Shown: in pieces, positions 1 through 64,000 of the stretch
Layout: each line of letters opens with the position of its first letter
Position numbering within the stretch: the stretch's first letter is position 1
Source of the DNA: Propionivibrio soli
GTDB lineage: Bacteria; Pseudomonadota; Gammaproteobacteria; Burkholderiales; Rhodocyclaceae
Assembly: GCF_025770765.1 (NCBI RefSeq)
Contig: NZ_JANZKY010000004.1
Location: forward strand, 186,001 to 250,000
Direction: 5' to 3'
Length of the DNA: 64,000 nucleotides
The notes under the pieces: generated by a model
What the model was told of the DNA's origin: nothing
The model's input: the letters and a program-made list of their open reading frames with translations, nothing else
Databases searched by the model: none
Program-made: the position numbers and the translations under genes

Positions 1-217
1 CGATTCCGCCCTTTGAACGGACCCGCTCCTTGACGGTGCGCACGCCTTCCCGTACGCGTTCATCGCGTGCAATGACGGCGAGTTCGGCGGCGCGGATGCG
101 CTCGTCGATATCGAGTTTTTCGTCCAGCGCTTTGGCCCGGGACGAGGACAGAGCGTGATCCTGACCGGTAGCGAAGGTCGCGCGTCCAAGTGCAGCCGAC
201 CGAGGAGCTTCGTTCAT
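1..217 (-). CDS. Hypothetical protein, truncated by window edge
   Basis: Only the N-terminal ~72 residues are inside the window; the frame stays open to base 1. The start ATG overlaps the stop of the preceding holin-X-like gene by 4 bp (ATGA at 214-217), so it is translationally coupled to it. The visible part is charged and helical, rich in Arg, Glu and Ala, with no membrane segment. Its place after a DUF883 (YqjD-like) and a holin-X (YqjE-like) gene corresponds to yqjK in the enterobacterial yqjCDEK cluster, but I see no clear sequence similarity to YqjK, so the function is left open. Confidence 0.6.
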   Translation of the reverse strand, partial: MNEAPRSAALGRATFATGQDHALSSSRAKALDEKLDIDERIRAAELAVIARDERVREGVRTVKERVRSKGGI

Positions 218-738
218 CGCGTGACCTCCCCTCTCGTCTGCCCGCTGTCTACACCTGGCGTTCGCGAATTCGCCTCAACTTTGTCGGCGTCCGGGATATG
301 GGAAGGTGCGAGCGTCAGGCGCCGCATCGTGGCCGGCAGCGTCAGATCGTCAACCAGCGCCGCCGCGCGCCCGATTGCGATCCAGGCGCCTAAGCCGTTG
401 AGCACGAGAATCAGCGCAAACGCGCCGTACCAAGGCACGCCGAGTGCCAGCAGAATCACCGTCACCAGCGCCCATAGCGCGACCCATGCCGTGGCGGCGA
501 GGATCGATGCCAGGACCACGAGCACGGCCATGCGCGCGAACGAGCCGCGGGCGCGACGCAGTTCGAGCGCAAGAAGGAGAACGCGGTCGCTGATCAGGCC
601 GGGCAGGTCATGCCAGAGCGAAACCAGCAATTGCGCCACCGACGGTTCTGCCGTTTGCTCCGACGTTGTCCGCCTGCGCCAAAAACGACGCTGCCCCGGC
701 GCGCCGTCGGCACCGGCGCTCTCCTCCCGTTCCATCAT
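214..738 (-). CDS. Phage holin family protein (holin-X / YqjE-like)
   Basis: 174 aa inner-membrane protein. A charged N-terminal ~60 residues leads into two long hydrophobic segments (about residues 68-95 and 98-122) separated by a short turn, then a polar tail; this is the architecture of the Actinobacterial holin-X/YqjE family. Despite the family name these are chromosomal stress-associated membrane proteins, usually beside DUF883 proteins, as here: the upstream DUF883 gene ends at 742, 3 bp before this start. Two consecutive ATG codons (738 and 735) could both serve as start. The stop overlaps the next gene by 4 bp. Family call is from topology and context; molecular role is unknown. Confidence 0.8.
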   Translation of the reverse strand: MMEREESAGADGAPGQRRFWRRRTTSEQTAEPSVAQLLVSLWHDLPGLISDRVLLLALELRRARGSFARMAVLVVLASILAATAWVALWALVTVILLALGVPWYGAFALILVLNGLGAWIAIGRAAALVDDLTLPATMRRLTLAPSHIPDADKVEANSRTPGVDSGQTRGEVTR

Positions 739-741
739 GCG

Positions 742-1050
742 TCAGCGGACCAGCAAGCGGCCCAGCAGCATGCCGGCGGCGATCGCCACGCCGACGGAGA
801 GAATCGGATGCTCACGCACGCAGCCGCGGCATTCTTCGAGCCAGCGTTCCTGCATTGCGTCGAGTTCCTCGATCGTGTGATGCAGCGCTTCGCCGGCCGC
901 ATTGACGCGACCGCGGATATTCTCGACGGCGGGCCCGGCCTTCTCGGCAACGCGATCGACGGCGGCATGCGCGCCTTCGGCGGCGCGGTTGACGGCGCTT
1001 TCCGCAGCGGCGGCGGTGTCGGAACTGATGGTCGGATTGGATGTAGTCAT
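742..1050 (-). CDS. DUF883 family protein (YqjD/ElaB-like)
   Basis: 102 aa. The amphipathic, Ala/Glu-rich N-terminal two thirds form a predicted coiled coil, followed by a single C-terminal membrane anchor near residues 83-102 (HPILSVGVAIAAGMLLGRLL), the signature layout of DUF883/YqjD/ElaB. YqjD and ElaB of E. coli are tail-anchored ribosome-associated stress proteins; that role is inferred by family only. The start at 1050 is chosen because GGAG lies 6 nt upstream; the ATG at 1062 in the same frame lacks a binding site. First gene of a three-gene minus-strand operon with the holin-X-like gene and a truncated third gene. Confidence 0.85.
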   Translation of the reverse strand: MTTSNPTISSDTAAAAESAVNRAAEGAHAAVDRVAEKAGPAVENIRGRVNAAGEALHHTIEELDAMQERWLEECRGCVREHPILSVGVAIAAGMLLGRLLVR

Positions 1051-1650
1051 GGTGTTCTCCATTAAGTTGCGAACCGGGGCGTCGAGCGCCAGCGGTAAAC
1101 GGGTGGTTGGTGGATGAGCGGCGCCGGGCTGAACCCGCCGGAACCCGCGTCGCAACCGCTTTAGGCAAACGGTGTGCCGCGCCAACGAAAAAAAGCAAGC
1201 AGGCTCGCGAAGCGGCCCGCATTGCGTCATCGGAACGGCGGTCGTCGACCGGATGCTGGCCGACATCGATGAAACTTATCGCCCCAATCCGCGCTCAATG
1301 TCCTCTGAGTTGCGCACCGGCAATTGTCATAACGGCGCCATGCCGAGAAGGTATTCATCATTAAGTTTTTCTGGAGGGAATCTGCTCACTCGACCCGAGA
1401 GCATAGAACTCGCTCGGAGCGCCCGAAGCCATGGTCGCCACCGTATTCCCCTCAATGACGCAACGCTGGTTTTTTCGGTAACTTTTACGTTATCCTCTTG
1501 TGAACCTCGCCTACTTTGGGGTCGGTTCTGAGCGTGCTCTTCTTCGCCCAGTCCGCATCACCCTTTTGACATCATGGGGCAGGCTCCCCGGACAGCGCAC
1601 CCCGCTCTCGACAGTCCCAGCCTTCCCCCTTACGAGGAGAAACACTTACG
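1051..1650. other. Intergenic region between divergent genes, no gene seen
   Basis: Six hundred bases between the DUF883 gene (minus) and the response regulator (plus). The open frames inside have no ribosome binding site or recognisable product. It should carry promoters for both directions, but I could not find a convincing -35/-10 pair or a sigma-54 -24/-12 element. The response regulator has a good Shine-Dalgarno (GAGGAGA at about 1635). Confidence 0.5.
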
Positions 1651-3210
1651 ATGAGCCATGCCCTGATTGTCGATGACGACAAAGACGCTGCCGAAATGAT
1701 GGCTGCGTTGGTGGCCACCGAGAACTTCACCGTCGCAACCGCTTTCACGCTACGTGACGCGCGCCGCAAGATCGCGATGCAACATCCGGACATCGTCCTG
1801 CTCGACCTGCAGCTTCCTGACGGCAGCGGCATGGAGTTGTTCGACGATCCGGAGCTCCTGGCCCAATCGCAGGTCGTCTTGATTACCGGCCACGCGAGTC
1901 TCGAAAGCTCGATCCAGGCCTTGCGCCTCGGCGCGGCGGACTATCTCGTCAAACCGATCAACGTCAAGCACCTGCAAGGTATTCTCGCCAACGTGACGAA
2001 ACCGGCGGTGCTGCAGGCGGAAGTCGAAACGCTCAATTCGGAGCTCGACCGCGAAGGCCATTTCGGCCTGCTCTGGGGCCGGTCGGAGCCGATGCGCCGC
2101 ATTTACCAGCAGATATCGCGGGTAGCGGTCACCTCGGTGACCGTCCTGGTCACCGGCGAAAGCGGTACCGGCAAGGAAGTCGTCGCGCGCAGCGTGCACG
2201 AACTGTCGCGGCGGCGCAAAAACCCCTTCCTCGCCATCAACTGCGGCGCCATCTCGCCGAACCTGATGGAGAGCGAGATTTTCGGCCACGAGAAAGGCAG
2301 CTTCACCGGTGCCGATCGCCAACACCAGGGTTTTTTCGAACGTGCGCACGGCGGCACGCTGTTCCTCGACGAAATCACCGAAATGCCACTGGAATTACAG
2401 GTGAAGTTGCTGCGCGTGCTCGAAACCGGCCTGTTCATGCGCGTGGGATCGACGCAAAGCCAGGAAACCGATGTCCGCGTCATTGCCGCGACGAACCGAC
2501 CACCCGAGCTTGCCGTAGAAATGGGCAAGCTGCGCGAGGATCTCTATTACCGATTGAACGTTTTCCCGATCGCCATTCCGCCGCTGCGCGAACGTCTCGA
2601 CGACATTCCGTTGCTCGCGGGGCATTTCCTCTCCGACGTCTGCGAGAAGGAAGGCCGTGTCAAACGCTTCACGCCAGCCGCATTGCAGCGGCTGGCCGCC
2701 TACTCGTGGCCCGGCAACGTGCGCGAGTTACGCAACGTCGTCCAGCGCGCCTACGTAATGGCCGTCGAAGACACGATCACCGACGAGTGGTTGCCGTCCG
2801 ACCGACCAGCCCCCGCGTCCGCCACGCCGACGGCCAACGAAAGCCAGTCGGCTCCGCTGGTCAACGTCGCCTCCGCCGCCGCGCCGCCAGCGACGAACAT
2901 ACCAGCCGCTCCCACGGTCCCGGCCAATGGTACGGCCGCAGCGACCGCCACTCAGGCCGGCGCGGCAGGCACGCCTCCCGCTACGCTGACCATTCCGCTG
3001 GGAACGTCCATGGCCGAGGCCGAGGCGCGTCTGATCATGGCGACGCTCGAATACTTCAACAATCACAAGGAGCGGACGGCGGCCGTCCTCGGCGTCAGCC
3101 TGAAAACGCTCTACAACCGCCTCAAGGAATACTCCGCCGACAAGAACCCAGCGGACGCTCCCCCCGCCCCCCCACCTTCTGCCACGGAGGGCGACTCCGC
3201 CGTGAGCTGA
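1651..3210 (+). CDS. Sigma-54-type (NtrC family) response regulator with Fis HTH
   Basis: 519 aa. Receiver domain (1-120) has acidic residues D8-D10, phosphoacceptor D52 (IVLLDLQLPDGSG), T near 79 and K101. The AAA+ domain (about 140-380) has Walker A GESGTGKE at 169-176 and the sigma-54 contact loop at 216-221, here GSFTGA rather than the usual GAFTGA. A Pro/Ala/Thr-rich linker of about 65 residues (390-455) precedes a Fis-type helix-turn-helix (about 457-497, with NHKERTAAVLGVSLKTLYNRL). All features for a phosphorylation-controlled bacterial enhancer-binding protein are present. No cognate histidine kinase is next to it, so it is an orphan here. The final 100 bp overlap the convergent diguanylate cyclase gene. 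Confidence 0.93.
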   Translation: MSHALIVDDDKDAAEMMAALVATENFTVATAFTLRDARRKIAMQHPDIVLLDLQLPDGSGMELFDDPELLAQSQVVLITGHASLESSIQALRLGAADYLVKPINVKHLQGILANVTKPAVLQAEVETLNSELDREGHFGLLWGRSEPMRRIYQQISRVAVTSVTVLVTGESGTGKEVVARSVHELSRRRKNPFLAINCGAISPNLMESEIFGHEKGSFTGADRQHQGFFERAHGGTLFLDEITEMPLELQVKLLRVLETGLFMRVGSTQSQETDVRVIAATNRPPELAVEMGKLREDLYYRLNVFPIAIPPLRERLDDIPLLAGHFLSDVCEKEGRVKRFTPAALQRLAAYSWPGNVRELRNVVQRAYVMAVEDTITDEWLPSDRPAPASATPTANESQSAPLVNVASAAAPPATNIPAAPTVPANGTAAATATQAGAAGTPPATLTIPLGTSMAEAEARLIMATLEYFNNHKERTAAVLGVSLKTLYNRLKEYSADKNPADAPPAPPPSATEGDSAVS

Positions 3211-5852
3211 GCCGGCTGCGGCGGCTCAGCACGCGCGACAGCCCCGAAGGGCCCGGCTTCCAACTCCGGAGTCCAGCGCTTCACCTGATTCTTGCCACTG
3301 TGTTTGGCCGCGTACAAGGCCATGTCGGCGCGGCGCTGCAATTCCTCCGGTAAGCCGGCGTCGATGTCGGCGACGCCGATCGATACCGAGATCGGCGGTA
3401 GCTGGACGCCCCCATGATTGATCGTGCATGTGCCGATTTCCTCGCGCAACTGTTCCAGCCGCATGCAGGCCTCCTCGATCTGCACGCGCGGCATGAGAAT
3501 CGCCAGTTCTTCGCCGCCAACGCGACAAGCGACGTCGTACGCGCGTACGAACTTACGCAGTTGTTCGGCAACCGTCTTGATCACCTTGTCGCCTGCTTCG
3601 TGGCCGAAGGTGTCGTTGAAACGCTTGAATTCGTCGATATCGGCGATGGCCAGGATCAGCCCTTCGCCCGTGCGTTGCGAGCGGCTCAGTTCCCGCCGCA
3701 GCGTGTCGTCGAAGTAACGCCGGTTGTACAGATCCGTCATACCGTCGCGCACGGCTTGCTCGCGCAACGAGGTGCGCAGGCGCAGGTTGGCCAGCGAAAG
3801 CTTGAGCGCGTCGGCGAAGGTCTCGGCGCCCCAGGCGGCAATGCGTAATTCGTCCTCGTTCATTGCCTCGTGAGCCACGAGATGCAGCGCACCCGGCCGG
3901 TCGAAGCTCATCAGCAATGGCGCGCAGATGGCATGCGTGATCGCTTTCGCTTGGCCGTTGAAGTGCGGGCAGATTGGCGACAGCGTATCCGGCGAGCCGA
4001 CCACGCTCTGGTGCATGCGGCCCCGACGTACAGCCCAGCAATCGACCTCTTCCGATTGCTCGCGATTGAAAGGCTCACCCCACGCGGCACCGGTTTCCAT
4101 CATGCCGTCGGAATCGGCAAAGGTCAGCGCGCCGCTCCAACGCGGGAACAGCCTTGAACCGCCGCGTGCAATGATCTGCCGGCTTTCGGCCTCGCTATCG
4201 CAAAGCTGCACGAGTTCGGTGATTTGCTGCAGCGTCCGCATGAACTCCTGTCCCCGGTCCATGCGGTGTACGACGTCTTGTAGTGCCTGGTTGCGCTCGG
4301 CGGCTTCGACTTCCGCTTCCTTCAGCCGGTTGATGTCGACAAGGTAGGCACGCAGCAGATTGCCGTCCGGCGAACGTTCGCCGCCCAAGTGCAACAGGTA
4401 CCACGGCCAGGCACCGTCGCTGCGGGCCAGTCGTACCTCACGCTGCACCCGCACGCCGCTACGCGTCGCCTGCTCCACCAGCACGCCGATGCCGATAAGC
4501 GACTGCGGATGCAAAAAAGCGTCCAACGGCATACCGAGCGGCGACCGCGGACCGGCGATGCCGCGCGCTTCCTGGAAGTTCGGCGAGTATTCCCGCAGGC
4601 GGTAAGGCGGTTCGGCGTCAAAGGTGAGCATGATCACCGGGCCCGAGGCAAACAGGCTGCGCTCGGCGCGCAAAGTGTGCTCGGCGTTCTTGAGCGCCTC
4701 GATGTCGGTTTGCGTCCCGATCACACGGCGCGCGACACCATCGCGCCATTCCGCGATGCGCGCATGCAGACGCACCCACCGCCAGCCACCGCGTGCGGTG
4801 CGCATGCGCACTTCGCAGGCAACTTCCTCGCGCTGACCGTCTGCGAGCGCCCGGAAGAGTTCCTGCGCCGCCGGCAAGTCCTCCTCATGGCAAAGTCGCA
4901 GCCACGGATCCGTCTGGGGCCTCAGCAGGTCGTCGGCCTGCCGATAGCCGAGCATCGCGCCCCACGGCCCGCCGAAACGAACGTTGCCTGACTCCAGATC
5001 CCACTCGAAAAACCCGGCGTTCGCGCTTTCCATCAATTGCTCATTGAGCCGCTGATGCCGCTCGGCCGTCGCCTGCCGTTCACCGTAGAGATCTCGAATT
5101 TCTTTCGCGTAAGCTTCGTTCCCCGCTCGCAGAGCGGCAAGCTGGGTCGAAAACGAGGCGGCTTCGTCATCCTGGAACCGCCTCACCGCCACCAGGAGCG
5201 CAAAGGTCGTCAGTACGCAGGCAGCGACCCCCAAAAGCAAGGGCTGCATGACGGTTCCGGGAGCCGGCTCGGCGATCGGGACCATATGTCGCCAACGAAG
5301 GTACTGCCCGCCTGCCACCGCGGCGAGCAGCAATGCCCCGCCGATGGCCCGCCGCCATTGCGGGGCGCGCGGATAAGCGATGAGCTGAACGGCGGCGAGA
5401 ACGAGAACGAGGATAGCCGCCGCTCCATAACCGGATAGTGGCTCCGGCGATGTACGCCATCCTGCGAAACCGGGATACGTCAGCGTGCCGCTGACCGAGC
5501 CGACGGCCACCGTGACGGCTAAAATCGCGCTCCCATAGACCTTTCTGCGTTGACTCGGCCTTGAAACGAGTGCAAGCGCGAGGACCATGCCGGCCAATGC
5601 CGATGGAAAGGCGTACAGCGCCAGGCCGATCTCTCCAATGGGCGACGTAGCCGGTACGCGCCCCAAACGAAGCGTGAAGTCGGCCCCGACGAGCGCCAGG
5701 GCCGTGAAATAGGCGTGGGTCAGCGTCCACCCGTAACGTGCGTCCTGCCGACTCCGGACAGGAATGGCAGTGCAGCAGCCGACGCACCCGCAGACTGCGA
5801 GGTCAAAAAGGATCACCAGCACGAGCGACCAGTCGAGGTGGCCGTTTACCAT
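3111..5852 (-). CDS. Membrane diguanylate cyclase (7-8 TM, PAS-PAS-GAF-GGDEF)
   Basis: 913 aa. Residues 1-235 form about seven to eight membrane spans (unassigned sensor type), followed by PAS 1 (about 270-395), PAS 2 (about 400-515), a GAF-like region (about 545-690) and GGDEF (about 700-865). The active-site signature is GGEEL, a functional variant, and an RxxD inhibitory I-site (RAYD) sits five residues before it, so c-di-GMP synthesis with product feedback is expected. The C-terminal about 35 residues after the cyclase fold are Ala/Gly/Pro-rich and are encoded antisense to the Fis domain of the neighbouring response regulator (3111-3210). The start at 5852 has GGAG three bases upstream. 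Ligands of the sensory domains cannot be told. Confidence 0.92.
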   Translation of the reverse strand: MVNGHLDWSLVLVILFDLAVCGCVGCCTAIPVRSRQDARYGWTLTHAYFTALALVGADFTLRLGRVPATSPIGEIGLALYAFPSALAGMVLALALVSRPSQRRKVYGSAILAVTVAVGSVSGTLTYPGFAGWRTSPEPLSGYGAAAILVLVLAAVQLIAYPRAPQWRRAIGGALLLAAVAGGQYLRWRHMVPIAEPAPGTVMQPLLLGVAACVLTTFALLVAVRRFQDDEAASFSTQLAALRAGNEAYAKEIRDLYGERQATAERHQRLNEQLMESANAGFFEWDLESGNVRFGGPWGAMLGYRQADDLLRPQTDPWLRLCHEEDLPAAQELFRALADGQREEVACEVRMRTARGGWRWVRLHARIAEWRDGVARRVIGTQTDIEALKNAEHTLRAERSLFASGPVIMLTFDAEPPYRLREYSPNFQEARGIAGPRSPLGMPLDAFLHPQSLIGIGVLVEQATRSGVRVQREVRLARSDGAWPWYLLHLGGERSPDGNLLRAYLVDINRLKEAEVEAAERNQALQDVVHRMDRGQEFMRTLQQITELVQLCDSEAESRQIIARGGSRLFPRWSGALTFADSDGMMETGAAWGEPFNREQSEEVDCWAVRRGRMHQSVVGSPDTLSPICPHFNGQAKAITHAICAPLLMSFDRPGALHLVAHEAMNEDELRIAAWGAETFADALKLSLANLRLRTSLREQAVRDGMTDLYNRRYFDDTLRRELSRSQRTGEGLILAIADIDEFKRFNDTFGHEAGDKVIKTVAEQLRKFVRAYDVACRVGGEELAILMPRVQIEEACMRLEQLREEIGTCTINHGGVQLPPISVSIGVADIDAGLPEELQRRADMALYAAKHSGKNQVKRWTPELEAGPFGAVARAEPPQPAQLTAESPSVAEGGGAGGASAGFLSAEYSLRRL

Positions 5853-6151
5853 GATCTCCGGTGCGGCAGGGAGAGGCTGCGGGTCATTGGCATCCGATGC
5901 GATGAAGCGGAGCGAAAAGGGAAATGGCGAGCGAAAAGGACAGCCGTCGGTGCGATGCCTCTGTCGTCCCGCGGCCGTCCCGTTTTTTCAAACCCGGAAA
6001 AATACCTGTAGCGGCAATAGTGGCAAACCGCGTGCCTGCGAAAGGCATAGGCCTGCCCCACCCGCCTTTCAGCGGGCCAGGAAGCAGGATCGCACCTATG
6101 AACAGCCCGTCGGTCAACCCGATGGTAATACCGGGAGCCCTGACCCGATGG
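5853..6151. other. Intergenic region, nothing recognised
   Basis: About 300 bases upstream of the diguanylate cyclase and downstream of the GlcG/HbpS-like gene. No small gene with a binding site, hairpin with T-run or repeat was seen. It presumably holds the cyclase promoter. Confidence 0.4.
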
Positions 6152-6706
6152 CTAAGACTCTCCGAGTACAGCGCCCGCTTTCTCCTCCCCGCGTGCCTTC
6201 CGAGCCAATGCGCGCAACGCGACCGCAACGCTACCGGCGAAGAATTCGTCGTACTCGGGAAATGCCCCGCTCACGGCGACCACGATCCCGTCCAGACAGA
6301 CGGCTCCGGCGATCAACGTGTCTCCGGCGCGCAGGAGGTGGGGAGAATCGCGCTGCACGGCGTATCCGTCGCGGCCGAGGCGCCAGGTGAGTTTTGCCTT
6401 GGCGCGAGCGAATTCGGCGTAATCGGCATCCCATGTTTTCGGGTCACCAAAGGCGCGCTCGCACAACACCGCGTCTTCGAACCTTGCTTCTCCCGGCGGC
6501 AAGGCCGGGTCCATAACGACCACGTAGAGAAATCCGCTGCCGACCACGCTCCGGTCGTCGCGTGCGACTTCAATCATAGGCGCGACGAGGTCGAGCGCTC
6601 GGTTCGCAACGTCTTCGGTCAGGTAGTGACTTCCCCGTTTCCCGTGTTTGTCCGAAGCGTTTCCGCCGGTCGCGGGTGAGGTGGCGGATTGAAGTTCATT
6701 CAGCAT
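6152..6706 (-). CDS. GlcG/HbpS-like fold protein, partner of the exporter upstream
   Basis: 184 aa, no signal peptide or membrane span. I read a possible GlcG/HbpS (haem-degrading-domain) fold: a first helix near residues 30-48, a strand with FLYVVVMDP (about 59-67), a helix carrying ARAKAKLTWRLG, and a C-terminal DGIVVAVSGAFPEYDEFFAG (about 141-160) that resembles the Gly-rich vvGavGvSG..peeDe stretch of that family. The match is by eye and needs a profile search. The start at 6706 has GGAGAG 9 nt upstream and overlaps the end of the ABC exporter gene by 11 bp, so the two are translationally coupled. HbpS of Streptomyces is a haem/redox sensor protein working with a histidine kinase, which makes the pairing with an exporter carrying a kinase-like tail notable. 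Confidence 0.6.
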   Translation of the reverse strand: MLNELQSATSPATGGNASDKHGKRGSHYLTEDVANRALDLVAPMIEVARDDRSVVGSGFLYVVVMDPALPPGEARFEDAVLCERAFGDPKTWDADYAEFARAKAKLTWRLGRDGYAVQRDSPHLLRAGDTLIAGAVCLDGIVVAVSGAFPEYDEFFAGSVAVALRALARKARGEEKAGAVLGES

Positions 6707-9425
6707 GCGTGTTCTCTCCAGTAGTTGCTGTGCTGGCCGATCCGAGGGCCTTTGATGTGGTCTCCGGCGCGGCGAGAGCCGCGCGCAGTTCCTCCGGCCG
6801 CAAGCGCGCGGGCAATGCCAGCCGCCCAATGGCTTCCGCCAGGGCCTCGCCGTCGTCCTCGCGTGCAATCCGGTATTGGTAGCCGGCGAGCAAGGCGCGC
6901 CGTTCCGCCTGCGTGTCGTCCTCCCCGCCGAGGAGAATCGCCGGCAGCCGATCGGCCACATCTACGCCGTTTGCCGCCTCTTCACAGCGCAAGCGCTGCA
7001 CGAAATCGCGAGCTTCGCGCGCGTCTGCCGGCGCGCTATAGATGAGGACGTCGGGACGCTCGTCAGGCCGTCGCGTCGATAACCATTCGAGCGCCCCCTC
7101 TCCTGACGGATAGGCGATTTGAATCGCGCCGTACCGATAGAGATCGACCGCCGCCTCTCGCCCGCTTTCGCCGCTGACGAGAAGAACGCGCACACCGTTC
7201 AACGTGGGGCCGGTCCGGGCAAAGACCTGGTTCTCTTCTGCCGTGCCATGGGCCAGCGGGAACTCCACAAGCGTCGTCACCAGTTCGCCATCCTGCCTCG
7301 TCTCCAGCGTGCCGCCGGCTCGTTCGACGACCTCGCGCATCTCGATGGCATCGAGCAAGCCCTCCCCGGCCACCTCAGGTACCGTACCCGCGCCGTGCCG
7401 CAATTCGACACGCACCCGTTCTTCGTCACGCTCAACCGAACCATCCACACGCCGGCCCGCCGGCGTCGACGCCAGCGCGCGATAGGCCAGCGTCCACATC
7501 AGGCGTTGCAGACGGCCGGGGTCGGCGTCGATACGCACGGGCCCGGCGTTGCCGACGCGGTGAAAACCGACACCGCGCGCCTCGCCCACGGCGCTCATAC
7601 GCGCGACGGCGCTATCCAGCATGCCGGTGAGGTCGACCTCGTGCATCGAGAGCCCGCGTTGCGTATGCTCGACTTCCTGCAGCTGCCGTTGCAGATGCCA
7701 GAGTTGAGCGTACAGACCGTTCTGCCGTAACAACTCCGTATGGGTGCCGCGCTCGGCGATGCGGCCGCGTTCGAGCACCAGAATCTGGTCGGCGTTGACT
7801 ACCGACGACAGCCGGTGAGCAATGACGAGGGTCGTACGAGAACTCGACAACCGGTCCAGTTCGTCCTGGATGGCGCGCTCCGAGCGGCTGTCGAGAGCCG
7901 ACGTCGCTTCGTCGAAGATGATGATCGGTGGATTCTTGAGCAGCGCGCGGGCGATTGCGATGCGCTGCTTTTCTCCGCCGGAAAGCATCACGCCACGTTC
8001 GCCGACTTCGGTCTGGTACTGCTCCGGCAACGAACTGATGAAATCATGCAGGCTCGCCGCCTTCGCCGCCTGAACGATCTCCTCGAACGACGCATCCGGG
8101 CGGCTATAGCCGATGTTGTAAGCGATCGTTTCGTTGAACAGGATGGTGTCCTGCGGCACGATACCGAGCGAGCGGCGCAGGCTGCTCTGCGTGACCTCGC
8201 GGATATCGATGCCGTCAACGGTAATGCGGCCCGCATTGACGTCGTAGAAACGGAACAGCAGGCGGGCCATCGTCGACTTCCCGGAGCCGCTGCCGCCGAC
8301 GATGGCCACCGTGTGCCCGGCGGGAATCGAGAAATTGACGTCCCAGAGAATCTGCCGACTCGCGTCATAGCTGAAGTCGACGTGCTCGAAACGAATCTCT
8401 CCCTGCTCGACCTTCAGGTCGCGTGCTTTCGGCGCATCGGCGATCTCGGGTTTTTGTTCGAGAAGACGCAACATGCGCTCGGCATTGACGACGGCATCCC
8501 GCGCTTCGCGGAAAACGAAGCCCAGCGTGTTGAGCGGCATACAGATCTGGATCACGTAGGCGTTGACGAGTACCAGGTCACCGACCGACATCGCACCATG
8601 CACGACGTTGTAGGTCGCCAACAGCATGACGCCGGTAACACCAAGGGCGATGATGCTGCTTTGTCCGATATGCAGCGTTGACAGCGCCCGCTGGTTGCCG
8701 ACGCCGACGTCAACCCACTGCGCCAGGATGCCGGCGAAACTCCTGCGCTCGAAGCCTTCGTTCGTGAAGTACTTGACCGTCTCGTGATTCATCAAGCTGT
8801 CGACAAGCCGGCCGTTCGCTGTCGAGTCGAGTTTGTTGAGTCTGCGCTGGAAGACGGCCCGGCGTTCGGTGAAGATCACCGTGAATGAAGCGTAGATCAA
8901 GAAAGCGCCGAGAATGATCGCCGTAAACCAGTTGCTGTAGGCGATGGTCATCACAACGATAACCCCGGTGATCTCAACCAGTGTCGGCAGGATCGTGAAT
9001 AGGCCGACGCCGATCAGGAAGCCGATTCCATTCGTACCGCGCTCGACGTCGCGCGTCAGACCGCCGATGCGGCCGTGGGCGTGGAAGCGCGTCCCCAGGC
9101 TGTGCAGATGACTGAAGACGCGCAGCAGAAAGCTCGATTCGGTGACGCGCGTGACGCGCGCGAACACCATGTCGCGCACCTCGCTGAACGCCGTGCCGAG
9201 AAAACGCAAGACCGCGTACCCCACGACGAGTACCACCGGCAAGGCGACGAGCCCCGGCCCGGTACTCAAGCGGTCGACGATCGTCTTGAGCATCATCGGC
9301 ACGGCGAGCGCCGCGAGTTTCGCGAGGATGACGAACGCCAAGGCGCTCAAGGTGCGCGCCCGGTAGTCCAGCACCGCGCCGATCAGTTGGCGATAAACAA
9401 AGGCCGTCGTCGAAGAGGAACGCAT
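6696..9425 (-). CDS. ABC exporter (ATM1/ABCB7 type) with degenerate kinase-receiver tail
   Basis: 909 aa; ordinary half-exporters of this class are about 600 aa. Residues 1-340 are a six-helix ABC-type I membrane domain of the ATM1/HMT1 kind (substrates of relatives: glutathione-linked metal or persulfide). The nucleotide-binding domain (about 345-580) has Walker A GGSGSGKS near 372-380, signature LSGGEKQR near 479-486 and Walker B IIIFDEATSALD near 500-511. From about 600 the protein continues into a region like a histidine-kinase HATPase domain (N-box-like DPGRLQRLMWTLAYRAL near 638, G2-like GEGLLDAIEMREVV near 685, TLVEFPL strand) and then a receiver-like domain (about 743-860) in which the phosphoacceptor Asp is not at its place (PDVLIYSAPADA). 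No His phosphotransfer box was seen. The start at 9425 has a weak binding site. The downstream GlcG/HbpS-like gene overlaps by 11 bp. Confidence 0.88.
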   Translation of the reverse strand: MRSSSTTAFVYRQLIGAVLDYRARTLSALAFVILAKLAALAVPMMLKTIVDRLSTGPGLVALPVVLVVGYAVLRFLGTAFSEVRDMVFARVTRVTESSFLLRVFSHLHSLGTRFHAHGRIGGLTRDVERGTNGIGFLIGVGLFTILPTLVEITGVIVVMTIAYSNWFTAIILGAFLIYASFTVIFTERRAVFQRRLNKLDSTANGRLVDSLMNHETVKYFTNEGFERRSFAGILAQWVDVGVGNQRALSTLHIGQSSIIALGVTGVMLLATYNVVHGAMSVGDLVLVNAYVIQICMPLNTLGFVFREARDAVVNAERMLRLLEQKPEIADAPKARDLKVEQGEIRFEHVDFSYDASRQILWDVNFSIPAGHTVAIVGGSGSGKSTMARLLFRFYDVNAGRITVDGIDIREVTQSSLRRSLGIVPQDTILFNETIAYNIGYSRPDASFEEIVQAAKAASLHDFISSLPEQYQTEVGERGVMLSGGEKQRIAIARALLKNPPIIIFDEATSALDSRSERAIQDELDRLSSSRTTLVIAHRLSSVVNADQILVLERGRIAERGTHTELLRQNGLYAQLWHLQRQLQEVEHTQRGLSMHEVDLTGMLDSAVARMSAVGEARGVGFHRVGNAGPVRIDADPGRLQRLMWTLAYRALASTPAGRRVDGSVERDEERVRVELRHGAGTVPEVAGEGLLDAIEMREVVERAGGTLETRQDGELVTTLVEFPLAHGTAEENQVFARTGPTLNGVRVLLVSGESGREAAVDLYRYGAIQIAYPSGEGALEWLSTRRPDERPDVLIYSAPADAREARDFVQRLRCEEAANGVDVADRLPAILLGGEDDTQAERRALLAGYQYRIAREDDGEALAEAIGRLALPARLRPEELRAALAAPETTSKALGSASTATTGENTHAE

Positions 9426-9680
9426 CGATTCGCTGGCGCGACGTAATTGCTAGGACGATTAGCGGGGCAAAGGCCTGTGGAGCCACCCGAAAATCCAGTT
9501 GTCGCGAACAAGCCTCGCCGATGCGAAGAAGTCGCTCCCTGCCTAGCGGTGCGCACGACAATGGTGAAAAAGCATAAGGAGCGGCGGACGACCGGGATTA
9601 CCGACCGTCCGCCGCCGATGTAAAACATGCCGTTGCGAAACCCTCACGCGGTATACGGAAGGGGCCGAACGGCGTGACGC

Positions 9681-10127
9681 CTAGATATCGTCACTCGGTT
9701 GCCAGTAGTTGCGTTGCCCGTAGTAGGCGTGTACTTCGCTCGCCCACGTGGTGTCGGCCATTGACGGCCAGTGGTCCTTGTCGAACCCCGGCGCCGCCTT
9801 CAGGCGCTCAGCCTCGACGTCGAGAATGAAGCACTTGCGATCGATGTCGAGTGTCAGGGCCGCCCACGGAATGGCGAACAGCTTGTCGCCGATGCCGAGC
9901 AGGCCACCCGACGAGAGAACGGCGTACGCGACGCGTCCGCTCGGCACGTCGATCATGATCTCCTTGATCTTGCCCAGATCCTGGCCCTTGCTGTTGACGA
10001 CGTCATCGCCTTCCAGCGTGCTGGCGGCCATGATTTCGGGTCCCGGCCCTTCCGGGATATCTCGCGGAGCACCTACGATTGCCGGCTTGGCTCCCGTCAG
10101 GGACGAGTCTTGATATGCGCTTCCCAT
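9681..10127 (-). CDS. PRC-barrel domain protein
   Basis: 148 aa soluble protein. A PRC barrel spans about residues 32-110: MAASTLEGDDVVNSKGQDLG, then KIKEIMIDVPSGRVAYAVLS, a Gly-rich turn and a KLFAIPWAAL strand, the typical pattern of stress-related stand-alone PRC-barrel proteins. The C-terminal region (WPSMADTTWASEVHAYYGQR) matches the tail often seen in this subgroup. The start at 10127 has a strong Shine-Dalgarno (AAGGAGAG, 8 nt upstream). The gene is monocistronic. Members are often induced by stress and bind protein or RNA partners; the specific role here is unknown. Confidence 0.87.
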   Translation of the reverse strand: MGSAYQDSSLTGAKPAIVGAPRDIPEGPGPEIMAASTLEGDDVVNSKGQDLGKIKEIMIDVPSGRVAYAVLSSGGLLGIGDKLFAIPWAALTLDIDRKCFILDVEAERLKAAPGFDKDHWPSMADTTWASEVHAYYGQRNYWQPSDDI

Positions 10128-10621
10128 GTTGATCTCTCCTTTCGTAACAGTATCTGCCGATACCGGTTGTAATCCGCCATTGTTCGGGCGGGATTCCGTC
10201 GCGTTCGGCAGGCTTCAAGTCACCCGCGAACACCCACTTGCAAACCTATTCGGGCAATCGTCGTGCCGAACGGAGCTTTCAGCACACCCCATCCGAAACC
10301 TTTATTTCTTCGAGACGCCGCGCGAAGGAACAGCGCCATCCGGCTCGTACGCCGCCGTCGGATTCGTACCTCGAGGCGCCGGCTGGCGAGCCTCAGAAAG
10401 AAGTGCGGAAAGAATTACCGCCGGCGCATTCCGCCGGCCGGAGCGCGCCGCACACCGCAGAACGCCGGACTCCGCGCCATTCCAGGCGAACCATCGCGCG
10501 TAGCCCGGAATGCACCGCGATGTCCCCGGGAGGCCAAACAAGCGACTCCGTACAGCGAGGCTCATCATCGTTACCTGTCTTGGCGGTCGAAAAACCCGGC
10601 CCACCGGTGGTCGCCGGCCGG
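10128..10621. other. Intergenic region, no gene seen
   Basis: About 490 bases between the PRC-barrel gene and a disordered-protein gene on the same strand. Open frames on both strands are low-complexity Arg/Pro-rich shadows of high G+C sequence without binding sites. The PRC-barrel promoter must lie at its left end, but no convincing element was identified. Confidence 0.4.
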
Positions 10622-11068
10622 CTACTCGCCGCCGCGCCCCCGACGATGAGCCGCTGCCTTGTTTTCGTCATCGCCCTGCGAGTCAGGCACGTTCGCTATA
10701 CGGCCGGCCGAATCGCGCGTGCTCTTCGTTGACCGGTCAATGCGGTCTCGGCGATCGATCTGCTCTACCTCGCCTTCCGGCACAAGCGCCCCCGGGCTTT
10801 CCTGCGGCACTGGCTCCGAGGTAGGCACGTTCGACGGCGTGCCGCGCAGATCCGAGTCGCGTAGCCCTCGCGCAACATCCCGCTCGGCTTGCCGGATCAT
10901 TTCCCGCGATCCTGTGCCTTCGCGTCCACCGGGACCGCGCGTTCCGGGGGCTTCGTCGCGTTCGTCAGGAAGAAAGGTGTCGCCCTCGCTCAACGGTCGA
11001 GAAACGTCGGTATCCGCTTTTTGCCTTCCCCGAGCCGCGCCCGGGGCTGTCTCGTCCTTGCGGCTCAT
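10622..11068 (-). CDS. Hypothetical hydrophilic, probably disordered protein
   Basis: 148 aa, made almost entirely of Gly, Arg, Asp, Glu, Pro, Ser and Thr with no hydrophobic core, membrane span or signal peptide, so it is likely unstructured. A GGAGG Shine-Dalgarno lies 4-5 nt before the ATG at 11068, the best sign that it is translated. The composition resembles small stress-associated or LEA/hydrophilin-type proteins, in line with the PRC-barrel and DUF883 genes nearby, but no family is recognised. Confidence 0.6.
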   Translation of the reverse strand: MSRKDETAPGAARGRQKADTDVSRPLSEGDTFLPDERDEAPGTRGPGGREGTGSREMIRQAERDVARGLRDSDLRGTPSNVPTSEPVPQESPGALVPEGEVEQIDRRDRIDRSTKSTRDSAGRIANVPDSQGDDENKAAAHRRGRGGE

Positions 11069-11360
11069 ATGGCCTCCATGCGTGAACCGCGTCCTTGGCG
11101 TTGCACATTCGGTTTTCGTTTATCAGGATGCTGCGTGAATGTGAAACAACGACCAACAACGACGCGAGAGAACATCTGCCACCGGGCAAGCCCTGTTCCT
11201 CTTTTTTTTCACCACGGCCTTTTGGTGAACGTTTTCATGACGATGCGCACGGTCGCCATGCTTCGTTCGGTCTCGCCAGTTCCAGACAGGTCAAGGAATA
11301 GCGCGCTTCTGGGCATAACGCTTGCCAATCGAGCGGCAACTTCACCGACAGGCCGAGCCC

Positions 11361-12656
11361 ATGAGAATTGCATTGATCAGCGAACACGCTTCTCCGCTTG
11401 CCACGCAGGGCGGCGTAGACAGCGGAGGGCAGAATGTCTATGTGGCCTACGTGGCGCGCCAACTCGGGCGTGCCGGCCATCGCGTGGACGTCTTCACGCG
11501 GCGTGACGATCCTTCGCTCCCGAGAACCGTCGATTTCGCGCGCAACGTACGTGTCATTCACGTCCCAGCCGGACCGGCGCGCCCGCTTCCCAAGGAACAG
11601 CTTCTGCCGCACATGGGCGAGTTCTGCGACGAGATTGCGGCGTGGTGCGAGCATGTGCCGCGTCAATACGACGTGGCGCATGCGAACTTCTTCATGTCGG
11701 GCCTCGCAGCGCAGCGCCTGCGCGACGCTTTCGGTATTCCTTACGTGGTGACCTTCCATGCACTCGGCCGCGTGCGCCGATTCCACCAAGGCAATGCCGA
11801 TGCATTCCCTCCGCACCGCATCGAGATCGAAGACGCGCTCGTTGCCAACGCTGACCGCGTGATCGCCGAATGCCCGCAGGACTTCGACGATCTGGTGCGC
11901 CTGTATCGAGCGCGCGAAGAACGCATCGATGTCGTTCCCTGCGGTGTCGACACCTCCGAACTCGGTTTCGGCGACGGTCTCGCCCGCCAGCGGCTCGGCA
12001 TTGCGGAGAACGAATTCGTGGTGCTTCAACTCGGCCGCATGGTGCCGCGCAAGGGCGTGGACAATGTAATACGCGGCGTCGGCGCGCTGCGCCGCGAGCA
12101 CGGCATCGACGCGAAGCTTTTGATCGTCGGCGGAGAGTCGCCCGATCCCGATCCCGGGCGTACGCCCGAAATCGGACGCTTGCAGCGGGTGGCCGAAGAG
12201 GAAGGCGTCGCCGATTGCGTGGTCTTCACGGGGCAGCGCACGCGTGCCGCGCTGCGCGACTACTACTGCGCCGCCGACGTTTTCGTCACCACCCCGTGGT
12301 ACGAACCGTTCGGCATCACGCCGCTGGAAGCGATGGCCTGCGGTCGCCCGGTCATCGGTGCCGCGGTAGGCGGCATCGCGCACACCGTCGTCGACGGCGA
12401 GACGGGCTACCTTGTGCCACCTAACGACCCCGTGCGGCTTGCCGATCGACTGGCGCGCCTTTACCGCAACCCGGAGAACGCCCGCGCCTTCGGCCGCGCC
12501 GGGATGCATCGCGTACGTCATCACTTCACCTGGAAACAGGTGGCGAACGCGCTCGCCGACGTATATGAATCCTTGTGCCGGCCCGATTCCACCGACCCCG
12601 TACGTGCCGGTGCACGAACCACTGACAGACCTACCGACAGGGTGATCAATCTATGA
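11361..12656 (+). CDS. Glycosyltransferase family 4 (MshA/sucrose-phosphate-synthase-like)
   Basis: 431 aa GT-B enzyme. The N-terminal domain has the EHASPLATQGGVDSGGQNVY loop (about residues 7-26) typical of MshA and sucrose-phosphate synthases. The C-terminal domain has LGRMVPRKGVDNVIRG (nucleotide-sugar domain entry) and the EPFGITPLEAMACGRPVIG donor-binding E-x7-E motif. It retains the donor and acceptor loops expected for an active retaining transferase. The ATG at 11361 is preferred over an upstream TTG (11322) because homology begins at RIALISEHAS. It is first in a four-gene plus-strand operon with an SDR and two further glycosyltransferases; the stop overlaps the SDR start by 4 bp. 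Acceptor unknown; an envelope glycolipid, polysaccharide or compatible glycoside is plausible. Confidence 0.9.
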   Translation: MRIALISEHASPLATQGGVDSGGQNVYVAYVARQLGRAGHRVDVFTRRDDPSLPRTVDFARNVRVIHVPAGPARPLPKEQLLPHMGEFCDEIAAWCEHVPRQYDVAHANFFMSGLAAQRLRDAFGIPYVVTFHALGRVRRFHQGNADAFPPHRIEIEDALVANADRVIAECPQDFDDLVRLYRAREERIDVVPCGVDTSELGFGDGLARQRLGIAENEFVVLQLGRMVPRKGVDNVIRGVGALRREHGIDAKLLIVGGESPDPDPGRTPEIGRLQRVAEEEGVADCVVFTGQRTRAALRDYYCAADVFVTTPWYEPFGITPLEAMACGRPVIGAAVGGIAHTVVDGETGYLVPPNDPVRLADRLARLYRNPENARAFGRAGMHRVRHHFTWKQVANALADVYESLCRPDSTDPVRAGARTTDRPTDRVINL

Positions 12657-13399
12657 CGACAAACAACGCGATACCCCAGACCCTCGAAGGCAAGACGGCG
12701 CTCATCACGGGCGGCGCGCGCGGCCTAGGTAAGGCGCTTTGCGAAGCCCTCAGCGCAGCCGGGGCGCGCATCGTGCTCGCGGATCGGCGGTCGGACCTCG
12801 CCGAACAAACCTGCCGGGCGTTGTCCGATGCCGGGCGGCAGGCCATGTATTGCACCGTCGACGTCGGCGACGAACGTCAGGTCGCCGCCTGTTTCGACGC
12901 GGCGCGCGATCGCTTTGGCGGCGTGGACATCCTGATCAACAACGCTGCGGTCGACCACACACTGCCAATCGACGAGCTCTCGATCGAACAGTGGGATCAG
13001 GTGATGACGACCAATGTGCGTGGTCCCTTCCTCTTTTCCAAGCGTGCGGTGGCCGAGATGAAGCTTCGCAAGTCGGGGCAGATCGTCAATATCACCTCAA
13101 CAGCCGCCAAGCGCGCCTGGCCCAATGCGTCGGCGTATCACGCTAGTAAATGGGCGCTGCTCGGCTTCTCGCATGCCCTGCACTCCGAACTCCGGCAGCA
13201 CGGTATCAAGGTCACGGCCGTCGTCGCCGGCGGTATGCGCACGCCCTTCCTGCTCGACCGATTCCCGGATATCGACCCGGAACTGCTGCAGTCGCCGGAA
13301 CGCGTCGCCAGCATGGTGGTCCACGTCCTTTCGATGCCGCCGGAAAGCGTCGTCGCCGAAATCTCCGTACTGCCGATGCGCGAAACCTCCTGGCCATAA
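12653..13399 (+). CDS. Short-chain dehydrogenase/reductase (classical SDR)
   Basis: 248 aa NAD(P)-dependent oxidoreductase. The cofactor motif TGGARGLG is near residues 20-27, DV near 67, NNAA near 97-100, the catalytic Ser in ITSTAAKRA (about 145), and YHASK with Tyr/Lys near 162-166, so all catalytic residues are present. Length is normal for a classical SDR. ATGA overlap with the upstream glycosyltransferase indicates coupled translation, suggesting it modifies a sugar or lipid intermediate of the same pathway. The substrate cannot be deduced. Confidence 0.9.
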   Translation: MTTNNAIPQTLEGKTALITGGARGLGKALCEALSAAGARIVLADRRSDLAEQTCRALSDAGRQAMYCTVDVGDERQVAACFDAARDRFGGVDILINNAAVDHTLPIDELSIEQWDQVMTTNVRGPFLFSKRAVAEMKLRKSGQIVNITSTAAKRAWPNASAYHASKWALLGFSHALHSELRQHGIKVTAVVAGGMRTPFLLDRFPDIDPELLQSPERVASMVVHVLSMPPESVVAEISVLPMRETSWP

Positions 13400-13418
13400 G
13401 TCAACGCCGACGCCTGTC

Positions 13419-14492
13419 ATGAATGCCGCCACAGACCTTCTCTCCGGCTTGGATCCGTATGATGCGGACGCAAAGGCCCCCCGCCTTGCCGAGGTCAACG
13501 ACGACATCGAGGCTCCGGCGGTGCCGGTCGTCTCGGTAGTCATGCCGACCTGTAATCGGCCGCAACTGCTTTTCCGCTGCCTGAACGCACTGCTCGCACA
13601 GCGCGGCGTTCCCGGACCGTTCGAAATCATCGTCGTGGACGACGGTCGGTCGGCCAAGCAAAAGGCGGCGTTGCGCGACTATCTGCGCCGCGGTGGCCGG
13701 ATCAAGATTCTTTACGTCCAGCCGCCATCGACCTCCAAAGGCCCTGCCGCCGCACGCAACACTGGGTGGAAGATGGCCCGTGCGCCGATCATCGCTTTCA
13801 CTGACGACGACACTGAGCCAACGCCCGACTGGCTGGCAGAAGGATTGCGCGCGATGAAGTCCGGCGTCGACGCCGCATGGGGCCACGTCGTCGTGCCGCT
13901 ATCGGGCCGTCCGACGGATTCCGAGCGCAATACCGCGGGCCTGCATGGCGCCGAGTTCGTCACTGCGAACTGCTTCGTGCGGCGGGATGCGCTGGTGCTC
14001 GTCGGCGGCTTCGACGAACGCTTCCTGCGTCCTTGGCGCGAGGATTCAGACCTGCATTTCTCTCTCCTCGAAGCGCAGTGCAACGTTATCGCGGTACCGA
14101 CGGCCGTGGTTGTGCATCCCGCACGTCGGTCTCCGCCCGGCACATCGATCCGACAGCACCGGAACCTGCTTTTCGACGCCCTGCTGTTCAAGAAACACCC
14201 GCAGCTTTATCGCAAGAAGATCTCGAGCGGGCCGCCGAACCACTATTACGCGACGGTGGCGGCCGCCCTGCTGGCGCTCTCATTCGCGCTCAACCACGCA
14301 CCGATCTTTGCTCTGATTGCCGCGGCCGTCTGGGCGACGCTGACGCTGCGCCTGATCGGCCGCCGCCTGCGCGGCACGTCCTTCGCGCCGAGCAACGTTC
14401 TCGACATCATTTTCAGCTCGTTCGTCATCCCGTTCGTCGCGGTCTTCTGGCGGCTCGCCGGTGCGATCCGGTACCGGGTGCTGTTCGCTTGA
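13419..14492 (+). CDS. Glycosyltransferase family 2, membrane-anchored
   Basis: 357 aa. An N-terminal about 40-residue polar extension precedes a GT-A fold beginning VSVVMPTCNRPQLLFRCLNALL (split here only for reading; about 41-62). Donor-binding IIVVDDG (about 70-76) and the metal-binding FTDDDTEP (DxD type, about 127-134) are clear, as is the acceptor-side RPWREDSDLHFSLL (ED motif). Two hydrophobic segments at about 275-305 and 325-345 anchor the C-terminus in the membrane. The ATG at 13419, 19 bp after the SDR stop, is used; the open frame further upstream lies inside the SDR gene. Confidence 0.9.
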   Translation: MNAATDLLSGLDPYDADAKAPRLAEVNDDIEAPAVPVVSVVMPTCNRPQLLFRCLNALLAQRGVPGPFEIIVVDDGRSAKQKAALRDYLRRGGRIKILYVQPPSTSKGPAAARNTGWKMARAPIIAFTDDDTEPTPDWLAEGLRAMKSGVDAAWGHVVVPLSGRPTDSERNTAGLHGAEFVTANCFVRRDALVLVGGFDERFLRPWREDSDLHFSLLEAQCNVIAVPTAVVVHPARRSPPGTSIRQHRNLLFDALLFKKHPQLYRKKISSGPPNHYYATVAAALLALSFALNHAPIFALIAAAVWATLTLRLIGRRLRGTSFAPSNVLDIIFSSFVIPFVAVFWRLAGAIRYRVLFA

Positions 14493-14528
14493 GCGCGGCA
14501 TCGCCTCGCCTTCTTCGGAGAAACCGCC

Positions 14529-15482
14529 ATGCCTGGCGATAAGCCTTTGCGCATCCTCACCTGGCACGTCCACGGTAACTATCTCTACTACCTGACCCAG
14601 GTTCCGCACACCTTCATCCTGCCCTTTGACCGCGAACGGTCGCCGGGCTACGTCGGCCGCGTCGGCTCGTTGCCTTGGGGCAACAACGTCGTCGAGGTTC
14701 CGGTTGAAGAGCTCGCCTCAACGTCTTTCGACTGCATCCTGTTCCAGTCGGCACGGGCTTACACGGAGGATCAGCACCGCTGGCTCAGCGAAGCGCAACG
14801 GCGCTTGCCGCGTGTCTTCCTCGAGCACGACCCACCGCAGGGGCACCCGACCAACACGCCCCACCCGGTCGACGATCCGTCCATGCTGCTCGTCCACGTG
14901 ACGCCCTTCAACGCGCTGATGTGGGACAACCGGCGGACGCCGGTACACGTCGTCGAACATGGCGTCATCGTGCCTCCTAATGTCCGCTGCTCGGGCGAAC
15001 TCGCACGCGGCATTGCCGTCGTCAATCATCTGGCGAAACGCGGGCGGCGCCTCGGTGCGGACGTCTTCGAAACGGCACGCGCCGAAATCCCGCTCGATCT
15101 CGTCGGCATGGAAGCCCAGCGTAGCGGAGGCCTTGGCGAGATACCTAACCTCGATCTGCCGGCTTTCCTGGCCCGCTACCGCTTCTATTTCCATCCGATC
15201 CGGTGGACCAGCCTGGGCCTCGCGGCGATCGAGGCAATGATGGTGGGTCTGCCATTGATCGGTCTTGCCACGACCGAACTCGTTACCGTGATCCGCAACG
15301 GTGAAAACGGTTATATCGACACCGACCCGCGCCGGCTCATCGAGGCGATGCGCCATCTGATCGAATCACCCGGCGAAGCGACACGTCTGGGAGAACAAGC
15401 CCGCCGGACGGCCATTGAGCGTTTCGGCATCGAACGGTTCGTCGCCGACTGGAAAAAAGTCTTCGCCGAGGCGACGTCGTAG
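14529..15482 (+). CDS. Glycosyltransferase (GT-B, family 4-like)
   Basis: 317 aa. The N-terminal domain is short and divergent (RILTWHVHGNYLYYLTQ). The C-terminal domain has the family 4 donor site: FYFHPIRWTSLGLAAIEAMM (E-x7-E analogue) followed by VGLPLIGLATTELVTVI and NGENGYIDTDPRRLIEAM. GGAG lies 9 nt before the ATG. It is the last glycosyltransferase in the operon beginning at 11361. Together three transferases and one SDR suggest assembly of a short glycan or glycolipid. Acceptor and product unknown. Confidence 0.85.
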   Translation: MPGDKPLRILTWHVHGNYLYYLTQVPHTFILPFDRERSPGYVGRVGSLPWGNNVVEVPVEELASTSFDCILFQSARAYTEDQHRWLSEAQRRLPRVFLEHDPPQGHPTNTPHPVDDPSMLLVHVTPFNALMWDNRRTPVHVVEHGVIVPPNVRCSGELARGIAVVNHLAKRGRRLGADVFETARAEIPLDLVGMEAQRSGGLGEIPNLDLPAFLARYRFYFHPIRWTSLGLAAIEAMMVGLPLIGLATTELVTVIRNGENGYIDTDPRRLIEAMRHLIESPGEATRLGEQARRTAIERFGIERFVADWKKVFAEATS

Positions 15483-15746
15483 GCGTAGCTTCGAGCGAGG
15501 ATCGCTGGATCGAACCGATTGTCTGCGTCTAGGAAGGAGAACCACCCCCGGTCTCCATGCGGCGTTGTGACGAGGCGCGCCATGCGCCTGGCTGCGTCGG
15601 GGCCCTTAGTTCCCGATCGCCAGCCGCAGCGGCAAAAATGCGAAAAGCATTGGATTCTTCAGGACAATGCGCTATTGTCGACCCTCATTATTCCGTATGA
15701 ATGGGCACCGCCCCGCCCTTCATGATTGCCGCCAAGGGATATCGAC

Positions 15747-16097
15747 ATGTCCTACATTCAGACCAATCCAGACCTTGTCGCCGCTTGCGGACTGTACTGC
15801 GGTGCCTGCAAGGCTTACCTGCACGCCAAGTGCAGCGGCTGTCGCGAGAACGCCAAAGCGACCTGGTGCAAGGTCCGCGCCTGCTGCTCCGACAAGCGCA
15901 TTACCACCTGCGCGGAGTGCATCGAGTTCGAGAACGCGCGCGACTGCCCGAAATTCAGTAACGTGGTGTCGAAGATTTTCGGGTTCGTCTTCCGATCCGA
16001 CCGGGCCGCGTGCATCGAGCAGATCCGCCTCCTCGGGGTAGAAGGCCACGCACGCACGATGGCCGAACGCGGCATTCACACGCTCAAGCGGGCCTGA
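15747..16097 (+). CDS. DUF3795 Cys-rich putative metal-binding protein
   Basis: 116 aa. It has the DUF3795 pattern: an N-terminal CGLYCGACKAY (about residues 13-23), then CSGC, a WCKVRACC pair, a TCAEC and a further DCPKF, i.e. about twelve cysteines in the first 75 residues, likely binding zinc or iron-sulfur. The remaining C-terminal part is helical. Start at 15747 is supported by AAGGGA 8 nt upstream; a TTG 21 bases earlier is less likely. It stands alone after the glycosyltransferase operon (264 bp gap). Function of the family is unknown. Confidence 0.85.
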   Translation: MSYIQTNPDLVAACGLYCGACKAYLHAKCSGCRENAKATWCKVRACCSDKRITTCAECIEFENARDCPKFSNVVSKIFGFVFRSDRAACIEQIRLLGVEGHARTMAERGIHTLKRA

Positions 16098-16302
16098 CGG
16101 CGATCAATCTCAACGAAGACGGAATGCCAGGGCCGGTCGGGATGTGCGCCATCAATTGACCGAGCCCGGTTTAAGGATGGGTATCCCGACGAGACATGCA
16201 GCACCTACCGCAATGGGAAATCCGTCGTTTCTACCCTTGCTGCGGTCGTGTTCCTGACAATCCCGGGAAATTGCTCTTCCCGCCCCGGCCAATGGCCTCC
16301 GC

Positions 16303-16467
16303 TTACTTTTGCTTCACCGCCTTGGCCTCTTGCGGCCGAGGTTCCGTCTCGTTCGCGCGCCGAGCTTTTTCTGCCTCCTGGCTGCGCCGGCCACCCTGGT
16401 CCGGCATGCGGTCCGCACGGCGACTGCCCTGGTTTTCGCTGGGATACTTCTCGGAATGGCCTCTCAT
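16303..16467 (-). CDS. Small hydrophilic protein (54 aa)
   Basis: A short reading frame found by reading the minus strand: ATG at 16467, TAA at 16303-16305, preceded by CAGGAG with a 9-nt spacing. The product is very polar (Arg, Glu, Gln, Lys; starts MRGHSEKYPS and ends EAKAVKQK) with no hydrophobic segment, probably disordered. It lies in a 630-bp stretch otherwise without genes, next to another stress-type small protein gene on the same strand. No family recognised; support is the binding site plus clean start and stop. Confidence 0.55.
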   Translation of the reverse strand: MRGHSEKYPSENQGSRRADRMPDQGGRRSQEAEKARRANETEPRPQEAKAVKQK

Positions 16468-16729
16468 GACGTTGATCTCCTGAATGGTCAGCTTAGGGAA
16501 GAAGATACGAGCCCGTTTTCACCATGCACGACGGCACTGACATGCTCCAACGTCGGAGCCTTGGTCGAAACCGTACTGAGCTTGGTACAACGGAAATCCC
16601 GTTCAAGAAACGGGCAAAAGACGGACCTTCAGGAAGGGTCGGCAGAGGCAGAACAGGAAGTACATACCCCGCAACCGGCCGACCGTCGGCGCGGGGTTTG
16701 ATCGAAACGTGGTGTGCTGAGCTTAGCGA

Positions 16730-17158
16730 TCAACCGTAGTTGATCGGATGTTTCGATAGCCAGTGACCATCGCGAACACGTTCGATGTTCTTGCCGGCAC
16801 CGCGCGACATGGCGGCTGTCAGCGGCCGCGTCTTCCAGGCAAAACCGCCGGCAAAGCCGAGGACGGCGCCGAGAAGTCCGCCGGCGACGACGCCGCGAAT
16901 GGGTTTGCGGTCATCCGCCAGCACGCCACAGATTGCCCCCGCGAGCACACCGATCGTGGCAGGTTGCCAAGCGTCGCGGGCGGCTTCGGTGAGCATATCG
17001 GAAGTTTCAGGGGCTTCGAGAACGGTCCTGCTCGCTTCTTTCGCCCCTTCAATGCCCGATTCCACCAAGTCCTTGCCGTAAGCCAGGGTGTCCTTGCCGT
17101 AAGCCAGCGTTTCTTTGGCCTTGTCGGAAATACCTTTGGCCTTGTCGGAAATACTCAT
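16730..17158 (-). CDS. Hypothetical glycine-zipper-type membrane protein with N-terminal repeats
   Basis: 142 aa. The N-terminus contains two duplicated heptads (ISDKAKG/ISDKAKE and TLAYGKD twice), encoded by perfect or near-perfect 21-bp tandem repeats, predicted amphipathic helix. Residues about 68-115 are Gly/Ala-rich and hydrophobic (GVLAGAICGVLA, GVVAGGLLGAVLGFAGGFAW), a glycine-zipper-like membrane hairpin. AAGGAG lies 10 nt before the start. The helical front plus Gly-zipper layout is like DUF883/YtxH-type stress proteins, but I cannot assign a family. Confidence 0.7.
   Translation of the reverse strand: MSISDKAKGISDKAKETLAYGKDTLAYGKDLVESGIEGAKEASRTVLEAPETSDMLTEAARDAWQPATIGVLAGAICGVLADDRKPIRGVVAGGLLGAVLGFAGGFAWKTRPLTAAMSRGAGKNIERVRDGHWLSKHPINYG
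17069..17154 (-). repeat. Two sets of 21-bp tandem repeats in the gene start region
   Basis: Set 1: an 18-base identical core at 17069-17086 and 17090-17107 (21-bp period). Set 2: a 21-base unit at 17113-17133 repeated exactly at 17134-17154. Both keep the reading frame and duplicate seven codons, so copy-number change would lengthen or shorten the helical N-terminus without frameshift. Confidence 0.85.
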
Positions 17159-17593
17159 CTCGCGATACTCCTTGTTCTGTATTGAAAAACATCGGGTTCC
17201 GCATTATTACCACCGGCTCATTTCAGCCTTGCGTCAAGACGTCCGCCGTCGGGACACCAGAGATGACGAAGATGCACCGGTAATGCAGAAGACGTGACAC
17301 AGCATAACGCAAATAATTCTCCCGGCAACCCCAAGGTAGGCGAAAAACCCGCCGGGAAATGGGATCAACGGCGCTGCCGTCCTGACGCGGGGCCCGGAGA
17401 CTGATGCAAGAAGAGAGTTAAAGCTGCTGGAGCCTTGGCGCCATGAACTGCGGGATGGGAAGGCACAGGGGAAAACCAGGAGCGGCAAACAGCCCCGGCG
17501 GCGTTCCTGCAGCCTTGCAGGTCCCGAATGCGCGCCTTTTATCGAAGATCCGCCTGTGGCCAAGCTGTGCCGGCCACAGGCGGAGCAAGCCGA
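17159..17593. other. Intergenic region with one strong hairpin
   Basis: About 435 bases between the repeat-containing protein gene and the glycerophosphodiesterase gene, both minus strand. Apart from the inverted repeat at 17551-17582 described separately, no gene or promoter was convincingly seen. Confidence 0.4.
17551..17582 (-). terminator. Possible terminator hairpin after the glycerophosphodiesterase gene
   Basis: A perfect 11-bp inverted repeat (CGCCTGTGGCC and its complement) with a 10-nt loop begins 12 bp past the stop codon at 17594. There is no clear T-run after it on the minus strand, so it may act as a mRNA 3'-end stabiliser or a Rho-assisted terminator rather than a classical intrinsic one. 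Confidence 0.45.
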
Positions 17594-18772
17594 CTACATT
17601 TCCGAGCGCGCGGCGACGGCGGTATCGGAGAAGTCGCTGAAGAGTCCGTCGACACCAAGCTGGTAGAAGCGCTTGTATTCAGCCTTCGGATCGCCGTTGT
17701 AGTCGGACACCAGCAGTTCCTTCTCGTTGCGGAAAGTGAACGGGTGCACGAACAGCCCGGCCGCGTGGGCGTTCTTGACGACGTCGGTCGGCGGCAACAG
17801 TACCCGGTCTGCATCGGTGATCTTGCCGTCGCCGTTGAGATCCTTCGGCTTCCCGTCCGGGCCAAGAACCTGGGCGGCGCTCAACAGATAGGGCTTCCAC
17901 GGCCCGATGCCGTCGGCGTACGTCTTGACTTCCGCCAGCCCCGCCGGCGTCAGAAGATCCGGGAAGTTGCGGGGATCCTTATTCACCGCGAAGTCGTAAG
18001 GTTTGTCGAAGGGTGCGACCAGCGTGACGTTGCCCTTCGCATCGACGCCGTCGCCGTCGACCAGTTGAACCAGACGCACGCCGGTGAGCTTGCGCAGTTC
18101 TTTCAAGTTCGAGACCTCGAACGATTGGATGACGACGGGTGACTCCTTCGTCGTGTACCCGTACTCGGCAAGCATCTTGAGCAGGCGCGGTTCGATCGGC
18201 AGCCCGTTCTGGACATGGTAGGTCGGGTGCTTCGTTTCCGGATAGACGCCGATCGTGCGGCCGACGCGTGCCGACTCAGTTTTCGCGAGTTCGAGGATCT
18301 CGCGGAAAGTCGGGATCTGGAACTGCCCGTTGTACGACTGGTCGCGTACCGGATTCGCCTGCTTGGCGCGCAGGGTGCGCAGTTCGGCGAGCGTGAAGTC
18401 GGTGGCGAACCAGCCGGTCTCGTCCACGCCATCGACCTTGCGCGTCGTCTTGCGGCTCGCAAACTCCGGGCGCGTCGACACATCGGTCGTCGCCGTGATG
18501 TTCGGTTCATGCCGCGCGACGAGTTCGCCGTCCTTGGTCACGACGAGGTCGGGCTCGATGAAATCGGCGCCCAGTTCGATCGCCCGCTTATAGGAGGCCA
18601 TGGTGTGTTCAGGAAGGTAGCCAGCGGCGCCCCGATGCCCGATGACCTGGGGCGGCGCGCCGGTCAAGGTGGGGAACTTGCCGCTCGGGCCAGCGCCCGG
18701 GCTGGCGCACGCGGCGAGCAGTACCGCGGCGGCCGCCACGGTCAATTGTGTACGGAAGTGCATTTTTTTCAC
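17594..18772 (-). CDS. glpQ: Glycerophosphodiester phosphodiesterase lipoprotein (GlpQ type)
   Basis: 392 aa from a GTG start. The signal peptide ends in a lipobox LLAAC (about residues 17-21), so it is a lipoprotein. The GDPD barrel starts with [20 protein letters not shown] (general acid/base His and the HRG motif), then [17 protein letters not shown] (metal-binding E and D) and ARHEP (second catalytic His). GTG at 18772 is chosen over the ATG at 18763 because AGGAGG lies 7 nt upstream of GTG but 16 from [16 protein letters not shown] segment near residue 318 is an EF-hand-like calcium loop, unusual but known in secreted GlpQ relatives. It hydrolyses glycerophosphodiesters to glycerol-3-phosphate and alcohol in the envelope. 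Confidence 0.92.
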
Positions 18773-19323
18773 GTTTTTTCCTCCTGAACAGTTGAAGCGG
18801 TAGATGAAAACTGCAGGCCTGCCGTCATGCTTGCATCCCCAGATGACGGTCATATTTCGCATACTAAAAACGCGCTTTCGAACGTTACGTGCTCATTCGC
18901 GCAATGTCAATGTGTTTTTCAATACCACAAACGATCACAAACGGACGTAAATAATTCGCTTACGAACATATCACCACGTGCTGATTTGGTTCGTATCCCT
19001 AGTGGCCGTTCCCGGCTGACGGCGCGTCGAGGGCAGTCGAGCCACATACGGCCTGTCATGAAGCATGCTAGGAAGAACGGCGTCGCGGCTCTATCGAAAT
19101 TCGGCAAAGGCGCCGAGCGTATTGCTACGGGCTAGCGAGTGGCCGTTCGCGAAGCGTGGGCAAAACCGGAGCCCAGGCAGGGTAAGCGCGGGAAAGCGGC
19201 AGCCTAAGCCTATCCTCGCTCCACCACGACGAAGAAGCGCCGCCGGGCATCAGCCGGCTCCAATAGCCGTTCCTCGCACTGCCCGTACGAAGACATTTTC
19301 GTCGCCGGTCAGGAAGCGGCTAG
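18773..19323. other. Intergenic region between glpQ and malQ-treY
   Basis: About 550 bases: upstream region of glpQ (minus) and the 3' flank of the trehalose operon (also minus). It contains the glpQ promoter candidate and a locally A/T-rich stretch around 18840-18990. No terminator with T-run was seen after the malQ-treY stop and no small gene is supported. Confidence 0.45.
18882..18910 (-). promoter_or_regulatory. Probable sigma-70 promoter of glpQ
   Basis: On the minus strand a perfect TTGACA (-35, 18905-18910) is followed after exactly 17 bp by TAACGT (-10, 18882-18887). The predicted start near 18875 gives a leader of about 100 nt to the GTG at 18772. The -10 is only a 3/6 match, so strength is uncertain. 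Confidence 0.5.
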
Positions 19324-22300
19324 TTATTCGCCGTCGGGGACGAGCAAAGCCATCGGCAACGCATCGAAGAGGCTCGAAAGCTCGATGCCTACCTGGTTGC
19401 GCACCCGGCTGGGCGCAACGACGCGGCCGCCAAGCGTATCGCGCCAGCGTGTCGGCAAGGAGTGCCCTGCGCGCGGCCAGGGCAGGCTGACCACCGTTTG
19501 GCGCCATAAGGAGGCATCGGCGACGCGCTCCGGGTCGCCTTCGGTCAGGCCATAGAGTAGACGCGAGGCAATGACGACCACCATGCCACCGTCTTCGTCG
19601 GCACGTGCAAAGGCAATGACGTGCTGCGCCGCTGGACCGCTCACGTCGAGCGGGATATAACGGCCGAAACGCATGGGCCGATCGAAACGCTGCCGGGTCT
19701 GCAGAGCACGCCACAACACATAGAGCTTGACCCGCCCGTCCTCCATGTCGCCGACGAGCGCGCGTAGCACCTCCGGTCGAGCGTTGGCATCGGGGAAATC
19801 GCGCCGCAACTCGGCGAAACGGCGTCGTGCGAGAGAGAAATCCACCGGGCGGCGATTGTCGGGGTCCACCAGACTCAGGTTCCAGAGCTCGCACCCCTGG
19901 TAGATGTCGGGCACGCCCGGCACCGTGAGCTTGAGCAACAGCATGTTCAGGCTGTTGAAAGCGCCGAAGCGCGCGACGAGGCGCTGGAACGGGAGGAAAT
20001 CGGCGAGGAAGCGGTCACGGCGCGGACCGGCGCCCAGCAGCCGACGAATGAACGTGGTCAGCGCGTTTTCGTACGCCGCGTCGGTATTCATCCAACTCGT
20101 GTGCTGTTTCGCTTCGCGTGCCGCCTTCAGCATATAGGCTTCAAGGCGGGCAACGAGGTCGGACGCGGTTTCCGCGTCAAGGTCTGCGTCCGTGGATTGC
20201 ATCGGCCAGACGCCAAGCATCGTCTGATAGAGCAGATACTCGTCGTTAGGCGCCGGAGCATGCTCGGCGCCAACGCGCATCTTGCGCCCTGCATTCAACC
20301 GGCCCCAGCGACGCAGAGCCAGGCGCCAGGCGCCGGACATCTCGGAAAGCACATTGATGCGCGCACGCACGTCTTCCGAACGCTTCGTATCATGCGTCGA
20401 AGAAGCGAGCAGCCCGAACGGATGCGAGCATCCGGCACGCTCGTTGGCTGCGTGGAAATCCTCGACAGCGGTGCCAAAGGTACGCGGGTCACCGCCTACC
20501 TCGTTCAGCGACACCAGCCGGTTGTAGCGATAGAACGCCGTATCCTCCATCGCCTTGGCCATCACCGGTGCGGTGAACTGCTGGAAACGGTGAGCGAAAC
20601 GCAGTTTCAGCTCCCGCAGTTGCGGGTCGGGTTCGGCAGGCGCCGACAGCAGCACTTCCCGCACGAACTGCAGCACCGTCGGGTCACCGGCCAGTTCGCG
20701 CCGAGCGGCTTCGTCAACGGCACGCTCGATATAGCGGCGATCGGTTTCCGACACGCCGCGCGGTCCGATGTAGCTGCGATAAACGGGGAAGCCGGCGACG
20801 ATTTCCATCAGTGCGCTGCGCAGCCGGCTGCGCGTGAAGTCGCGCGTGCGCCGGTCGCGCTGTGCGATCTCATGCAGACGATAGGCCAGAATGCCCACCT
20901 CGCCGGGCAGCGAGTGCGTCATGATGAGTTCACGCGCGTCGAGCAGCACTTCGCCGAAGTCCCGCGCTTCGCCCGTGAAAGCACGGTAGACGCGGGAAAA
21001 CCGCGACTCCTGGGCGGCGTCCACAAACAGGGTGTTGCTGAAGTTGGCAAAGCGGTAGCCCGTTTCCCCGTGCACCGGCCAGTCGGCTGGCAACGGCTCG
21101 AACTCGCCGACGATCTTCTCGACGACGACGTACAAGGCCGGCGGTTCGCCGCCGTTGGCCGGGGAGCCTTCAACCGCGCCTTGGTTGCGCGCGCGCCAAA
21201 TCTCCGCGTAGCGGCTTTGCAGGCGCTCAAAATACCGGGCCGGGTCGGACAATCCGTCGGGGTGGTCGATGCGCAGGCCGCTGATCCGGCCTTCCTGCAG
21301 CCATTGGAAGACTCGTTCGTGAGTCGCCAAGAAGACGTCTTCGTGTTCGATGCGTAGCGCCGCGAGATCGTTGACGTCGAAAAAGCGGCGGTAGTTGATG
21401 TCGTCAGCCGCGACTCGCCACGATGCAAGCCGGTAAGCCTGCCGCTCGAGCAACACATCCATCGCGTCGAAGCTCTCCGGTTCGCCGGCACGACCGTTGA
21501 AAGCCTCGATGCGCGCGGTGATGCGCCCGCGCACAGCGGGTAACCGCGCATACAACTCGGCGAGGTGTTTCTTGAAAACGTCTTTGTTGCGCCGCCGTTC
21601 GGCCAGCTGGAGCGGTTCGCTTACGGTGCGCGGAGGCAGCGTGCGCAACGCCGCGAGCAGCGTGGCAAGGCCCGGATCGTCCGGCATCGGCGGCATTTGC
21701 ACTCCGGCGACGACGGCGGCGACGCGTGACGGCGTTTCACTCATGGGATCGCCGAGGATCAGCGGGTAATCCGCCGGATCGATCGGGAAACGATGTTCAA
21801 AGTAGCGGATGCCGAATTCGCCCTTTTCGGCGTTGAATTCGAGCTTGAGATCGCCGGCTTCGAGGACGAGGCCGTATTGGTCCCCCAGAACCGGCAACAG
21901 CACCTTGCCGCGCAATTCGGCAAAGGGCGGCTCCCAATCGATATCGAAATGATCGGCGTGTTCCGACGCCGGACCGTTTTCCAGCACGTCGGACCACCAC
22001 GGGTTTTCCGCGGCGAGGACACCCACGTGGTTGGGGACGATGTCGACCACCTGCCCCATACCCAGAGAGCGGACGCGCGTGCAATAGCGGTCGAAATCCT
22101 CGTCGGAGCCGATCTCCGGATTCACCGTCTGGTGGTCGACGATGTCGTACCCGTGCCGGCTGCCCGGCCGCGCCTTCAGGAACGGCGAGGCGTAGATATG
22201 GCTGATGCCGAGTTCGGCGAGATACGGGAGCACGGCTTCCGCATCGGCGAAACGAAAGTCGCTATGGAACTGCAGCCGATACGTGGCACGCGGAATGTCG

Positions 22301-24654
22301 GCCGTCTCCGGGTGAAACCCGCTCGGCCCCCCGCTTACCGGCAACGGCGAACAAACCCGTTCGGCGTTCATCGCCTGCACGATTGCCGCCCAGCGGGGGT
22401 CGGCGGCGATATCGGCGAGTTCGGATTCGAGTTTACGGCGCCAGTTCGGGTACTCGCTGTCGCTGGCACCGGGGAGATTCACGGCTTGCAGTTGCCCGAG
22501 TACGTCCTCCAGTTGCACGGCCGCCAGCATCGCCGGCGTGCGCGCGACAAACTGGTAGACGGCCGCGGCGAGTCGCGGGCCCGGTTCGCTGCCGCGATCC
22601 TCCGGCGCGCGCACGCCCTCGCCCGACACGCCGGCGTCCGCCAGCGCGGCGAGCATTGCCGCCTTCTCCTCGCCGCGGCGCGTTGTCCTGCGTTCGTGCT
22701 CGCCGGCATCGTGATAGATGCCCAGTTCCTGACGTATGCCGATATCGTGGCCCATCCAGTAGCCGCGCAAAGTCGGCAGATCGTGGGTACCGATGACGGC
22801 CATCGCGCGACTCGGCCATTCGGCCGGCGGACGGAATGTTCCAGCAGCCGGACCTTCGTCGGCGCGCTCGAAGTACAGCGCGCGGTATGCCAATACGCCG
22901 TGGCGCAACATGGCCTCACGCACCTCGGCCGGGACGATGCCGAGGTCTTCGCCGATCACCATGCAACGCTGCGTGGAACTTTCCAGGCACAAAAGCTGAA
23001 ACAGCGTCTCCATCGGATATTGAACGTAGGCCCCCGTCGCTGCGGTCTCGCCTGAGCCGTTCGCCGGCAGCCAGAAGAGCCTGCGCAAGCCCATGATATG
23101 GTCGATGCGCACTGCGCCGGCATGCCGCATGTTTGCGCGCAACACGGCAGCAAAGGCGGCAAAACCGCCTTCGACGAGGTGTTGTGGAACTGGTGGCGGG
23201 AAGCCCCAGTCTTGCCCGGCGCTGTTCAACTCGTCGGGCGGCGCGCCGACGTGGACTGAGAGTGCATAAAGCGCCGGCTTGGCCCATGTCTCCGACCCGC
23301 CGGGATCGACGCCGACCGCCATGTCGCGATAGAGGCCGATGCGCATTCCGCGCGCCCGGGCACGCTGCGCCACGGCCTGGAGTTGCCCTTCCGCCTGCCA
23401 CTGCAGATACTCGAAGAATTCGACACGCTCGTCGTTTTCCTGCTCGAAGGCTTCGACGGCCGGTCCATTGACATCACGGTACGCCTCGGGCCACGCGGGC
23501 CAACCCCACGCTGCCTTGTCCAGGCGATGAAAATTCTCCTGCAGCGCCTCGAACAGCGCATGCACGCGCAGACGTCGTCCGGCTTCGCGTTGGAAGTCGC
23601 GGAACAGTCCGGCGCGCTGCGTACCGCGTTCCAGATGATTGGCGCGAAAATGCCGGTAGAGGAGTTCGAGGACTTCGAACTTCGCGTGCGCCACGCCGGC
23701 GTAATCGATGAGCACCAGCGCACGCAGCGCGTCGAGCCGTTCACGGAACGCCTCCGAGCCGACCAGGTCGCGCGCCTCCCTACACTCACCGAAGTCGCGC
23801 ATCGCCTCGATGTCGAGGTAGAGAACGTTGAGCCATTCCCGATTCGATGGGCTGTACGGACTCGCGCGCTCGGGGTCGTGCGGAAAAAGCGCATGCAACG
23901 GATTGACGCCGACGAAATGCGCGCCGGCATCGGCGGCGAAATCGACCAGGCGGCGTAGATCGCCGAAGTCGCCCATGCCCCAGTCGCGGGCCGAACGCAG
24001 CGCGTAAACTTGAACCGACGGCCCCCAGGCACGCTGCCCTTCGAGCACTTCGTCGGGGTCGAAACACATGCTTGGGCAAACCAGGAGGTCGGTCTCGGCA
24101 ACGACCCGCGAGCCGGAACCGGGCGCAAACAAGGTGAGGCGATGGCGCCCCATCGGCGGTTGCGTCGCGAGTACCATCGCCATGGGGATCACGTCCCACC
24201 GTTTGTCGCCGGCATCTCCTTGAGCGCCCTGCTCAGCGGCGACGGACGCAGAGGCGGAGATGGTTGCTGCCCCCGCAAGGTTGCCTGCGCTGCCACCGGG
24301 CAGCGGCCGCGCCTTCGACACACCGCGTCGTTCGCCGTCGTCCTCCAGCTTCAAACGCCAAGGCAAAGCCTGGCCGGCCATATCGGCCGGCAGACGCAAC
24401 GTCAGGCGCGGCGCGGCACCCGCTTCGACGACCACAAGCGGCGGCAGAACCCGCTCCGCATCGGCACGATGCAGATCCTCAAGCCGCTTCGCCGCTTGCA
24501 TTTCGCTGTTGTCGCTAGCGAGGGCATGCCCGAGAGCCGCCAGCAGCGCCTGCTTGGCTTCGGCCGTCACTTCTGTCCGTTTTCCCCAGCCGTCCTCGTA
24601 GACGCCGTCGATGCCTTGGTGGGCGCACAGCGCATCGAGCGCCGCGCTACTCAT
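19324..24654 (-). CDS. Fused 4-alpha-glucanotransferase / maltooligosyltrehalose synthase (MalQ-TreY)
   Basis: 1776 aa, two complete enzymes in one chain. Residues 1 to about 755 are MalQ (GH77): RIDHIMGLRR with the nucleophile Asp near 518, GEDLGIVP with the acid/base Glu near 568 and GTHDLP near 621. After a short junction (about 755-780) the TreY domain (GH13) begins PRATYRLQFHSDFRFADAE, with LRIDHPDGLSD (nucleophile, about 1127), VVEKIVGEFE (acid/base, about 1175) and STHDTKRSED (about 1420). MalQ rearranges maltodextrins; TreY turns the reducing end into a trehalosyl unit. The start at 24654 has GGAGG five bases upstream and overlaps treZ by 8 bp. Activity of both halves is expected because the catalytic triads are intact. 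Confidence 0.95.
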   Translation of the reverse strand: MSSAALDALCAHQGIDGVYEDGWGKRTEVTAEAKQALLAALGHALASDNSEMQAAKRLEDLHRADAERVLPPLVVVEAGAAPRLTLRLPADMAGQALPWRLKLEDDGERRGVSKARPLPGGSAGNLAGAATISASASVAAEQGAQGDAGDKRWDVIPMAMVLATQPPMGRHRLTLFAPGSGSRVVAETDLLVCPSMCFDPDEVLEGQRAWGPSVQVYALRSARDWGMGDFGDLRRLVDFAADAGAHFVGVNPLHALFPHDPERASPYSPSNREWLNVLYLDIEAMRDFGECREARDLVGSEAFRERLDALRALVLIDYAGVAHAKFEVLELLYRHFRANHLERGTQRAGLFRDFQREAGRRLRVHALFEALQENFHRLDKAAWGWPAWPEAYRDVNGPAVEAFEQENDERVEFFEYLQWQAEGQLQAVAQRARARGMRIGLYRDMAVGVDPGGSETWAKPALYALSVHVGAPPDELNSAGQDWGFPPPVPQHLVEGGFAAFAAVLRANMRHAGAVRIDHIMGLRRLFWLPANGSGETAATGAYVQYPMETLFQLLCLESSTQRCMVIGEDLGIVPAEVREAMLRHGVLAYRALYFERADEGPAAGTFRPPAEWPSRAMAVIGTHDLPTLRGYWMGHDIGIRQELGIYHDAGEHERRTTRRGEEKAAMLAALADAGVSGEGVRAPEDRGSEPGPRLAAAVYQFVARTPAMLAAVQLEDVLGQLQAVNLPGASDSEYPNWRRKLESELADIAADPRWAAIVQAMNAERVCSPLPVSGGPSGFHPETADIPRATYRLQFHSDFRFADAEAVLPYLAELGISHIYASPFLKARPGSRHGYDIVDHQTVNPEIGSDEDFDRYCTRVRSLGMGQVVDIVPNHVGVLAAENPWWSDVLENGPASEHADHFDIDWEPPFAELRGKVLLPVLGDQYGLVLEAGDLKLEFNAEKGEFGIRYFEHRFPIDPADYPLILGDPMSETPSRVAAVVAGVQMPPMPDDPGLATLLAALRTLPPRTVSEPLQLAERRRNKDVFKKHLAELYARLPAVRGRITARIEAFNGRAGEPESFDAMDVLLERQAYRLASWRVAADDINYRRFFDVNDLAALRIEHEDVFLATHERVFQWLQEGRISGLRIDHPDGLSDPARYFERLQSRYAEIWRARNQGAVEGSPANGGEPPALYVVVEKIVGEFEPLPADWPVHGETGYRFANFSNTLFVDAAQESRFSRVYRAFTGEARDFGEVLLDARELIMTHSLPGEVGILAYRLHEIAQRDRRTRDFTRSRLRSALMEIVAGFPVYRSYIGPRGVSETDRRYIERAVDEAARRELAGDPTVLQFVREVLLSAPAEPDPQLRELKLRFAHRFQQFTAPVMAKAMEDTAFYRYNRLVSLNEVGGDPRTFGTAVEDFHAANERAGCSHPFGLLASSTHDTKRSEDVRARINVLSEMSGAWRLALRRWGRLNAGRKMRVGAEHAPAPNDEYLLYQTMLGVWPMQSTDADLDAETASDLVARLEAYMLKAAREAKQHTSWMNTDAAYENALTTFIRRLLGAGPRRDRFLADFLPFQRLVARFGAFNSLNMLLLKLTVPGVPDIYQGCELWNLSLVDPDNRRPVDFSLARRRFAELRRDFPDANARPEVLRALVGDMEDGRVKLYVLWRALQTRQRFDRPMRFGRYIPLDVSGPAAQHVIAFARADEDGGMVVVIASRLLYGLTEGDPERVADASLWRQTVVSLPWPRAGHSLPTRWRDTLGGRVVAPSRVRNQVGIELSSLFDALPMALLVPDGE

Positions 24655-26608
24655 CGGTGCCTCCGCCGGTCACCGCTTTAGCGGGCAACACATAGGCCCT
24701 CACGGACCACGGTCCGAGACGGTTCTCTCCTGCCTCCATTTCCCCCACCGTGGCAAACGGGGTCACGGCAAATGGCGTAAAGCAGGGAGAAACGTTGTCA
24801 CCGAGATTGGCTTGCATGACAAGCGCAAATCCGTCGGCCGTCGGCCACGTGGCTTCGAACGCGTGTTCGCTTCCCGCCATCATTTTGCCGCGCCCGCGCA
24901 ACAGCCAGCGCGCCTGCGGAACGATGAAGGTGCGGCGAAGCTCGAGCAGCCCGCGATAGAACGCTAGCCACTGCCGGCCATGGGGTTCATCGCGGGCGGC
25001 CCAGTCAAGGACGCTGTCCCGGAACGTCGACTCGGCCCCCGGATCGGGGACCTCTCGGTCTTTGCCTCCAATCGAGAAATGCGTGAAGTCGCCGAACTCC
25101 CTGCGGCGTCCGTCGCGGACGGCCCGCGCCAGTTCGCCGTGGAAATTACAGAAATAGAGAAAAGGCGTCGTCGCACCAGCCTCCTCACCCATAAAGATCA
25201 GCGGCGGCGACGGCGCCAGCAACTGCACCGCCACGAGGGCGCGTAGCGCATGCTCGGGAGTCAAGGTCGTCAGCCGCTCACCGAAAGCGCGGTTGCCGAT
25301 CTGGTCATGGTTCTGCAGGAAATTGACGAACGCACTCGCCGGCAGCTGGTCCGTTCTCTCGCCTCGCGCCCCTCCATGGTAAGGAGAGACGTCGCCTTGG
25401 AAAGCAAAACCTTCGGTCAGGCAACGGAGCAATTGCGCGATCGGCCGTTCGGCGAAATCGGTGTAGTAGCCGTCACTCTCGCCTGTCAGCGCGACGTGCG
25501 CCGCGTGGTGAAAATCGTCGTTCCACTGAGCTTCGTAGCGGCCCGGTTCGCCGGGCTTGCCGAGCCGGCTCGCTTGGTTGTGCCCGTTTTCGAGGATGAG
25601 ATGAATATGGCGGTCCCGAACGGTTTCGCGGACCCGATGTGAAATTTCCTCGAGGATGTGCGGGCGCGAATCGTCGATGATGGCGTGTACGGCATCGAAA
25701 CGCAGACCGTCGAAGCGAAACTCCTGTAACCAGTAGAGCGCGTTGTGCACGAAGAATTCGCGTACTGTCTCGCTCCCATTTCCGTCGAAGTTGACCGCGT
25801 TGCCCCACGGCGTGTGGTGAGCCGAGGTAAAGAACTGTGGCGCGTACGCGTGTAGGTAGTTTCCCTCGGGGCCGAAGTGGTTGTAGACCACGTCGAGAAA
25901 AACCATCAGACCTTGGCGATGTGCCGCCTGGATGAAGTGCTTCAGCTCGTCGGGCGTCCCGTAGCTCGCATCCGGCGCGAACGGCAACACGCCGTCATAT
26001 CCCCAGCCGCGCGTTCCTGAGAAATCGGCGAGCGGCATGAGCTCGATGGCCGTAATGCCGAGTTGCGCAAGCTCGGCCAAACGGGCTTCGGCCGAGTCGT
26101 AGCGCCCTTCGGGGGTGAAGGTACCGACGTGCATCTCGTAGATCACCGCTTCTTCCCAAGGGCGGCCGCGCCAATCGGGGTCCCAATCGAAGCTCGTAGG
26201 CACCATAAGCTCGCTAGGTCCGTGAACATCGTCCGGGTTGAAGCGTGACGCCGGGTCGGGAACTTCGAGACCGCCGGCAAGGCGGAACGCGTAGCGGTCA
26301 CCGCGGCGGGCCTGGGCTACGCGGCAGGTGTGCCATCCTTCATTGGCCAAGCACGGCAGGAGCCGTCGCTCACCGTCGCTAACAATGTGGACGAGTTCGA
26401 CCCGCTCCTGCGCCGGTGCCCATAGCCGGAACTCATAACCAAGGTCGGGCAGGTATTCATTCACCGGCGCCGGGCCGAACGGCATGCGATGCACAAAGTG
26501 GGCGGGCGTCGTAGACGACGGCTGTGTTGAAGGCAGCGGTGGGCGTGACACAGACATTATTTCGGGTGCGGCGCCGGCCGCCGGGGGCGTGGGAGGCAGT
26601 TCGCTCAT
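24647..26608 (-). CDS. treZ: Malto-oligosyltrehalose trehalohydrolase
   Basis: 653 aa GH13 enzyme that releases trehalose from maltooligosyltrehalose made by TreY. A Pro-rich N-terminal about 40 residues precedes a CBM48-like domain (YEFRLWAPAQERVELV), then the barrel with GLRFDAVHAI (nucleophile Asp near 303), LILENGHNQ (acid/base Glu near 341) and NHDQIGNRAFGERL (about 435). Length fits the family plus the extra N-terminus. Start at 26608 has only a weak binding site (GAG 7-8 nt upstream). Located between glgX and malQ-treY on the same strand, with an 8-bp overlap to the latter. Confidence 0.95.
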   Translation of the reverse strand: MSELPPTPPAAGAAPEIMSVSRPPLPSTQPSSTTPAHFVHRMPFGPAPVNEYLPDLGYEFRLWAPAQERVELVHIVSDGERRLLPCLANEGWHTCRVAQARRGDRYAFRLAGGLEVPDPASRFNPDDVHGPSELMVPTSFDWDPDWRGRPWEEAVIYEMHVGTFTPEGRYDSAEARLAELAQLGITAIELMPLADFSGTRGWGYDGVLPFAPDASYGTPDELKHFIQAAHRQGLMVFLDVVYNHFGPEGNYLHAYAPQFFTSAHHTPWGNAVNFDGNGSETVREFFVHNALYWLQEFRFDGLRFDAVHAIIDDSRPHILEEISHRVRETVRDRHIHLILENGHNQASRLGKPGEPGRYEAQWNDDFHHAAHVALTGESDGYYTDFAERPIAQLLRCLTEGFAFQGDVSPYHGGARGERTDQLPASAFVNFLQNHDQIGNRAFGERLTTLTPEHALRALVAVQLLAPSPPLIFMGEEAGATTPFLYFCNFHGELARAVRDGRRREFGDFTHFSIGGKDREVPDPGAESTFRDSVLDWAARDEPHGRQWLAFYRGLLELRRTFIVPQARWLLRGRGKMMAGSEHAFEATWPTADGFALVMQANLGDNVSPCFTPFAVTPFATVGEMEAGENRLGPWSVRAYVLPAKAVTGGGTDE

Positions 26609-26728
26609 GAAAAACTCAAGAAGACAACATCATTGAAATGAAGAACCGTTGTTTGGATCAAGCGCGGCTTCCCCGTGGTCCGATGGGTCCAGAACAAACT
26701 GCTTCCGAAACAACGATACGACCCGCCG

Positions 26729-28914
<2,186 letters not shown>

Positions 28915-28918
<4 letters not shown>

Positions 28919-30096
28919 GCGTTTCCTTTGTCGATGTTGTCTTGTGCAGCAGCGGCCCCGACGCCCGCCGTCGTGCCGCTGGACGGCACGCCGTTGGAGA
29001 CGGTCTGATTGCTGGTGCCGCCCTTGTTGTTGTCGGGCAGGCCGATAACCGATGTCCGCACCTGCGGCAGCTTGTCGGGGTACTCTTGTTGCAGGAAGGC
29101 GATCATCTGTTCGCGTACCTTGCAGCGGAGGTCGAAGGTTTTTCCCGCATCCGCTGCGCTGACGAGGATGCGCAACTGCATCGTGCGTTCAGATACGTCG
29201 GTCACCTGGAGGTTGCAGACGCGGCCGTCCCATTCGGGCGCGGACTCGACGATGCTCTTGGCCTTGGCCCGCAACGGCTCGATCGGGGTACCGAAATCGA
29301 CCCAGAGAAAAATCGAACCAAGCAACTGAGACGAGTTGCGCGTCCAGTTCTGGAATGGGGTCTGAATGAAATATTCCAGCGGCACGATCAGGCGGCGCTC
29401 ATCCCAGACCCGTATGACCACGTAGGTTTCGGTGATCTCCTCGACACGGCCCCACTCGTTCTCGACGATCAGGACGTCGTCGATACGCAGGGGCTGCGTA
29501 AGCGCGATCTGCAGCCCCGCGATCAGGTTGCCGAGCACTGGGCGCGCCGCAAGACCCGCAATGATGCCGGCCAGACCCGCCGAGGCGAGCAGGCTGGCGC
29601 CGATCTGCCGGACGTTGGGAAAGGTCATCAACACGGAGCCGACCCCGAGCACCCCAACAATGAACATCGCCGTACGCGCCAACACCTGCACCTTCGTCTG
29701 GACGCTCCGGGCACGCAGGTTGTCGGGCCCCTCGATCGGATGCCGATATACGACGACGTCCACCAGCGCGGCGATCAGGCGAATGATGAACGCCGTCACC
29801 AGCAGAATGATGAGGATAGACAGCCCTTGCCGGAGCAATCCGAGAATGGCCGCCGGCCGCGTCGCGTCGGCGAGCGAAAGGTGGATGAAGAGCAGGATGA
29901 TGAGCGCCTGAGCTGGACGCTTGGTGAATCGCATGATGCGGTCGAACACCACGTAGCGATGCGCGAAGCGCTGAACGATTCGGTGTACTACGCCGTGCAC
30001 GACCAACCCCACCACCGCCGCGACGGCGATCTTGAGGGCGAGCTCAAGCCATGGATAGCTCGTCAAAAGCTGGTTGAACTGATCGAAGTGACTCAT
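28915..30096 (-). CDS. Mechanosensitive ion channel, MscS family
   Basis: 393 aa. Three or four N-terminal membrane spans, then the MscS pore helix and beta domain: ASLLASAGLAGIIAGLAARP (TM3, Gly/Ala-packed) followed by VLGNLIAGLQIALTQPLRID and WGRVEEITETYVVIR; the C-terminal vestibule ends in a Gly/Ser/Thr/Asn-rich tail. It releases solutes on hypo-osmotic downshock. The start codon is uncertain: the ATG at 30096 is used because the membrane domain begins there, but in-frame ATGs at 30120 and further upstream exist and none has a clear binding site. First gene of the trehalose operon, coupled to glgX by ATGA. Confidence 0.9.
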
Positions 30097-30673
30097 GAGG
30101 GAAGCCGCCTGTCGTGGCATTTGATGGTTGGTGAGCCTCGCTGCCTTATTCGCCTTCCTTGGCGCGACACCAGGAAGGCGGATGGCGGGCACCGACACGG
30201 GCTCTCGCATTTTTCGTGCCGGAAAGACGGCTTGCTGCCAGGTCAGGACGTTGGCAAGGCGGTTTCCGAACGTGGAAGTCAGATTTGTCGGAAAACGCCG
30301 AAGTCGGTATCAGTGATTTTTTCCCTATTCAATCAACCGACTACGCTGCTCACGCGCCGGTGCCAGGGCGCTACGTCGACACCGTAGACCTCGCTTCTCC
30401 TAACGGCCCATCCGACCGTGAGGCGTGAGGTTCATCGTCGGCGAAAAAGGAGGGGGCGGCGGCAGGTACCCGGGTAAAAAGTACCGGTAATTCTTGCGTA
30501 GCCGTTGTGGACATTCATCTGCCAGTGATCACCGCAAGCATCGTGCGCCGGCCTCCCCCGATTCCATCCGTTTGCCATTCACATCCCGATTTTGGCCCTC
30601 CCGAAACAGCGAGGACCGGCTTGGCACGCCCATTGCCAAGCAAGTGCGCCCATCTCTAGAAGGAGGAACCCCC
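30097..30673. other. Divergent intergenic region upstream of trehalose operon and ferritin-like gene
   Basis: About 575 bases. It must contain the promoter of the mscS-glgX-treZ-malQ/treY operon (minus) and of the ferritin-like gene (plus). A TTGATT with TGATAC 18 bp downstream exists on the minus strand around 30310-30345 but is a poor match. No small gene with binding site was found. Confidence 0.4.
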
Positions 30674-31240
30674 ATGGCTAACGCTCCCGCTCAAACGCTG
30701 TCCGACACCAAGACGTTGCGCCAACGCGCCCGTCAACATATCGAGGCCGGCGCGGTCACCGACAACTACCGCGCCGATCGCGAGACGATCCTCCGCCTGC
30801 TGAACGAGGCACTCGCCACCGAGATCGTCTGCAGCCTCCGCTACAAGCGGCATTACTACACGGCCAAGGGCCTCGCCTCGCAGAGCGTCGCCGCCGAGTT
30901 CATGGAACACGCGAACGAAGAAGAGGAACACGCGGACCAGTTTGCCGAACGCATCACACAACTCGGCGGCGATCCGGACTTCTCGCCGCACACCTTGGCC
31001 GAACGCAGCCACGCAGAGTATGTCGAGGGCGAAACCCTCGTCGACATGATCAAGGAAGACCTCGTCGCCGAGCGCGTGGCCATCGAAAGCTATCGCGAAA
31101 TCGTCCAGTACATCGGCGACAGCGACCCGACGACGCGCCGGTTGTTTGAGGAAGTGCTGGCCGTCGAAGAGCAGCATGCCAACGAGCTGCTCGATCTCAC
31201 GCAGCAGATCGGCTCTTCCGGTAGTGCCTCCTCGGTCTGA
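30674..31240 (+). CDS. Ferritin-like / bacterioferritin-type protein
   Basis: 188 aa four-helix di-iron protein. Metal ligands are visible as ALATEIVCSLRYKRHYY (helix A Glu), EFMEHANEEEEHADQFAERI (helix B E..H), LVAERVAIESYREI (helix C Glu) and EEVLAVEEQHANELLDL (helix D E..EEQH). This is the bacterioferritin/Dps-like family used for iron storage and peroxide or hydrogen-peroxide defence. Start at 30674 is chosen for its AGGAGG 8 nt upstream; the long open frame before it is not coding. It is followed at 38 bp by the phospholipase D/VTT gene and may be co-transcribed with it. Confidence 0.9.
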   Translation: MANAPAQTLSDTKTLRQRARQHIEAGAVTDNYRADRETILRLLNEALATEIVCSLRYKRHYYTAKGLASQSVAAEFMEHANEEEEHADQFAERITQLGGDPDFSPHTLAERSHAEYVEGETLVDMIKEDLVAERVAIESYREIVQYIGDSDPTTRRLFEEVLAVEEQHANELLDLTQQIGSSGSASSV

Positions 31241-31278
31241 GCGGTTCGATCCGACTTTCGAACTCCACGGGTGACACG

Positions 31279-33588
31279 TTGCGCGCTCCTCAAAGCTATG
31301 CCGGCGAAACCAGCCGTTTTGCCTATGCTCCGTCGGGCGGAACGGCGGCATGGTCGCGCCCCGACAATTCTGCTCATGCAGCGAGCCTGTTCAAGGTCGG
31401 GCGCAACTGCTTCGCGGTCGGCCGCGCGCGCCGTGCCGCGCTTCTGGTGGACGGCGAAGCGTATTTCCGCAACTTCGTTCTCGCCGCGGAGCGCGCCCAA
31501 CGATCCATACTCGTGCTTTCCTGGGAATTCAACAGCACGACGCGGCTGCACTTCAATGACGAGCGCGACGGCCCGCCTTCGCGTCTTGGTGATTTTCTCA
31601 ATTGGCTGGTGCGCCGGCGGCGTGGGTTGCACATCCATGTGCTCGACTGGGATTTTCCGCTTGTCTTCGGCGCCGACCGCGAGTGGCGGCCTTTCTATGG
31701 CTACGGCTGGCGCCCCCGGCGCCGGGTGCATATTGCCTGCGACAACACTCAGCCGTTAAGCGGATCGCACCACCAGAAAGTGGTCGTGATCGACGACGCC
31801 ATGGCCTTCATCGGTGGGTTCGACTTGACGGTGCGGCGCTGGGATACCTGCGCTCACGCGGCCCAGGACAAGCGGCGCATGTGCCTGGAGAAGCCCTACC
31901 CACCGTTCCACGACATGATGATGGCCGTCGACGGCGAACCCGCGCGTGCCTTGGGTCAACTGGCGCGCGACCGCTGGCACACAGCCACCGGCCACGACCT
32001 GCCGCCGCCGATCCGCCTGCCAACGCCGTGGCCTCCAGGACTGGAACCCGACTTTACCGACATTGACATCGCTCTCGCGCGCACGATGCCTGAAATCCCC
32101 GGGCGCCGTCACGGCGTTGCCGAAGTCGAGAAGCTGTACCTCGATATGATCGCCGCCGCCAGGGAACATATCTATATCGAGAATCAGTACTTCACGTCGT
32201 ACCGCGTCGGCGAAGCGCTGGCCGCTCGTTTGCAGGAACCCGGCGGTCCCGAGATCGTCGTTGCCGTTCGCCTGTTCAGCCACGGGTGGATGGAAGAACA
32301 CACGATGCATGTGTTGCGCACGCGCCTCGTCCAGCGCCTGCGCTCGGTCGACACCTACGGGCGCTTCCATATCTATTACCCGCATATCGACGGGCTCGAC
32401 AAGGGGCTGTGCATCGATCTGCACTCCAAACTGATGATCGTCGATGACGACATCCTGCGCGTCGGTTCGGCCAACCTGTCCAATCGATCAATGGGCATGG
32501 ACACCGAATGCGACGCTGCCCTCGAAGCGCGCGGCGACACGGCGGTCCGGACGGCGATCCGGGGTTTTCGCAACCGCCTGCTCGCCGAGCATCTCGATGT
32601 CGAGCCAGAGGCTGTGGAACGCGCCATCCGCGCTTACGGGAGCTTGCACGAGGCGATCGATGCACTGGCGGGAAAGGCGCGAACCCTGCGTCGGCTCGAC
32701 CAGTTACCCGAATGGTCCGATGCGGTCATCGAACTTGCCAGTGTCGGCGACCCGGGCAAGCCTGTCTCATTCGACACGCTAATCGACGAATTCAGCCCCG
32801 AACAGTTCGCGGGCGAAGCACCCGCCGTACAGGATCCAGCCGCTTCGCGCAGCAGCCTGCGTCAGCGCGTGCTACGCATCGGTGCCATCGTCGGAGTAAT
32901 CGCCGGCCTTGCCGCGCTCTGGCGCTACACGCCGCTTGCCGAATGGGTGAATCCGGATCAAGTGACCAGCGTCGCCCGAGAGTTCGGTGACCGTGCGTGG
33001 GCCCCGCTGATCGTGCTCGCGGCCTACACGCCGGCGTGTTTGCTGATGTTTCCCCGCCCGCTGATCACGCTTGGCGCCGTCGTCGCTTTCGGGCCGCTGC
33101 TCGGCTTTGCCTATTCGGTGGGTGGCGTGCTCATCGCCGCGCTGGTGACCTATCTTGCCGGTTTCCTCCTGCCGCGCGAGACGATCCACAGTCTCGGCGG
33201 CAATCGGCTGATGCACCTGGCCGACGTGCTACGCCGGCGAAGCCTGATCGCCATGACCGCCATCCGCCTCGTGCCGATCGCCCCGTTCGCCGTGGCCGGG
33301 CCTGTGGCCGCGACGATCGGCGTGCCGCTCGTTCCTTATATGCTGGGGACGTTCTTCGGCATGCTGCCCGGCACCCTCGCGACGACCGTCTTCGGCGATC
33401 AACTGGAAGCCGTGCTCAACGATCCGTCGCGGATCAACTACGGCTTGCTCGCCGGAGCGGTTGTGCTCGTCGTCGCGGCATCGCTCATCGTTCGCCGCTG
33501 GCTGGTCACGCAACATCGCCGCCATGCCGCGGCCAAGAACGAGGGACCGACGACGGAGACGCCGCATGCGGGTAACCGGACTCGCTAA
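31279..33588 (+). CDS. Phospholipase D-like protein fused to VTT (DedA/TVP38) domain
   Basis: 769 aa. Two HKD motifs: H165-K167 in HHQKVVVIDDAMAFIGG and H382 in DLHSKLMIVDDDILRVGSAN, so a complete PLD/cardiolipin-synthase-like active site in one chain. After about residue 530 a membrane domain of five to six spans follows (VTT/SNARE-associated DedA family, about 540-735). It probably acts on phospholipid headgroups at the inner membrane. The start is a TTG (31279) because no ATG or GTG lies in frame before the conserved region; this is uncertain. The last 23 bp overlap the EEP hydrolase gene, and this PLD-VTT/EEP pair is a recurring arrangement in proteobacteria. Confidence 0.9.
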   Translation: MRAPQSYAGETSRFAYAPSGGTAAWSRPDNSAHAASLFKVGRNCFAVGRARRAALLVDGEAYFRNFVLAAERAQRSILVLSWEFNSTTRLHFNDERDGPPSRLGDFLNWLVRRRRGLHIHVLDWDFPLVFGADREWRPFYGYGWRPRRRVHIACDNTQPLSGSHHQKVVVIDDAMAFIGGFDLTVRRWDTCAHAAQDKRRMCLEKPYPPFHDMMMAVDGEPARALGQLARDRWHTATGHDLPPPIRLPTPWPPGLEPDFTDIDIALARTMPEIPGRRHGVAEVEKLYLDMIAAAREHIYIENQYFTSYRVGEALAARLQEPGGPEIVVAVRLFSHGWMEEHTMHVLRTRLVQRLRSVDTYGRFHIYYPHIDGLDKGLCIDLHSKLMIVDDDILRVGSANLSNRSMGMDTECDAALEARGDTAVRTAIRGFRNRLLAEHLDVEPEAVERAIRAYGSLHEAIDALAGKARTLRRLDQLPEWSDAVIELASVGDPGKPVSFDTLIDEFSPEQFAGEAPAVQDPAASRSSLRQRVLRIGAIVGVIAGLAALWRYTPLAEWVNPDQVTSVAREFGDRAWAPLIVLAAYTPACLLMFPRPLITLGAVVAFGPLLGFAYSVGGVLIAALVTYLAGFLLPRETIHSLGGNRLMHLADVLRRRSLIAMTAIRLVPIAPFAVAGPVAATIGVPLVPYMLGTFFGMLPGTLATTVFGDQLEAVLNDPSRINYGLLAGAVVLVVAASLIVRRWLVTQHRRHAAAKNEGPTTETPHAGNRTR

Positions 33589-34342
33589 CTGGCGCGCACT
33601 TGATCAGGCGCTCGGCGAGGACTGCCTTCGCATCGCTTCTTACAACATCCACGGCTGCGTGGGCCACGACCGGCGCGCCGACACCGCGCGCATCGCATCA
33701 GTCATCAACGAGCTGGGTTGCGACGTCGTCGGCCTGCAGGAAGTCGGTACGCCGTTCGCGGGAGGCAAGGATGCAATGCAACTCGAAGAGCTCGCCCGGG
33801 CAACTGGTATGCAGGCGATCGCCGGGCACACCATCATCCATGACAACGGCACCTACGGTAACGCCATCCTGACGCGGCGACCGGTCATCGCAGTACGCCG
33901 TCACGAGTTCAATTACCGGCAGCGCGAGCCGCGCGGAGCGCTCGAAGTCGATCTCGACGTTGCCGGGACACTCGTACGTGTGATCGCCACGCATCTCGGC
34001 TTGCGCCCCGCGGAACGGCGTTATCAGGTCAATTGCATGTTGCGCGTGTTGCATGATCTGCCGCAGGAACAACCCGTTGTCGTGCTTGGCGACATCAATG
34101 AATGGCTGCCGCTCAGCCGCCCGCTGCGCTGGTTGCATGGCGTCCTCGGGCGCGCCCCGGCGGAGCGCTCGTTTCCCTCGGCCCTGCCCCTCCTCGCTCT
34201 CGACCGCGTCTGGGTTCGCCCCCGCCATACGCTATTGGCGTTCACGGCGCACCGATCGCCGCTTGCGCGCGCGGCCTCGGACCACCTTCCGGTAAAAGCC
34301 CTGGTCGCCACCGGGCTGCCCATGCCCGGCGGTTCGCGCTGA
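33566..34342 (+). CDS. Endonuclease/exonuclease/phosphatase (EEP) family hydrolase
   Basis: 258 aa. EEP-fold landmarks are RIASYNIHGCVGHD (Asn metal site, about 24-37), VVGLQEVG (catalytic Glu, about 58-65), VIATHLGLRP (about 144), VVVLGDINEW (D-x-N, about 177-186) and ASDHLPVKALV (terminal D-H pair). All metal and catalytic residues of a Mg-dependent phosphodiesterase or sphingomyelinase-like hydrolase are present. ATG at 33566 has GGAG 8 nt upstream and overlaps the PLD-VTT gene by 23 bp, suggesting joint action on phospholipid or nucleic acid phosphodiesters. No signal peptide, so cytoplasmic. Confidence 0.9.
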   Translation: MRVTGLANWRALDQALGEDCLRIASYNIHGCVGHDRRADTARIASVINELGCDVVGLQEVGTPFAGGKDAMQLEELARATGMQAIAGHTIIHDNGTYGNAILTRRPVIAVRRHEFNYRQREPRGALEVDLDVAGTLVRVIATHLGLRPAERRYQVNCMLRVLHDLPQEQPVVVLGDINEWLPLSRPLRWLHGVLGRAPAERSFPSALPLLALDRVWVRPRHTLLAFTAHRSPLARAASDHLPVKALVATGLPMPGGSR

Positions 34343-34462
34343 TGCTGCCTACGCTGATACTCCCTATCTTCCATCCCGAATCGAGAATGCCGTGCGCTGG
34401 AAGGAGTCTTTCCGCGCGGCGCGCCTTGGTCGTCCAACCACTAAGAAGAAGGAGGAGTAAAC

Positions 34463-35590
34463 ATGAAAATCGATTCAACCGTCATGTTGCGCCCGGAATC
34501 GGGAACCGTCCACACTCGGGGGCCGACGTCTCGCCGGAATTTCCTCTCCTCGGCGGCAGCGGTCGCCACGGCGTACTCGGCGCAAGCGTTCGGGGCCGTG
34601 GATAAGTTCGGTCGCGATCGCGACTGGTCGGGCGAAACGCCGGTAAGCTACCCGGAGCCGGCGTTCGAAGTTCTCGACAAGCGCTTCACCGGCCGACAGG
34701 GAAATGCCGCATTGCAGCGTATCTGGCGCGGCGCCGGACATGATGCCGCTTTGTGGCTCGAAGGCCCGGTGTGGATGGGCGACTGGGGCTGCCTGCTGTG
34801 GAGCGACATCCCGAATCACCGGGTATTGCGCTGGAGCGAAGACGACGGCCACGTGAGTGTGTTCCAGGCCGAATCGGGCTACTCGAACGGCCACACGCGC
34901 GACAACCAGGGGCGGCTGATCGCCATGGAACACGACACGCGACGCGTGCGGCGGCGCGAGTACGACGGCTCCTGGACCATTCTTTGCGATCGCTTCGAGG
35001 GCAAGCCGCTCAACGCACCGAACGACGCCGCGGTGCATCACGACGGGTCGATCTTTTTCACCGACCCGGGGTACGGCATTCTCGGACCCTATGAGGGTCA
35101 CAAGGCCGAGCTCGAGTTGCCGGCCTCACGCATCTACCGCATCGACCTCGCCGGCAAGGTGAGTGTGGCCGCCGACGGCCCGATGCGCCGGCCGAACGGG
35201 CTCTGCTTCTCGCCTGATTTCAAACGCCTGTATGTGGCCGACACTGGTGCCTCGGACGGACCCCAATACCCGGCAAACATCGTCGTCTTCGACGTCAATG
35301 GCGCTCGCCTCGCCAATCCGCGCATCTTCGCCGATGCCGCGCCCGGCCAGGCGGACGGCCTGCGCTGCGATACCGACGGCAACCTGTGGAGCAGTTGGGG
35401 CTGGGGCGGCCCGGATACCAACGGCGTACGCGTACATCATCCGGACGGCACGCTCCTCGCCGTGCTGCACACCCCCGAAATCGTTGCCAACCTGTGCTTT
35501 GGCGGCGTCAAGCGCAACCGGCTGTTCATGTGCGGCAGCACGTCGATCTACTCCGTATATGTCAATGCGGTGGGCCATGCCCTGAGTTGA
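34463..35590 (+). CDS. SMP-30/gluconolactonase-like protein, Tat-exported
   Basis: 375 aa. The N-terminus has a twin-arginine signal (SRRNFLSSAAAVATAYSAQA at about 22-41), so it is exported folded. The six-bladed propeller carries LEGPVWMGDWGCLLWSDIP (metal-binding Glu), NAPNDAAVHHDGSIFFTDPG (Asn/Asp metal site) and DGLRCDTDGNLW, the SMP-30/gluconolactonase signature. A calcium- or zinc-dependent sugar-lactone hydrolase is the usual activity. Very strong binding site (AAGGAGGAG) before the ATG. The preceding ATG-free spacer of 120 bp suggests its own promoter. Confidence 0.9.
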   Translation: MKIDSTVMLRPESGTVHTRGPTSRRNFLSSAAAVATAYSAQAFGAVDKFGRDRDWSGETPVSYPEPAFEVLDKRFTGRQGNAALQRIWRGAGHDAALWLEGPVWMGDWGCLLWSDIPNHRVLRWSEDDGHVSVFQAESGYSNGHTRDNQGRLIAMEHDTRRVRRREYDGSWTILCDRFEGKPLNAPNDAAVHHDGSIFFTDPGYGILGPYEGHKAELELPASRIYRIDLAGKVSVAADGPMRRPNGLCFSPDFKRLYVADTGASDGPQYPANIVVFDVNGARLANPRIFADAAPGQADGLRCDTDGNLWSSWGWGGPDTNGVRVHHPDGTLLAVLHTPEIVANLCFGGVKRNRLFMCGSTSIYSVYVNAVGHALS

Positions 35591-35677
35591 CGAGGCGGTC
35601 GAAACATCGGTCGCCTCAGCGGGCCACATCATCGCGAACAGGGGATCACCGGTTGAAACGTTCGCCAGCCGCTTAGC

Positions 35678-35711
35678 TCAAAAGAAAAAGCCGGCGTCGC
35701 TCGACGCCGGC
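35678..35711 (-). terminator. Rho-independent terminator of the adh gene
   Basis: Inverted repeat GCCGGCGTCG/CGACGCCGGC at 35690-35711 (9-10-bp stem, tetraloop) followed on the minus strand by TTTTTCTTT (35681-35689). It lies 19 bp past the adh stop codon. The opposite strand has only a weak T-rich tail (CCCTTTCCTT), so it acts mainly for the minus strand but may also serve the convergent SMP-30 gene. Confidence 0.88.
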
Positions 35712-35729
35712 CCTTTCCTTAAGCGTCGA

Positions 35730-36899
35730 TCAACGCGCGAGGCGAAGGATCGCCGCCACCGCCTTACGGTCGAGCTTGACGAAATTGCCGACGGTGCGCG
35801 TATCGCCGTCGGTGCACTTCTCTGCCATCTCGTCAATGCGGTCGTCCTTGATGCCCAGACTGTCGAGCGTGGTGCCGATGCCTAGCGACGTGAAAAAGCG
35901 CTCCATGCGCGCGATGCCTTTAAGAACCACCGCCTGCGGGTTAAAGACATCGAGTTCCACGTTCCACACGCGCACCGCCCACTGCACGAAACGCTCGACA
36001 TCCTGCTTGTAGACGTGCTTCATCCATGCCGGGAACACGACGGCGAGGCCGGCTCCGTGCGCCACGTCGTAGATGCCGCTGATCTCGTGCTCAATGTCGT
36101 GCGAGGCCCAATCGCCGATGCGGCCTGTGTTGAGCAGGTTGTTGTGCGCGATCGTTCCTGCCCACATGAACTCGGCCCACGCGTCGTAATCCTTCGGGTT
36201 GCGGATCAGCTTGGGCGCCTGCGCGATGATCGTCTTCATCGTCGCCTCGAGCAGCCGGTCGGTGAAGGCCACGTTCTTCACATTGGTGAAATAGCGCTCC
36301 ATGAGGTGCGCCGTGATGTCCATGGCGCCGCAGGCGATCTGGAAGGGCGGGAGCGTGAAGGCGAGTTCGGGATTGAGGACCGAGAAGCGCGGATAGATCA
36401 GGTCGGAATTGACCGCCCGCTTGAGCCAGCCCTCTTCCTTCGTGATCACGGTGCCCGTGCTCGCCTCGCTGCCGGCCGCCGGAATCGTCAGCACCGTGCC
36501 CACCGGTAGCGCCGCCGTCGGTTGCCCTTTCCCGAGATAGAAGTCCCACACATCGCCGTCGATGACCGCGCCCATGGCGATAGCCTTCGCCGAATCGATA
36601 ACGCTGCCGCCGCCGACCGCCAGGATGAGACCCAAGCCCTTTTCCTTGCACAGCCTGACCCCTTCGTGGACCAAGCTGAGCCGGGGGTTCGGCTTGACTC
36701 CACCGAGTTCGATCCACTCGACGTTGGCCGCGCGCAGCGAGGCGGTGACCCGGTCGTACAAGCCCGATTGCTTGATGCTGCCGCCGCCGAAATGAAGCAG
36801 GATCTTGCGGCTATACGCCGCCGTCTCCGCACCGACCTTGTCTTCGCCGTCGCGTCCGAAAATGATCTTGGTGGGATTGCGAAATTCAAAGTTCTCCAT
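35730..36899 (-). CDS. Iron-containing alcohol dehydrogenase (BdhA/YqhD type)
   Basis: 389 aa NAD(P)H-dependent group III ADH. Cofactor site VGGGSVIDSAKAIA (about 95-108), AAGSEASTG (about 140), metal ligands D and H in CGAMDITAHLMERYF (about 193-207), and the last His pair in HDIEHEISGIYDVAHGAGLA (about 267-286). Length normal. AGGAG lies 9 nt before the ATG. It is 27 bp downstream of the LacI-type regulator on the same strand, so it is likely controlled by it. Aldehyde/alcohol interconversion; the natural substrate is unknown. Confidence 0.92.
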   Translation of the reverse strand: MENFEFRNPTKIIFGRDGEDKVGAETAAYSRKILLHFGGGSIKQSGLYDRVTASLRAANVEWIELGGVKPNPRLSLVHEGVRLCKEKGLGLILAVGGGSVIDSAKAIAMGAVIDGDVWDFYLGKGQPTAALPVGTVLTIPAAGSEASTGTVITKEEGWLKRAVNSDLIYPRFSVLNPELAFTLPPFQIACGAMDITAHLMERYFTNVKNVAFTDRLLEATMKTIIAQAPKLIRNPKDYDAWAEFMWAGTIAHNNLLNTGRIGDWASHDIEHEISGIYDVAHGAGLAVVFPAWMKHVYKQDVERFVQWAVRVWNVELDVFNPQAVVLKGIARMERFFTSLGIGTTLDSLGIKDDRIDEMAEKCTDGDTRTVGNFVKLDRKAVAAILRLAR

Positions 36900-36926
36900 C
36901 TGTCTTCTCCTGTTGTGCTGACGCTG

Positions 36927-38057
36927 TTATCTGATTGTTCCCACGGCCGACTGCCGCTGCGTTACGGGTTCCGCTACTTGCCCTGCCGATCGCTTTGATC
37001 CCAAATCGCCCGCGCCACCCACGGCCACCGACCGCGTCGTCCCGCGCAATACGAGTTGCGGAACCATGATCACCGCCTTGCGCCGTGGTTTCTCGCCGCC
37101 GATCAGCCGCAGCAGGAGATCGGCGCTGGCCGTCCCCATCTCCAGCGTTGGTTGCGAGACCGTACTTAAGGGCGGGTCGACCATGCCCGCGAGTTCGATG
37201 TCGTCGAAGCCCATCACCTCGACCTCCTGCGGCACCGGAATGCCGCATTGCTTCAGCGCCCGCAAGGCACCGATGGCCATGACATCGTTTGCCGCAAAGA
37301 CGGCGTTGAACGCCGCCGGCGTACTCTTGGCCGCTGTCTGCGTTTCGGCGAGCGCTCCCGCCACCAGCCGAAAACCGCTGTCGACCGAGAAATCGCCCTC
37401 CAACACCCGCAAGCGATCCGTGGCTCCTGCAAGGCGTGCCGCTTCTTCAACGCCGGCACGCCGTTCGATCGACTGAGAAAGCCCGGCCGGTCCATTCAGA
37501 AACAGCAGTCGGCAGTCATCTCGCCGCAACAGATGCGCCGCCGCTTCGAAAGCGCCGCGCTGATTGTCGACGAACACCCCGTAGCGCGATGTGCGGTGGC
37601 CGATGGCCCGGTCGAGCAAAACGATGGGGATGCCGTTGTCTTCGAGCAATCGCACATGCGCGTCATGCATGGACCCGGCCGAATCGAGAATAACGCCGTC
37701 GACGCGCTTTTCGATCAGCACTCGGACATACGCCTCCTCGGTTTCCAGCGAGCGGTCGGTATTGCAGAGGAACAGGCTGTATCCGCATTCGTTGAGCCTC
37801 CGCTCGGCACCTCTGACAAGCAGCGGGTAAAACGGATTGGTGATATCCGGAATGACCAAACCGATCGAGCGCGACTCCCCGGTGGCCAGACAACGCGCCG
37901 TCGAGCACGGCTGGAACCCGGTCTCCTCGACGAGTTTGAGGATCTGCGCCCGCTTCTGCGCGCCAACGCCCTCAGCGCGGTTGTTGAGGACACGGGACAC
38001 CGTGGCCTTGGAAACCCCCGCCAGCCTCGCGATATCGGTGATCGTCAGTTTGCCCAT
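36927..38057 (-). CDS. LacI/GalR family transcriptional regulator
   Basis: 376 aa. The N-terminal helix-turn-helix ITDIARLAGVSKATVSRVLN (about 5-24) and hinge helix are followed by a periplasmic-binding-like sensor domain (SIGLVIPDITNPFYPLLVRG at about 64-83; AVFAANDVMAIGALRAL at about 250; EVMGFDDIELAGM). A C-terminal extension of about 40 residues (Gly/Ser/Ala/Gln) is longer than usual. It is transcribed with the adh gene and divergently from the Dabb gene. Two AAACCGGTTT palindromes 67-90 bp upstream of its start are likely its own operators, implying autoregulation and control of the Dabb gene. Effector probably a sugar or sugar derivative. Confidence 0.93.
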   Translation of the reverse strand: MGKLTITDIARLAGVSKATVSRVLNNRAEGVGAQKRAQILKLVEETGFQPCSTARCLATGESRSIGLVIPDITNPFYPLLVRGAERRLNECGYSLFLCNTDRSLETEEAYVRVLIEKRVDGVILDSAGSMHDAHVRLLEDNGIPIVLLDRAIGHRTSRYGVFVDNQRGAFEAAAHLLRRDDCRLLFLNGPAGLSQSIERRAGVEEAARLAGATDRLRVLEGDFSVDSGFRLVAGALAETQTAAKSTPAAFNAVFAANDVMAIGALRALKQCGIPVPQEVEVMGFDDIELAGMVDPPLSTVSQPTLEMGTASADLLLRLIGGEKPRRKAVIMVPQLVLRGTTRSVAVGGAGDLGSKRSAGQVAEPVTQRQSAVGTIR

Positions 38058-38123
38058 GAAGATTGCTTATTGTGCTGCGGTGGCGATTGCGGCGACCGCG
38101 GCGGACATCGTTCTCAGTAGAAA

Positions 38124-38148
38124 GAAACCGGTTTACTAAACCGGTTTC
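38124..38148. promoter_or_regulatory. Twin LacI-family operator (AAACCGGTTT x2)
   Basis: A perfect 25-bp palindrome, 12-bp arms around a central C, is built of two copies of the self-complementary AAACCGGTTT at 38125-38134 and 38138-38147 with centres 13 bp apart. The central CG within each box is the hallmark of LacI/GalR operators contacted by the hinge helices. It lies between the divergent lacI-adh and Dabb genes and would overlap the promoter region for both. Confidence 0.85.
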
Positions 38149-38211
38149 GCAATGATAGGGTACGGTCGATCCAAACGCAACCGACGGTTAATCACGAACA
38201 AGGAGAAAACG

Positions 38212-38535
38212 ATGTCCGAAATCCCTGGTATCTATCGCCATGTCGTTCTGTTCAAGTTCAAGGCCTCGATACCTGAGGGCCGGGTGGTCGCGATCGAATC
38301 GGCGTTCCGCGACTTCTGCGCCCAGCTTCCCTTTGTCAAAGGGTTCGAATGGGGCCGGAACTCCAGTCCCGAAGGTCTCGACCAAGGCTTCACGCACTGC
38401 TTTATCGTCACCTTCGGCAGCCCGGCCGATCGCGATCGCTACCTGCCCCACCCTTTGCACCAGGCTTTCTGCCGCGATTACCTCGACCCGGCGCTCGATA
38501 AAGTGTGCGTCGTCGACTTCCAGGCAAACGACTGA
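38212..38535 (+). CDS. Dabb (stress-responsive alpha-beta barrel) domain protein
   Basis: 107 aa single Dabb domain: YRHVVLFKFKASIPEGR (first strand, about 8-24), FVKGFEWGRNSSPEG (about 43-57), FTHCFIVTFGSPADRDRYLP (about 62-81), and HPLHQAFCRDYLDPALDKVC. This ferredoxin-like dimeric barrel occurs in stress proteins and in small enzymes of sugar or aromatic metabolism. Start at 38212 is chosen for AGGAG 7 nt upstream; an upstream in-frame ATG at 38152 has none. Divergent from lacI-adh with shared operators, so probably part of the same response. Confidence 0.88.
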   Translation: MSEIPGIYRHVVLFKFKASIPEGRVVAIESAFRDFCAQLPFVKGFEWGRNSSPEGLDQGFTHCFIVTFGSPADRDRYLPHPLHQAFCRDYLDPALDKVCVVDFQAND

Positions 38536-38601
38536 AGGCAGAAGGCGCTCTTCGGCGCGAACGTTTACGAGCCGGAGAGCCCAGTCACCTGGCCGACCCG
38601 G

Positions 38602-39624
38602 TCAGCCGTATTCGAGGTCGCGCGACTTGCCGCGGAAGACCCAATAGGCGAAAGCGGTATACCCCAGGATCGCCGGCAGTACGATGATCACGCCGATCAG
38701 GATGAACATCAGCGATTCCGGCGCCGCGGCCGCCTGCCAGATATCCATGCGCTGCGGCACGATCCACGGGAACAGGCTGTACGCAAGACCGTGGAAGGCA
38801 AGAACGAAGATAACCACGGTCGAGCCAAAGGGCACCCACGCCCATGATTCGTTGCGCTGTTCCAGCCGTACCGGCAGCCGCTTGAAGGCAAACGCCGCGA
38901 GCAGGAACAGAATCGCCGTAAACGCCGGGATCGGCGCCAACAGGAAAATATTCGGCACCGAGAACCACTTATCGAAGATGGCCCGGCTCATCAGCGGCGT
39001 CGCTACCGAAACGCCGACGATCCCGAGCGCAGTCAGCCAGAGTGCCCGTCGGCCCCAAACGATTGCCCGGCGCTGCAGGTCGCCCTCCGCTTTCATCAGT
39101 AACCAGCCGGCCCCCAGCAGGCAGTAGCCCGCCGCGAGGCAGAGCGCAATGAAAGCGGCAAAGAGCATGTTGATCGGCGTGCGGTCGAAGCCGACCACCA
39201 GCAGGCCCAGCATGTAACCTTGCGCGAGCGCCGCGAGCAACGAACCTCCGACGAAGGCCCGGTTCCACCAGGGCTTGTGGTGCGCCTGTCCCTTGAAGCG
39301 GAAGTCGAAGGCGACGCCGCGCAGGATGAGGCCAAGCAGCATGGCGGCGACGGGTAGATAAAGCGCTCCCATCACGATCCCATGTGCGAGCGGAAACGCG
39401 GTGAGGAGCACGCCGATGCCAAGTACCAGCCAGGTCTCGTTGGCGTCCCAGAACGGCCCGATCGACGCCACCATCGTGTCCTTCTCTGTGTCGCTGGCGA
39501 GGCCCATCAGGATGCCGACACCCAGGTCGTAGCCGTCGAGAACGACGTAGATCAGCACGGCAAGGCCCATCACCGCCATGAACACAAGCGGCAGCCAACC
39601 ATTGGATTGTGCGAGTTCAGACAT
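38602..39624 (-). CDS. cydB: Cytochrome bd-type quinol oxidase subunit II
   Basis: 340 aa with eight to nine membrane spans. Family hallmarks are FMAVMGLAVLIYVVLDGYDLG near the N-terminus, FWDANETWLVLG (about 58-69) and GVAFDFRFKG (about 98). Partner of CydA; stabilises the haem core of the quinol oxidase. Start at 39624 is supported by GGGAG 9 nt upstream and overlaps the cydA stop by 8 bp, indicating coupled synthesis. A longer start (39651) lies inside cydA and is unlikely. No cydX-like small gene with binding site was found in the 66 bp downstream. Confidence 0.95.
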   Translation of the reverse strand: MSELAQSNGWLPLVFMAVMGLAVLIYVVLDGYDLGVGILMGLASDTEKDTMVASIGPFWDANETWLVLGIGVLLTAFPLAHGIVMGALYLPVAAMLLGLILRGVAFDFRFKGQAHHKPWWNRAFVGGSLLAALAQGYMLGLLVVGFDRTPINMLFAAFIALCLAAGYCLLGAGWLLMKAEGDLQRRAIVWGRRALWLTALGIVGVSVATPLMSRAIFDKWFSVPNIFLLAPIPAFTAILFLLAAFAFKRLPVRLEQRNESWAWVPFGSTVVIFVLAFHGLAYSLFPWIVPQRMDIWQAAAAPESLMFILIGVIIVLPAILGYTAFAYWVFRGKSRDLEYG

Positions 39625-41008
39625 GCTTATGCTCCCTGGCGTGGATTTCATTCGCTCGGTAGGGATCGGCGACCGGATTCATGCGTTTGCCGTTGACGTC
39701 CGCTCCCGCCTTGTGCGCCAGGTAGAACAGCGTCGACACGAAAGCGACGAGCAACACGGCATACAGAATGAGATACATCGCCAACGTCAGACCGATGCGC
39801 TCCGGGGGAACCTTCGTGACGGCATCCGCCGTACGCAGCACGCCCTGCACCAGCCACGGTTGCCGCCCGATCTCGGTGACATACCAGCCGGAGACCAGCG
39901 CCACCCAACCTGAAAACGTCATCAGCACGAGTGCCCGGCTCGTTTTCGGCCCGAGTTCGCCGTAACGCCGCAAACGCAATAGGCTCGCCCACGACACAAC
40001 GAGCATCAGCAGGCCAACGCCCACCATGATCCGGAAAGCCCAGAAGACTTGCATTACCGGCGGATGACTATTCGGGAAGTCGTTCAGCCCCTGAACCTCG
40101 GCATCGAACGAATGCTTCAGGTAGAACGACGCAAGTTTGGGAATGGAGATTTCCATGCGATTGCTGCGAGTCGCTTCATCGGGCAGGGCGAACAGCACTG
40201 CCGGAACACCGCGCTGCGTCTCCCATAGTCCTTCCATTGCCGCCACCTTTGCCGGCTGGTGTTCGAGCGTGTTGAGGCCATGGAGATCGCCGACGACGAT
40301 CTGTAGCGGAATCAGCAACGCCGCCACCCACACGGCGCTGCCGAGCGCCACCCGCACGTCGCCGCCGCGATCGCCGCGTCGCCAGCGCCAGGCAGAAATT
40401 CCGGCGATCAAAAACGCGGTCGTCAGGCCGCAGGCCATCAGCATGTGCGTGAAGCGGTACGGGAAGGACGGCGTAAAGAGCACGGCAAGCCAACTGGTCA
40501 CGTGCGCACGGCCATCGATCATCTCGAATCCCGCGGGAGTCTGCATCCACGAACTCAACGCCAGAATCCAGAACGCCGAGAGGGTCGTGCCGAGCGCAAC
40601 GAGAAAGGTGGCCATGGTCTGCACGCCCTTGCTCACGCGTCCGGTACCAAAGAGCATGACACCAAGAAACGTCGCTTCGAGAAAAAACGCGGTCAGCACC
40701 TCGTAGGCGAGCAGCGGTCCGGCGATGTTGCCCACGGTTTCCATATAGCCCGGCCAGTTGGTGCCGAACTGGAAGCTCATCGTCACGCCAGTGACGACAC
40801 CGATGGCGAAGGTCAGCGCGAAAACCTTGACCCAGAAACGGTAGGCGTCCATCCACGCCGCGCCGCCGTCGCGATCGGAGCGGATCTTGAAGTACAGCAG
40901 CATCCACGCCAGCCCGATGCTAAGGGCTGGGAAAAGGATGTGGAAGGTGATGTTGGCGGCAAACTGGATACGTGAAAGGAGCAGTGCGTCATTGAGCAAC
41001 GAACTCAT
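39617..41008 (-). CDS. cydA: Cytochrome bd-type (CIO-like) quinol oxidase subunit I
   Basis: 463 aa. Haem ligands are seen as His in ANITFHILFPALSIGLAW (about 18-35), His in FPYRFTHMLMACGLTTAF (about 182-199) and Met in KVAAMEGLWETQRG (haem b558 region). GWYVTEIGRQPW near residue 386 is the conserved quinol oxidase motif. The quinol-binding Q-loop is short, which places it in the cyanide-insensitive CioA/short-loop class rather than E. coli CydA (522 aa). Catalyses quinol oxidation and O2 reduction to water. Overlaps the DksA-like gene by 4 bp upstream and cydB by 8 bp downstream. Confidence 0.95.
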   Translation of the reverse strand: MSSLLNDALLLSRIQFAANITFHILFPALSIGLAWMLLYFKIRSDRDGGAAWMDAYRFWVKVFALTFAIGVVTGVTMSFQFGTNWPGYMETVGNIAGPLLAYEVLTAFFLEATFLGVMLFGTGRVSKGVQTMATFLVALGTTLSAFWILALSSWMQTPAGFEMIDGRAHVTSWLAVLFTPSFPYRFTHMLMACGLTTAFLIAGISAWRWRRGDRGGDVRVALGSAVWVAALLIPLQIVVGDLHGLNTLEHQPAKVAAMEGLWETQRGVPAVLFALPDEATRSNRMEISIPKLASFYLKHSFDAEVQGLNDFPNSHPPVMQVFWAFRIMVGVGLLMLVVSWASLLRLRRYGELGPKTSRALVLMTFSGWVALVSGWYVTEIGRQPWLVQGVLRTADAVTKVPPERIGLTLAMYLILYAVLLVAFVSTLFYLAHKAGADVNGKRMNPVADPYRANEIHAREHKHV

Positions 41009-41439
41009 CGCCTGGCCCCTGCGACCTGGCTTTCCGGCACCGCGCGCAGCGCCTCCTCACGCTCGTTCGATTCCTGGCATGCAACGCAGCGCAGCGCGCT
41101 CGGCTGCACCATCAAGCGTTCAAACGGAATCTGTTCACCACAGTCGATACACACGCCGGCGTCGCCCGCCTCAATCCGTTGGCGAGCGGTCTCGATGTCG
41201 CGCAGTTCGCGCATCTCGCGCACCACAGCGCCGTTCTCGTTGCCCCGTTCCTGGTCGATGTCGGCCTGATCGGCCACGTCCCCGAGCGGCGCCGCCTGGC
41301 CCGGTGCGTCGATGTCCCGCAAGCGGCCGACGCGCTCCTGGACCATGTCCTTCAATTCCTGCTCGCGCTCGTCAAGACGTTGCCGGAGTTTGGTGATTTG
41401 CTCCTCACTCAGTTCCGTATTCACTGTTTTGCCGTTCAT
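41005..41439 (-). CDS. TraR/DksA-family zinc-finger protein
   Basis: 144 aa. An N-terminal coiled-coil-forming region (LSEEQITKLRQRLDEREQEL) precedes a C4 zinc finger CIDC-x17-CVAC (about 95-119). DksA-family proteins enter the RNA polymerase secondary channel; the D/A..D tip acidic residues are in the helix-turn (DVADQADIDQERG). The ATG at 41439 is preferred over 41448 because AAGGA is 8 nt upstream of the former. Its stop overlaps the cydA start by 4 bp, so it is the first gene of a dksA-like-cydA-cydB operon, an unusual pairing that suggests regulation of the oxidase or of a stress response with it. Confidence 0.88.
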   Translation of the reverse strand: MNGKTVNTELSEEQITKLRQRLDEREQELKDMVQERVGRLRDIDAPGQAAPLGDVADQADIDQERGNENGAVVREMRELRDIETARQRIEAGDAGVCIDCGEQIPFERLMVQPSALRCVACQESNEREEALRAVPESQVAGARR

Positions 41440-41802
41440 TTGGTTCATCCTTATTAAGAAAGCTTAAAACCATGGGCGAGGCAAGGTTTTCACGCCTGCC
41501 TCGCGAGACGGCCGTTCGAACGCCCGCAAGCCGAATTGTTCAGATTGCCTGGAAACCTCCGTCGATCAGAACACCTGGGGCCGTCATGGTTTTTCGACGG
41601 CAAACCCGGTGCCGGTTCACGAAGGCCAACGCGGGAACGCAGCCGGTAGCCACGAACCCACAAGCGTTTGGCGAGCGGGAACGGGGTTTGCAATAACTGG
41701 CAGGACGGAGTTGCCCTCCCCATGTTTTCACTCTTGTTTTCCGCGTTTCCGCGGATCACATGCGGCCGATTGCCCGTTCCCATTCATGACTTCAGGTGCC
41801 TC
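41440..41802. other. Divergent promoter region between cyd operon and NADH dehydrogenase
   Basis: About 360 bases between the DksA-like-cydAB operon (minus) and the NDH-2 gene (plus). I searched for an FNR/Anr box (TTGAT-N4-ATCAA) and saw none; no convincing -35/-10 pair was found either. The NDH-2 frame is open upstream to 41668, so part of this region could be coding if a start at 41722 is used. Confidence 0.4.
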
Positions 41803-43302
41803 ATGCCAACCCCCACGCCGTTCCGCTCTATCGCCCACCCGCTCACGTTGCCTCTGCCGATTTACGTGCCGCAACAGGGACATGTGGCGGACTCCGGGTC
41901 GCCCGGAGCAATGCGCAATCGCGCCACGGCGGGCGATGACAGGAAAGACAACCGACGGGACGAGGATATCGATCCGTCCATCGTGCCGGCGGACGCGCTC
42001 AAGCATCCCGGCCCGCGCCACCGCATCGTGATCGTCGGCGGTGGCGCCGGCGGTCTTGAACTTGCCGCGCGGCTCGGAGACGACCTCGGGCGGCATGAGG
42101 AGGCAGAGATCGTCCTCGTCGACCTTGCGTTAACTCACCTCTGGAAACCGCTGTTGCATGAAGTCGCCGCCGGTACATTGGGGCCGCACGAGAACGAATT
42201 CGACTACTTGCAGCAGGCCCGAGATCATCGCTTCCGTTTCCAGTTGGGCCGCCTGGAAGCAATCGACCGCAAACGCAAGGAAATCTGGCTGGCACCGTTG
42301 GTTGGCGACGACGGTATGGAAGTCGCCCCGCACCGATCACTCACTTACGACACGCTGGTGATCGCAATCGGTGCCATCGACAATGATTTCAATACGCCGG
42401 GCGTGCGTGAATATGCGCATTCGCTCAACGACAAGGACGACGCGCAACGCTTCCACCGCCGCCTGCTGGCGCTCTGCGCCCGTTCCGAAATGGTCTCCGC
42501 AGCCCCCGTACGCGTGGTGATCGTCGGCGGCGGCGCGACGGGTGTCGAATTGGCCGCTGAACTCTCCAGCGCGGTCGATGTGATCGCCTCGTACGGCGTC
42601 GAGCTCAAGGAACTCCGTCGCCCGGTTCACATTACTCTCACCGAACTCGCCCCTCGCCTGCTCGGCGCCTTGCCGGAAGAAGTGGCACGTCGAGTACATG
42701 AGGATCTGGAGCAGCGGGGAATCGCCGTCCGCGTCGGGCAGAAGGTCGAATCGGTGGATGCCGGGGGGGTCGTACTCGCCGGAGGTGAGCGCATCGACGC
42801 CGATTTGACGGTATGGGCGGCCGGGATTCAGGGACAGAGCATTCTCAAAACGCTCGGCGATCTGGAGACTAATCGGCTCGGTCAGCTCATCGTCCGCCGC
42901 ACGTTACAGACCACGAGGGACGAGGACATTTTCGCCATGGGCGACTGCTCCAATTGCATTGCTCCAGAGGGCACTCGTCCTCCACCCCCGACCGCACAAG
43001 CCGCCAGCCAGCAGGCGCAGTTGCTCGCTCAATCGCTACCGCGCCGTCTGGCAGGGAAACCGTTGCTCGAATTCACATACCATGAGCGGGGCAGCATCGT
43101 TTCGCTCGGAGGCGACGAGGCGATCGGCAAGGTGTCGACGCGCGGCCGCGACGTCACGATCCAAGGACGCCTTGCCCGCCTCACCTATTGGGCGCTCTAC
43201 CGACGTCACCTGAACCTCCTGCTCGGCACCGTACGTACAGCCTTGATGACGGTCGGCCAGTGGCTTTCGCGCCGCTCTCAACCGCGGGTGAAACTGCACT
43301 GA
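41803..43302 (+). CDS. Type II NADH:quinone oxidoreductase (NDH-2 like)
   Basis: 499 aa. FAD-binding motif IVIVGGGAGGLELAARLG (about 75-92) and NAD-binding motif VVIVGGGATGVELAAELS (about 239-256) with the C-terminal FAD site DEDIFAMGDCSN (about 372). PTAQAASQQAQLLAQSL and a C-terminal amphipathic/hydrophobic helix (LTYWALYRRHLNLLLGTVRT) fit the membrane-associated NDH-2 family. It passes NADH electrons to quinone without pumping. A polar N-terminal extension of about 70 residues is longer than usual; ATG at 41803 with AGGTG 5 nt upstream is used, but 41722 or 41911 are possible. Divergent from dksA-like-cydAB. Confidence 0.9.
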   Translation: MPTPTPFRSIAHPLTLPLPIYVPQQGHVADSGSPGAMRNRATAGDDRKDNRRDEDIDPSIVPADALKHPGPRHRIVIVGGGAGGLELAARLGDDLGRHEEAEIVLVDLALTHLWKPLLHEVAAGTLGPHENEFDYLQQARDHRFRFQLGRLEAIDRKRKEIWLAPLVGDDGMEVAPHRSLTYDTLVIAIGAIDNDFNTPGVREYAHSLNDKDDAQRFHRRLLALCARSEMVSAAPVRVVIVGGGATGVELAAELSSAVDVIASYGVELKELRRPVHITLTELAPRLLGALPEEVARRVHEDLEQRGIAVRVGQKVESVDAGGVVLAGGERIDADLTVWAAGIQGQSILKTLGDLETNRLGQLIVRRTLQTTRDEDIFAMGDCSNCIAPEGTRPPPPTAQAASQQAQLLAQSLPRRLAGKPLLEFTYHERGSIVSLGGDEAIGKVSTRGRDVTIQGRLARLTYWALYRRHLNLLLGTVRTALMTVGQWLSRRSQPRVKLH

Positions 43303-43721
43303 CGGTCCCACGGCTCCTGGCGCCCAGATTCCCGAGGCTTGCTGGCCAATCGCTGGTTAGTAGGTTAGCTACGTCCAGCCCCAAACCTGCGGGTTTCGGC
43401 GAGGAAACCGCTTGTTTGCCTAACTCTCTGATTCCCTCTCTCAAGCGCTTCCGTCGCGCCATCTACCGATCTGGCTCAGGACAGAATTTCTGCTGACAGT
43501 TAAAGCACCACACAACAACACACTCCTCATAACAAAAACAATATTTATTGTTCAATACGTCTGTATATTTCCAAAATGAGGTGGCATACTCAGCCGTCTT
43601 GCTCGAACACGTCTGTCTTATAGATTGGTATAACAAGAAATTGGCGTTATTAGGAAAACCAGACTTCTTTTCTCTCAAACCTGAAAGGCCGCTATCCATC
43701 TCTTAAGCGATCGGACCCACC
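43303..43721. other. Low-G+C intergenic island
   Basis: Between the NDH-2 gene and a hypothetical gene. The segment 43491-43690 is about 38% G+C by hand count in a genome of roughly 65%. It contains a palindrome AACAAT-ATTT-ATTGTT (43537-43552) and several A-runs. A weak hairpin GGTTTC/GAAACC at 43392-43409 may mark the end of the NDH-2 transcript. A 78-codon minus frame (43463-43699) is open but has no good binding site. It may be a remnant of acquired DNA or a nucleoid-protein-binding promoter region. Confidence 0.6.
43537..43552. repeat. A/T-rich inverted repeat in the low-G+C island
   Basis: AACAAT and ATTGTT arms around ATTT. It could be a regulator or integration-host-factor-type site; no protein can be named. 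Confidence 0.5.
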
Positions 43722-44189
43722 ATGTCTGCCTGGATCATTGCCCTTCCCTTCATGTGCCTCGGCGCCGTCATGACGCATCTGTACATCCTTCGCAAGAAGC
43801 GAATGGAACAGAAGGCGCGCCGCGAGGCGCGGATCAAATATGTGAAGCGGCGCCGCAAGCTTGCGGCACGCCTGCAACGGATCGTCGGCGACGAACTGCT
43901 CGCGGCTCGTCTTGCGCGGGCCGAGGGTATGCGGCTGAAGGTCCCTTCCTCCAGCATCGAGGCGCTATCTGCCGCCATCGAACTCGCGCGTCAGGAACGT
44001 GAAGCAAACCGGCTGCTGATGGGCAGAGCCCATGCGGAGGAACCAGCAAAGCCGAAGAGTTCGCCAAGTCAGCCGCGCCCGGGCGAAGCCATCGCCGGCC
44101 CCGACCGATCGCCTCCTCGTACCCCGTCGCGCACGGTGACCGGACGGCGCAGGACGTGGCACCGGTCATCACCGCACGGCCAACACTAA
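43722..44189 (+). CDS. Hypothetical membrane-anchored basic protein
   Basis: 155 aa. One N-terminal membrane helix (WIIALPFMCLGAVMTHLYIL, about 4-23) followed by a very basic helical stretch (KKRMEQKARREARIKYVKRR) and a Pro/Ser/Arg-rich tail from about residue 105. No clear binding site is seen, and the last 40 residues look like random high-G+C coding. A single-pass protein with a cytoplasmic basic coiled coil is a fair description; family unknown. Confidence 0.5.
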   Translation: MSAWIIALPFMCLGAVMTHLYILRKKRMEQKARREARIKYVKRRRKLAARLQRIVGDELLAARLARAEGMRLKVPSSSIEALSAAIELARQEREANRLLMGRAHAEEPAKPKSSPSQPRPGEAIAGPDRSPPRTPSRTVTGRRRTWHRSSPHGQH

Positions 44190-44275
44190 TCTGACCTTCT
44201 ATCTGGCCCCGACCGCTCCGTCCTCAAATCGACGGAGCCCTGCGCCACGGCGTCCGGGCATCCCTTCGCAAGCCG

Positions 44276-44449
44276 TCAAAAGACGAGTTTGCCGAGGAAA
44301 ACACCGAAAACGAGTACGATCAGGAAAATGATCAGCGCGGTGAAGAAAACGAACTTGGCCAAGCCGGCAGCACCGGCGGCCAGCTTGGTGAAGCCCAGCA
44401 TCCCGGCGATCACCGAGATGACGAACAGGACAATAGCCAGCTTGATCAT
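44276..44449 (-). CDS. DUF1328 small membrane protein (YtjA-like)
   Basis: 57 aa, two hydrophobic helices (IKLAIVLFVISVIAGMLGF and AKFVFFTALIIFLIVLVFG) separated by the TKLAAGAAGL turn, the DUF1328 pattern. GGAG lies 8 nt upstream of the ATG at 44449; the larger open frame upstream is not coding. A second DUF1328 gene is at 46796-46957. These are stress-induced inner-membrane proteins of unknown function. Confidence 0.85.
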   Translation of the reverse strand: MIKLAIVLFVISVIAGMLGFTKLAAGAAGLAKFVFFTALIIFLIVLVFGVFLGKLVF

Positions 44450-44743
44450 GAAACGCACTCCTCTCTTTGTTGTTCGCGACCTCGGTGCAGCTCCGTTCTG
44501 AGTGCCATCGTCGTCGGTCTGCGGTTGCCGTAACCGGCACTTGGGCTGGCTTCCCGTACTGCACCGGGGCCGGGATTTCGCCACGTCGTCCGCACAACGC
44601 ACGAAAGCTCGGAACCCGGCGCAGCCGCGAAGCACACCTACTCCGAACGACGAGACATCCGCGTTCGACCAGCGCGCTACTTTGGCAAAGCGTATGCCCG
44701 GGTCCTAACACTCCGGGCTGCATTCCTTTGGCACAAAAAACGA

Positions 44744-46345
44744 CTAGAGGTAGTAAGCCCAGCGACGCGCGAACCATTCCATCAGCCGCGTTCCGACTGG
44801 CCTTTCGTGCCACTCGCGCGCATCCACTTCATGCGCGGCGCCCTCGTCCATCATGAAGAGTTTCTCCAGCTCACCCGCAAAACGGCGATCAAGTATGAGA
44901 ACGTCAGCCTCGTAGTTATGCACGAAGCTGCGCCAATCGAGATTGGTCGAGCCGACGCTCGACCAAACGCCGTCGATGACGGCGGTTTTCGCGTGCAGCA
45001 AAGCGTCGCGGCGCTCGAACAGGCGAACGCCGGCGGCCAGCAGATCGTCGTAATTCGAGCGGCCGGCATGGAACGGTGCCCAGAAGTCACTGAAGCCGGG
45101 CAGCATCAGCCGTACGTCCACGCCACGTCGGGCGGCATCCATCAAGGTCTGCAGTACGCGCTTGTCCGGGACGAAATAACCGTAGGTGAGCCAGATTCGC
45201 TGCCGCGCGTGCTCCATGGCCGAGAGAAGCGCAATGTACTGCTCGCTACGCTGGCTCGCCGGATCGGCGGCGACAAGGCGGATCGCCATGGTTCCGGCCC
45301 GCTCGGGCTTTTCGGCTAACCGAGCCCGGCGCTCGCCAACCTTGCGTGCCGAGGGCGGCCATGCGCCGTTCTTTCGGCCTCCGGGCGCAGTGCGTTCAGA
45401 GGCTGCGGCGACGGGAAGAGGTCCCGTGCGATCAACGCCGGACCCGCTCTCGGCGTTGTTCTGGACGCCGGCCTGAGCTTCGTCGCACCCCTGCTGCTGC
45501 CACATCGCGTCGAACAACCCGTTGAATTGACCGACGACGGGCCCACGTACCAGGACATGTGTGTCGCGCCAACCCGATTCGCGCGTTGGCGCCTTCTTTT
45601 GACGGGAAAAGGATGAGCTGCTATAGACCGCACTGATGTTGATTCCACCCGTGAACGCCACCTTGTTGTCCACGATCAGCAGCTTGCGGTGGTCCCGGTT
45701 GTTGATGCTCAGACGTTCGTCCTGCTTGAGGCGCGTTGCGGTGACCGGATTGAATTCGCAAACCTCGACACCCGCTGAACGCAGGCGATCGAAAAACTCG
45801 TCCGGAGTCGAGAGCGAACCGACGCCGTCGTAGAGGATGCGGGCCCGTACGCCTTTGGAACGCTTGGCCTCGAGAATGGCAGCAAGGCGTTCGCCCATTC
45901 CCTCCGCTTCGAGAATATAGGTCTCGAGATCGATGTTCGACCGGGCTTGCGAAATCGCGCGCAGCATCTCGCGCTGCGTTTGTGGACCATCGATCAAGAG
46001 TCGGGCGTCATTGCCAAGTGAAACAGGCTCGGTGATCGACTCCTGTACATGCCGCAGATGCTGCGCAAGAAGCCCGTTCTCTCCTTCCGGATCCAGTTGA
46101 CGCAAGGCCGCCGCCGTACGCTCCGGCGTCAAGGGTCCCTGTTCATCTTCGAGGAGAACATTGGCCGTCCGGCTGCTCGGCGCCGGCGCTCTCGTGAGAT
46201 CAACCGACTCGGCGGGCGGCAAAGCGCAGGCCGTAAGTGCCAGTCCGGCGAGCACCGCCACGCAATTACGGCGCAGGCGGAATCTCAGAAAAAAGCCGCC
46301 TGCCCAACGGCCGAAGTAGACCGAATTGCATGCGGCTGGCGACAT
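44744..46345 (-). CDS. Phospholipase D / cardiolipin-synthase-like lipoprotein
   Basis: 533 aa. A basic start and hydrophobic run end in a lipobox LTAC (about residues 36-39), so it is a predicted lipoprotein. HKD motifs: HRKLLIVDNKVAFTGG (about 216-231) and HAKTAVIDGVWSSVGSTNLD (about 449-468), both complete. This is the YmdC/ClsC-like class that makes cardiolipin or other phospholipids by transphosphatidylation. An insertion between the halves (about 285-345, Arg/Ala/Gly-rich) is variable. It is 13 bp downstream of the BON lipoprotein gene and forms an operon DUF1328-BON-PLD. The start ATG at 46345 has a weak binding site. Confidence 0.9.
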   Translation of the reverse strand: MSPAACNSVYFGRWAGGFFLRFRLRRNCVAVLAGLALTACALPPAESVDLTRAPAPSSRTANVLLEDEQGPLTPERTAAALRQLDPEGENGLLAQHLRHVQESITEPVSLGNDARLLIDGPQTQREMLRAISQARSNIDLETYILEAEGMGERLAAILEAKRSKGVRARILYDGVGSLSTPDEFFDRLRSAGVEVCEFNPVTATRLKQDERLSINNRDHRKLLIVDNKVAFTGGINISAVYSSSSFSRQKKAPTRESGWRDTHVLVRGPVVGQFNGLFDAMWQQQGCDEAQAGVQNNAESGSGVDRTGPLPVAAASERTAPGGRKNGAWPPSARKVGERRARLAEKPERAGTMAIRLVAADPASQRSEQYIALLSAMEHARQRIWLTYGYFVPDKRVLQTLMDAARRGVDVRLMLPGFSDFWAPFHAGRSNYDDLLAAGVRLFERRDALLHAKTAVIDGVWSSVGSTNLDWRSFVHNYEADVLILDRRFAGELEKLFMMDEGAAHEVDAREWHERPVGTRLMEWFARRWAYYL

Positions 46346-46358
46346 GGCAGAGTGGATA

Positions 46359-46799
46359 TCAGGTCGAGGCGGCGGGCATCGTCGGGCGCAGCGCGTTGAT
46401 CACTTCCTTTACCCCTGTCACACCGCGCACGATGGTGTCGATGCGCGTGATTTGATCGGCCGCGACTGTGCCGTTCAACGTGACATGCCCGTTATCCACC
46501 GAGACGGAAACAGCCGTTGCATCAACAGATTTGTCCGCGGACAAAGCCTGTTTGATGCGCGAAGGAAGGATGTCGTCTCCCACTTCTTTGCCACCCGCCG
46601 GCGGCGGATCTTTGAGGACGGCGACATCGGTTGGAGGCGCTTCCGGCGCCTTGTTGCATGCCGCGAGTCCCCAGGCGGCAAAGACGAGCCACAAGGCAAC
46701 GACGATCCCGAGTCCGCGATGAACGCCCGGCGAAGCTTCCGCCGGGCAAGAGAATGCGGCCGGGCCGTCGGCCAAACACAATGAAGTCGCTCCGCTCAT
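46359..46799 (-). CDS. BON-domain lipoprotein
   Basis: 146 aa. A hydrophobic helix ends in a lipobox GLAAC near residues 44-48, preceded by an unusually long 28-residue N-terminal part. The BON domain (about 74-140) has [33 protein letters not shown] and [12 protein letters not shown], the OsmY-like pattern that binds membranes or phospholipids. The ATG overlaps the DUF1328 stop by 4 bp. Typical osmotic-stress envelope protein. Confidence 0.85.
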
Positions 46800-46957
46800 C
46801 GTCTCATCAGGCTAAGAATGAAGGAAACGAGCGCGAAAATGAGGAACACGTAGAACAGAATCTTCGCGATCCCAGCCGCGCTTGCCGCGATACCGCCAAA
46901 GCCGAACAGTGCGGCGACGATGGCGATGACAAGAAATACTCCAGCGTAGTAAAGCAT
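46796..46957 (-). CDS. DUF1328 small membrane protein, second copy
   Basis: 53 aa with two hydrophobic helices around a [15 protein letters not shown] turn, clearly of the DUF1328 family and related to the copy at 44276-44449. AAGGAGA is 5-6 nt before the start at 46957. First gene of the DUF1328-BON-PLD operon, coupled to the BON gene by ATGA. Confidence 0.87.
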
Positions 46958-47481
46958 GGCATCTCCTTTTTCACGTGGTTGCTCCACCCCGACGCCCACG
47001 CCTGGCAAGCCGCGTGCCGTCGCCCCCAATCCCGCTCCCCGAGAGCTTCGCGCCGTTTTCTCACGTTCCGCGACGGCGGCCAAAGGGTACAAGTGCAACA
47101 AAAGGAATAACTTCCGAGTTACCGCGAGCGACCAGACGCTACGAGCCTGAATCGGCCCTCTCGCGGGCACGAAAGCTGCCCGGCGAGTTCCAAAGCCGAC
47201 TGGCTGAGAAATCCTCACCATCAGGTCTCGGCTTCCGTTTTTTGGAAGACATTTGCCACGGACGCGGTGTTTCTTATTGATCTTGCGACTTCGCACTGAG
47301 AAGAGGGGCGCCCCGAGAGACAGGACGCCTGTCCCGCCGCATGCCGCGCTACACGCGCTCCTGCCCCGGCAGGAGCCTTGGCACATCCCTAAGCCGGCAG
47401 CGCGCTCCGCTGGCGGAACAACTCAACAAAGCCGCCCCGGCGCGCGGACCATCCGACGCTCTCGACCATTCTGAAAAGACG
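46958..47481. other. Divergent region with leader hairpins before the peptidase operon
   Basis: About 520 bases between the DUF1328-BON-PLD operon (minus) and the C39-like peptidase operon (plus). The peptidase frame is open back to an ATG at 47341, but that stretch has no binding site and reads as low-complexity. Two hairpins (47319-47333 and 47357-47376) lie in the probable leader. No precursor-peptide-like small gene with binding site was found. Confidence 0.45.
47319..47376 (+). promoter_or_regulatory. Two hairpins in the leader of the amidoligase operon
   Basis: GACAGG-ACG-CCTGTC at 47319-47333 and GCTCCTGC-CCCG-GCAGGAGC at 47357-47376 (8-bp stem, tetraloop). Neither is followed by a T-run. 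If transcription starts upstream of 47319 they would be part of the 5' leader and could affect expression; this is inference. Confidence 0.35.
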
Positions 47482-48249
47482 ATGCTGCCCAGTTCACTGC
47501 ATTTGCCACTCAGCATGCTGCCGCAGCCGACCGAGACGACCTGCGGCCCGACGTGCCTGCACGCGGTGTATCGCTATTGGGGAAGCGATGCGTCGCTGGA
47601 AACGGTCATCGGGCGCACACGCTCGCTGCGGCACGGCGGCACCTTTGCCGTGTTCCTGGCCTGCGACGCGTTGCTGCATGGGTACTCGGCGACCATCTAC
47701 ACCTTCAACATCAACGTTTTCGACCCGACGTGGTTCCGCAAACGGACGGACGTCGATATTGCGGAGCGGTTGCATGCGCAACGTGAATGGAAACGCGACC
47801 GCCGGCTGACCTACGCGACGGACGGATATCTCGAATTCCTTCGCCTTGGCGGCAAACTCCGGTTTACGGATCTCTCGCCGCCGCTGGTGCGCGGTCTGTT
47901 GCGCCGCCGCCATCCGATCATCACGGGGGTGAGTTCAACGTTCCTGTACCGAACGGCGCGCGAGTTCGGCCCGCTCGACATTGCCGACGATCTGCGCGGG
48001 ACACCATCCGGCCACTTCGTGGTCATCGCCGGCTACGACCGTCCGGAACGTAAGCTGCTCGTCGCCGATCCCTATGGCCCGCATCCCTATGGGACAAGCC
48101 GGGACTACTGGATACGCATGGACCGCGTGTTCAATGCGGTGATGCTCGGCATCATGACGCACGACGCCAACCTACTCGTCATATCCCCACGCAAGGATGA
48201 TCGGCGCGAATTCAACGTAAACGGCGACAACACCATGGAGGTCGAATGA
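47482..48249 (+). CDS. C39-like cysteine peptidase
   Basis: 255 aa with papain-like C39 layout: oxyanion Q15 and catalytic C21 in LPQPTETTCGPTCLHAVYRY, catalytic H178 in SGHFVVIAGYD and D196 in LLVADPYGP. No ABC-transporter domain and no signal peptide, so it is a stand-alone cytoplasmic peptidase or transglutaminase-like enzyme. ATG at 47482 is chosen because the conserved domain begins there; the binding site is weak. The stop overlaps the RimK-like gene by 4 bp (ATGA). Together with two ligases and an amidohydrolase downstream it probably processes or hydrolyses an amide or peptide product made by that cluster. Confidence 0.85.
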   Translation: MLPSSLHLPLSMLPQPTETTCGPTCLHAVYRYWGSDASLETVIGRTRSLRHGGTFAVFLACDALLHGYSATIYTFNINVFDPTWFRKRTDVDIAERLHAQREWKRDRRLTYATDGYLEFLRLGGKLRFTDLSPPLVRGLLRRRHPIITGVSSTFLYRTAREFGPLDIADDLRGTPSGHFVVIAGYDRPERKLLVADPYGPHPYGTSRDYWIRMDRVFNAVMLGIMTHDANLLVISPRKDDRREFNVNGDNTMEVE

Positions 48250-49724
48250 GCACCCTGATCGTCGTCGATGATCCCGACGACTGGCCCCCGGCCGCAGACG
48301 AAGCCGGCCTCACCATCGTTCCAGCCCGTAGTTACCTGACCGAACCGGCGTACGGCGAAGACCGCAGCGCCCGGGTGTTCAACCTTTGCCGTTCCTACGA
48401 TTACCAGAGCCTCGGCTACTACGTTTCGCTGCTCGCCGACGCGCGCGGCCACAAGCCGTGGCCACGGGCCGGCACCATCGAGGACTTGCAGTCGCACAAC
48501 CTGGTGCAAGTCCTTACGGCGCAGCTTTCACAGCTCGTGGACCAGACGCTGGCACCATTGAAGTCCGATCATTTCGAACTCAGCGTCTATTTTGGGCGCA
48601 ACCTTGCGCAACGCTATGACGTCCTCGCCAGTCAGTTGTTCTCGCTTCTGCGTGCGCCGCTGTTCCGCGCCACGTTCGAACGCTCCGGCGGCCACTGGCA
48701 GACCTGCGGGGTACGCCTGCTCGGCATCATGGAGCTTCCCGAAGATCATCGGCACTTCGCCGTGGGGTCCGGACTCAGCTATTTCGCCGGCCGCAACAAA
48801 CCGGGCAACGGGAATGGCCGCCACCGCTTCGAGTTGGCCATTCTGCACAATCCGCAGGGCGCCAACGTGCCGTCGAACGAGGAAGCGCTGCAGAAATTCG
48901 TCGCCGCCGCGAATGAACTCGGCATGCATGCGGAGCTGATCACGGAGGAAGATTTCGAACGTCTCCCGGAGTTCGACGCCCTGTTCATCCGCGATACGAC
49001 CTTCGTGCATCACTACACGTATCGCTTTGCACGCCGCGCCGAAGGTGAAGGGCTCGTCGTCATCGACGACCCCGAATCGATCCTCAAATGCAACAACAAG
49101 GTCTATCTCGCGGAGCTGTTGGCGCACCACAACTTGCCCGTTCCCCGAACGCTGGTCATCCACCGCGGCAACATCGAGCATATTGTGCCGCTGCTCGCCT
49201 TGCCGTGTGTTCTGAAGCAACCCGACAGCTCGTTTTCGGTGGGCGTCGACAAGGTCGAGAGCGAGGACGAGTTGCGCAAGACGGTCAACGGGTTGCTGGA
49301 AAAATCCGAGTTGATCGTGGCCCAGGAATGGCTTCCGACCGAGTTCGACTGGCGCGTCGGCATTCTCGATCGGCGCGTTATTTTTGTCTGCAAATATTAC
49401 ATGGCACACGGCCATTGGCAGATCATCGATCACAACGGCATGTATGGGCGCAGCGAGGGAAGGACCGAAGCCCTTGCGGTCGGCGAAGCACCGCAGGAGG
49501 TCGTACGTATCGCGCTCGAAGCCGCTAACCTCATCGGTGACGGATTTTACGGCGTGGACATCAAACAGACGTCGACGCGCTGTTGCGTCATCGAGGTCAA
49601 CGACAACCCGAACGTCGACGCAGGCAATGAGGATGCCGTCCTCAAGGATGCTCTCTACCGCGAAGTCATGGCGGTTTTCCGGCGCCGGCTCAAGGGCGGC
49701 AGCCCAGGTGGTGAAATATCATGA
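48246..49724 (+). CDS. RimK-family ATP-grasp ligase
   Basis: 492 aa. The N-terminal about 200 residues form a family-specific domain (FNLCRSYDYQSLGYYVSLLA; HRFELAILHNPQG). The ATP-grasp core follows: LPEFDALFIRDTTFVHHYTY (pre-ATP-grasp), NKVYLAELLAHHNLPVPRT (about 282-300), LPCVLKQPDSSFSVGV (ATP-binding Lys), EWLPTEFDWRVGILDRRVIF (metal/ATP) and CCVIEVNDNPNVDAGNED (Mg-binding E..N). RimK relatives add glutamate or other amino acids to a carboxylate with ATP. GGAGG four bases before the ATG; overlaps the genes on both sides by 4 bp. Substrate unknown. Confidence 0.92.
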   Translation: MSTLIVVDDPDDWPPAADEAGLTIVPARSYLTEPAYGEDRSARVFNLCRSYDYQSLGYYVSLLADARGHKPWPRAGTIEDLQSHNLVQVLTAQLSQLVDQTLAPLKSDHFELSVYFGRNLAQRYDVLASQLFSLLRAPLFRATFERSGGHWQTCGVRLLGIMELPEDHRHFAVGSGLSYFAGRNKPGNGNGRHRFELAILHNPQGANVPSNEEALQKFVAAANELGMHAELITEEDFERLPEFDALFIRDTTFVHHYTYRFARRAEGEGLVVIDDPESILKCNNKVYLAELLAHHNLPVPRTLVIHRGNIEHIVPLLALPCVLKQPDSSFSVGVDKVESEDELRKTVNGLLEKSELIVAQEWLPTEFDWRVGILDRRVIFVCKYYMAHGHWQIIDHNGMYGRSEGRTEALAVGEAPQEVVRIALEAANLIGDGFYGVDIKQTSTRCCVIEVNDNPNVDAGNEDAVLKDALYREVMAVFRRRLKGGSPGGEIS

Positions 49725-51055
49725 ACGGACGTGACAACGAGATGGACGCGACGGTCCCCACCGCTTCCTCGCAAGACCGAGGACATATCGAGCAGCGGCC
49801 GACGCCGCGCCTCGCCTTGCTTCCGGCCTTCGCAGGCTATGGCATAGAAATCGAGTACATGATCGTCAACCGCGCGACACTCGACGTGCAGCCTATCGCC
49901 GACCAGCTCCTGACCGATCCCGAAGGGAGCCCGACCAATGACGTCGAACACGGAAACATCGGCTGGTCCAACGAACTAGCGCTGCACGTGCTCGAGTTGA
50001 AGAACATCCGCCCCGTGCCGGATATGACCACGCTGGTCGGCGCTTTTCAGGATGAAGTGCGCACGATCAACGATCGCCTCGAAGCCCTCGACGCCTGCCT
50101 GATGCCCGGCGGCGTGCACCCATGGATGGACCCGCGCCGCGAAACGCAGCTTTGGCCGCATGACCATGCCGAGATCTATCGCAGCTTCGACCGCATTTTC
50201 GATTGCCGCCGCCATGGATGGTCCAACCTGCAAAGCGTGCATCTCAATCTACCGTTTGCCGACGATGCGGAATTCGCCCGGCTGCATGCCGCCGTCCGGC
50301 TCGTTTTACCGATCCTACCCGCGCTCGCCGCAAGCTCACCGTGGGTCGACGGCAAAGCGACCGGATTCATGGACTACCGTGTGGAAGCCTACCGCAAGCA
50401 TCAAGCCCGCATTCCGACCTCGATGGGTAAAGGGATTCCCGAGCCCAGTCGCTCGCCCACGGAGTATCGCGAACACATTCTGGTGCCGATGCTGAACGAA
50501 ATCACCTCGTTCGACGACGTGCTCGGCCCGGACGCCGGCGCGCTCAGTCAGGAATGGGTCGACGCGCGCGCCGCCGTTCCCCGATTTGCGCGCCATGCGA
50601 TCGAAGTCCGACTGCTCGACGTTCAGGAATCCACGACGTCCAACCTTGCCGTTGCAGCGGCGACGGCGGCGCTCGTGCGTCGTCTTTATGACGACATGAC
50701 GGACGCACAACTGGAGAACCCGCTGCCAACCGATTCCTTGGTGACCTTGCTGGAACGTTGTACACGTGACGCCGAACACGCAATCATCGACGACGAGCTT
50801 TACCTATCGCGGCTCGGTCTCGGCGGCAAACCCTGCGCTGCCAGCAAGCTGTGGTCGACCTTGATCGATGCCTTTCTCGCTGACGGTCTTCTCGATCGCA
50901 CCTGGTTGCCCGCGCTGACCGTGATCCGTGCGCACGGCCCTCTGGCGCGACGCCTTTCGGAAGCGCTCGACGGCGATCCTGGCCGGCTGCGCCCTGTCTA
51001 CGCGCGGTTATGCGAATGCTTACGCGATGACGCGATGTTCCTGGCCACCGGCTGA
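49721..51055 (+). CDS. GCS2-type glutamate-cysteine ligase-like carboxylate-amine ligase
   Basis: 444 aa. The GCS2 fold is recognised by GYGIEIEYMIVNRATLDVQP (about 38-57, metal-binding E-x-E), GNIGWSNELALHVLELKNIR (about 80-99), GGVHPWMDP (about 128-136), SVHLNLPFADD (about 172) and EVRLLDVQES (about 296-305). The metal-binding glutamates are in place. GCS2 enzymes make gamma-glutamylcysteine or related amides. The start overlaps the RimK-like gene by 4 bp with AGGTGG about 9 nt upstream. Pairing with RimK suggests a short amide or peptide product rather than ordinary glutathione synthesis. Confidence 0.9.
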   Translation: MNGRDNEMDATVPTASSQDRGHIEQRPTPRLALLPAFAGYGIEIEYMIVNRATLDVQPIADQLLTDPEGSPTNDVEHGNIGWSNELALHVLELKNIRPVPDMTTLVGAFQDEVRTINDRLEALDACLMPGGVHPWMDPRRETQLWPHDHAEIYRSFDRIFDCRRHGWSNLQSVHLNLPFADDAEFARLHAAVRLVLPILPALAASSPWVDGKATGFMDYRVEAYRKHQARIPTSMGKGIPEPSRSPTEYREHILVPMLNEITSFDDVLGPDAGALSQEWVDARAAVPRFARHAIEVRLLDVQESTTSNLAVAAATAALVRRLYDDMTDAQLENPLPTDSLVTLLERCTRDAEHAIIDDELYLSRLGLGGKPCAASKLWSTLIDAFLADGLLDRTWLPALTVIRAHGPLARRLSEALDGDPGRLRPVYARLCECLRDDAMFLATG

Positions 51056-51096
51056 TAACGCCGTTCGCGTATAGCGCGTTCCTGATCGTCGCAACG

Positions 51097-51861
51097 ATGC
51101 CGACCACTGGCCGCCCCTCACGTTTTCTCGTCACCTGCGAACACGGTGGCAACCGCGTGCCGGCGCCTTACCGCGCCCTCTTTGCGAGCCACCAAGCGCT
51201 CTTGAGGAGCCATCGCGGCTACGACCCGGGAGCGTTGCGTCTGGCTCGCGAACTGGCCGCCTCGCTCGGCGCGCCGACCGTACTGGCGACAACGAGCCGG
51301 CTGCTGATCGACCTTAACCGTTCCCCCGGCCATCCGCGTCTCTACTCGGAGGTCACCCGCCCCTTGCCGCTTGCGGCGCGTGAGGAAATCATGGCCCGCT
51401 ACTACCTTCCCTATCGCCAGCGCGTTGAGCGACAGGTCGGCACATTGCTGGAGCAAGGGTTTCGCGTGGTCCACCTATCGAGCCACAGCTTCACGCCGGT
51501 GCTCGACGAACAAGAGCGGAATGCCGATGTGGGCTTTCTCTACGATCCCACGCGGGAGACCGAACGTGTTTTCTGCCTGCATTGGATCGCGGCGTTGCGC
51601 CAGCGTTTGCCGGATATCCGTCTACGCCGCAACTATCCGTATGCCGGTCGCTCGGACGGCTTATGTACCTGGCTCCGCCGCCGGCATCCCGGTAACCTTT
51701 ACCTGGGCGTCGAACTCGAAGTTAACCAGCGCCATGCAACCGCTGGTGGTACCCCTTGGCAAACCTTGCGGCGGAGTATCGTTTCCGCATTGGTGGAGGC
51801 GGCCGAAATGCTTGACGCCCATGAGGTTGGCCTCAACGGACATCCCCACGCAGCTGCGTAG
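51097..51861 (+). CDS. N-formylglutamate amidohydrolase-like protein
   Basis: 254 aa. Family motifs are FLVTCEHGGNRVP (about 10-22, zinc-binding E-H), RGYDPGALRLARELA (about 40-54), LLIDLNRSP (about 69), VVHLSSHSFTP (about 119-129) and VELEVNQRH (C-terminal catalytic Glu). The zinc-peptidase-like hydrolase cleaves an N-acyl-glutamate amide. It lies 41 bp after the GCS2 gene, same strand, and completes the four-gene cluster. An amide hydrolase beside two amide ligases fits a pathway that makes and trims glutamate-containing amides; the true substrate need not be formylglutamate. Confidence 0.87.
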   Translation: MPTTGRPSRFLVTCEHGGNRVPAPYRALFASHQALLRSHRGYDPGALRLARELAASLGAPTVLATTSRLLIDLNRSPGHPRLYSEVTRPLPLAAREEIMARYYLPYRQRVERQVGTLLEQGFRVVHLSSHSFTPVLDEQERNADVGFLYDPTRETERVFCLHWIAALRQRLPDIRLRRNYPYAGRSDGLCTWLRRRHPGNLYLGVELEVNQRHATAGGTPWQTLRRSIVSALVEAAEMLDAHEVGLNGHPHAAA

Positions 51862-51903
51862 AATTCCAAAGAAGTCGTTTTTCCAGCATTGAGTTGCAGC
51901 GCA

Positions 51904-52416
51904 TCAAGCTTGCCCTGCGGGGCGTCGGAAATGCCGGATGAATAGCACGGCCCAAGCGACCAGCAGAAGAGCGAAAATTCCGAGCCCCCCAAACAGAAAG
52001 TCTTCGGACAGACGGGGCGGCGTATGTCGATTTGCCTGCAATACCAGCCAGTGAACGTAGCACATGAATGCCGCTACCATTACCCCCAGCCATGAGGAAC
52101 GGGTGGTGAGATAGGTAATGGTCTCCGCTCGGCGATCTGGCGCGAGCCAAAAATCGCGGTTGGGCAAATTGATCATTCCCACCGGCACGGCGCGCACGGA
52201 ATGCCCCGCGATGACGAGCAGGAGCGGAACTCCAACCGTCACCCCGATCATGAACACGCGGTAAGTCTGGCGCGGCATGAAGCCGTCGGCCGCGCCGCCG
52301 GCGCCGAAATGCGAGGCGACGATTTCCGGCAGCCCAGCGGACGTGACAAAGACGAAAACGCCGGCGACGAGCGCTGCCAAAAGGAGCGCTGTGAACGATC
52401 TCGTCGACCTGCCCAT
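51904..52416 (-). CDS. DUF1648-like membrane protein
   Basis: 170 aa with four hydrophobic spans. Residues about 29-45 (LPEIVASHFGAGGAADG) match the P-x3-P/HF-x-G-x2-DG element typical of DUF1648, normally found in SdpI-like membrane proteins. Convergent with the amidohydrolase gene, 42 bp apart. G-rich tract before the ATG at 52416 instead of a canonical binding site. Function unknown. Confidence 0.7.
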   Translation of the reverse strand: MGRSTRSFTALLLAALVAGVFVFVTSAGLPEIVASHFGAGGAADGFMPRQTYRVFMIGVTVGVPLLLVIAGHSVRAVPVGMINLPNRDFWLAPDRRAETITYLTTRSSWLGVMVAAFMCYVHWLVLQANRHTPPRLSEDFLFGGLGIFALLLVAWAVLFIRHFRRPAGQA

Positions 52417-52453
52417 AATCAGCGCCCCCCTAGAAAGCGTCTTCAGCTGACCG

Positions 52454-53122
52454 CTAATCGATCGACTGGCCGAAGCGGTTCCAGCGCGGCTGCCAGTGCC
52501 CCGTGATGTCTGCCGAAACCAGGATGCGCGTCGCCCGCCCGATCAGCCGGTGGCGCGGCACGAGCCCAAAGTAGCGCGAATCGGCGCTGTTGTCGCGATT
52601 GTCTCCGAGCATCAAGTAGTGCGCTTCCGGCACCCGCACCGGGCTAAAGGTATTACGCGCTTGGACTCCTTCAAGAATCTGCATGCGGTGGGCGCGTTGT
52701 TCGATCGTTTCCGTCACACGCAACGCCGGTACCTCGACGCCCGGTTCGACACGCTCCTGCCCGGATTCAGGTTCGGTGTAGCGGGCGGCCGTCCCGTTGA
52801 TGAACAGCACTTCGTCGCGCATTTCCACCAAGTCGCCCGGCAAGCCGACGATCCGCTTGATCAATCGGGTACCGTCCTTGGGCGACGAAAAAACCACCAC
52901 GTCGCCCCGCTTTGGTTTGCCGGTGCTCAGCACAACCACGTCGGTCAGCGGCATCTTAAGGTCATACGCGAGACGATCGACGAAAACCACGTCGCCCTCC
53001 AGCACGCTCGGCCGCATCGATTCGGAGGGAATCGGATTCCAGTCGGCGACGGCCAGCCGGAAGATGCCGAAGCCGAGCATGAACGCGACAAATCCACGAT
53101 TGCTTCTGATCCATTTCCTCAT
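52454..53122 (-). CDS. lepB: Signal peptidase I
   Basis: 222 aa. One N-terminal membrane anchor (FVAFMLGFGIFRLAVADW), catalytic Ser in IPSESMRP (about 32-39), catalytic Lys in GTRLIKRIVGLPGD (about 84-97) and the C-terminal box GDNRDNSADSRYFGLVP (about 173-189). Compact, one-anchor version, shorter than E. coli LepB (two anchors, 324 aa), so this may be a second, specialised signal peptidase. ATG at 53122 has GGAGG four bases upstream; the longer open frame is not used. 79 bp downstream of the GT51 gene. Confidence 0.92.
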   Translation of the reverse strand: MRKWIRSNRGFVAFMLGFGIFRLAVADWNPIPSESMRPSVLEGDVVFVDRLAYDLKMPLTDVVVLSTGKPKRGDVVVFSSPKDGTRLIKRIVGLPGDLVEMRDEVLFINGTAARYTEPESGQERVEPGVEVPALRVTETIEQRAHRMQILEGVQARNTFSPVRVPEAHYLMLGDNRDNSADSRYFGLVPRHRLIGRATRILVSADITGHWQPRWNRFGQSID

Positions 53123-53201
53123 TTTTCCTCCAGTCACTGGCTCTGTTGTTTCTACCTCACTGGCTCGCGGCGGCTCTTCATTCAGCAAACCGTTCGGTAG
53201 C

Positions 53202-53909
53202 TTAATGGTAATAGCGGTCAAAATAGGAAAGCGGCGGCAAATCCTTGCGCGCCGCGGGGTCGATGGGCCCGTAGTACAAGTCGAAAAGGCCGCGCGGTAC
53301 GTATTCGCCGCTAACCAGCTTGCGTATGCGGACAACCCGCTCGGCATTCAGCGCCGGCGCCGTGCGCACGTTGAAAACTTCCGGCGCAATGAGCATCGCG
53401 ACGATCGACGTGTACTCGTCGTCAGTCAGTTCCCGGAAGGATTTGTCGAAATAGGTGTGCGCCGCCTGCTCGAAACCTTTTACGTCGCGCCCGAGGTAAG
53501 CGGTGTTCAGGAACAGGCGGAGTTGTTCTTCCTTCGGCATCAGAGGGTCCAACGCGAAGCCGGCAATCAAGGTTTGTCTGATCTTTGCAATACCGGGCGA
53601 GAACTTCTCGAAATAGAGTTGCTTGACGAGCGCCTGGGTAATCGTTGTGATGCCGGCGCCCGGTGTGGAAAGATCGACGCCGCGGTGCTGGAAAAAGCGC
53701 GGATCCTCGACCTTGAGCAGGATGTCGAGCCGATGTGGCGTCAGATCGGACACCGAGATCGGATAGTGCGCCGCCCGTGCGGCGGGCAGGACCGTATCCT
53801 CGGTGAACTGCCGGGCTCGGCCAACCTCCCAGGCGTAATACAAAACCACAGGAATGCAGAACAGGATAAGCGCGACGGCAAGCACACGAAGCAAACGAAC
53901 AAAGCGCAT
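53202..53909 (-). CDS. Divergent monofunctional GT51 transglycosylase (MtgA-like)
   Basis: 235 aa, one N-terminal membrane helix (VLAVALILFCIPVVLYYAW). GT51 motif 1 LLKVEDPRFFQHRGVD keeps the first catalytic Glu; motif 2 is GITTITQALVKQLYF (usual GxSTIxQQ); motif 3, usually RKxxEA, reads AKIRQTL, so both the Arg and the second catalytic Glu (now Gln) are changed; motif 5 FLNTAYLGRDVKGFEQAA is conserved. It may be a low-activity or altered peptidoglycan glycosyltransferase. Start at 53909 is used because the membrane helix follows at once; an ATG at 53936 is possible. Confidence 0.82.
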   Translation of the reverse strand: MRFVRLLRVLAVALILFCIPVVLYYAWEVGRARQFTEDTVLPAARAAHYPISVSDLTPHRLDILLKVEDPRFFQHRGVDLSTPGAGITTITQALVKQLYFEKFSPGIAKIRQTLIAGFALDPLMPKEEQLRLFLNTAYLGRDVKGFEQAAHTYFDKSFRELTDDEYTSIVAMLIAPEVFNVRTAPALNAERVVRIRKLVSGEYVPRGLFDLYYGPIDPAARKDLPPLSYFDRYYH

Positions 53910-53936
53910 GGCAGATCTAGTCGGGAGTGTATTCAA

Positions 53937-54368
53937 TCAAGGAACGTCCGAACCGAGCAGTTCGAGGAAAGCGCTCAAGTCGGGCATCGAATCGTAGTAC
54001 AACCCGTCGCCATCGCAGGCGTCCCAGGACGCCCTGGACGCAAGATGCAACTGCGCGGCGAACCGGAGCGGCGCATCCGTCTCGAGAAGACCGACGGGAA
54101 TCCAATAGTACGGCAAACCTCGCAGCGGGTTTGGTACCGGTGACCCGCAGGTGGCACAAAAATCGGAACGGAAGCCGCTATCCTTGCACCAGGATGAAAT
54201 CGCCTGCTCGCCGTTCAACCAGCGGAATTTGCGCGCCCCGACGATGGTTGCGGCATTCGAGGCAGTACCGCTCTGCTTTCGGCATAGCGAACAATGGCAC
54301 TGGTACAAGCGAGGGATCGAACCGAGGATTTCGAACGCGACCTCACCACAGAGGCATTTTCCTATCAT
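53937..54368 (-). CDS. GFA / CENP-V domain zinc protein
   Basis: 143 aa. Zinc ligands are CLCGEV (about 4-9), CHCSLCRK (about 23-30) and FCATCGSPV (about 70-78), the GFA (glutathione-dependent formaldehyde-activating) fold. The family contains Gfa-like and many unassigned members; formaldehyde function is not implied. Start at 54368 is preferred, with an AGG 8 nt upstream; in-frame ATGs upstream (54383 and beyond) are possible. Only 27 bp upstream of the GT51 gene. Confidence 0.88.
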   Translation of the reverse strand: MIGKCLCGEVAFEILGSIPRLYQCHCSLCRKQSGTASNAATIVGARKFRWLNGEQAISSWCKDSGFRSDFCATCGSPVPNPLRGLPYYWIPVGLLETDAPLRFAAQLHLASRASWDACDGDGLYYDSMPDLSAFLELLGSDVP

Positions 54369-54423
54369 GCGCAATACCTGCATCCAAGCTTGCCCGTTTG
54401 TGAAACGGGCGTGAGAGTTCCCA

Positions 54424-54987
54424 TCACATGCCCTCGCCCATGGCAGAGGCATTCCGGCAGGCGGCTGAGGGTTCGTCGGGACGCATACGAAACAGCGTAA
54501 CGAGCAGGAAAACCAGACCGAAGATGATCGAGAACGTACCCATGAACGGCGGCACGTACGTCATCGGCTCTGGCCCCGGGATCAGTGCGTTCCGCTCAGG
54601 CGCTTTCGGGTCGAAATAGACGCGAACCTGCGCTCCTTTCCGGAATGCCGAAAGCATCTCCTCCGACTCGGTTTTCGTCCGTGTCGAGCGCTTGTTGTAA
54701 TCAAGCCTTGACCCTTCGTAGCGCACGCCGCCGACGATGAAATGATATTTGACCTCTTGTGAGTAGCCACGGTGACTGGAATTGAACACCGTTTCCGACA
54801 GATCGACCACGCCCTCTGCCGCAGGCCAAGTCCGGCTGGCCCGGGCTTCCAGCAGGATCGACAGACTGATGGCCAGGATCACCGTCCCAACCGAGATGCA
54901 GAAAACGGAGAAGACGACGCCGAGAAGGGTTTTCAAGTTGGCCGACCAGCGTGAAAGCAAAGCCAAGTCAATAGCAGGAGGCATCAT
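54424..54987 (-). CDS. DUF3592 domain membrane protein
   Basis: 187 aa. A first membrane span (about 18-46) and a second near the C-terminus (about 143-168) bracket a soluble beta domain with TWPAAEGVVDLSETVFNSSH, VKYHFIVGGVRYEGSRLDYN and VRVYFDPKAPERNALIPG, the DUF3592 signature. Unknown function. Two ATGs (54987, 54984) are adjacent. Three bases separate it from the cupin gene, so the two are probably co-translated. Confidence 0.8.
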   Translation of the reverse strand: MMPPAIDLALLSRWSANLKTLLGVVFSVFCISVGTVILAISLSILLEARASRTWPAAEGVVDLSETVFNSSHRGYSQEVKYHFIVGGVRYEGSRLDYNKRSTRTKTESEEMLSAFRKGAQVRVYFDPKAPERNALIPGPEPMTYVPPFMGTFSIIFGLVFLLVTLFRMRPDEPSAACRNASAMGEGM

Positions 54988-54990
54988 CCG

Positions 54991-55368
54991 TCAGTCCGTT
55001 TCAGGCTCGGCATCCTCGTACGCGCTGGGTATAAAGCGCGGTGTGCATAGCGCAAGGAAAACGAGATCGTCCGTCCAGGGATTCGTAATCCGCTGGCGGC
55101 AACCTGGCGGAATGAGAACAACGTCGCCCGCCCGCACGATGTGCGGTGAAAGATCGCCAACTTCAACCACGCCCTCCCCCGCGAGTACCACGTATCGCTC
55201 CGTCGTTCCCTGAAGGCGATGCCACCGGGTCGCCGTTCCTGGGCGAACCCTCGCGCGAGCGACTGACAACGCGGCATCCCGGTCGCTGTTCGACCACTCG
55301 GTGATGTAACACCCCTCGTCGATCAGATGCTCGGATGCCGGATCACAAACAATGACTCCCGGAATCAT
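54991..55368 (-). CDS. Cupin-domain protein
   Basis: 125 aa small beta-barrel. Cupin motif 1 is seen in RVRPGTATRWHRLQGTTERYVVLAGEG (quoted in parts: WHRLQGTTERYVVL), with one His and Glu of the metal site; motif 2 as AGDVVLIPPGCRQRITNP. ATG at 55368 is chosen as the domain begins close by; ATGs at 55434 and 55458 are also in frame but lack binding sites. Upstream of DUF3592 with a 3-bp gap. Metal-dependent enzyme or sugar-binding role cannot be told. Confidence 0.75.
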   Translation of the reverse strand: MIPGVIVCDPASEHLIDEGCYITEWSNSDRDAALSVARARVRPGTATRWHRLQGTTERYVVLAGEGVVEVGDLSPHIVRAGDVVLIPPGCRQRITNPWTDDLVFLALCTPRFIPSAYEDAEPETD

Positions 55369-55549
55369 TTCGGGATTCTTCCCAATGCAACCTCCGATAA
55401 CGACTGCTCTGTGTACGATAAATTCAAACAGCATTCCTAGGAAAGCTATCGTTGTCAACGATGCGCCCCGCTACTGAGCGCCAGATCGTCGGTTGGCGGC
55501 GCCAGCGCCGGTGGGACCGTATGAAAAACCTCGCGTCGACTGCAAAAGC

Positions 55550-56257
55550 TCACCTACTGGGGAATAAATCGCGCGCAGTAGGCCATTCCGTTCTTCGTGG
55601 CCCAAACCACGTATCGACGAACGGAAGCGCCTCCTCAAGCGAGTCGAGCACGGTTACGCAGTTCGAGGCGAGTTCGGCCGTCGGCCGCAAAAGGTCCGGG
55701 ACGATAACGAGCCGGGCGCCGGCAGCGAGCGCTGCGCGGGCGCCGAAATGACTGTCTTCGAAGGCCAAGCACTCCGTCGCAGGAATGCCAAGGCGGCGCG
55801 CAGCGAGGAGGTAAACCGCCGGGTCTGGTTTGCCACGGGGAACCTCGTCGCCTCCTGCAACCGAGCTGAAGAAGTGAAGAATGCCGGCCATATGCAGGCG
55901 TTCCTCGATTTCCGCAAAGGACGACGACGAAGCCACGGCGCAAGGGACGCCGCGTTCCACGAGCGTGGCCAACAGGCTTTTGACGCCAGCTTTCACCGCA
56001 AAGCCGGTGGAGGCGCACAGCGCAATGAGCCGTTTCTCGACCGTCAGCCGCGCCAACTCGAACGAGTCGATGCCACCGAAGGCTTCGATCATGATCGCAT
56101 CCGACTCTGCCGAGGAGCGCCCGACGACCGCTGTGTAGTGATGTTCGGAGAAAGCGACACCGAGTTGTTCCGCCGCGCTCAACCAGGCGCTCATGATCGA
56201 CCGCTCGGAATCGATGAGCAGGCCGTCCATGTCGAAAAGCGCGCCGCGGAACATCAT
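55550..56257 (-). CDS. HAD-superfamily hydrolase (subfamily IA)
   Basis: 235 aa. Motif I LFDMDGLLIDSE (nucleophile D and general acid D, about 8-19), motif II in AVASSSS (about 107-113), motif III K in GKPDPAVYLLAARRLGIP (about 142-159) and motif IV ECLAFEDSHFG (about 162-172). Complete phosphatase/phosphoglucomutase-like set, with a helical cap domain at 20-85. Likely a phosphatase of sugar phosphates or beta-phosphoglucomutase type. No good binding site; adjacent ATGs at 56257 and 56254. Confidence 0.9.
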   Translation of the reverse strand: MMFRGALFDMDGLLIDSERSIMSAWLSAAEQLGVAFSEHHYTAVVGRSSAESDAIMIEAFGGIDSFELARLTVEKRLIALCASTGFAVKAGVKSLLATLVERGVPCAVASSSSFAEIEERLHMAGILHFFSSVAGGDEVPRGKPDPAVYLLAARRLGIPATECLAFEDSHFGARAALAAGARLVIVPDLLRPTAELASNCVTVLDSLEEALPFVDTWFGPRRTEWPTARDLFPSR

Positions 56258-56309
56258 ATATGTGGGGGTCTCGGTGACTTCTGGATTGTGTGAAGATTCG
56301 ACGACGATT

Positions 56310-56942
56310 TCAGTTTCGCCCCGTCAGCGATGCGGTATATACCCCGGCCCCGATCAGGCAACACGCACCTGACCGGTTGAAAAGCCGCCTTGCGGCAGGC
56401 CGCTCGGCCGCGGCGCGGAAGCGCCCCGCCGCCAGCGCATACACCAGAAGAACCAGGCAGGCGATGGACGCGAAAGCGGCGCCGAGGATCAGCATCTGCG
56501 GCCCGGCCGGGTAGGCTGAGTCAATGAATTGCGGCATGAACGCCGCGTAAAAGGCGAGGCCTTTCGGGTGCAGGATGTTCGCCGTGAAAGCGCGCGCGAC
56601 GATCTTCAGCGGCCGAGTATCTTTCCGAACCGTGCTCTCGGGACCTTCAGGCTGAACACGCCATAACTGGATGCCGAGAAAGACGAGGTAGGCGGCGCCG
56701 CACCATTTGAGGATCGAAAAGAGCGTCGCCGAGGCCGCGAGCACGGCGCCCAGCCCCAGGAAGGTAAGCGTCATCGCCGAGATATCGCCAAGGCAAACAC
56801 CGAGTATGCAAAGCAGCGCCGCTCGGCGCCCGGAAGAAAGCGCGTAACCTGTCACGAGCAGGATCGTCGGCCCCGGAATGACGACAATCGCGAACGCGGC
56901 CGCCGAGAACGTCAACAGCACATCAAAAGGCACCCATTCCAT
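56310..56942 (-). CDS. LysE family amino-acid/metabolite exporter
   Basis: 210 aa with six membrane spans. Family start WVPFDVLLTFSAAAFAIVVIPGPTILLVTGY (partially; IPGPTILLVTGYALSSGRRA) with the conserved PGP, and a central YLVFLGIQLWR. LysE/RhtB-type transporters export amino acids or related solutes. GGAGG lies 7 nt before the ATG at 56942. Same strand as the HAD gene 52 bp downstream; co-transcription possible. Confidence 0.88.
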   Translation of the reverse strand: MEWVPFDVLLTFSAAAFAIVVIPGPTILLVTGYALSSGRRAALLCILGVCLGDISAMTLTFLGLGAVLAASATLFSILKWCGAAYLVFLGIQLWRVQPEGPESTVRKDTRPLKIVARAFTANILHPKGLAFYAAFMPQFIDSAYPAGPQMLILGAAFASIACLVLLVYALAAGRFRAAAERPAARRLFNRSGACCLIGAGVYTASLTGRN

Positions 56943-57555
56943 AACGTTTCCTCCGCAAACGACTGTCGGAATTATCGCCCGGAGGCATCGGCAACGAGAA
57001 GACCTGGCCGCATTTCGTGGACTACATTCTTTCGGCGCCGGAAAAGACCGGTGTCACGAGCCCGTTCGCCGAACTCGATCTGCGCAAACAAGGCGAGAAC
57101 GCCCCATCGGTGCTAGGGCGACGTGACTCGCGAACCGGTTGCTGCCGGAGTGAGGAAAGCGGTCGGTGTTTTCGTGTTCACGGAAAGCGATGCGTTGAAT
57201 CTCGCAACCGTTACCCGCGCCCGCTTCATCCTGGCGTCTACGTGGCCGTTCGCCAACATGGCAAACGCCAGCCCGATCGACGCGTCGATGGCCTCGCTGC
57301 GCTTCGTCAAGGCGGAAATCGTCTCGCACAAGGCGTGCCAACTGCTCACGTCGCCACCGCTTATCCGCTTCCCCAAATATCTCGATGAGGATTCGCGCGA
57401 CCAGATCCTGTTCGCCGGCCCCGAAATTACCGCAACTTGCAGCGGCGCTTTCTTCTCGGGCCGCGCCCGCTCACCTACGTCCGCACGGGAATCGAGTCGC
57501 GGCGCTGTTGGCTCTTCCGTCACTAGTTTCTGCGCGACACGGCATAGCGACCGAC
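56943..57555. other. Region without convincing gene; possible decayed coding sequence
   Basis: About 610 bases between the LysE gene and ligD. On the plus strand 56975-57120 reads like protein (TWPHFVDYILSAPEKTGVTS, then SPFAELDLRKQGENAPSVLG) and then runs into other frames. Longer frames at 57123-57644 (plus) and 57113-57673 (minus) overlap each other and match nothing I know. Neither has a good binding site. It may be the remnant of a broken gene. Confidence 0.4.
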
Positions 57556-60306
57556 CTACTTCATACCCAGTCGCTTGGCCATCTCGTCGGTCAAGGACTG
57601 GTCGTTGGCATAACCTTCCCATGGGTCGTGCATACGAGTCTTGAGCCGTTCGGCAAGATTTTGCACGGTCCACACGGACGCTCCGGCTAGCCTCTCGAGT
57701 TCATCGCGGGCGATGGGAACGGAGACGCCGAGCCCCGGCCTCGCCCGGACCGAGTAGGCGGAAACCGTGGTGCCGCCTTTCTGGTTGCGCAAATAGTCGA
57801 CGAAAATCTTGCCGACGCGATTTTGCGGGCCCATGCGAGCCGAGAAACGGTCGGGTAACTGCCGCGCAAGGTGCGAGGACACCGCTTTGCAGAAAGCCTT
57901 GGCAAAAACCCAGTCGCGCTCGGGAGCAATCGGCACTACGACGTGCAGCCCCTTGCCACCGCTGGTTTTGAGAAACGGCCGTAGGCCGAGCTCGTCGAGC
58001 AGCGCGAGAACAAGCTGCGTTCCTTCGAGGACGCGCGGCCAAGGCAACGAGGGATCGGGGTCGAGATCGAAGATCAGGCGGTCGGGGTTGTCGAGCGCAT
58101 CGCCGGTCGCATTCCAGGTGTGGAACTCGATAGCACCCATCTGGACGGCACTGAGAAGCTCTTCGATATTTCCGACTTCCATCAATAGCTCGTCATCCGG
58201 CCCGCGCAGGCGAATTCCCGGAATCGACAGCGTTCCCGCGTGGCGCTGGAAGATGTGCTCGCCTTCGATGCCGTCTGGGATACGCAGAAACGCCACCGGA
58301 CGATTGACAAGGTGCGGCAGCAGCCGCGAGGCGATGCTGCGGTAGAACTCTGCGAGACCGAGTTTGGTCAGCCCAGTCGTCACGTCGATTACACGGTCGG
58401 GATGGCTAATGCGTACGCCGGCCACTTCAGTGCTGCCGTCACGGGCGCGCGTTGGCGATGTGGCACGTTTCTTTGGAGGCCCCGATTCAGCCGACTCCGG
58501 GTACGCGGGTTTTTGTGAGGGCACCTGCACGGCCTGTTCGCGTTCTGCCGACTGTGCCGGTTTGTCCTCGCGCAGGCCTCGGAACGTGGCGTGGCGGATC
58601 TTTCCTTCGCGCGTCCACGAACCGAATTCGATCTCGCACAGGAGTTCGGGATGAACCCAAGTTACACCTCGTGCCTCGCTGCCCTTCGGTGGGTCGGCGA
58701 ATGGGGGCGCAGCGCTCACCAGCTCTTGCATGCGCGAGTGCAACGACTTCAAGCTCGTATCGGTGAAACCCGCGCCAACCCGGCCGACGTATCGGAGGCG
58801 GCGCTTCCCTCCTCCCGCTTTCTTGGAATCGCCATCCTCATAAACGCCGAGCAGGAGCGATCCAAAACTACTGCGCGACCCTTGCGGACTGGAGTAACCA
58901 CCGATCACAAACTCTTGCCGTCGCTTGCACTTGAGCTTGATCCAATCCGTGCTGCGCTTGGATACGTAGGCGCTCCCCGCGCGCTTGCCGATGACCCCTT
59001 CGAGTCTGAGCGAGCACGCCGTTTCGAGCACCGCATCGCCCGCCGCCGAAATGTCTTCGGAAAAACGCAAGGCATCGTCAGAGCGGCGTTCAAGAACGGC
59101 GCGCAGCAGCGCACGTCGCTGCTCGATTGGTGTCGCGCGCAAATCGAGCCCGCTGAAATACGGCAGATCGAACAGGCAATAGACGAGGTCGCCGGCACGC
59201 TGCTCCTCGAAGGCGTTCTGCAGTGACTGGAAATCAGGCAAGCCCTGCTCGTCGATCACCACCACTTCGCCATCCAGCCATGCCGAATCGAGGCCCAGAT
59301 TGCGCACAGCGACAACGAGCGGTTTCACTTTCTCTGACCAGTCGAGCCCATTGCGGGTGAAGATGCGTACATCATCGCCATCGACACGTGCCAGCATCCG
59401 GTAACCGTCGAACTTCACCTCATAGCGCCAATCGCCCGCTGGCGGCTCTTGCACCAGGGTGGCGAGCTGCGGCGATAGGCGCATCGGCAGCTTACCGGCG
59501 CGCGCACCCTTGAGCATGGCAGCGTCCGCGTTCGCACCAGCAGCACCCTTCGTCTGTTTGCGGTCTCCCGAAGCCGCGCTTTTGTCCTCAGTCGGAGCAC
59601 TTGTTTTCGCGCGACTGGCCCGCGGCGTTTTGGTCGACGACTGTGCAAGCACGCTCTCGGGGCGCTCCAGCGTCAGATCATAGTCGTCTTCGGTGCGTGC
59701 CTCCGCGTCGTTTTCCTTGAGCAGCAGCCACTGTTCCTTGCCACCACTGGCGGGCAGACGTGTACGCACCAACGTCCAGCCGCCGCGCAACTTCTCGCCA
59801 TCGAGGGTGAACTTGAGTTTTCCTTCCCGGTACGCGGCGCTCGGGTCGGCGTCGAGCGGATGCCAGCGGCCGTGGTCCCAGACGATCACCTCGCCGGCGC
59901 CGTACTCCCCTTCGGGGATGCGCCCTTCGAATCCGGCGTAAGCGATCGGGTGGTCTTCAACGTGTACCGCGAGCCGCTTGACCGTCGGGTCGAGGGATGG
60001 TCCTTTCGGCACGGCCCAGCTCTTGAGCGCGCCATCGAGTTCGAGCCGGAAATCGTAGTGCAGCCGGCGCGCGGCATGTTTCTGTACGACGAATTGCAAC
60101 CCCGCGCTTTTCCCTCGCCCGCGCGCAGATCGCTTCCTATCACTGGCTCCTGCCGGCTCGGGCGTCAGCGAGAAGTCACGTTTCCGGGCGTACTCGCCGA
60201 GCGTTTCCTTGATAGTCGAAGCAGAAGGATAAGGATGTCGAGCCGGATCGCCAGCCGGCTGTTTTGCCCGATTACGGGAACGTGTCGCTCGTTTCTCCAT
60301 GTCCAT
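57556..60306 (-). CDS. ligD: DNA ligase D (phosphoesterase-ligase-polymerase)
   Basis: 916 aa, order PE-LIG-POL as in Pseudomonas-type LigD. PE domain (about 65-215: FVVQKHAARRLHYDFRLELD, HPIAYAGFEGRIPEGEYGAG); ATP-dependent ligase (about 285-600) with the adenylation Lys 298 in EVKFDGYRMLARVDG; archaeo-eukaryotic primase-type polymerase (about 645-916) with DLDPDPS near 750 and LKTSGGKGLHVVVPI. The linkers are Arg/Lys/Ser-rich. With Ku it makes up the two-component bacterial NHEJ system. Start at 60306 or 60300 (adjacent Met codons); it lies 27 bp after ku. Confidence 0.95.
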   Translation of the reverse strand: MDMEKRATRSRNRAKQPAGDPARHPYPSASTIKETLGEYARKRDFSLTPEPAGASDRKRSARGRGKSAGLQFVVQKHAARRLHYDFRLELDGALKSWAVPKGPSLDPTVKRLAVHVEDHPIAYAGFEGRIPEGEYGAGEVIVWDHGRWHPLDADPSAAYREGKLKFTLDGEKLRGGWTLVRTRLPASGGKEQWLLLKENDAEARTEDDYDLTLERPESVLAQSSTKTPRASRAKTSAPTEDKSAASGDRKQTKGAAGANADAAMLKGARAGKLPMRLSPQLATLVQEPPAGDWRYEVKFDGYRMLARVDGDDVRIFTRNGLDWSEKVKPLVVAVRNLGLDSAWLDGEVVVIDEQGLPDFQSLQNAFEEQRAGDLVYCLFDLPYFSGLDLRATPIEQRRALLRAVLERRSDDALRFSEDISAAGDAVLETACSLRLEGVIGKRAGSAYVSKRSTDWIKLKCKRRQEFVIGGYSSPQGSRSSFGSLLLGVYEDGDSKKAGGGKRRLRYVGRVGAGFTDTSLKSLHSRMQELVSAAPPFADPPKGSEARGVTWVHPELLCEIEFGSWTREGKIRHATFRGLREDKPAQSAEREQAVQVPSQKPAYPESAESGPPKKRATSPTRARDGSTEVAGVRISHPDRVIDVTTGLTKLGLAEFYRSIASRLLPHLVNRPVAFLRIPDGIEGEHIFQRHAGTLSIPGIRLRGPDDELLMEVGNIEELLSAVQMGAIEFHTWNATGDALDNPDRLIFDLDPDPSLPWPRVLEGTQLVLALLDELGLRPFLKTSGGKGLHVVVPIAPERDWVFAKAFCKAVSSHLARQLPDRFSARMGPQNRVGKIFVDYLRNQKGGTTVSAYSVRARPGLGVSVPIARDELERLAGASVWTVQNLAERLKTRMHDPWEGYANDQSLTDEMAKRLGMK

Positions 60307-60333
60307 GGGCTGCCCGGCACAGGGTCCGCGTCA

Positions 60334-61275
60334 TCAGCCGGCCTTGCGCCGGCGCGATGCCGGCGTATCGGTTCCGGCTTCCGGTCGCGCGGCACGCCCG
60401 CTGCTGCGTTTTTTCGGCGCGGAGCGGGAATGCTGTGGTGGTGTCGCGCGACTCTCTTCGTCCACCGACTCGCCGTTGGTTTTCTGCGCCTTCTTGCCCA
60501 AGCTGCGCTTGAGGAGCTCTGCCAGATTGATGATCTCGGCCCCCTCCTCCGGCGCCTTTTCCACGGGGCCGACCGTCTCGAGTTTTCCCTGCTGGGCCTT
60601 GCGTTCGACAAGCGCCATGATCTTCTCGGTAAACTCCTCCCGGTATTGCGCCGGTTCCCAGTCCTCGCTCATTTCCTCAACGAGCCGTCGCGCCATGTCG
60701 AGTTCGCGTGCGCCGAAACGCGGGTCGATAGCGTCTTCTCCAAGATCGATCTCATCCACGGAGCGTACCTCGTTGCCCCAGCGCAGCGTATTGAGCACGA
60801 GCACGTCACCGAGAGGCACGACAACCGCCAGGTGTTGTTTGGTATGCATGACGACATTGGCCAGCGCGAGGCGCCCGGTTTCCTCAAGTGCTCGCCGGAG
60901 CAGCGCGTACGCCTTGCCGCCGCGCCGCTCGGGTGCCAGATAGTAGGGGGTGTCCAGGTAAAGCATCGGGATATCCTGCGCCTTGACGAACGCGACGATA
61001 TCCACGGTTTGTGTGGACTCGGGATAGGCCGCTCGGATTTCCTCTTCGCTCAGGACAACGTAGCGGTCTTTCTCGAACTCGACGCCGCGCACGATGTTCT
61101 CGCTTTCGATTTCCTCGCCTGTCGCTTTGTTGATGCGCTTGTAGCCAACCGGGTCCAGCGTGCGCTTGTCGAGCCAATCAAAGTCGATGCCGCGCTGAAC
61201 CGTCGCCGGCATCAGCGAAACCGGGATATGCACTAGCCCGAAGCTGACCGCGCCTTTCCAGATCGTGCGTGCCAT
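60334..61275 (-). CDS. ku: Non-homologous end joining protein Ku
   Basis: 313 aa. MARTIWKGAVSFGLVHIPVS at the start and FVKAQDIPMLYLDTPYYLAP in the middle are the Ku core (about 1-260), which forms the DNA-end ring. The C-terminal about 55 residues are Lys/Arg/Ser-rich, the basic extension that binds DNA or LigD. It is upstream of ligD in the same operon. AGAGG lies three bases before the ATG at 61275. Confidence 0.95.
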   Translation of the reverse strand: MARTIWKGAVSFGLVHIPVSLMPATVQRGIDFDWLDKRTLDPVGYKRINKATGEEIESENIVRGVEFEKDRYVVLSEEEIRAAYPESTQTVDIVAFVKAQDIPMLYLDTPYYLAPERRGGKAYALLRRALEETGRLALANVVMHTKQHLAVVVPLGDVLVLNTLRWGNEVRSVDEIDLGEDAIDPRFGARELDMARRLVEEMSEDWEPAQYREEFTEKIMALVERKAQQGKLETVGPVEKAPEEGAEIINLAELLKRSLGKKAQKTNGESVDEESRATPPQHSRSAPKKRSSGRAARPEAGTDTPASRRRKAG

Positions 61276-61483
61276 CGGCCTCTTTCCGATTGTTGATGAA
61301 GCGTGTTGGCGGACAACGGGTCAGGTTGTCTACGTCCGCCGGCAGAACCAAACGCGATACCGTGATTGCGTAAGTTGTTGGGGCGGTGGCTCGGACACGG
61401 CCCGTTTTGGGCAGCGCGTGCGTGCCAAACCGCCCTTTGACATCCTTTCACTGTGCCGTCCTGCAGGAACGCAAGACATGACA

Positions 61484-62317
61484 TCAACTGGCGTGCGGCA
61501 ATCCTTCTTCACCGACGTGATTGCGCATGATGACGCGCCGATGTCGATAACCGCCGTCCAGTGCGCGTTTGCGCGTGCCATGGATACCCACGACGCCGCC
61601 CGCAGCGCCTGCGGCCAGCGAAAGCAAAATCACCAACGCAAGCCAGGCGCTGGCGGCGGAAGCGGCTTGTGCGGCCTGGTTGACGCCTTCAGGCGTGGCA
61701 GCGCCCGGCGTGCCACCACGGCCCATCATGGCCATGGCACGGTCAACCGCTCGGTCGGCCTGATCGGCACTCATGCCGAAACGGTCGCGCATCAGACGGG
61801 ACGCGGCTCCGCGGTCGCCGCGTTCAATGCTCGCGAGCAACTCGGTCATCGTGGCGTTGGCGTCGCTATTCGCCGTGATGCTGCCGATGCCCAATCCCGC
61901 GGACGTCGCTGCCACGCCGAACATACTGCCCAGCGTATTGCCGGTGATCGTGGTAACGATAAATGCGTAGCAGATCATCGAAGCGCCCCACGAGGCAACG
62001 GCATGCAGCATCCCGTCCGCCGTGCGCCGCAGCCCCGAAGAACGCGCGGCGATGTAGCCGCCGATCGCCGCGGCGATGAACAGGCTGACCGAATTCCAGA
62101 CCGCCGCGGCCACGGAAATGCTGCTTCCGTCCGGCCGCTCTCCGGAGCCGAACACCGCGAGGCCAGCCGCAACGCCGATCAGCATCAATAGAAGGTGGAC
62201 ACCCAGGCCTACCGCCAGACCGGCGATCACCGCGGCCCAGCGCACGCTGTACAACGGCGGGCTCTCCGGATCGAATCCCGTCGTTTCCACTGTTCTTTCC
62301 ACGGTCCTTGTTTCCAT
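61484..62317 (-). CDS. Multi-pass membrane protein, unknown family
   Basis: 277 aa. First membrane span at about 25-55 (VRWAAVIAGLAVGLGVHLLL), followed by more hydrophobic segments near 70-95, 108-140 (ICYAFIVTTITGNTLGSMFG) and 230-250 (WLALVILLSLAAGAAGGVVG). A cytoplasmic or periplasmic loop (about 152-215) is acidic/Met-rich and helical. AAGGA 7 nt before the ATG at 62317. The front half resembles 'TIGR/YrzE-like' stress membrane proteins, but I cannot name the family with confidence. Confidence 0.75.
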   Translation of the reverse strand: METRTVERTVETTGFDPESPPLYSVRWAAVIAGLAVGLGVHLLLMLIGVAAGLAVFGSGERPDGSSISVAAAVWNSVSLFIAAAIGGYIAARSSGLRRTADGMLHAVASWGASMICYAFIVTTITGNTLGSMFGVAATSAGLGIGSITANSDANATMTELLASIERGDRGAASRLMRDRFGMSADQADRAVDRAMAMMGRGGTPGAATPEGVNQAAQAASAASAWLALVILLSLAAGAAGGVVGIHGTRKRALDGGYRHRRVIMRNHVGEEGLPHAS

Positions 62318-62447
62318 GATCGTTCCTTTCAAAGTGATGAGAAAGCACGCCCGATTCGGGACACGTTTCAAGGCTTTCAGCATCAAGCAAATCGCGTTCC
62401 GGTGAACGTCGAGCCTCCATCACCGCCCGGCGAGCCACCCATGCTAT

Positions 62448-62789
62448 TCAGATAGCCGTCACCGCATCACAGCTGGTCGAACAACGATCGCAGGCCTCGA
62501 TGCACATCTCCATGTCGTTCAGCCCGCGGCAGCTTTGCGCGCAGAGTTTGCAGATCTCGGAACACGCCGCGCAAATCTGGCGATGTGGCGTAGCGCCGGT
62601 GATCATCACGTACGCGGCCGTGCGGCAGATCTCGGCGCATACCAGCATGGTGCGGATGTGTTCCGATGCAGCGTGCGCGCCGCCTTTCTGCAGGCAATGG
62701 CCGGTGGCCATATGCAGGCAGACACGATGACAATTGGTGCACTCGCGGATGCAGGTCTCGAGTTCGGGTGACAGCGCCATCTCAGCCAT
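62448..62789 (-). CDS. DUF326 four-helix-bundle copper-binding (Cys-rich) protein
   Basis: 113 aa. A repeated Cys pattern CIRECTNCHRVC (about 14-25), CLQKGG, CAEICRT (about 53-59), CAACSEICKLCAQSC (about 75-89), CIEACDRCSTSC is the DUF326 / Csp (copper storage protein-like) signature; the Cys-lined bundle binds many Cu(I) ions in characterised relatives. ATG at 62789 has GGAGG 8 nt upstream. Role in copper storage or detoxification is inferred from family. Standing alone between a membrane protein gene and the BON gene. Confidence 0.87.
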   Translation of the reverse strand: MAEMALSPELETCIRECTNCHRVCLHMATGHCLQKGGAHAASEHIRTMLVCAEICRTAAYVMITGATPHRQICAACSEICKLCAQSCRGLNDMEMCIEACDRCSTSCDAVTAI

Positions 62790-63231
62790 GGGGAATTCCT
62801 CCTTCATTGAGAAAAATTACGGGAACGAAAACACGCGCGACGTGCCCTCGCCCCGTCGTTGGCAAGCCGCATTCCAATCGGAAGGTAAGCACCAGCACGA
62901 GAACGGCCAATTTAATGCCGATAGCATCGCATCGACCCCGGCAGCAACGGTTTCTGGCGCTTGCGATACGCGCGGACAAGCCTTCCCCGGGCCTTTCCCG
63001 CCTTTGTAAATTTTTCACAAGACATAGTAATAACTACCGTGCCGACACGCGTCGACGGGGTCGGGTCGGTTTCAACTCACACCCATCTTTCTCGACGAAC
63101 GGTCGAATATTCCGAGGTCTACGTGCGTTTCCCCTTTCGGGCCCGCCTTTTGCTTTTCACCCCGATGGAGCGGGTCCGCCCTTGTGTGGCCCGAGCTCGA
63201 AACTGTGTGAACAACGACCTGGAGGTTTCCA
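62790..63231. other. Divergent region upstream of BON lipoprotein gene
   Basis: About 440 bases between the DUF326 gene (minus) and the BON gene (plus). It includes a locally A/T-rich stretch around 63002-63036 and the promoter candidate listed separately. No small gene was supported. Confidence 0.4.
63004..63033 (+). promoter_or_regulatory. Possible promoter of the BON gene
   Basis: TTGTAA (63004-63009) and TAATAA (63028-63033) separated by 18 bp in an A/T-rich pocket. The predicted leader would be about 190 nt. Match is moderate. Confidence 0.35.
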
Positions 63232-63558
63232 ATGAAAACAATTCCTGCAACTTCCGCCCACAGAATCTACCTTTTCCTCGTCGCCGCCTTATGCGCCTTT
63301 TTTGTCGGGTGCGCGTCGACGTCGACACAGGAAGGAACCGGCGAATACGTCGACGACTCGGTCATCACGGCCAAGGTGAAATACGCCATCGCGCAAGATC
63401 CTGAATTGAAGGTCACCGAGATCAACGTCGAAACGTTCAAGGGCCGCGTGCAATTGAGCGGTTTCGTCAGTTCACCAAACCACATCGGCCGTGCCGTTGC
63501 CGTCGCCCGCGGCGTCAAGGGCGTGAAGTCGGTCGCCAACGATCTACGCATTAAATAG
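63232..63558 (+). CDS. BON-domain lipoprotein (OsmY-like), second copy
   Basis: 108 aa. Signal peptide with lipobox VGC (about residues 25-27), then one BON domain (about 40-107): VDDSVITAKVKYAIAQDPEL, INVETFKGRVQLSGFVSS and AVARGVKGVKSVANDLRIK. Strong GGAGG binding site 7 nt before the ATG. Short, single-BON relative of OsmY/YraP; predicted outer-membrane or periplasmic lipid-binding stress protein. Confidence 0.9.
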   Translation: MKTIPATSAHRIYLFLVAALCAFFVGCASTSTQEGTGEYVDDSVITAKVKYAIAQDPELKVTEINVETFKGRVQLSGFVSSPNHIGRAVAVARGVKGVKSVANDLRIK

Positions 63559-64000
63559 GCCTTCGCCTCCAGTAGGCGATCAGGCCATGGGTGGAGCCGG
63601 CGGCCGGTGCATTGGCCGCCACCGGCTCTCACCGTCTTTCGATTTGCCGGATCACATCGCCGGAGAAGGGTCTTCCTCTCCGGGAACATTTTGCTTCGGC
63701 CAAGTGCTTCACTCGGTTCGCCGACACGCTTCTCGGCAGCGCCCAGGTCAGTCTTCGTTCGTAAGAAAGCTGTGCGGCCCAATGGCTGCCGTCGTAGCAC
63801 CCGCCGCCAGCCGCGGCAGGCGCGGAACACCGCAGGAAAACAGTCGCGTTCAAGAAAGCCAAGGTTTTGAGCGCTACCACGGACTACGAAAAAAAATGCC
63901 CTCTCATGTATCCCGATGCCTCGCCTATGCAATCCAATGCCTCCTGACTCTTCGCGGTTTCCGCCACGCCTTCGTCGCCTTGGCGGGAGTCTTGCTCATT
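63559..64000. other. Right-end region, hairpins and no certain gene
   Basis: A G+C-rich inverted repeat (GAGCCGG/CCGGCTC with inner CGGCC/GGCCG) at 63594-63628 follows the BON gene and may be its transcript end, without a T-run. An open plus-strand frame beginning at about 63919 (MPRLCNPMPPDSSRF) runs off the edge and could be the start of a next gene, but has no clear binding site. Confidence 0.4.

Follow-up and report, generated by a model that had tools for sequence, protein, structure and literature searches.

The stretch from 47482 to 51861 of the 64,000-nucleotide Propionivibrio soli sequence analysed here (the window) contains a genuine, conserved and uncharacterised operon, which is a variant of a predicted amidoligase system. 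Its four genes, all on the forward strand, encode a single-domain C39-like papain-fold cysteine peptidase of 255 aa (47482..48249), an ATP-grasp ligase with an N-terminal RLAN domain (RLAN-RimK, 48246..49724), a GCS2-family carboxylate-amine ligase (49721..51055) and an N-formylglutamate-amidohydrolase-like hydrolase (FGase, 51097..51861). A previous sequence-only reading had described two ATGA overlaps followed by a 41-bp gap, and these junctions were recovered at 48246-48249, 49721-49724 and 51056-51096. Its division of the genes into two families that form amides and two that break them is likewise borne out by Pfam, with matches to Peptidase_C39_2 (42.9 bits; cut-off 24), RLAN (163.8; 25), RimK (42.1; 21), GCS2 (PF04107, 94.3; 21) and FGase (PF05013, 98.1; 28.9). 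The operon includes no transporter. GC content shows no step at the operon that would signal foreign DNA, and consensus promoters and terminators did not exceed those in shuffled sequences (1 versus a mean of 1.2, and 3 versus 4.4, respectively). The four proteins matched none of the PADLOC anti-phage families at an E-value of 0.01, which rules out a known defence system as the operon's identity.

Catalytic residues are intact. In the C39 protein, Q15, C21, H178 and D196, already singled out in the sequence-only reading, are invariant across 37 aligned sequences (the window's own and those of 36 of 49 usable loci). The longest frame of this gene starts at 47341, and conservation among homologues begins just past the ATG at 47482. 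Similarly, E43, E45, R291, E295, R297 and D300 are among the invariant columns of 34 GCS2 sequences (the window plus 33 of 47 usable loci), as are E15, H16, H126, H130, E206 and E208 among 31 FGase sequences (the window plus 30 of 39). The nearest solved structure to FGase is Atu2144 (2odf; profile match, E 6e-35).

The N-terminal domain of the ligase, for which the earlier reading gave no name, corresponds to the Pfam domain RLAN, reportedly named in the 2009 amidoligase survey of Iyer et al. It forms an alpha+beta stretch (residues 27-172; 48324..48761, forward strand) that is mostly confident in the structure model of RLAN-RimK (pLDDT 84.9); PDB matches of this model cover residues 192 onward only. 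In the ATP-grasp part (residues 195-484; 48828..49697, forward strand), R249, R370 and N452 align with R64, R189 and N262 of Pseudomonas aeruginosa RimK, so that three of the seven residues contacting the glutamate chain are retained; RimK S68 aligns with F253, and S7, R8 and S14 lie beyond the alignment. All three retained residues are invariant across 39 sequences (the window plus 38 of 79 usable loci); two of them, R370 and N452, are probably common to ATP-grasp enzymes in general. RLAN-RimK also matched 26 plasmid records, all below 60% identity, 11 of which cover at least 80% of the protein.

The operon is not confined to this genome, as a gene-neighbourhood search across relatives established. 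Among the best 80 of 164 relatives, which represent near relatives only, C39 and GCS2 flank RLAN in 49 loci, and GCS2 never occurs without C39 (0/80). FGase is absent from an adequate flank despite the presence of C39 and GCS2 in seven of these 80 loci, one of which has an assembly gap. In the order as a whole (349 genomes), C39 and GCS2 are confined to one shared set of 12, each of which also contains RLAN, and in 11 of these the genes lie near each other on a single contig. C39 and GCS2 are thus coupled. Gene order is kept in dozens of loci despite differing flanks, and the four gene trees are concordant (Mantel r 0.74-0.91 in 39 loci with all four genes; for every pair, all 999 permutations gave lower values), indicating that the operon is more than a chance neighbourhood. 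Across the phylum, RLAN-RimK was present in 72 of 398 sampled genomes, the window's own included. In 25 searched genomes whose RLAN stands apart, 20 lack C39, which suggests that the cap proposed below is dispensable in some lineages, and five still cluster C39, GCS2 and FGase elsewhere. Flanking genes of stress type were also recorded, with no inference attached: DUF1328, BON and PLD families adjoin the Rhodocyclaceae cassettes; DksA, S30AE and DJ-1 families, one example of each scanned, flank those of the Thiobacillus group; and a DnaJ family, scanned once, lies upstream in three Nitrosomonas loci.

RLAN-RimK has alternative partners, an observation new to this analysis. Wide neighbourhoods were compiled for 37 of the 74 RLAN places other than the window's own, together with three other such places, all three of them cassettes. 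A RimI-like GNAT lies near RLAN in 36 of the 37 non-cassette loci examined and is fused to another C39 domain in 24 of those 36. The GNAT profile was built from the very loci it then scored, the weakest of which reached 157 bits versus a RimI-like background of approximately 60-80 bits in whole genomes. DUF3335 occurs in 57 of 398 genomes, 56 of which also contain RLAN. In a quick tree of 48 of 117 rows, RLAN-RimK of the window's clade occurs with C39 and GCS2, with or without FGase, or apart; the ligase is also found apart from both partner sets. When the two clades were compared (80 rows against 37), they shared 60 positions with at least 95% conservation in each, and no position conserved to that degree differed between them, which argues for one chemistry. 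Both GNAT and GCS2 enzymes acylate amines and therefore require an amine acceptor, suggesting that they may provide alternative N-caps, acetyl or gamma-glutamyl, for a short RimK-made peptide.

We tentatively interpret the operon as a cytoplasmic make-and-break system for a short, N-capped, non-ribosomal peptide, and hold this reading with somewhat less than even confidence. It draws on the order and co-occurrence of C39 and GCS2, the exchange of partners, the three retained RimK residues, the modelled fit of C39 to Alr0975 and the lack of a recurring precursor or carrier gene. On this basis we infer the substrates, the order of steps, the role of the cap and a small rather than protein-bound product. 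RLAN-RimK would use ATP to ligate an amino acid, most likely glutamate, which RimK-type ligases mostly use, onto a free carboxylate. GCS2 would place a gamma-glutamyl group on the same molecule's free amine, yielding a product of the gamma-Glu-X-Glu type; C39 would catalyse peptide cleavage or transpeptidation; and the FGase-like enzyme would release an N-acyl-glutamate piece. Other proteobacteria carry a sister system in which the place of GCS2 and FGase would be taken by a RimI-like GNAT, frequently fused to a different C39 domain, making the cap acetyl. Against this reading count the RimK contact residues that are altered or fall beyond the alignment, the genomes with RLAN but no C39, and the loci that have C39 and GCS2 but lack FGase. 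A more speculative extension, which we consider rather unlikely, is that RLAN-RimK systems form a widespread unrecognised pathway to small N-capped glutamyl peptides with interchangeable acetyl (GNAT) and gamma-glutamyl (GCS2) caps. The GCS2 version would then represent a second tripeptide route resembling that of glutathione, equipped with its own phytochelatin-synthase-like peptidase and a hydrolase for recycling, and might make a stress or storage compound.

Ordinary members exist in each of the four families, but an accidental grouping of catabolic or housekeeping enzymes (HutG, YbdK, RimK and a stray peptidase) is scarcely credible. None of the four proteins reached an NCBIfam cut-off, which speaks against the possibility, named in the sequence-only reading as a refutation, that the two ligases are close orthologues of proven enzymes. 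FGase scored 24.7 bits against 278.75 for the N-formylglutamate deformylase HutG (TIGR02017), ruling out histidine degradation by HutG. RLAN-RimK scored 24 bits against 331 for the S6 ligase (NF007764), which excludes ribosomal S6 modification, as anticipated, and 71.7 against 143.4 for RimK-family alpha-L-glutamate ligases (TIGR00768). GCS2 scored 59.7 against 176.4 for the YbdK family (TIGR02050) and 63.7 against 371 (NF010039), and lower still on the other eight glutamate-cysteine ligase/YbdK models listed, including those of GshA type. Together with the conserved loci, the co-occurrence data and the matching gene trees rule out a chance neighbourhood. The host carries a separate GshA (665.9 bits), which, with the GCS2 scores, likewise rules out ordinary glutathione synthesis, in line with the earlier reading. 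A parallel thiol pathway of the glutathione/phytochelatin type, in which GCS2 would make gamma-Glu-Cys or a relative, RLAN-RimK would add a third residue and C39 would act like Alr0975, is improbable. The fit of the C39 model to the glutathione-cleaving Alr0975 is as good as that to classical C39 domains: by Z score Alr0975 is tied with PCAT1, 3erv, PeiR and others, and Foldseek ranks it seventh (E 1.2e-4), behind PCAT1, 22oc and PeiR. The C39 protein falls below the phytochelatin synthase cut-off (PF05023, 12.9 versus 24.9 bits), and three of 37 members reach an E-value of 0.01 on that model. Further against this pathway, besides the host's own GshA, glutathione synthetase ranks below RimK in the PDB search with the ligase model, and no thiol or metal gene was found among the scanned neighbours.

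The absence of a precursor gene from the earlier reading holds near the cassettes. Among the 40 small ORFs with the most relatives, drawn from 1,322 within 0.7 kb (none of the 40 downstream), no precursor peptide or carrier gene recurs across lineages. Each of them either lies on the strand opposite C39 or is a frame of one lineage's zinc-ribbon gene, F07, which adjoins C39 in 12 of 80 loci, mainly in the Thiobacillus group. This result, the lack of a transporter and the RimK/LysX-like character of the ligase make graspetide-like maturation of a ribosomal peptide, with C39 as leader peptidase, very improbable, even though C39 domains cleave leader peptides in RiPP exporters; the C39 protein scored 20.9 bits against a cut-off of 22 for the bacteriocin-processing family (PF03412). 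Graspetides are made by ATP-grasp ligases (PMC8939145). Modification of a protein, although doubtful, is nearly as likely as the small-peptide reading: RLAN-RimK would extend a host protein or small carrier, docked by RLAN, with one or more C-terminal glutamates, much as RimK modifies S6 or LysX/ArgX act with LysW; C39 would trim the tail like RimB of the Pseudomonas Rim system, and GCS2 and FGase would edit it. Residues 195-484 of the ligase are closest to ArgX/LysX and RimK in the PDB search, and these enzymes act on protein C-termini, so a protein or carrier acceptor suits this fold better than a small peptide does. Against modification of a protein, two other LysX entries score lower (1uc9, 23.7; 1uc8, 23.6) and Foldseek places a D-Ala ligase first. 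Moreover, the operon has no target or carrier gene as a recurrent neighbour across lineages, the commonest other neighbour families occurring in 11-12 of the best 80 loci; GCS2 or GNAT would find no obvious free amine on a C-terminal tail of glutamates; and the substrates of N-formylglutamate amidohydrolases are small N-acyl-glutamates.

Should the product be a small peptide, the operon would point to an overlooked metabolite common to Azoarcus relatives, Thiobacillus, Nitrosomonas and others; should the operon instead tag a protein, it would be a second glutamylation system beside RimK. In either case, the partner swap presents homologous ligases with two different caps, open to direct experiment. 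In the open-access literature, outside which subscription papers mostly fall, we found nothing on RLAN with ATP-grasp, or on RimK with GCS2 and formylglutamate amidohydrolase.

Several known systems resemble the operon in part. The Pseudomonas Rim system, which poly-glutamylates S6, shares the RimK fold and the logic of a RimK plus a trimming protease; the operon, in contrast, has RLAN, GCS2 and FGase in addition and C39 where that system has RimB, and its ligase falls far under the S6-RimK cut-off. Unlike LysX/ArgX with their LysW carrier, the operon lacks a carrier gene, and its ligase scored 57.5 bits against 275.6 for LysX_arch (TIGR02144). Glutathione synthesis and Alr0975, a primitive phytochelatin synthase, offer a parallel in that a GCS2-type ligase, an ATP-grasp ligase and a papain-fold cysteine enzyme share one operon, and the C39 model matches Alr0975 in a tie with others, but none of the three proteins reaches the corresponding cut-off. 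The RLAN-RimK architecture is identical to that in the amidoligase neighbourhoods (PF14401) of the 2009 survey (Mol Biosyst 5:1636), where the present neighbourhood may already have been shown; PMC10318531 cites that survey for GNAT fused to DUF3335. The GNAT-DUF3335 pair accompanies a homologous RLAN-RimK with the same conserved positions and includes a C39-like domain (profile match of 97.1% over 161 columns), but there the partner is GNAT with a fused C39 (PF11814), whereas here it is GCS2 and FGase with C39 of PF13529.

The operon consists of four genes on the forward strand: a C39-like peptidase (255 aa, 47482-48249), an RLAN-RimK ligase (492 aa, 48246-49724), a GCS2 protein (444 aa, 49721-51055) and, last of the four, an N-formylglutamate-amidohydrolase-like (FGase-like) protein (254 aa, 51097-51861). 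Re-examination of the reading frames and Pfam matches upheld the genes and junctions described in the sequence-only reading: ATGA overlaps on either side of the ligase gene and 41 bp between the GCS2 and FGase genes. Pfam places the RLAN domain at the N-terminus of the RimK protein (163.8 bits). None of the four proteins reaches an NCBIfam cut-off (for the ligase, among the 25 of 26 families listed), and close orthology to enzymes with proven ordinary functions was not borne out. The nearest approach is that of the ligase to TIGR00768, at 71.7 bits against a cut-off of 143.4; the other scores fall well under half of the cut-off. PADLOC returned no match for the operon's proteins.

Conservation extends to the catalytic residues. 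Q15, C21, H178 and D196 of the C39 peptidase, previously described as intact, are invariant in all 37 sequences of the chosen alignment. The acidic and arginine columns of GCS2 are kept in 34/34 chosen sequences and the His/Glu columns of the FGase in 31/31, and many ligase columns are invariant in 39/39. Among solved structures, profile comparison places the ligase closest to Pseudomonas RimK (E 3.2e-11), the peptidase to the C39 domain of ComA (E 0.00052), the FGase to Atu2144 (E 6e-35) and GCS2, weakly, to a plant glutamate-cysteine ligase (E 0.0022). One RimK study lists S68, S7, R8, R64, S14, N262 and R189 as contacting the poly-glutamate chain in P. aeruginosa RimK (PMC10092738). In the profile alignment, R64, R189 and N262 correspond to R249, R370 and N452 of the ligase, all three invariant here, S68 aligns with F253, and S7, R8 and S14 fall beyond the aligned part. 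Because the R189 and N262 positions are presumably conserved across ATP-grasp enzymes generally, this retention points only weakly to glutamate as a candidate substrate.

Flanking genes were counted for the best 80 of 164 ligase relatives from one scan of named genomes. The complete order C39-RLAN-GCS2-FGase is present in 38 of these 80 loci; adjacency in this genome alone, which would have counted against the sequence-only reading, was not borne out. The first three genes occur with the FGase about 5 kb further on in one locus, without it in seven, and on contigs too short to show it in three. C39 is the sole partner in two loci, one at a contig end (L038) and one in a MAG carrying the whole cassette elsewhere (L051, with L046). 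Neither C39, GCS2 nor FGase adjoins RLAN in 23 loci, and contig ends leave six undecided. Counting partial C39 frames (at contig ends and in L105) as C39, GCS2 without C39 was found in none of these best 80 loci. By label, most carriers are Betaproteobacteria (Azoarcus, Aromatoleum, Thiobacillus, Nitrosomonas, Gallionella kin and Herminiimonas), with a few Gammaproteobacteria-labelled MAGs, one Planctomycetota-labelled locus (L110) and one Nitrospirota-labelled MAG, L105, in which only a 95-aa C39 frame (5610-5894) precedes RLAN-GCS2.

The commonest other families around the cassettes occur in 11-12 of the 80 loci, among them a zinc-ribbon gene adjoining C39 (F07), mainly in the Thiobacillus group; a 14-locus family represents the strand opposite GCS2. 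In several Thiobacillus-group loci among L041-L079 the cassette is flanked by further families; the members scanned were DJ-1, an NMD3-like zinc ribbon, DksA/TraR and S30AE. In one lineage, an M42 glutamyl-aminopeptidase-like frame lies about 0.5 kb upstream of C39 (scanned in L104, 5528-6766; relative in L109). To the left of the operon in the window (44276-46969, reverse strand) are a PLD-type, cardiolipin synthase-like protein, a BON-domain protein and small membrane proteins, which we take to be DUF1328-like; relatives of this block adjoin the cassette in five loci (L034-L037 and L039). Elsewhere in the window, the region 19324-28918 (reverse strand) looks like a trehalose/glycogen block: a 4-alpha-glucanotransferase (GH77) and an alpha-amylase-type domain are fused in one protein of 1776 aa, and two further alpha-amylase-type proteins come next. 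A single frame at 31279-33588 (forward strand) combines phospholipase D motifs with a VTT membrane domain.

Among 349 genomes of the window's order, its own included, RLAN occurs in 14, and cassette C39 and GCS2 in the same 12, all within those 14. The cassette genes lie near one another on a single contig in 11 of the 12; in the exception (G562, an assembly of 600 contigs), GCS2 is on a separate contig. One C39 match (G523:C13:22254-22967) contains one TGA; either the copy is broken or the sequence is in error. RLAN was found in none of the 27 other genomes of the window's genus, several of them incomplete. Of the two genomes with RLAN and without C39/GCS2, one (G732) carries, about 2.1 kb beyond RLAN, a frame of 392 aa that matches GNAT at 167.8 bits; the other (G537) has a GNAT match at background level only.

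This GNAT belongs to a second partner set. In the phylum sample, RLAN occurs in 72 of 398 genomes. The C39-like domain DUF3335 is found in 57 of them, of which 56 carry RLAN. Among 37 fetched loci (of 74 RLAN places outside the window's genome), 36 have the specific GNAT near RLAN, L121 being the exception; the matched parts lie within 335 bp in 35 loci and 1.5 kb apart in L139. A C39 domain accompanies GNAT in 24 of the 36 loci and is missing from 12. Aside from RLAN and GNAT, which form one component, no family recurs in more than six of the 37. The GNAT portion resembles RimI (79.3 and 61.6 bits vs 86.4). Cassette C39 and DUF3335 are related yet distinct (profile match probability 97.1% over 161 columns); all 37 cassette C39 sequences match PF13529, and one matches PF11814, weakly. 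A specific-GNAT search of 54 genomes gave some match in 51. Only one of 25 genomes with RLAN apart from cassette partners scored high (G472, the genome of L113, 198.4 bits), and a cassette genome, G784, scored 102.3 bits; almost every other genome had matches at about 60-81 bits, which look like ordinary RimI.

The ligase phylogeny separates the two sets. FastTree (117 rows, unrooted, some long branches flagged) fully supports a split between GNAT-type ligases (36 plus L121) and the 80 cassette-clade ligases, with the RLAN-apart rows nested among cassette rows. A quick maximum-likelihood tree of 48 rows is concordant: GNAT rows form one side (support 100), and the RLAN-apart label requires four changes. 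A single clade of all 13 RLAN-apart rows was rejected on this tree (AU p 5.6e-36). Five of the 25 RLAN-apart genomes, all Nitrosospira/Nitrosovibrio (L156-L160), keep C39 elsewhere, with GCS2 adjoining and the start or end of an FGase where the retrieved sequence stops; RLAN therefore moved off the trio in this group. C39 was not found in the other 20, several of them draft MAGs, which suggests its loss. Between the 80 cassette-clade and 37 other ligases, 60 positions are at least 95% conserved in both, and none is so conserved with different residues.

The ligase is the constant part, accompanied by GNAT or by GCS2 (mostly with FGase) and in most loci by a C39 enzyme; some RLAN genomes show neither set. 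Both GNAT and GCS2 acylate an amine, with acetyl and gamma-glutamyl, respectively, so the two are most simply read as alternative ways of capping the amine of one small peptide. GNAT would cap the peptide amine with acetyl, GCS2 would cap the same amine with gamma-glutamyl, and C39 and FGase would break the capped peptide down. We hold this reading tentatively, at somewhat less than even chances, with chemistry, substrates and step order as we infer them. Modification of a protein tail in the style of RimK/RimB or LysX/LysW, its chemistry and substrates equally putative, fits the fold ranking better than a small peptide, but leaves GCS2 and GNAT without an obvious amine, and we consider it nearly as likely as the peptide reading.

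RLAN is an already named domain, reportedly from a 2009 amidoligase survey that may well draw this neighborhood already. A later paper cites that survey as the source for GNAT fused to DUF3335 (PMC10318531). Searches of the open-access literature found nothing on the family combination; judged by title and opening of the abstract, the papers listed concern single families. The operon is a variant of the predicted amidoligase kind, to which this analysis adds figures for co-occurrence, the swap between GNAT and GCS2, and the repeated parting of RLAN from its partners.
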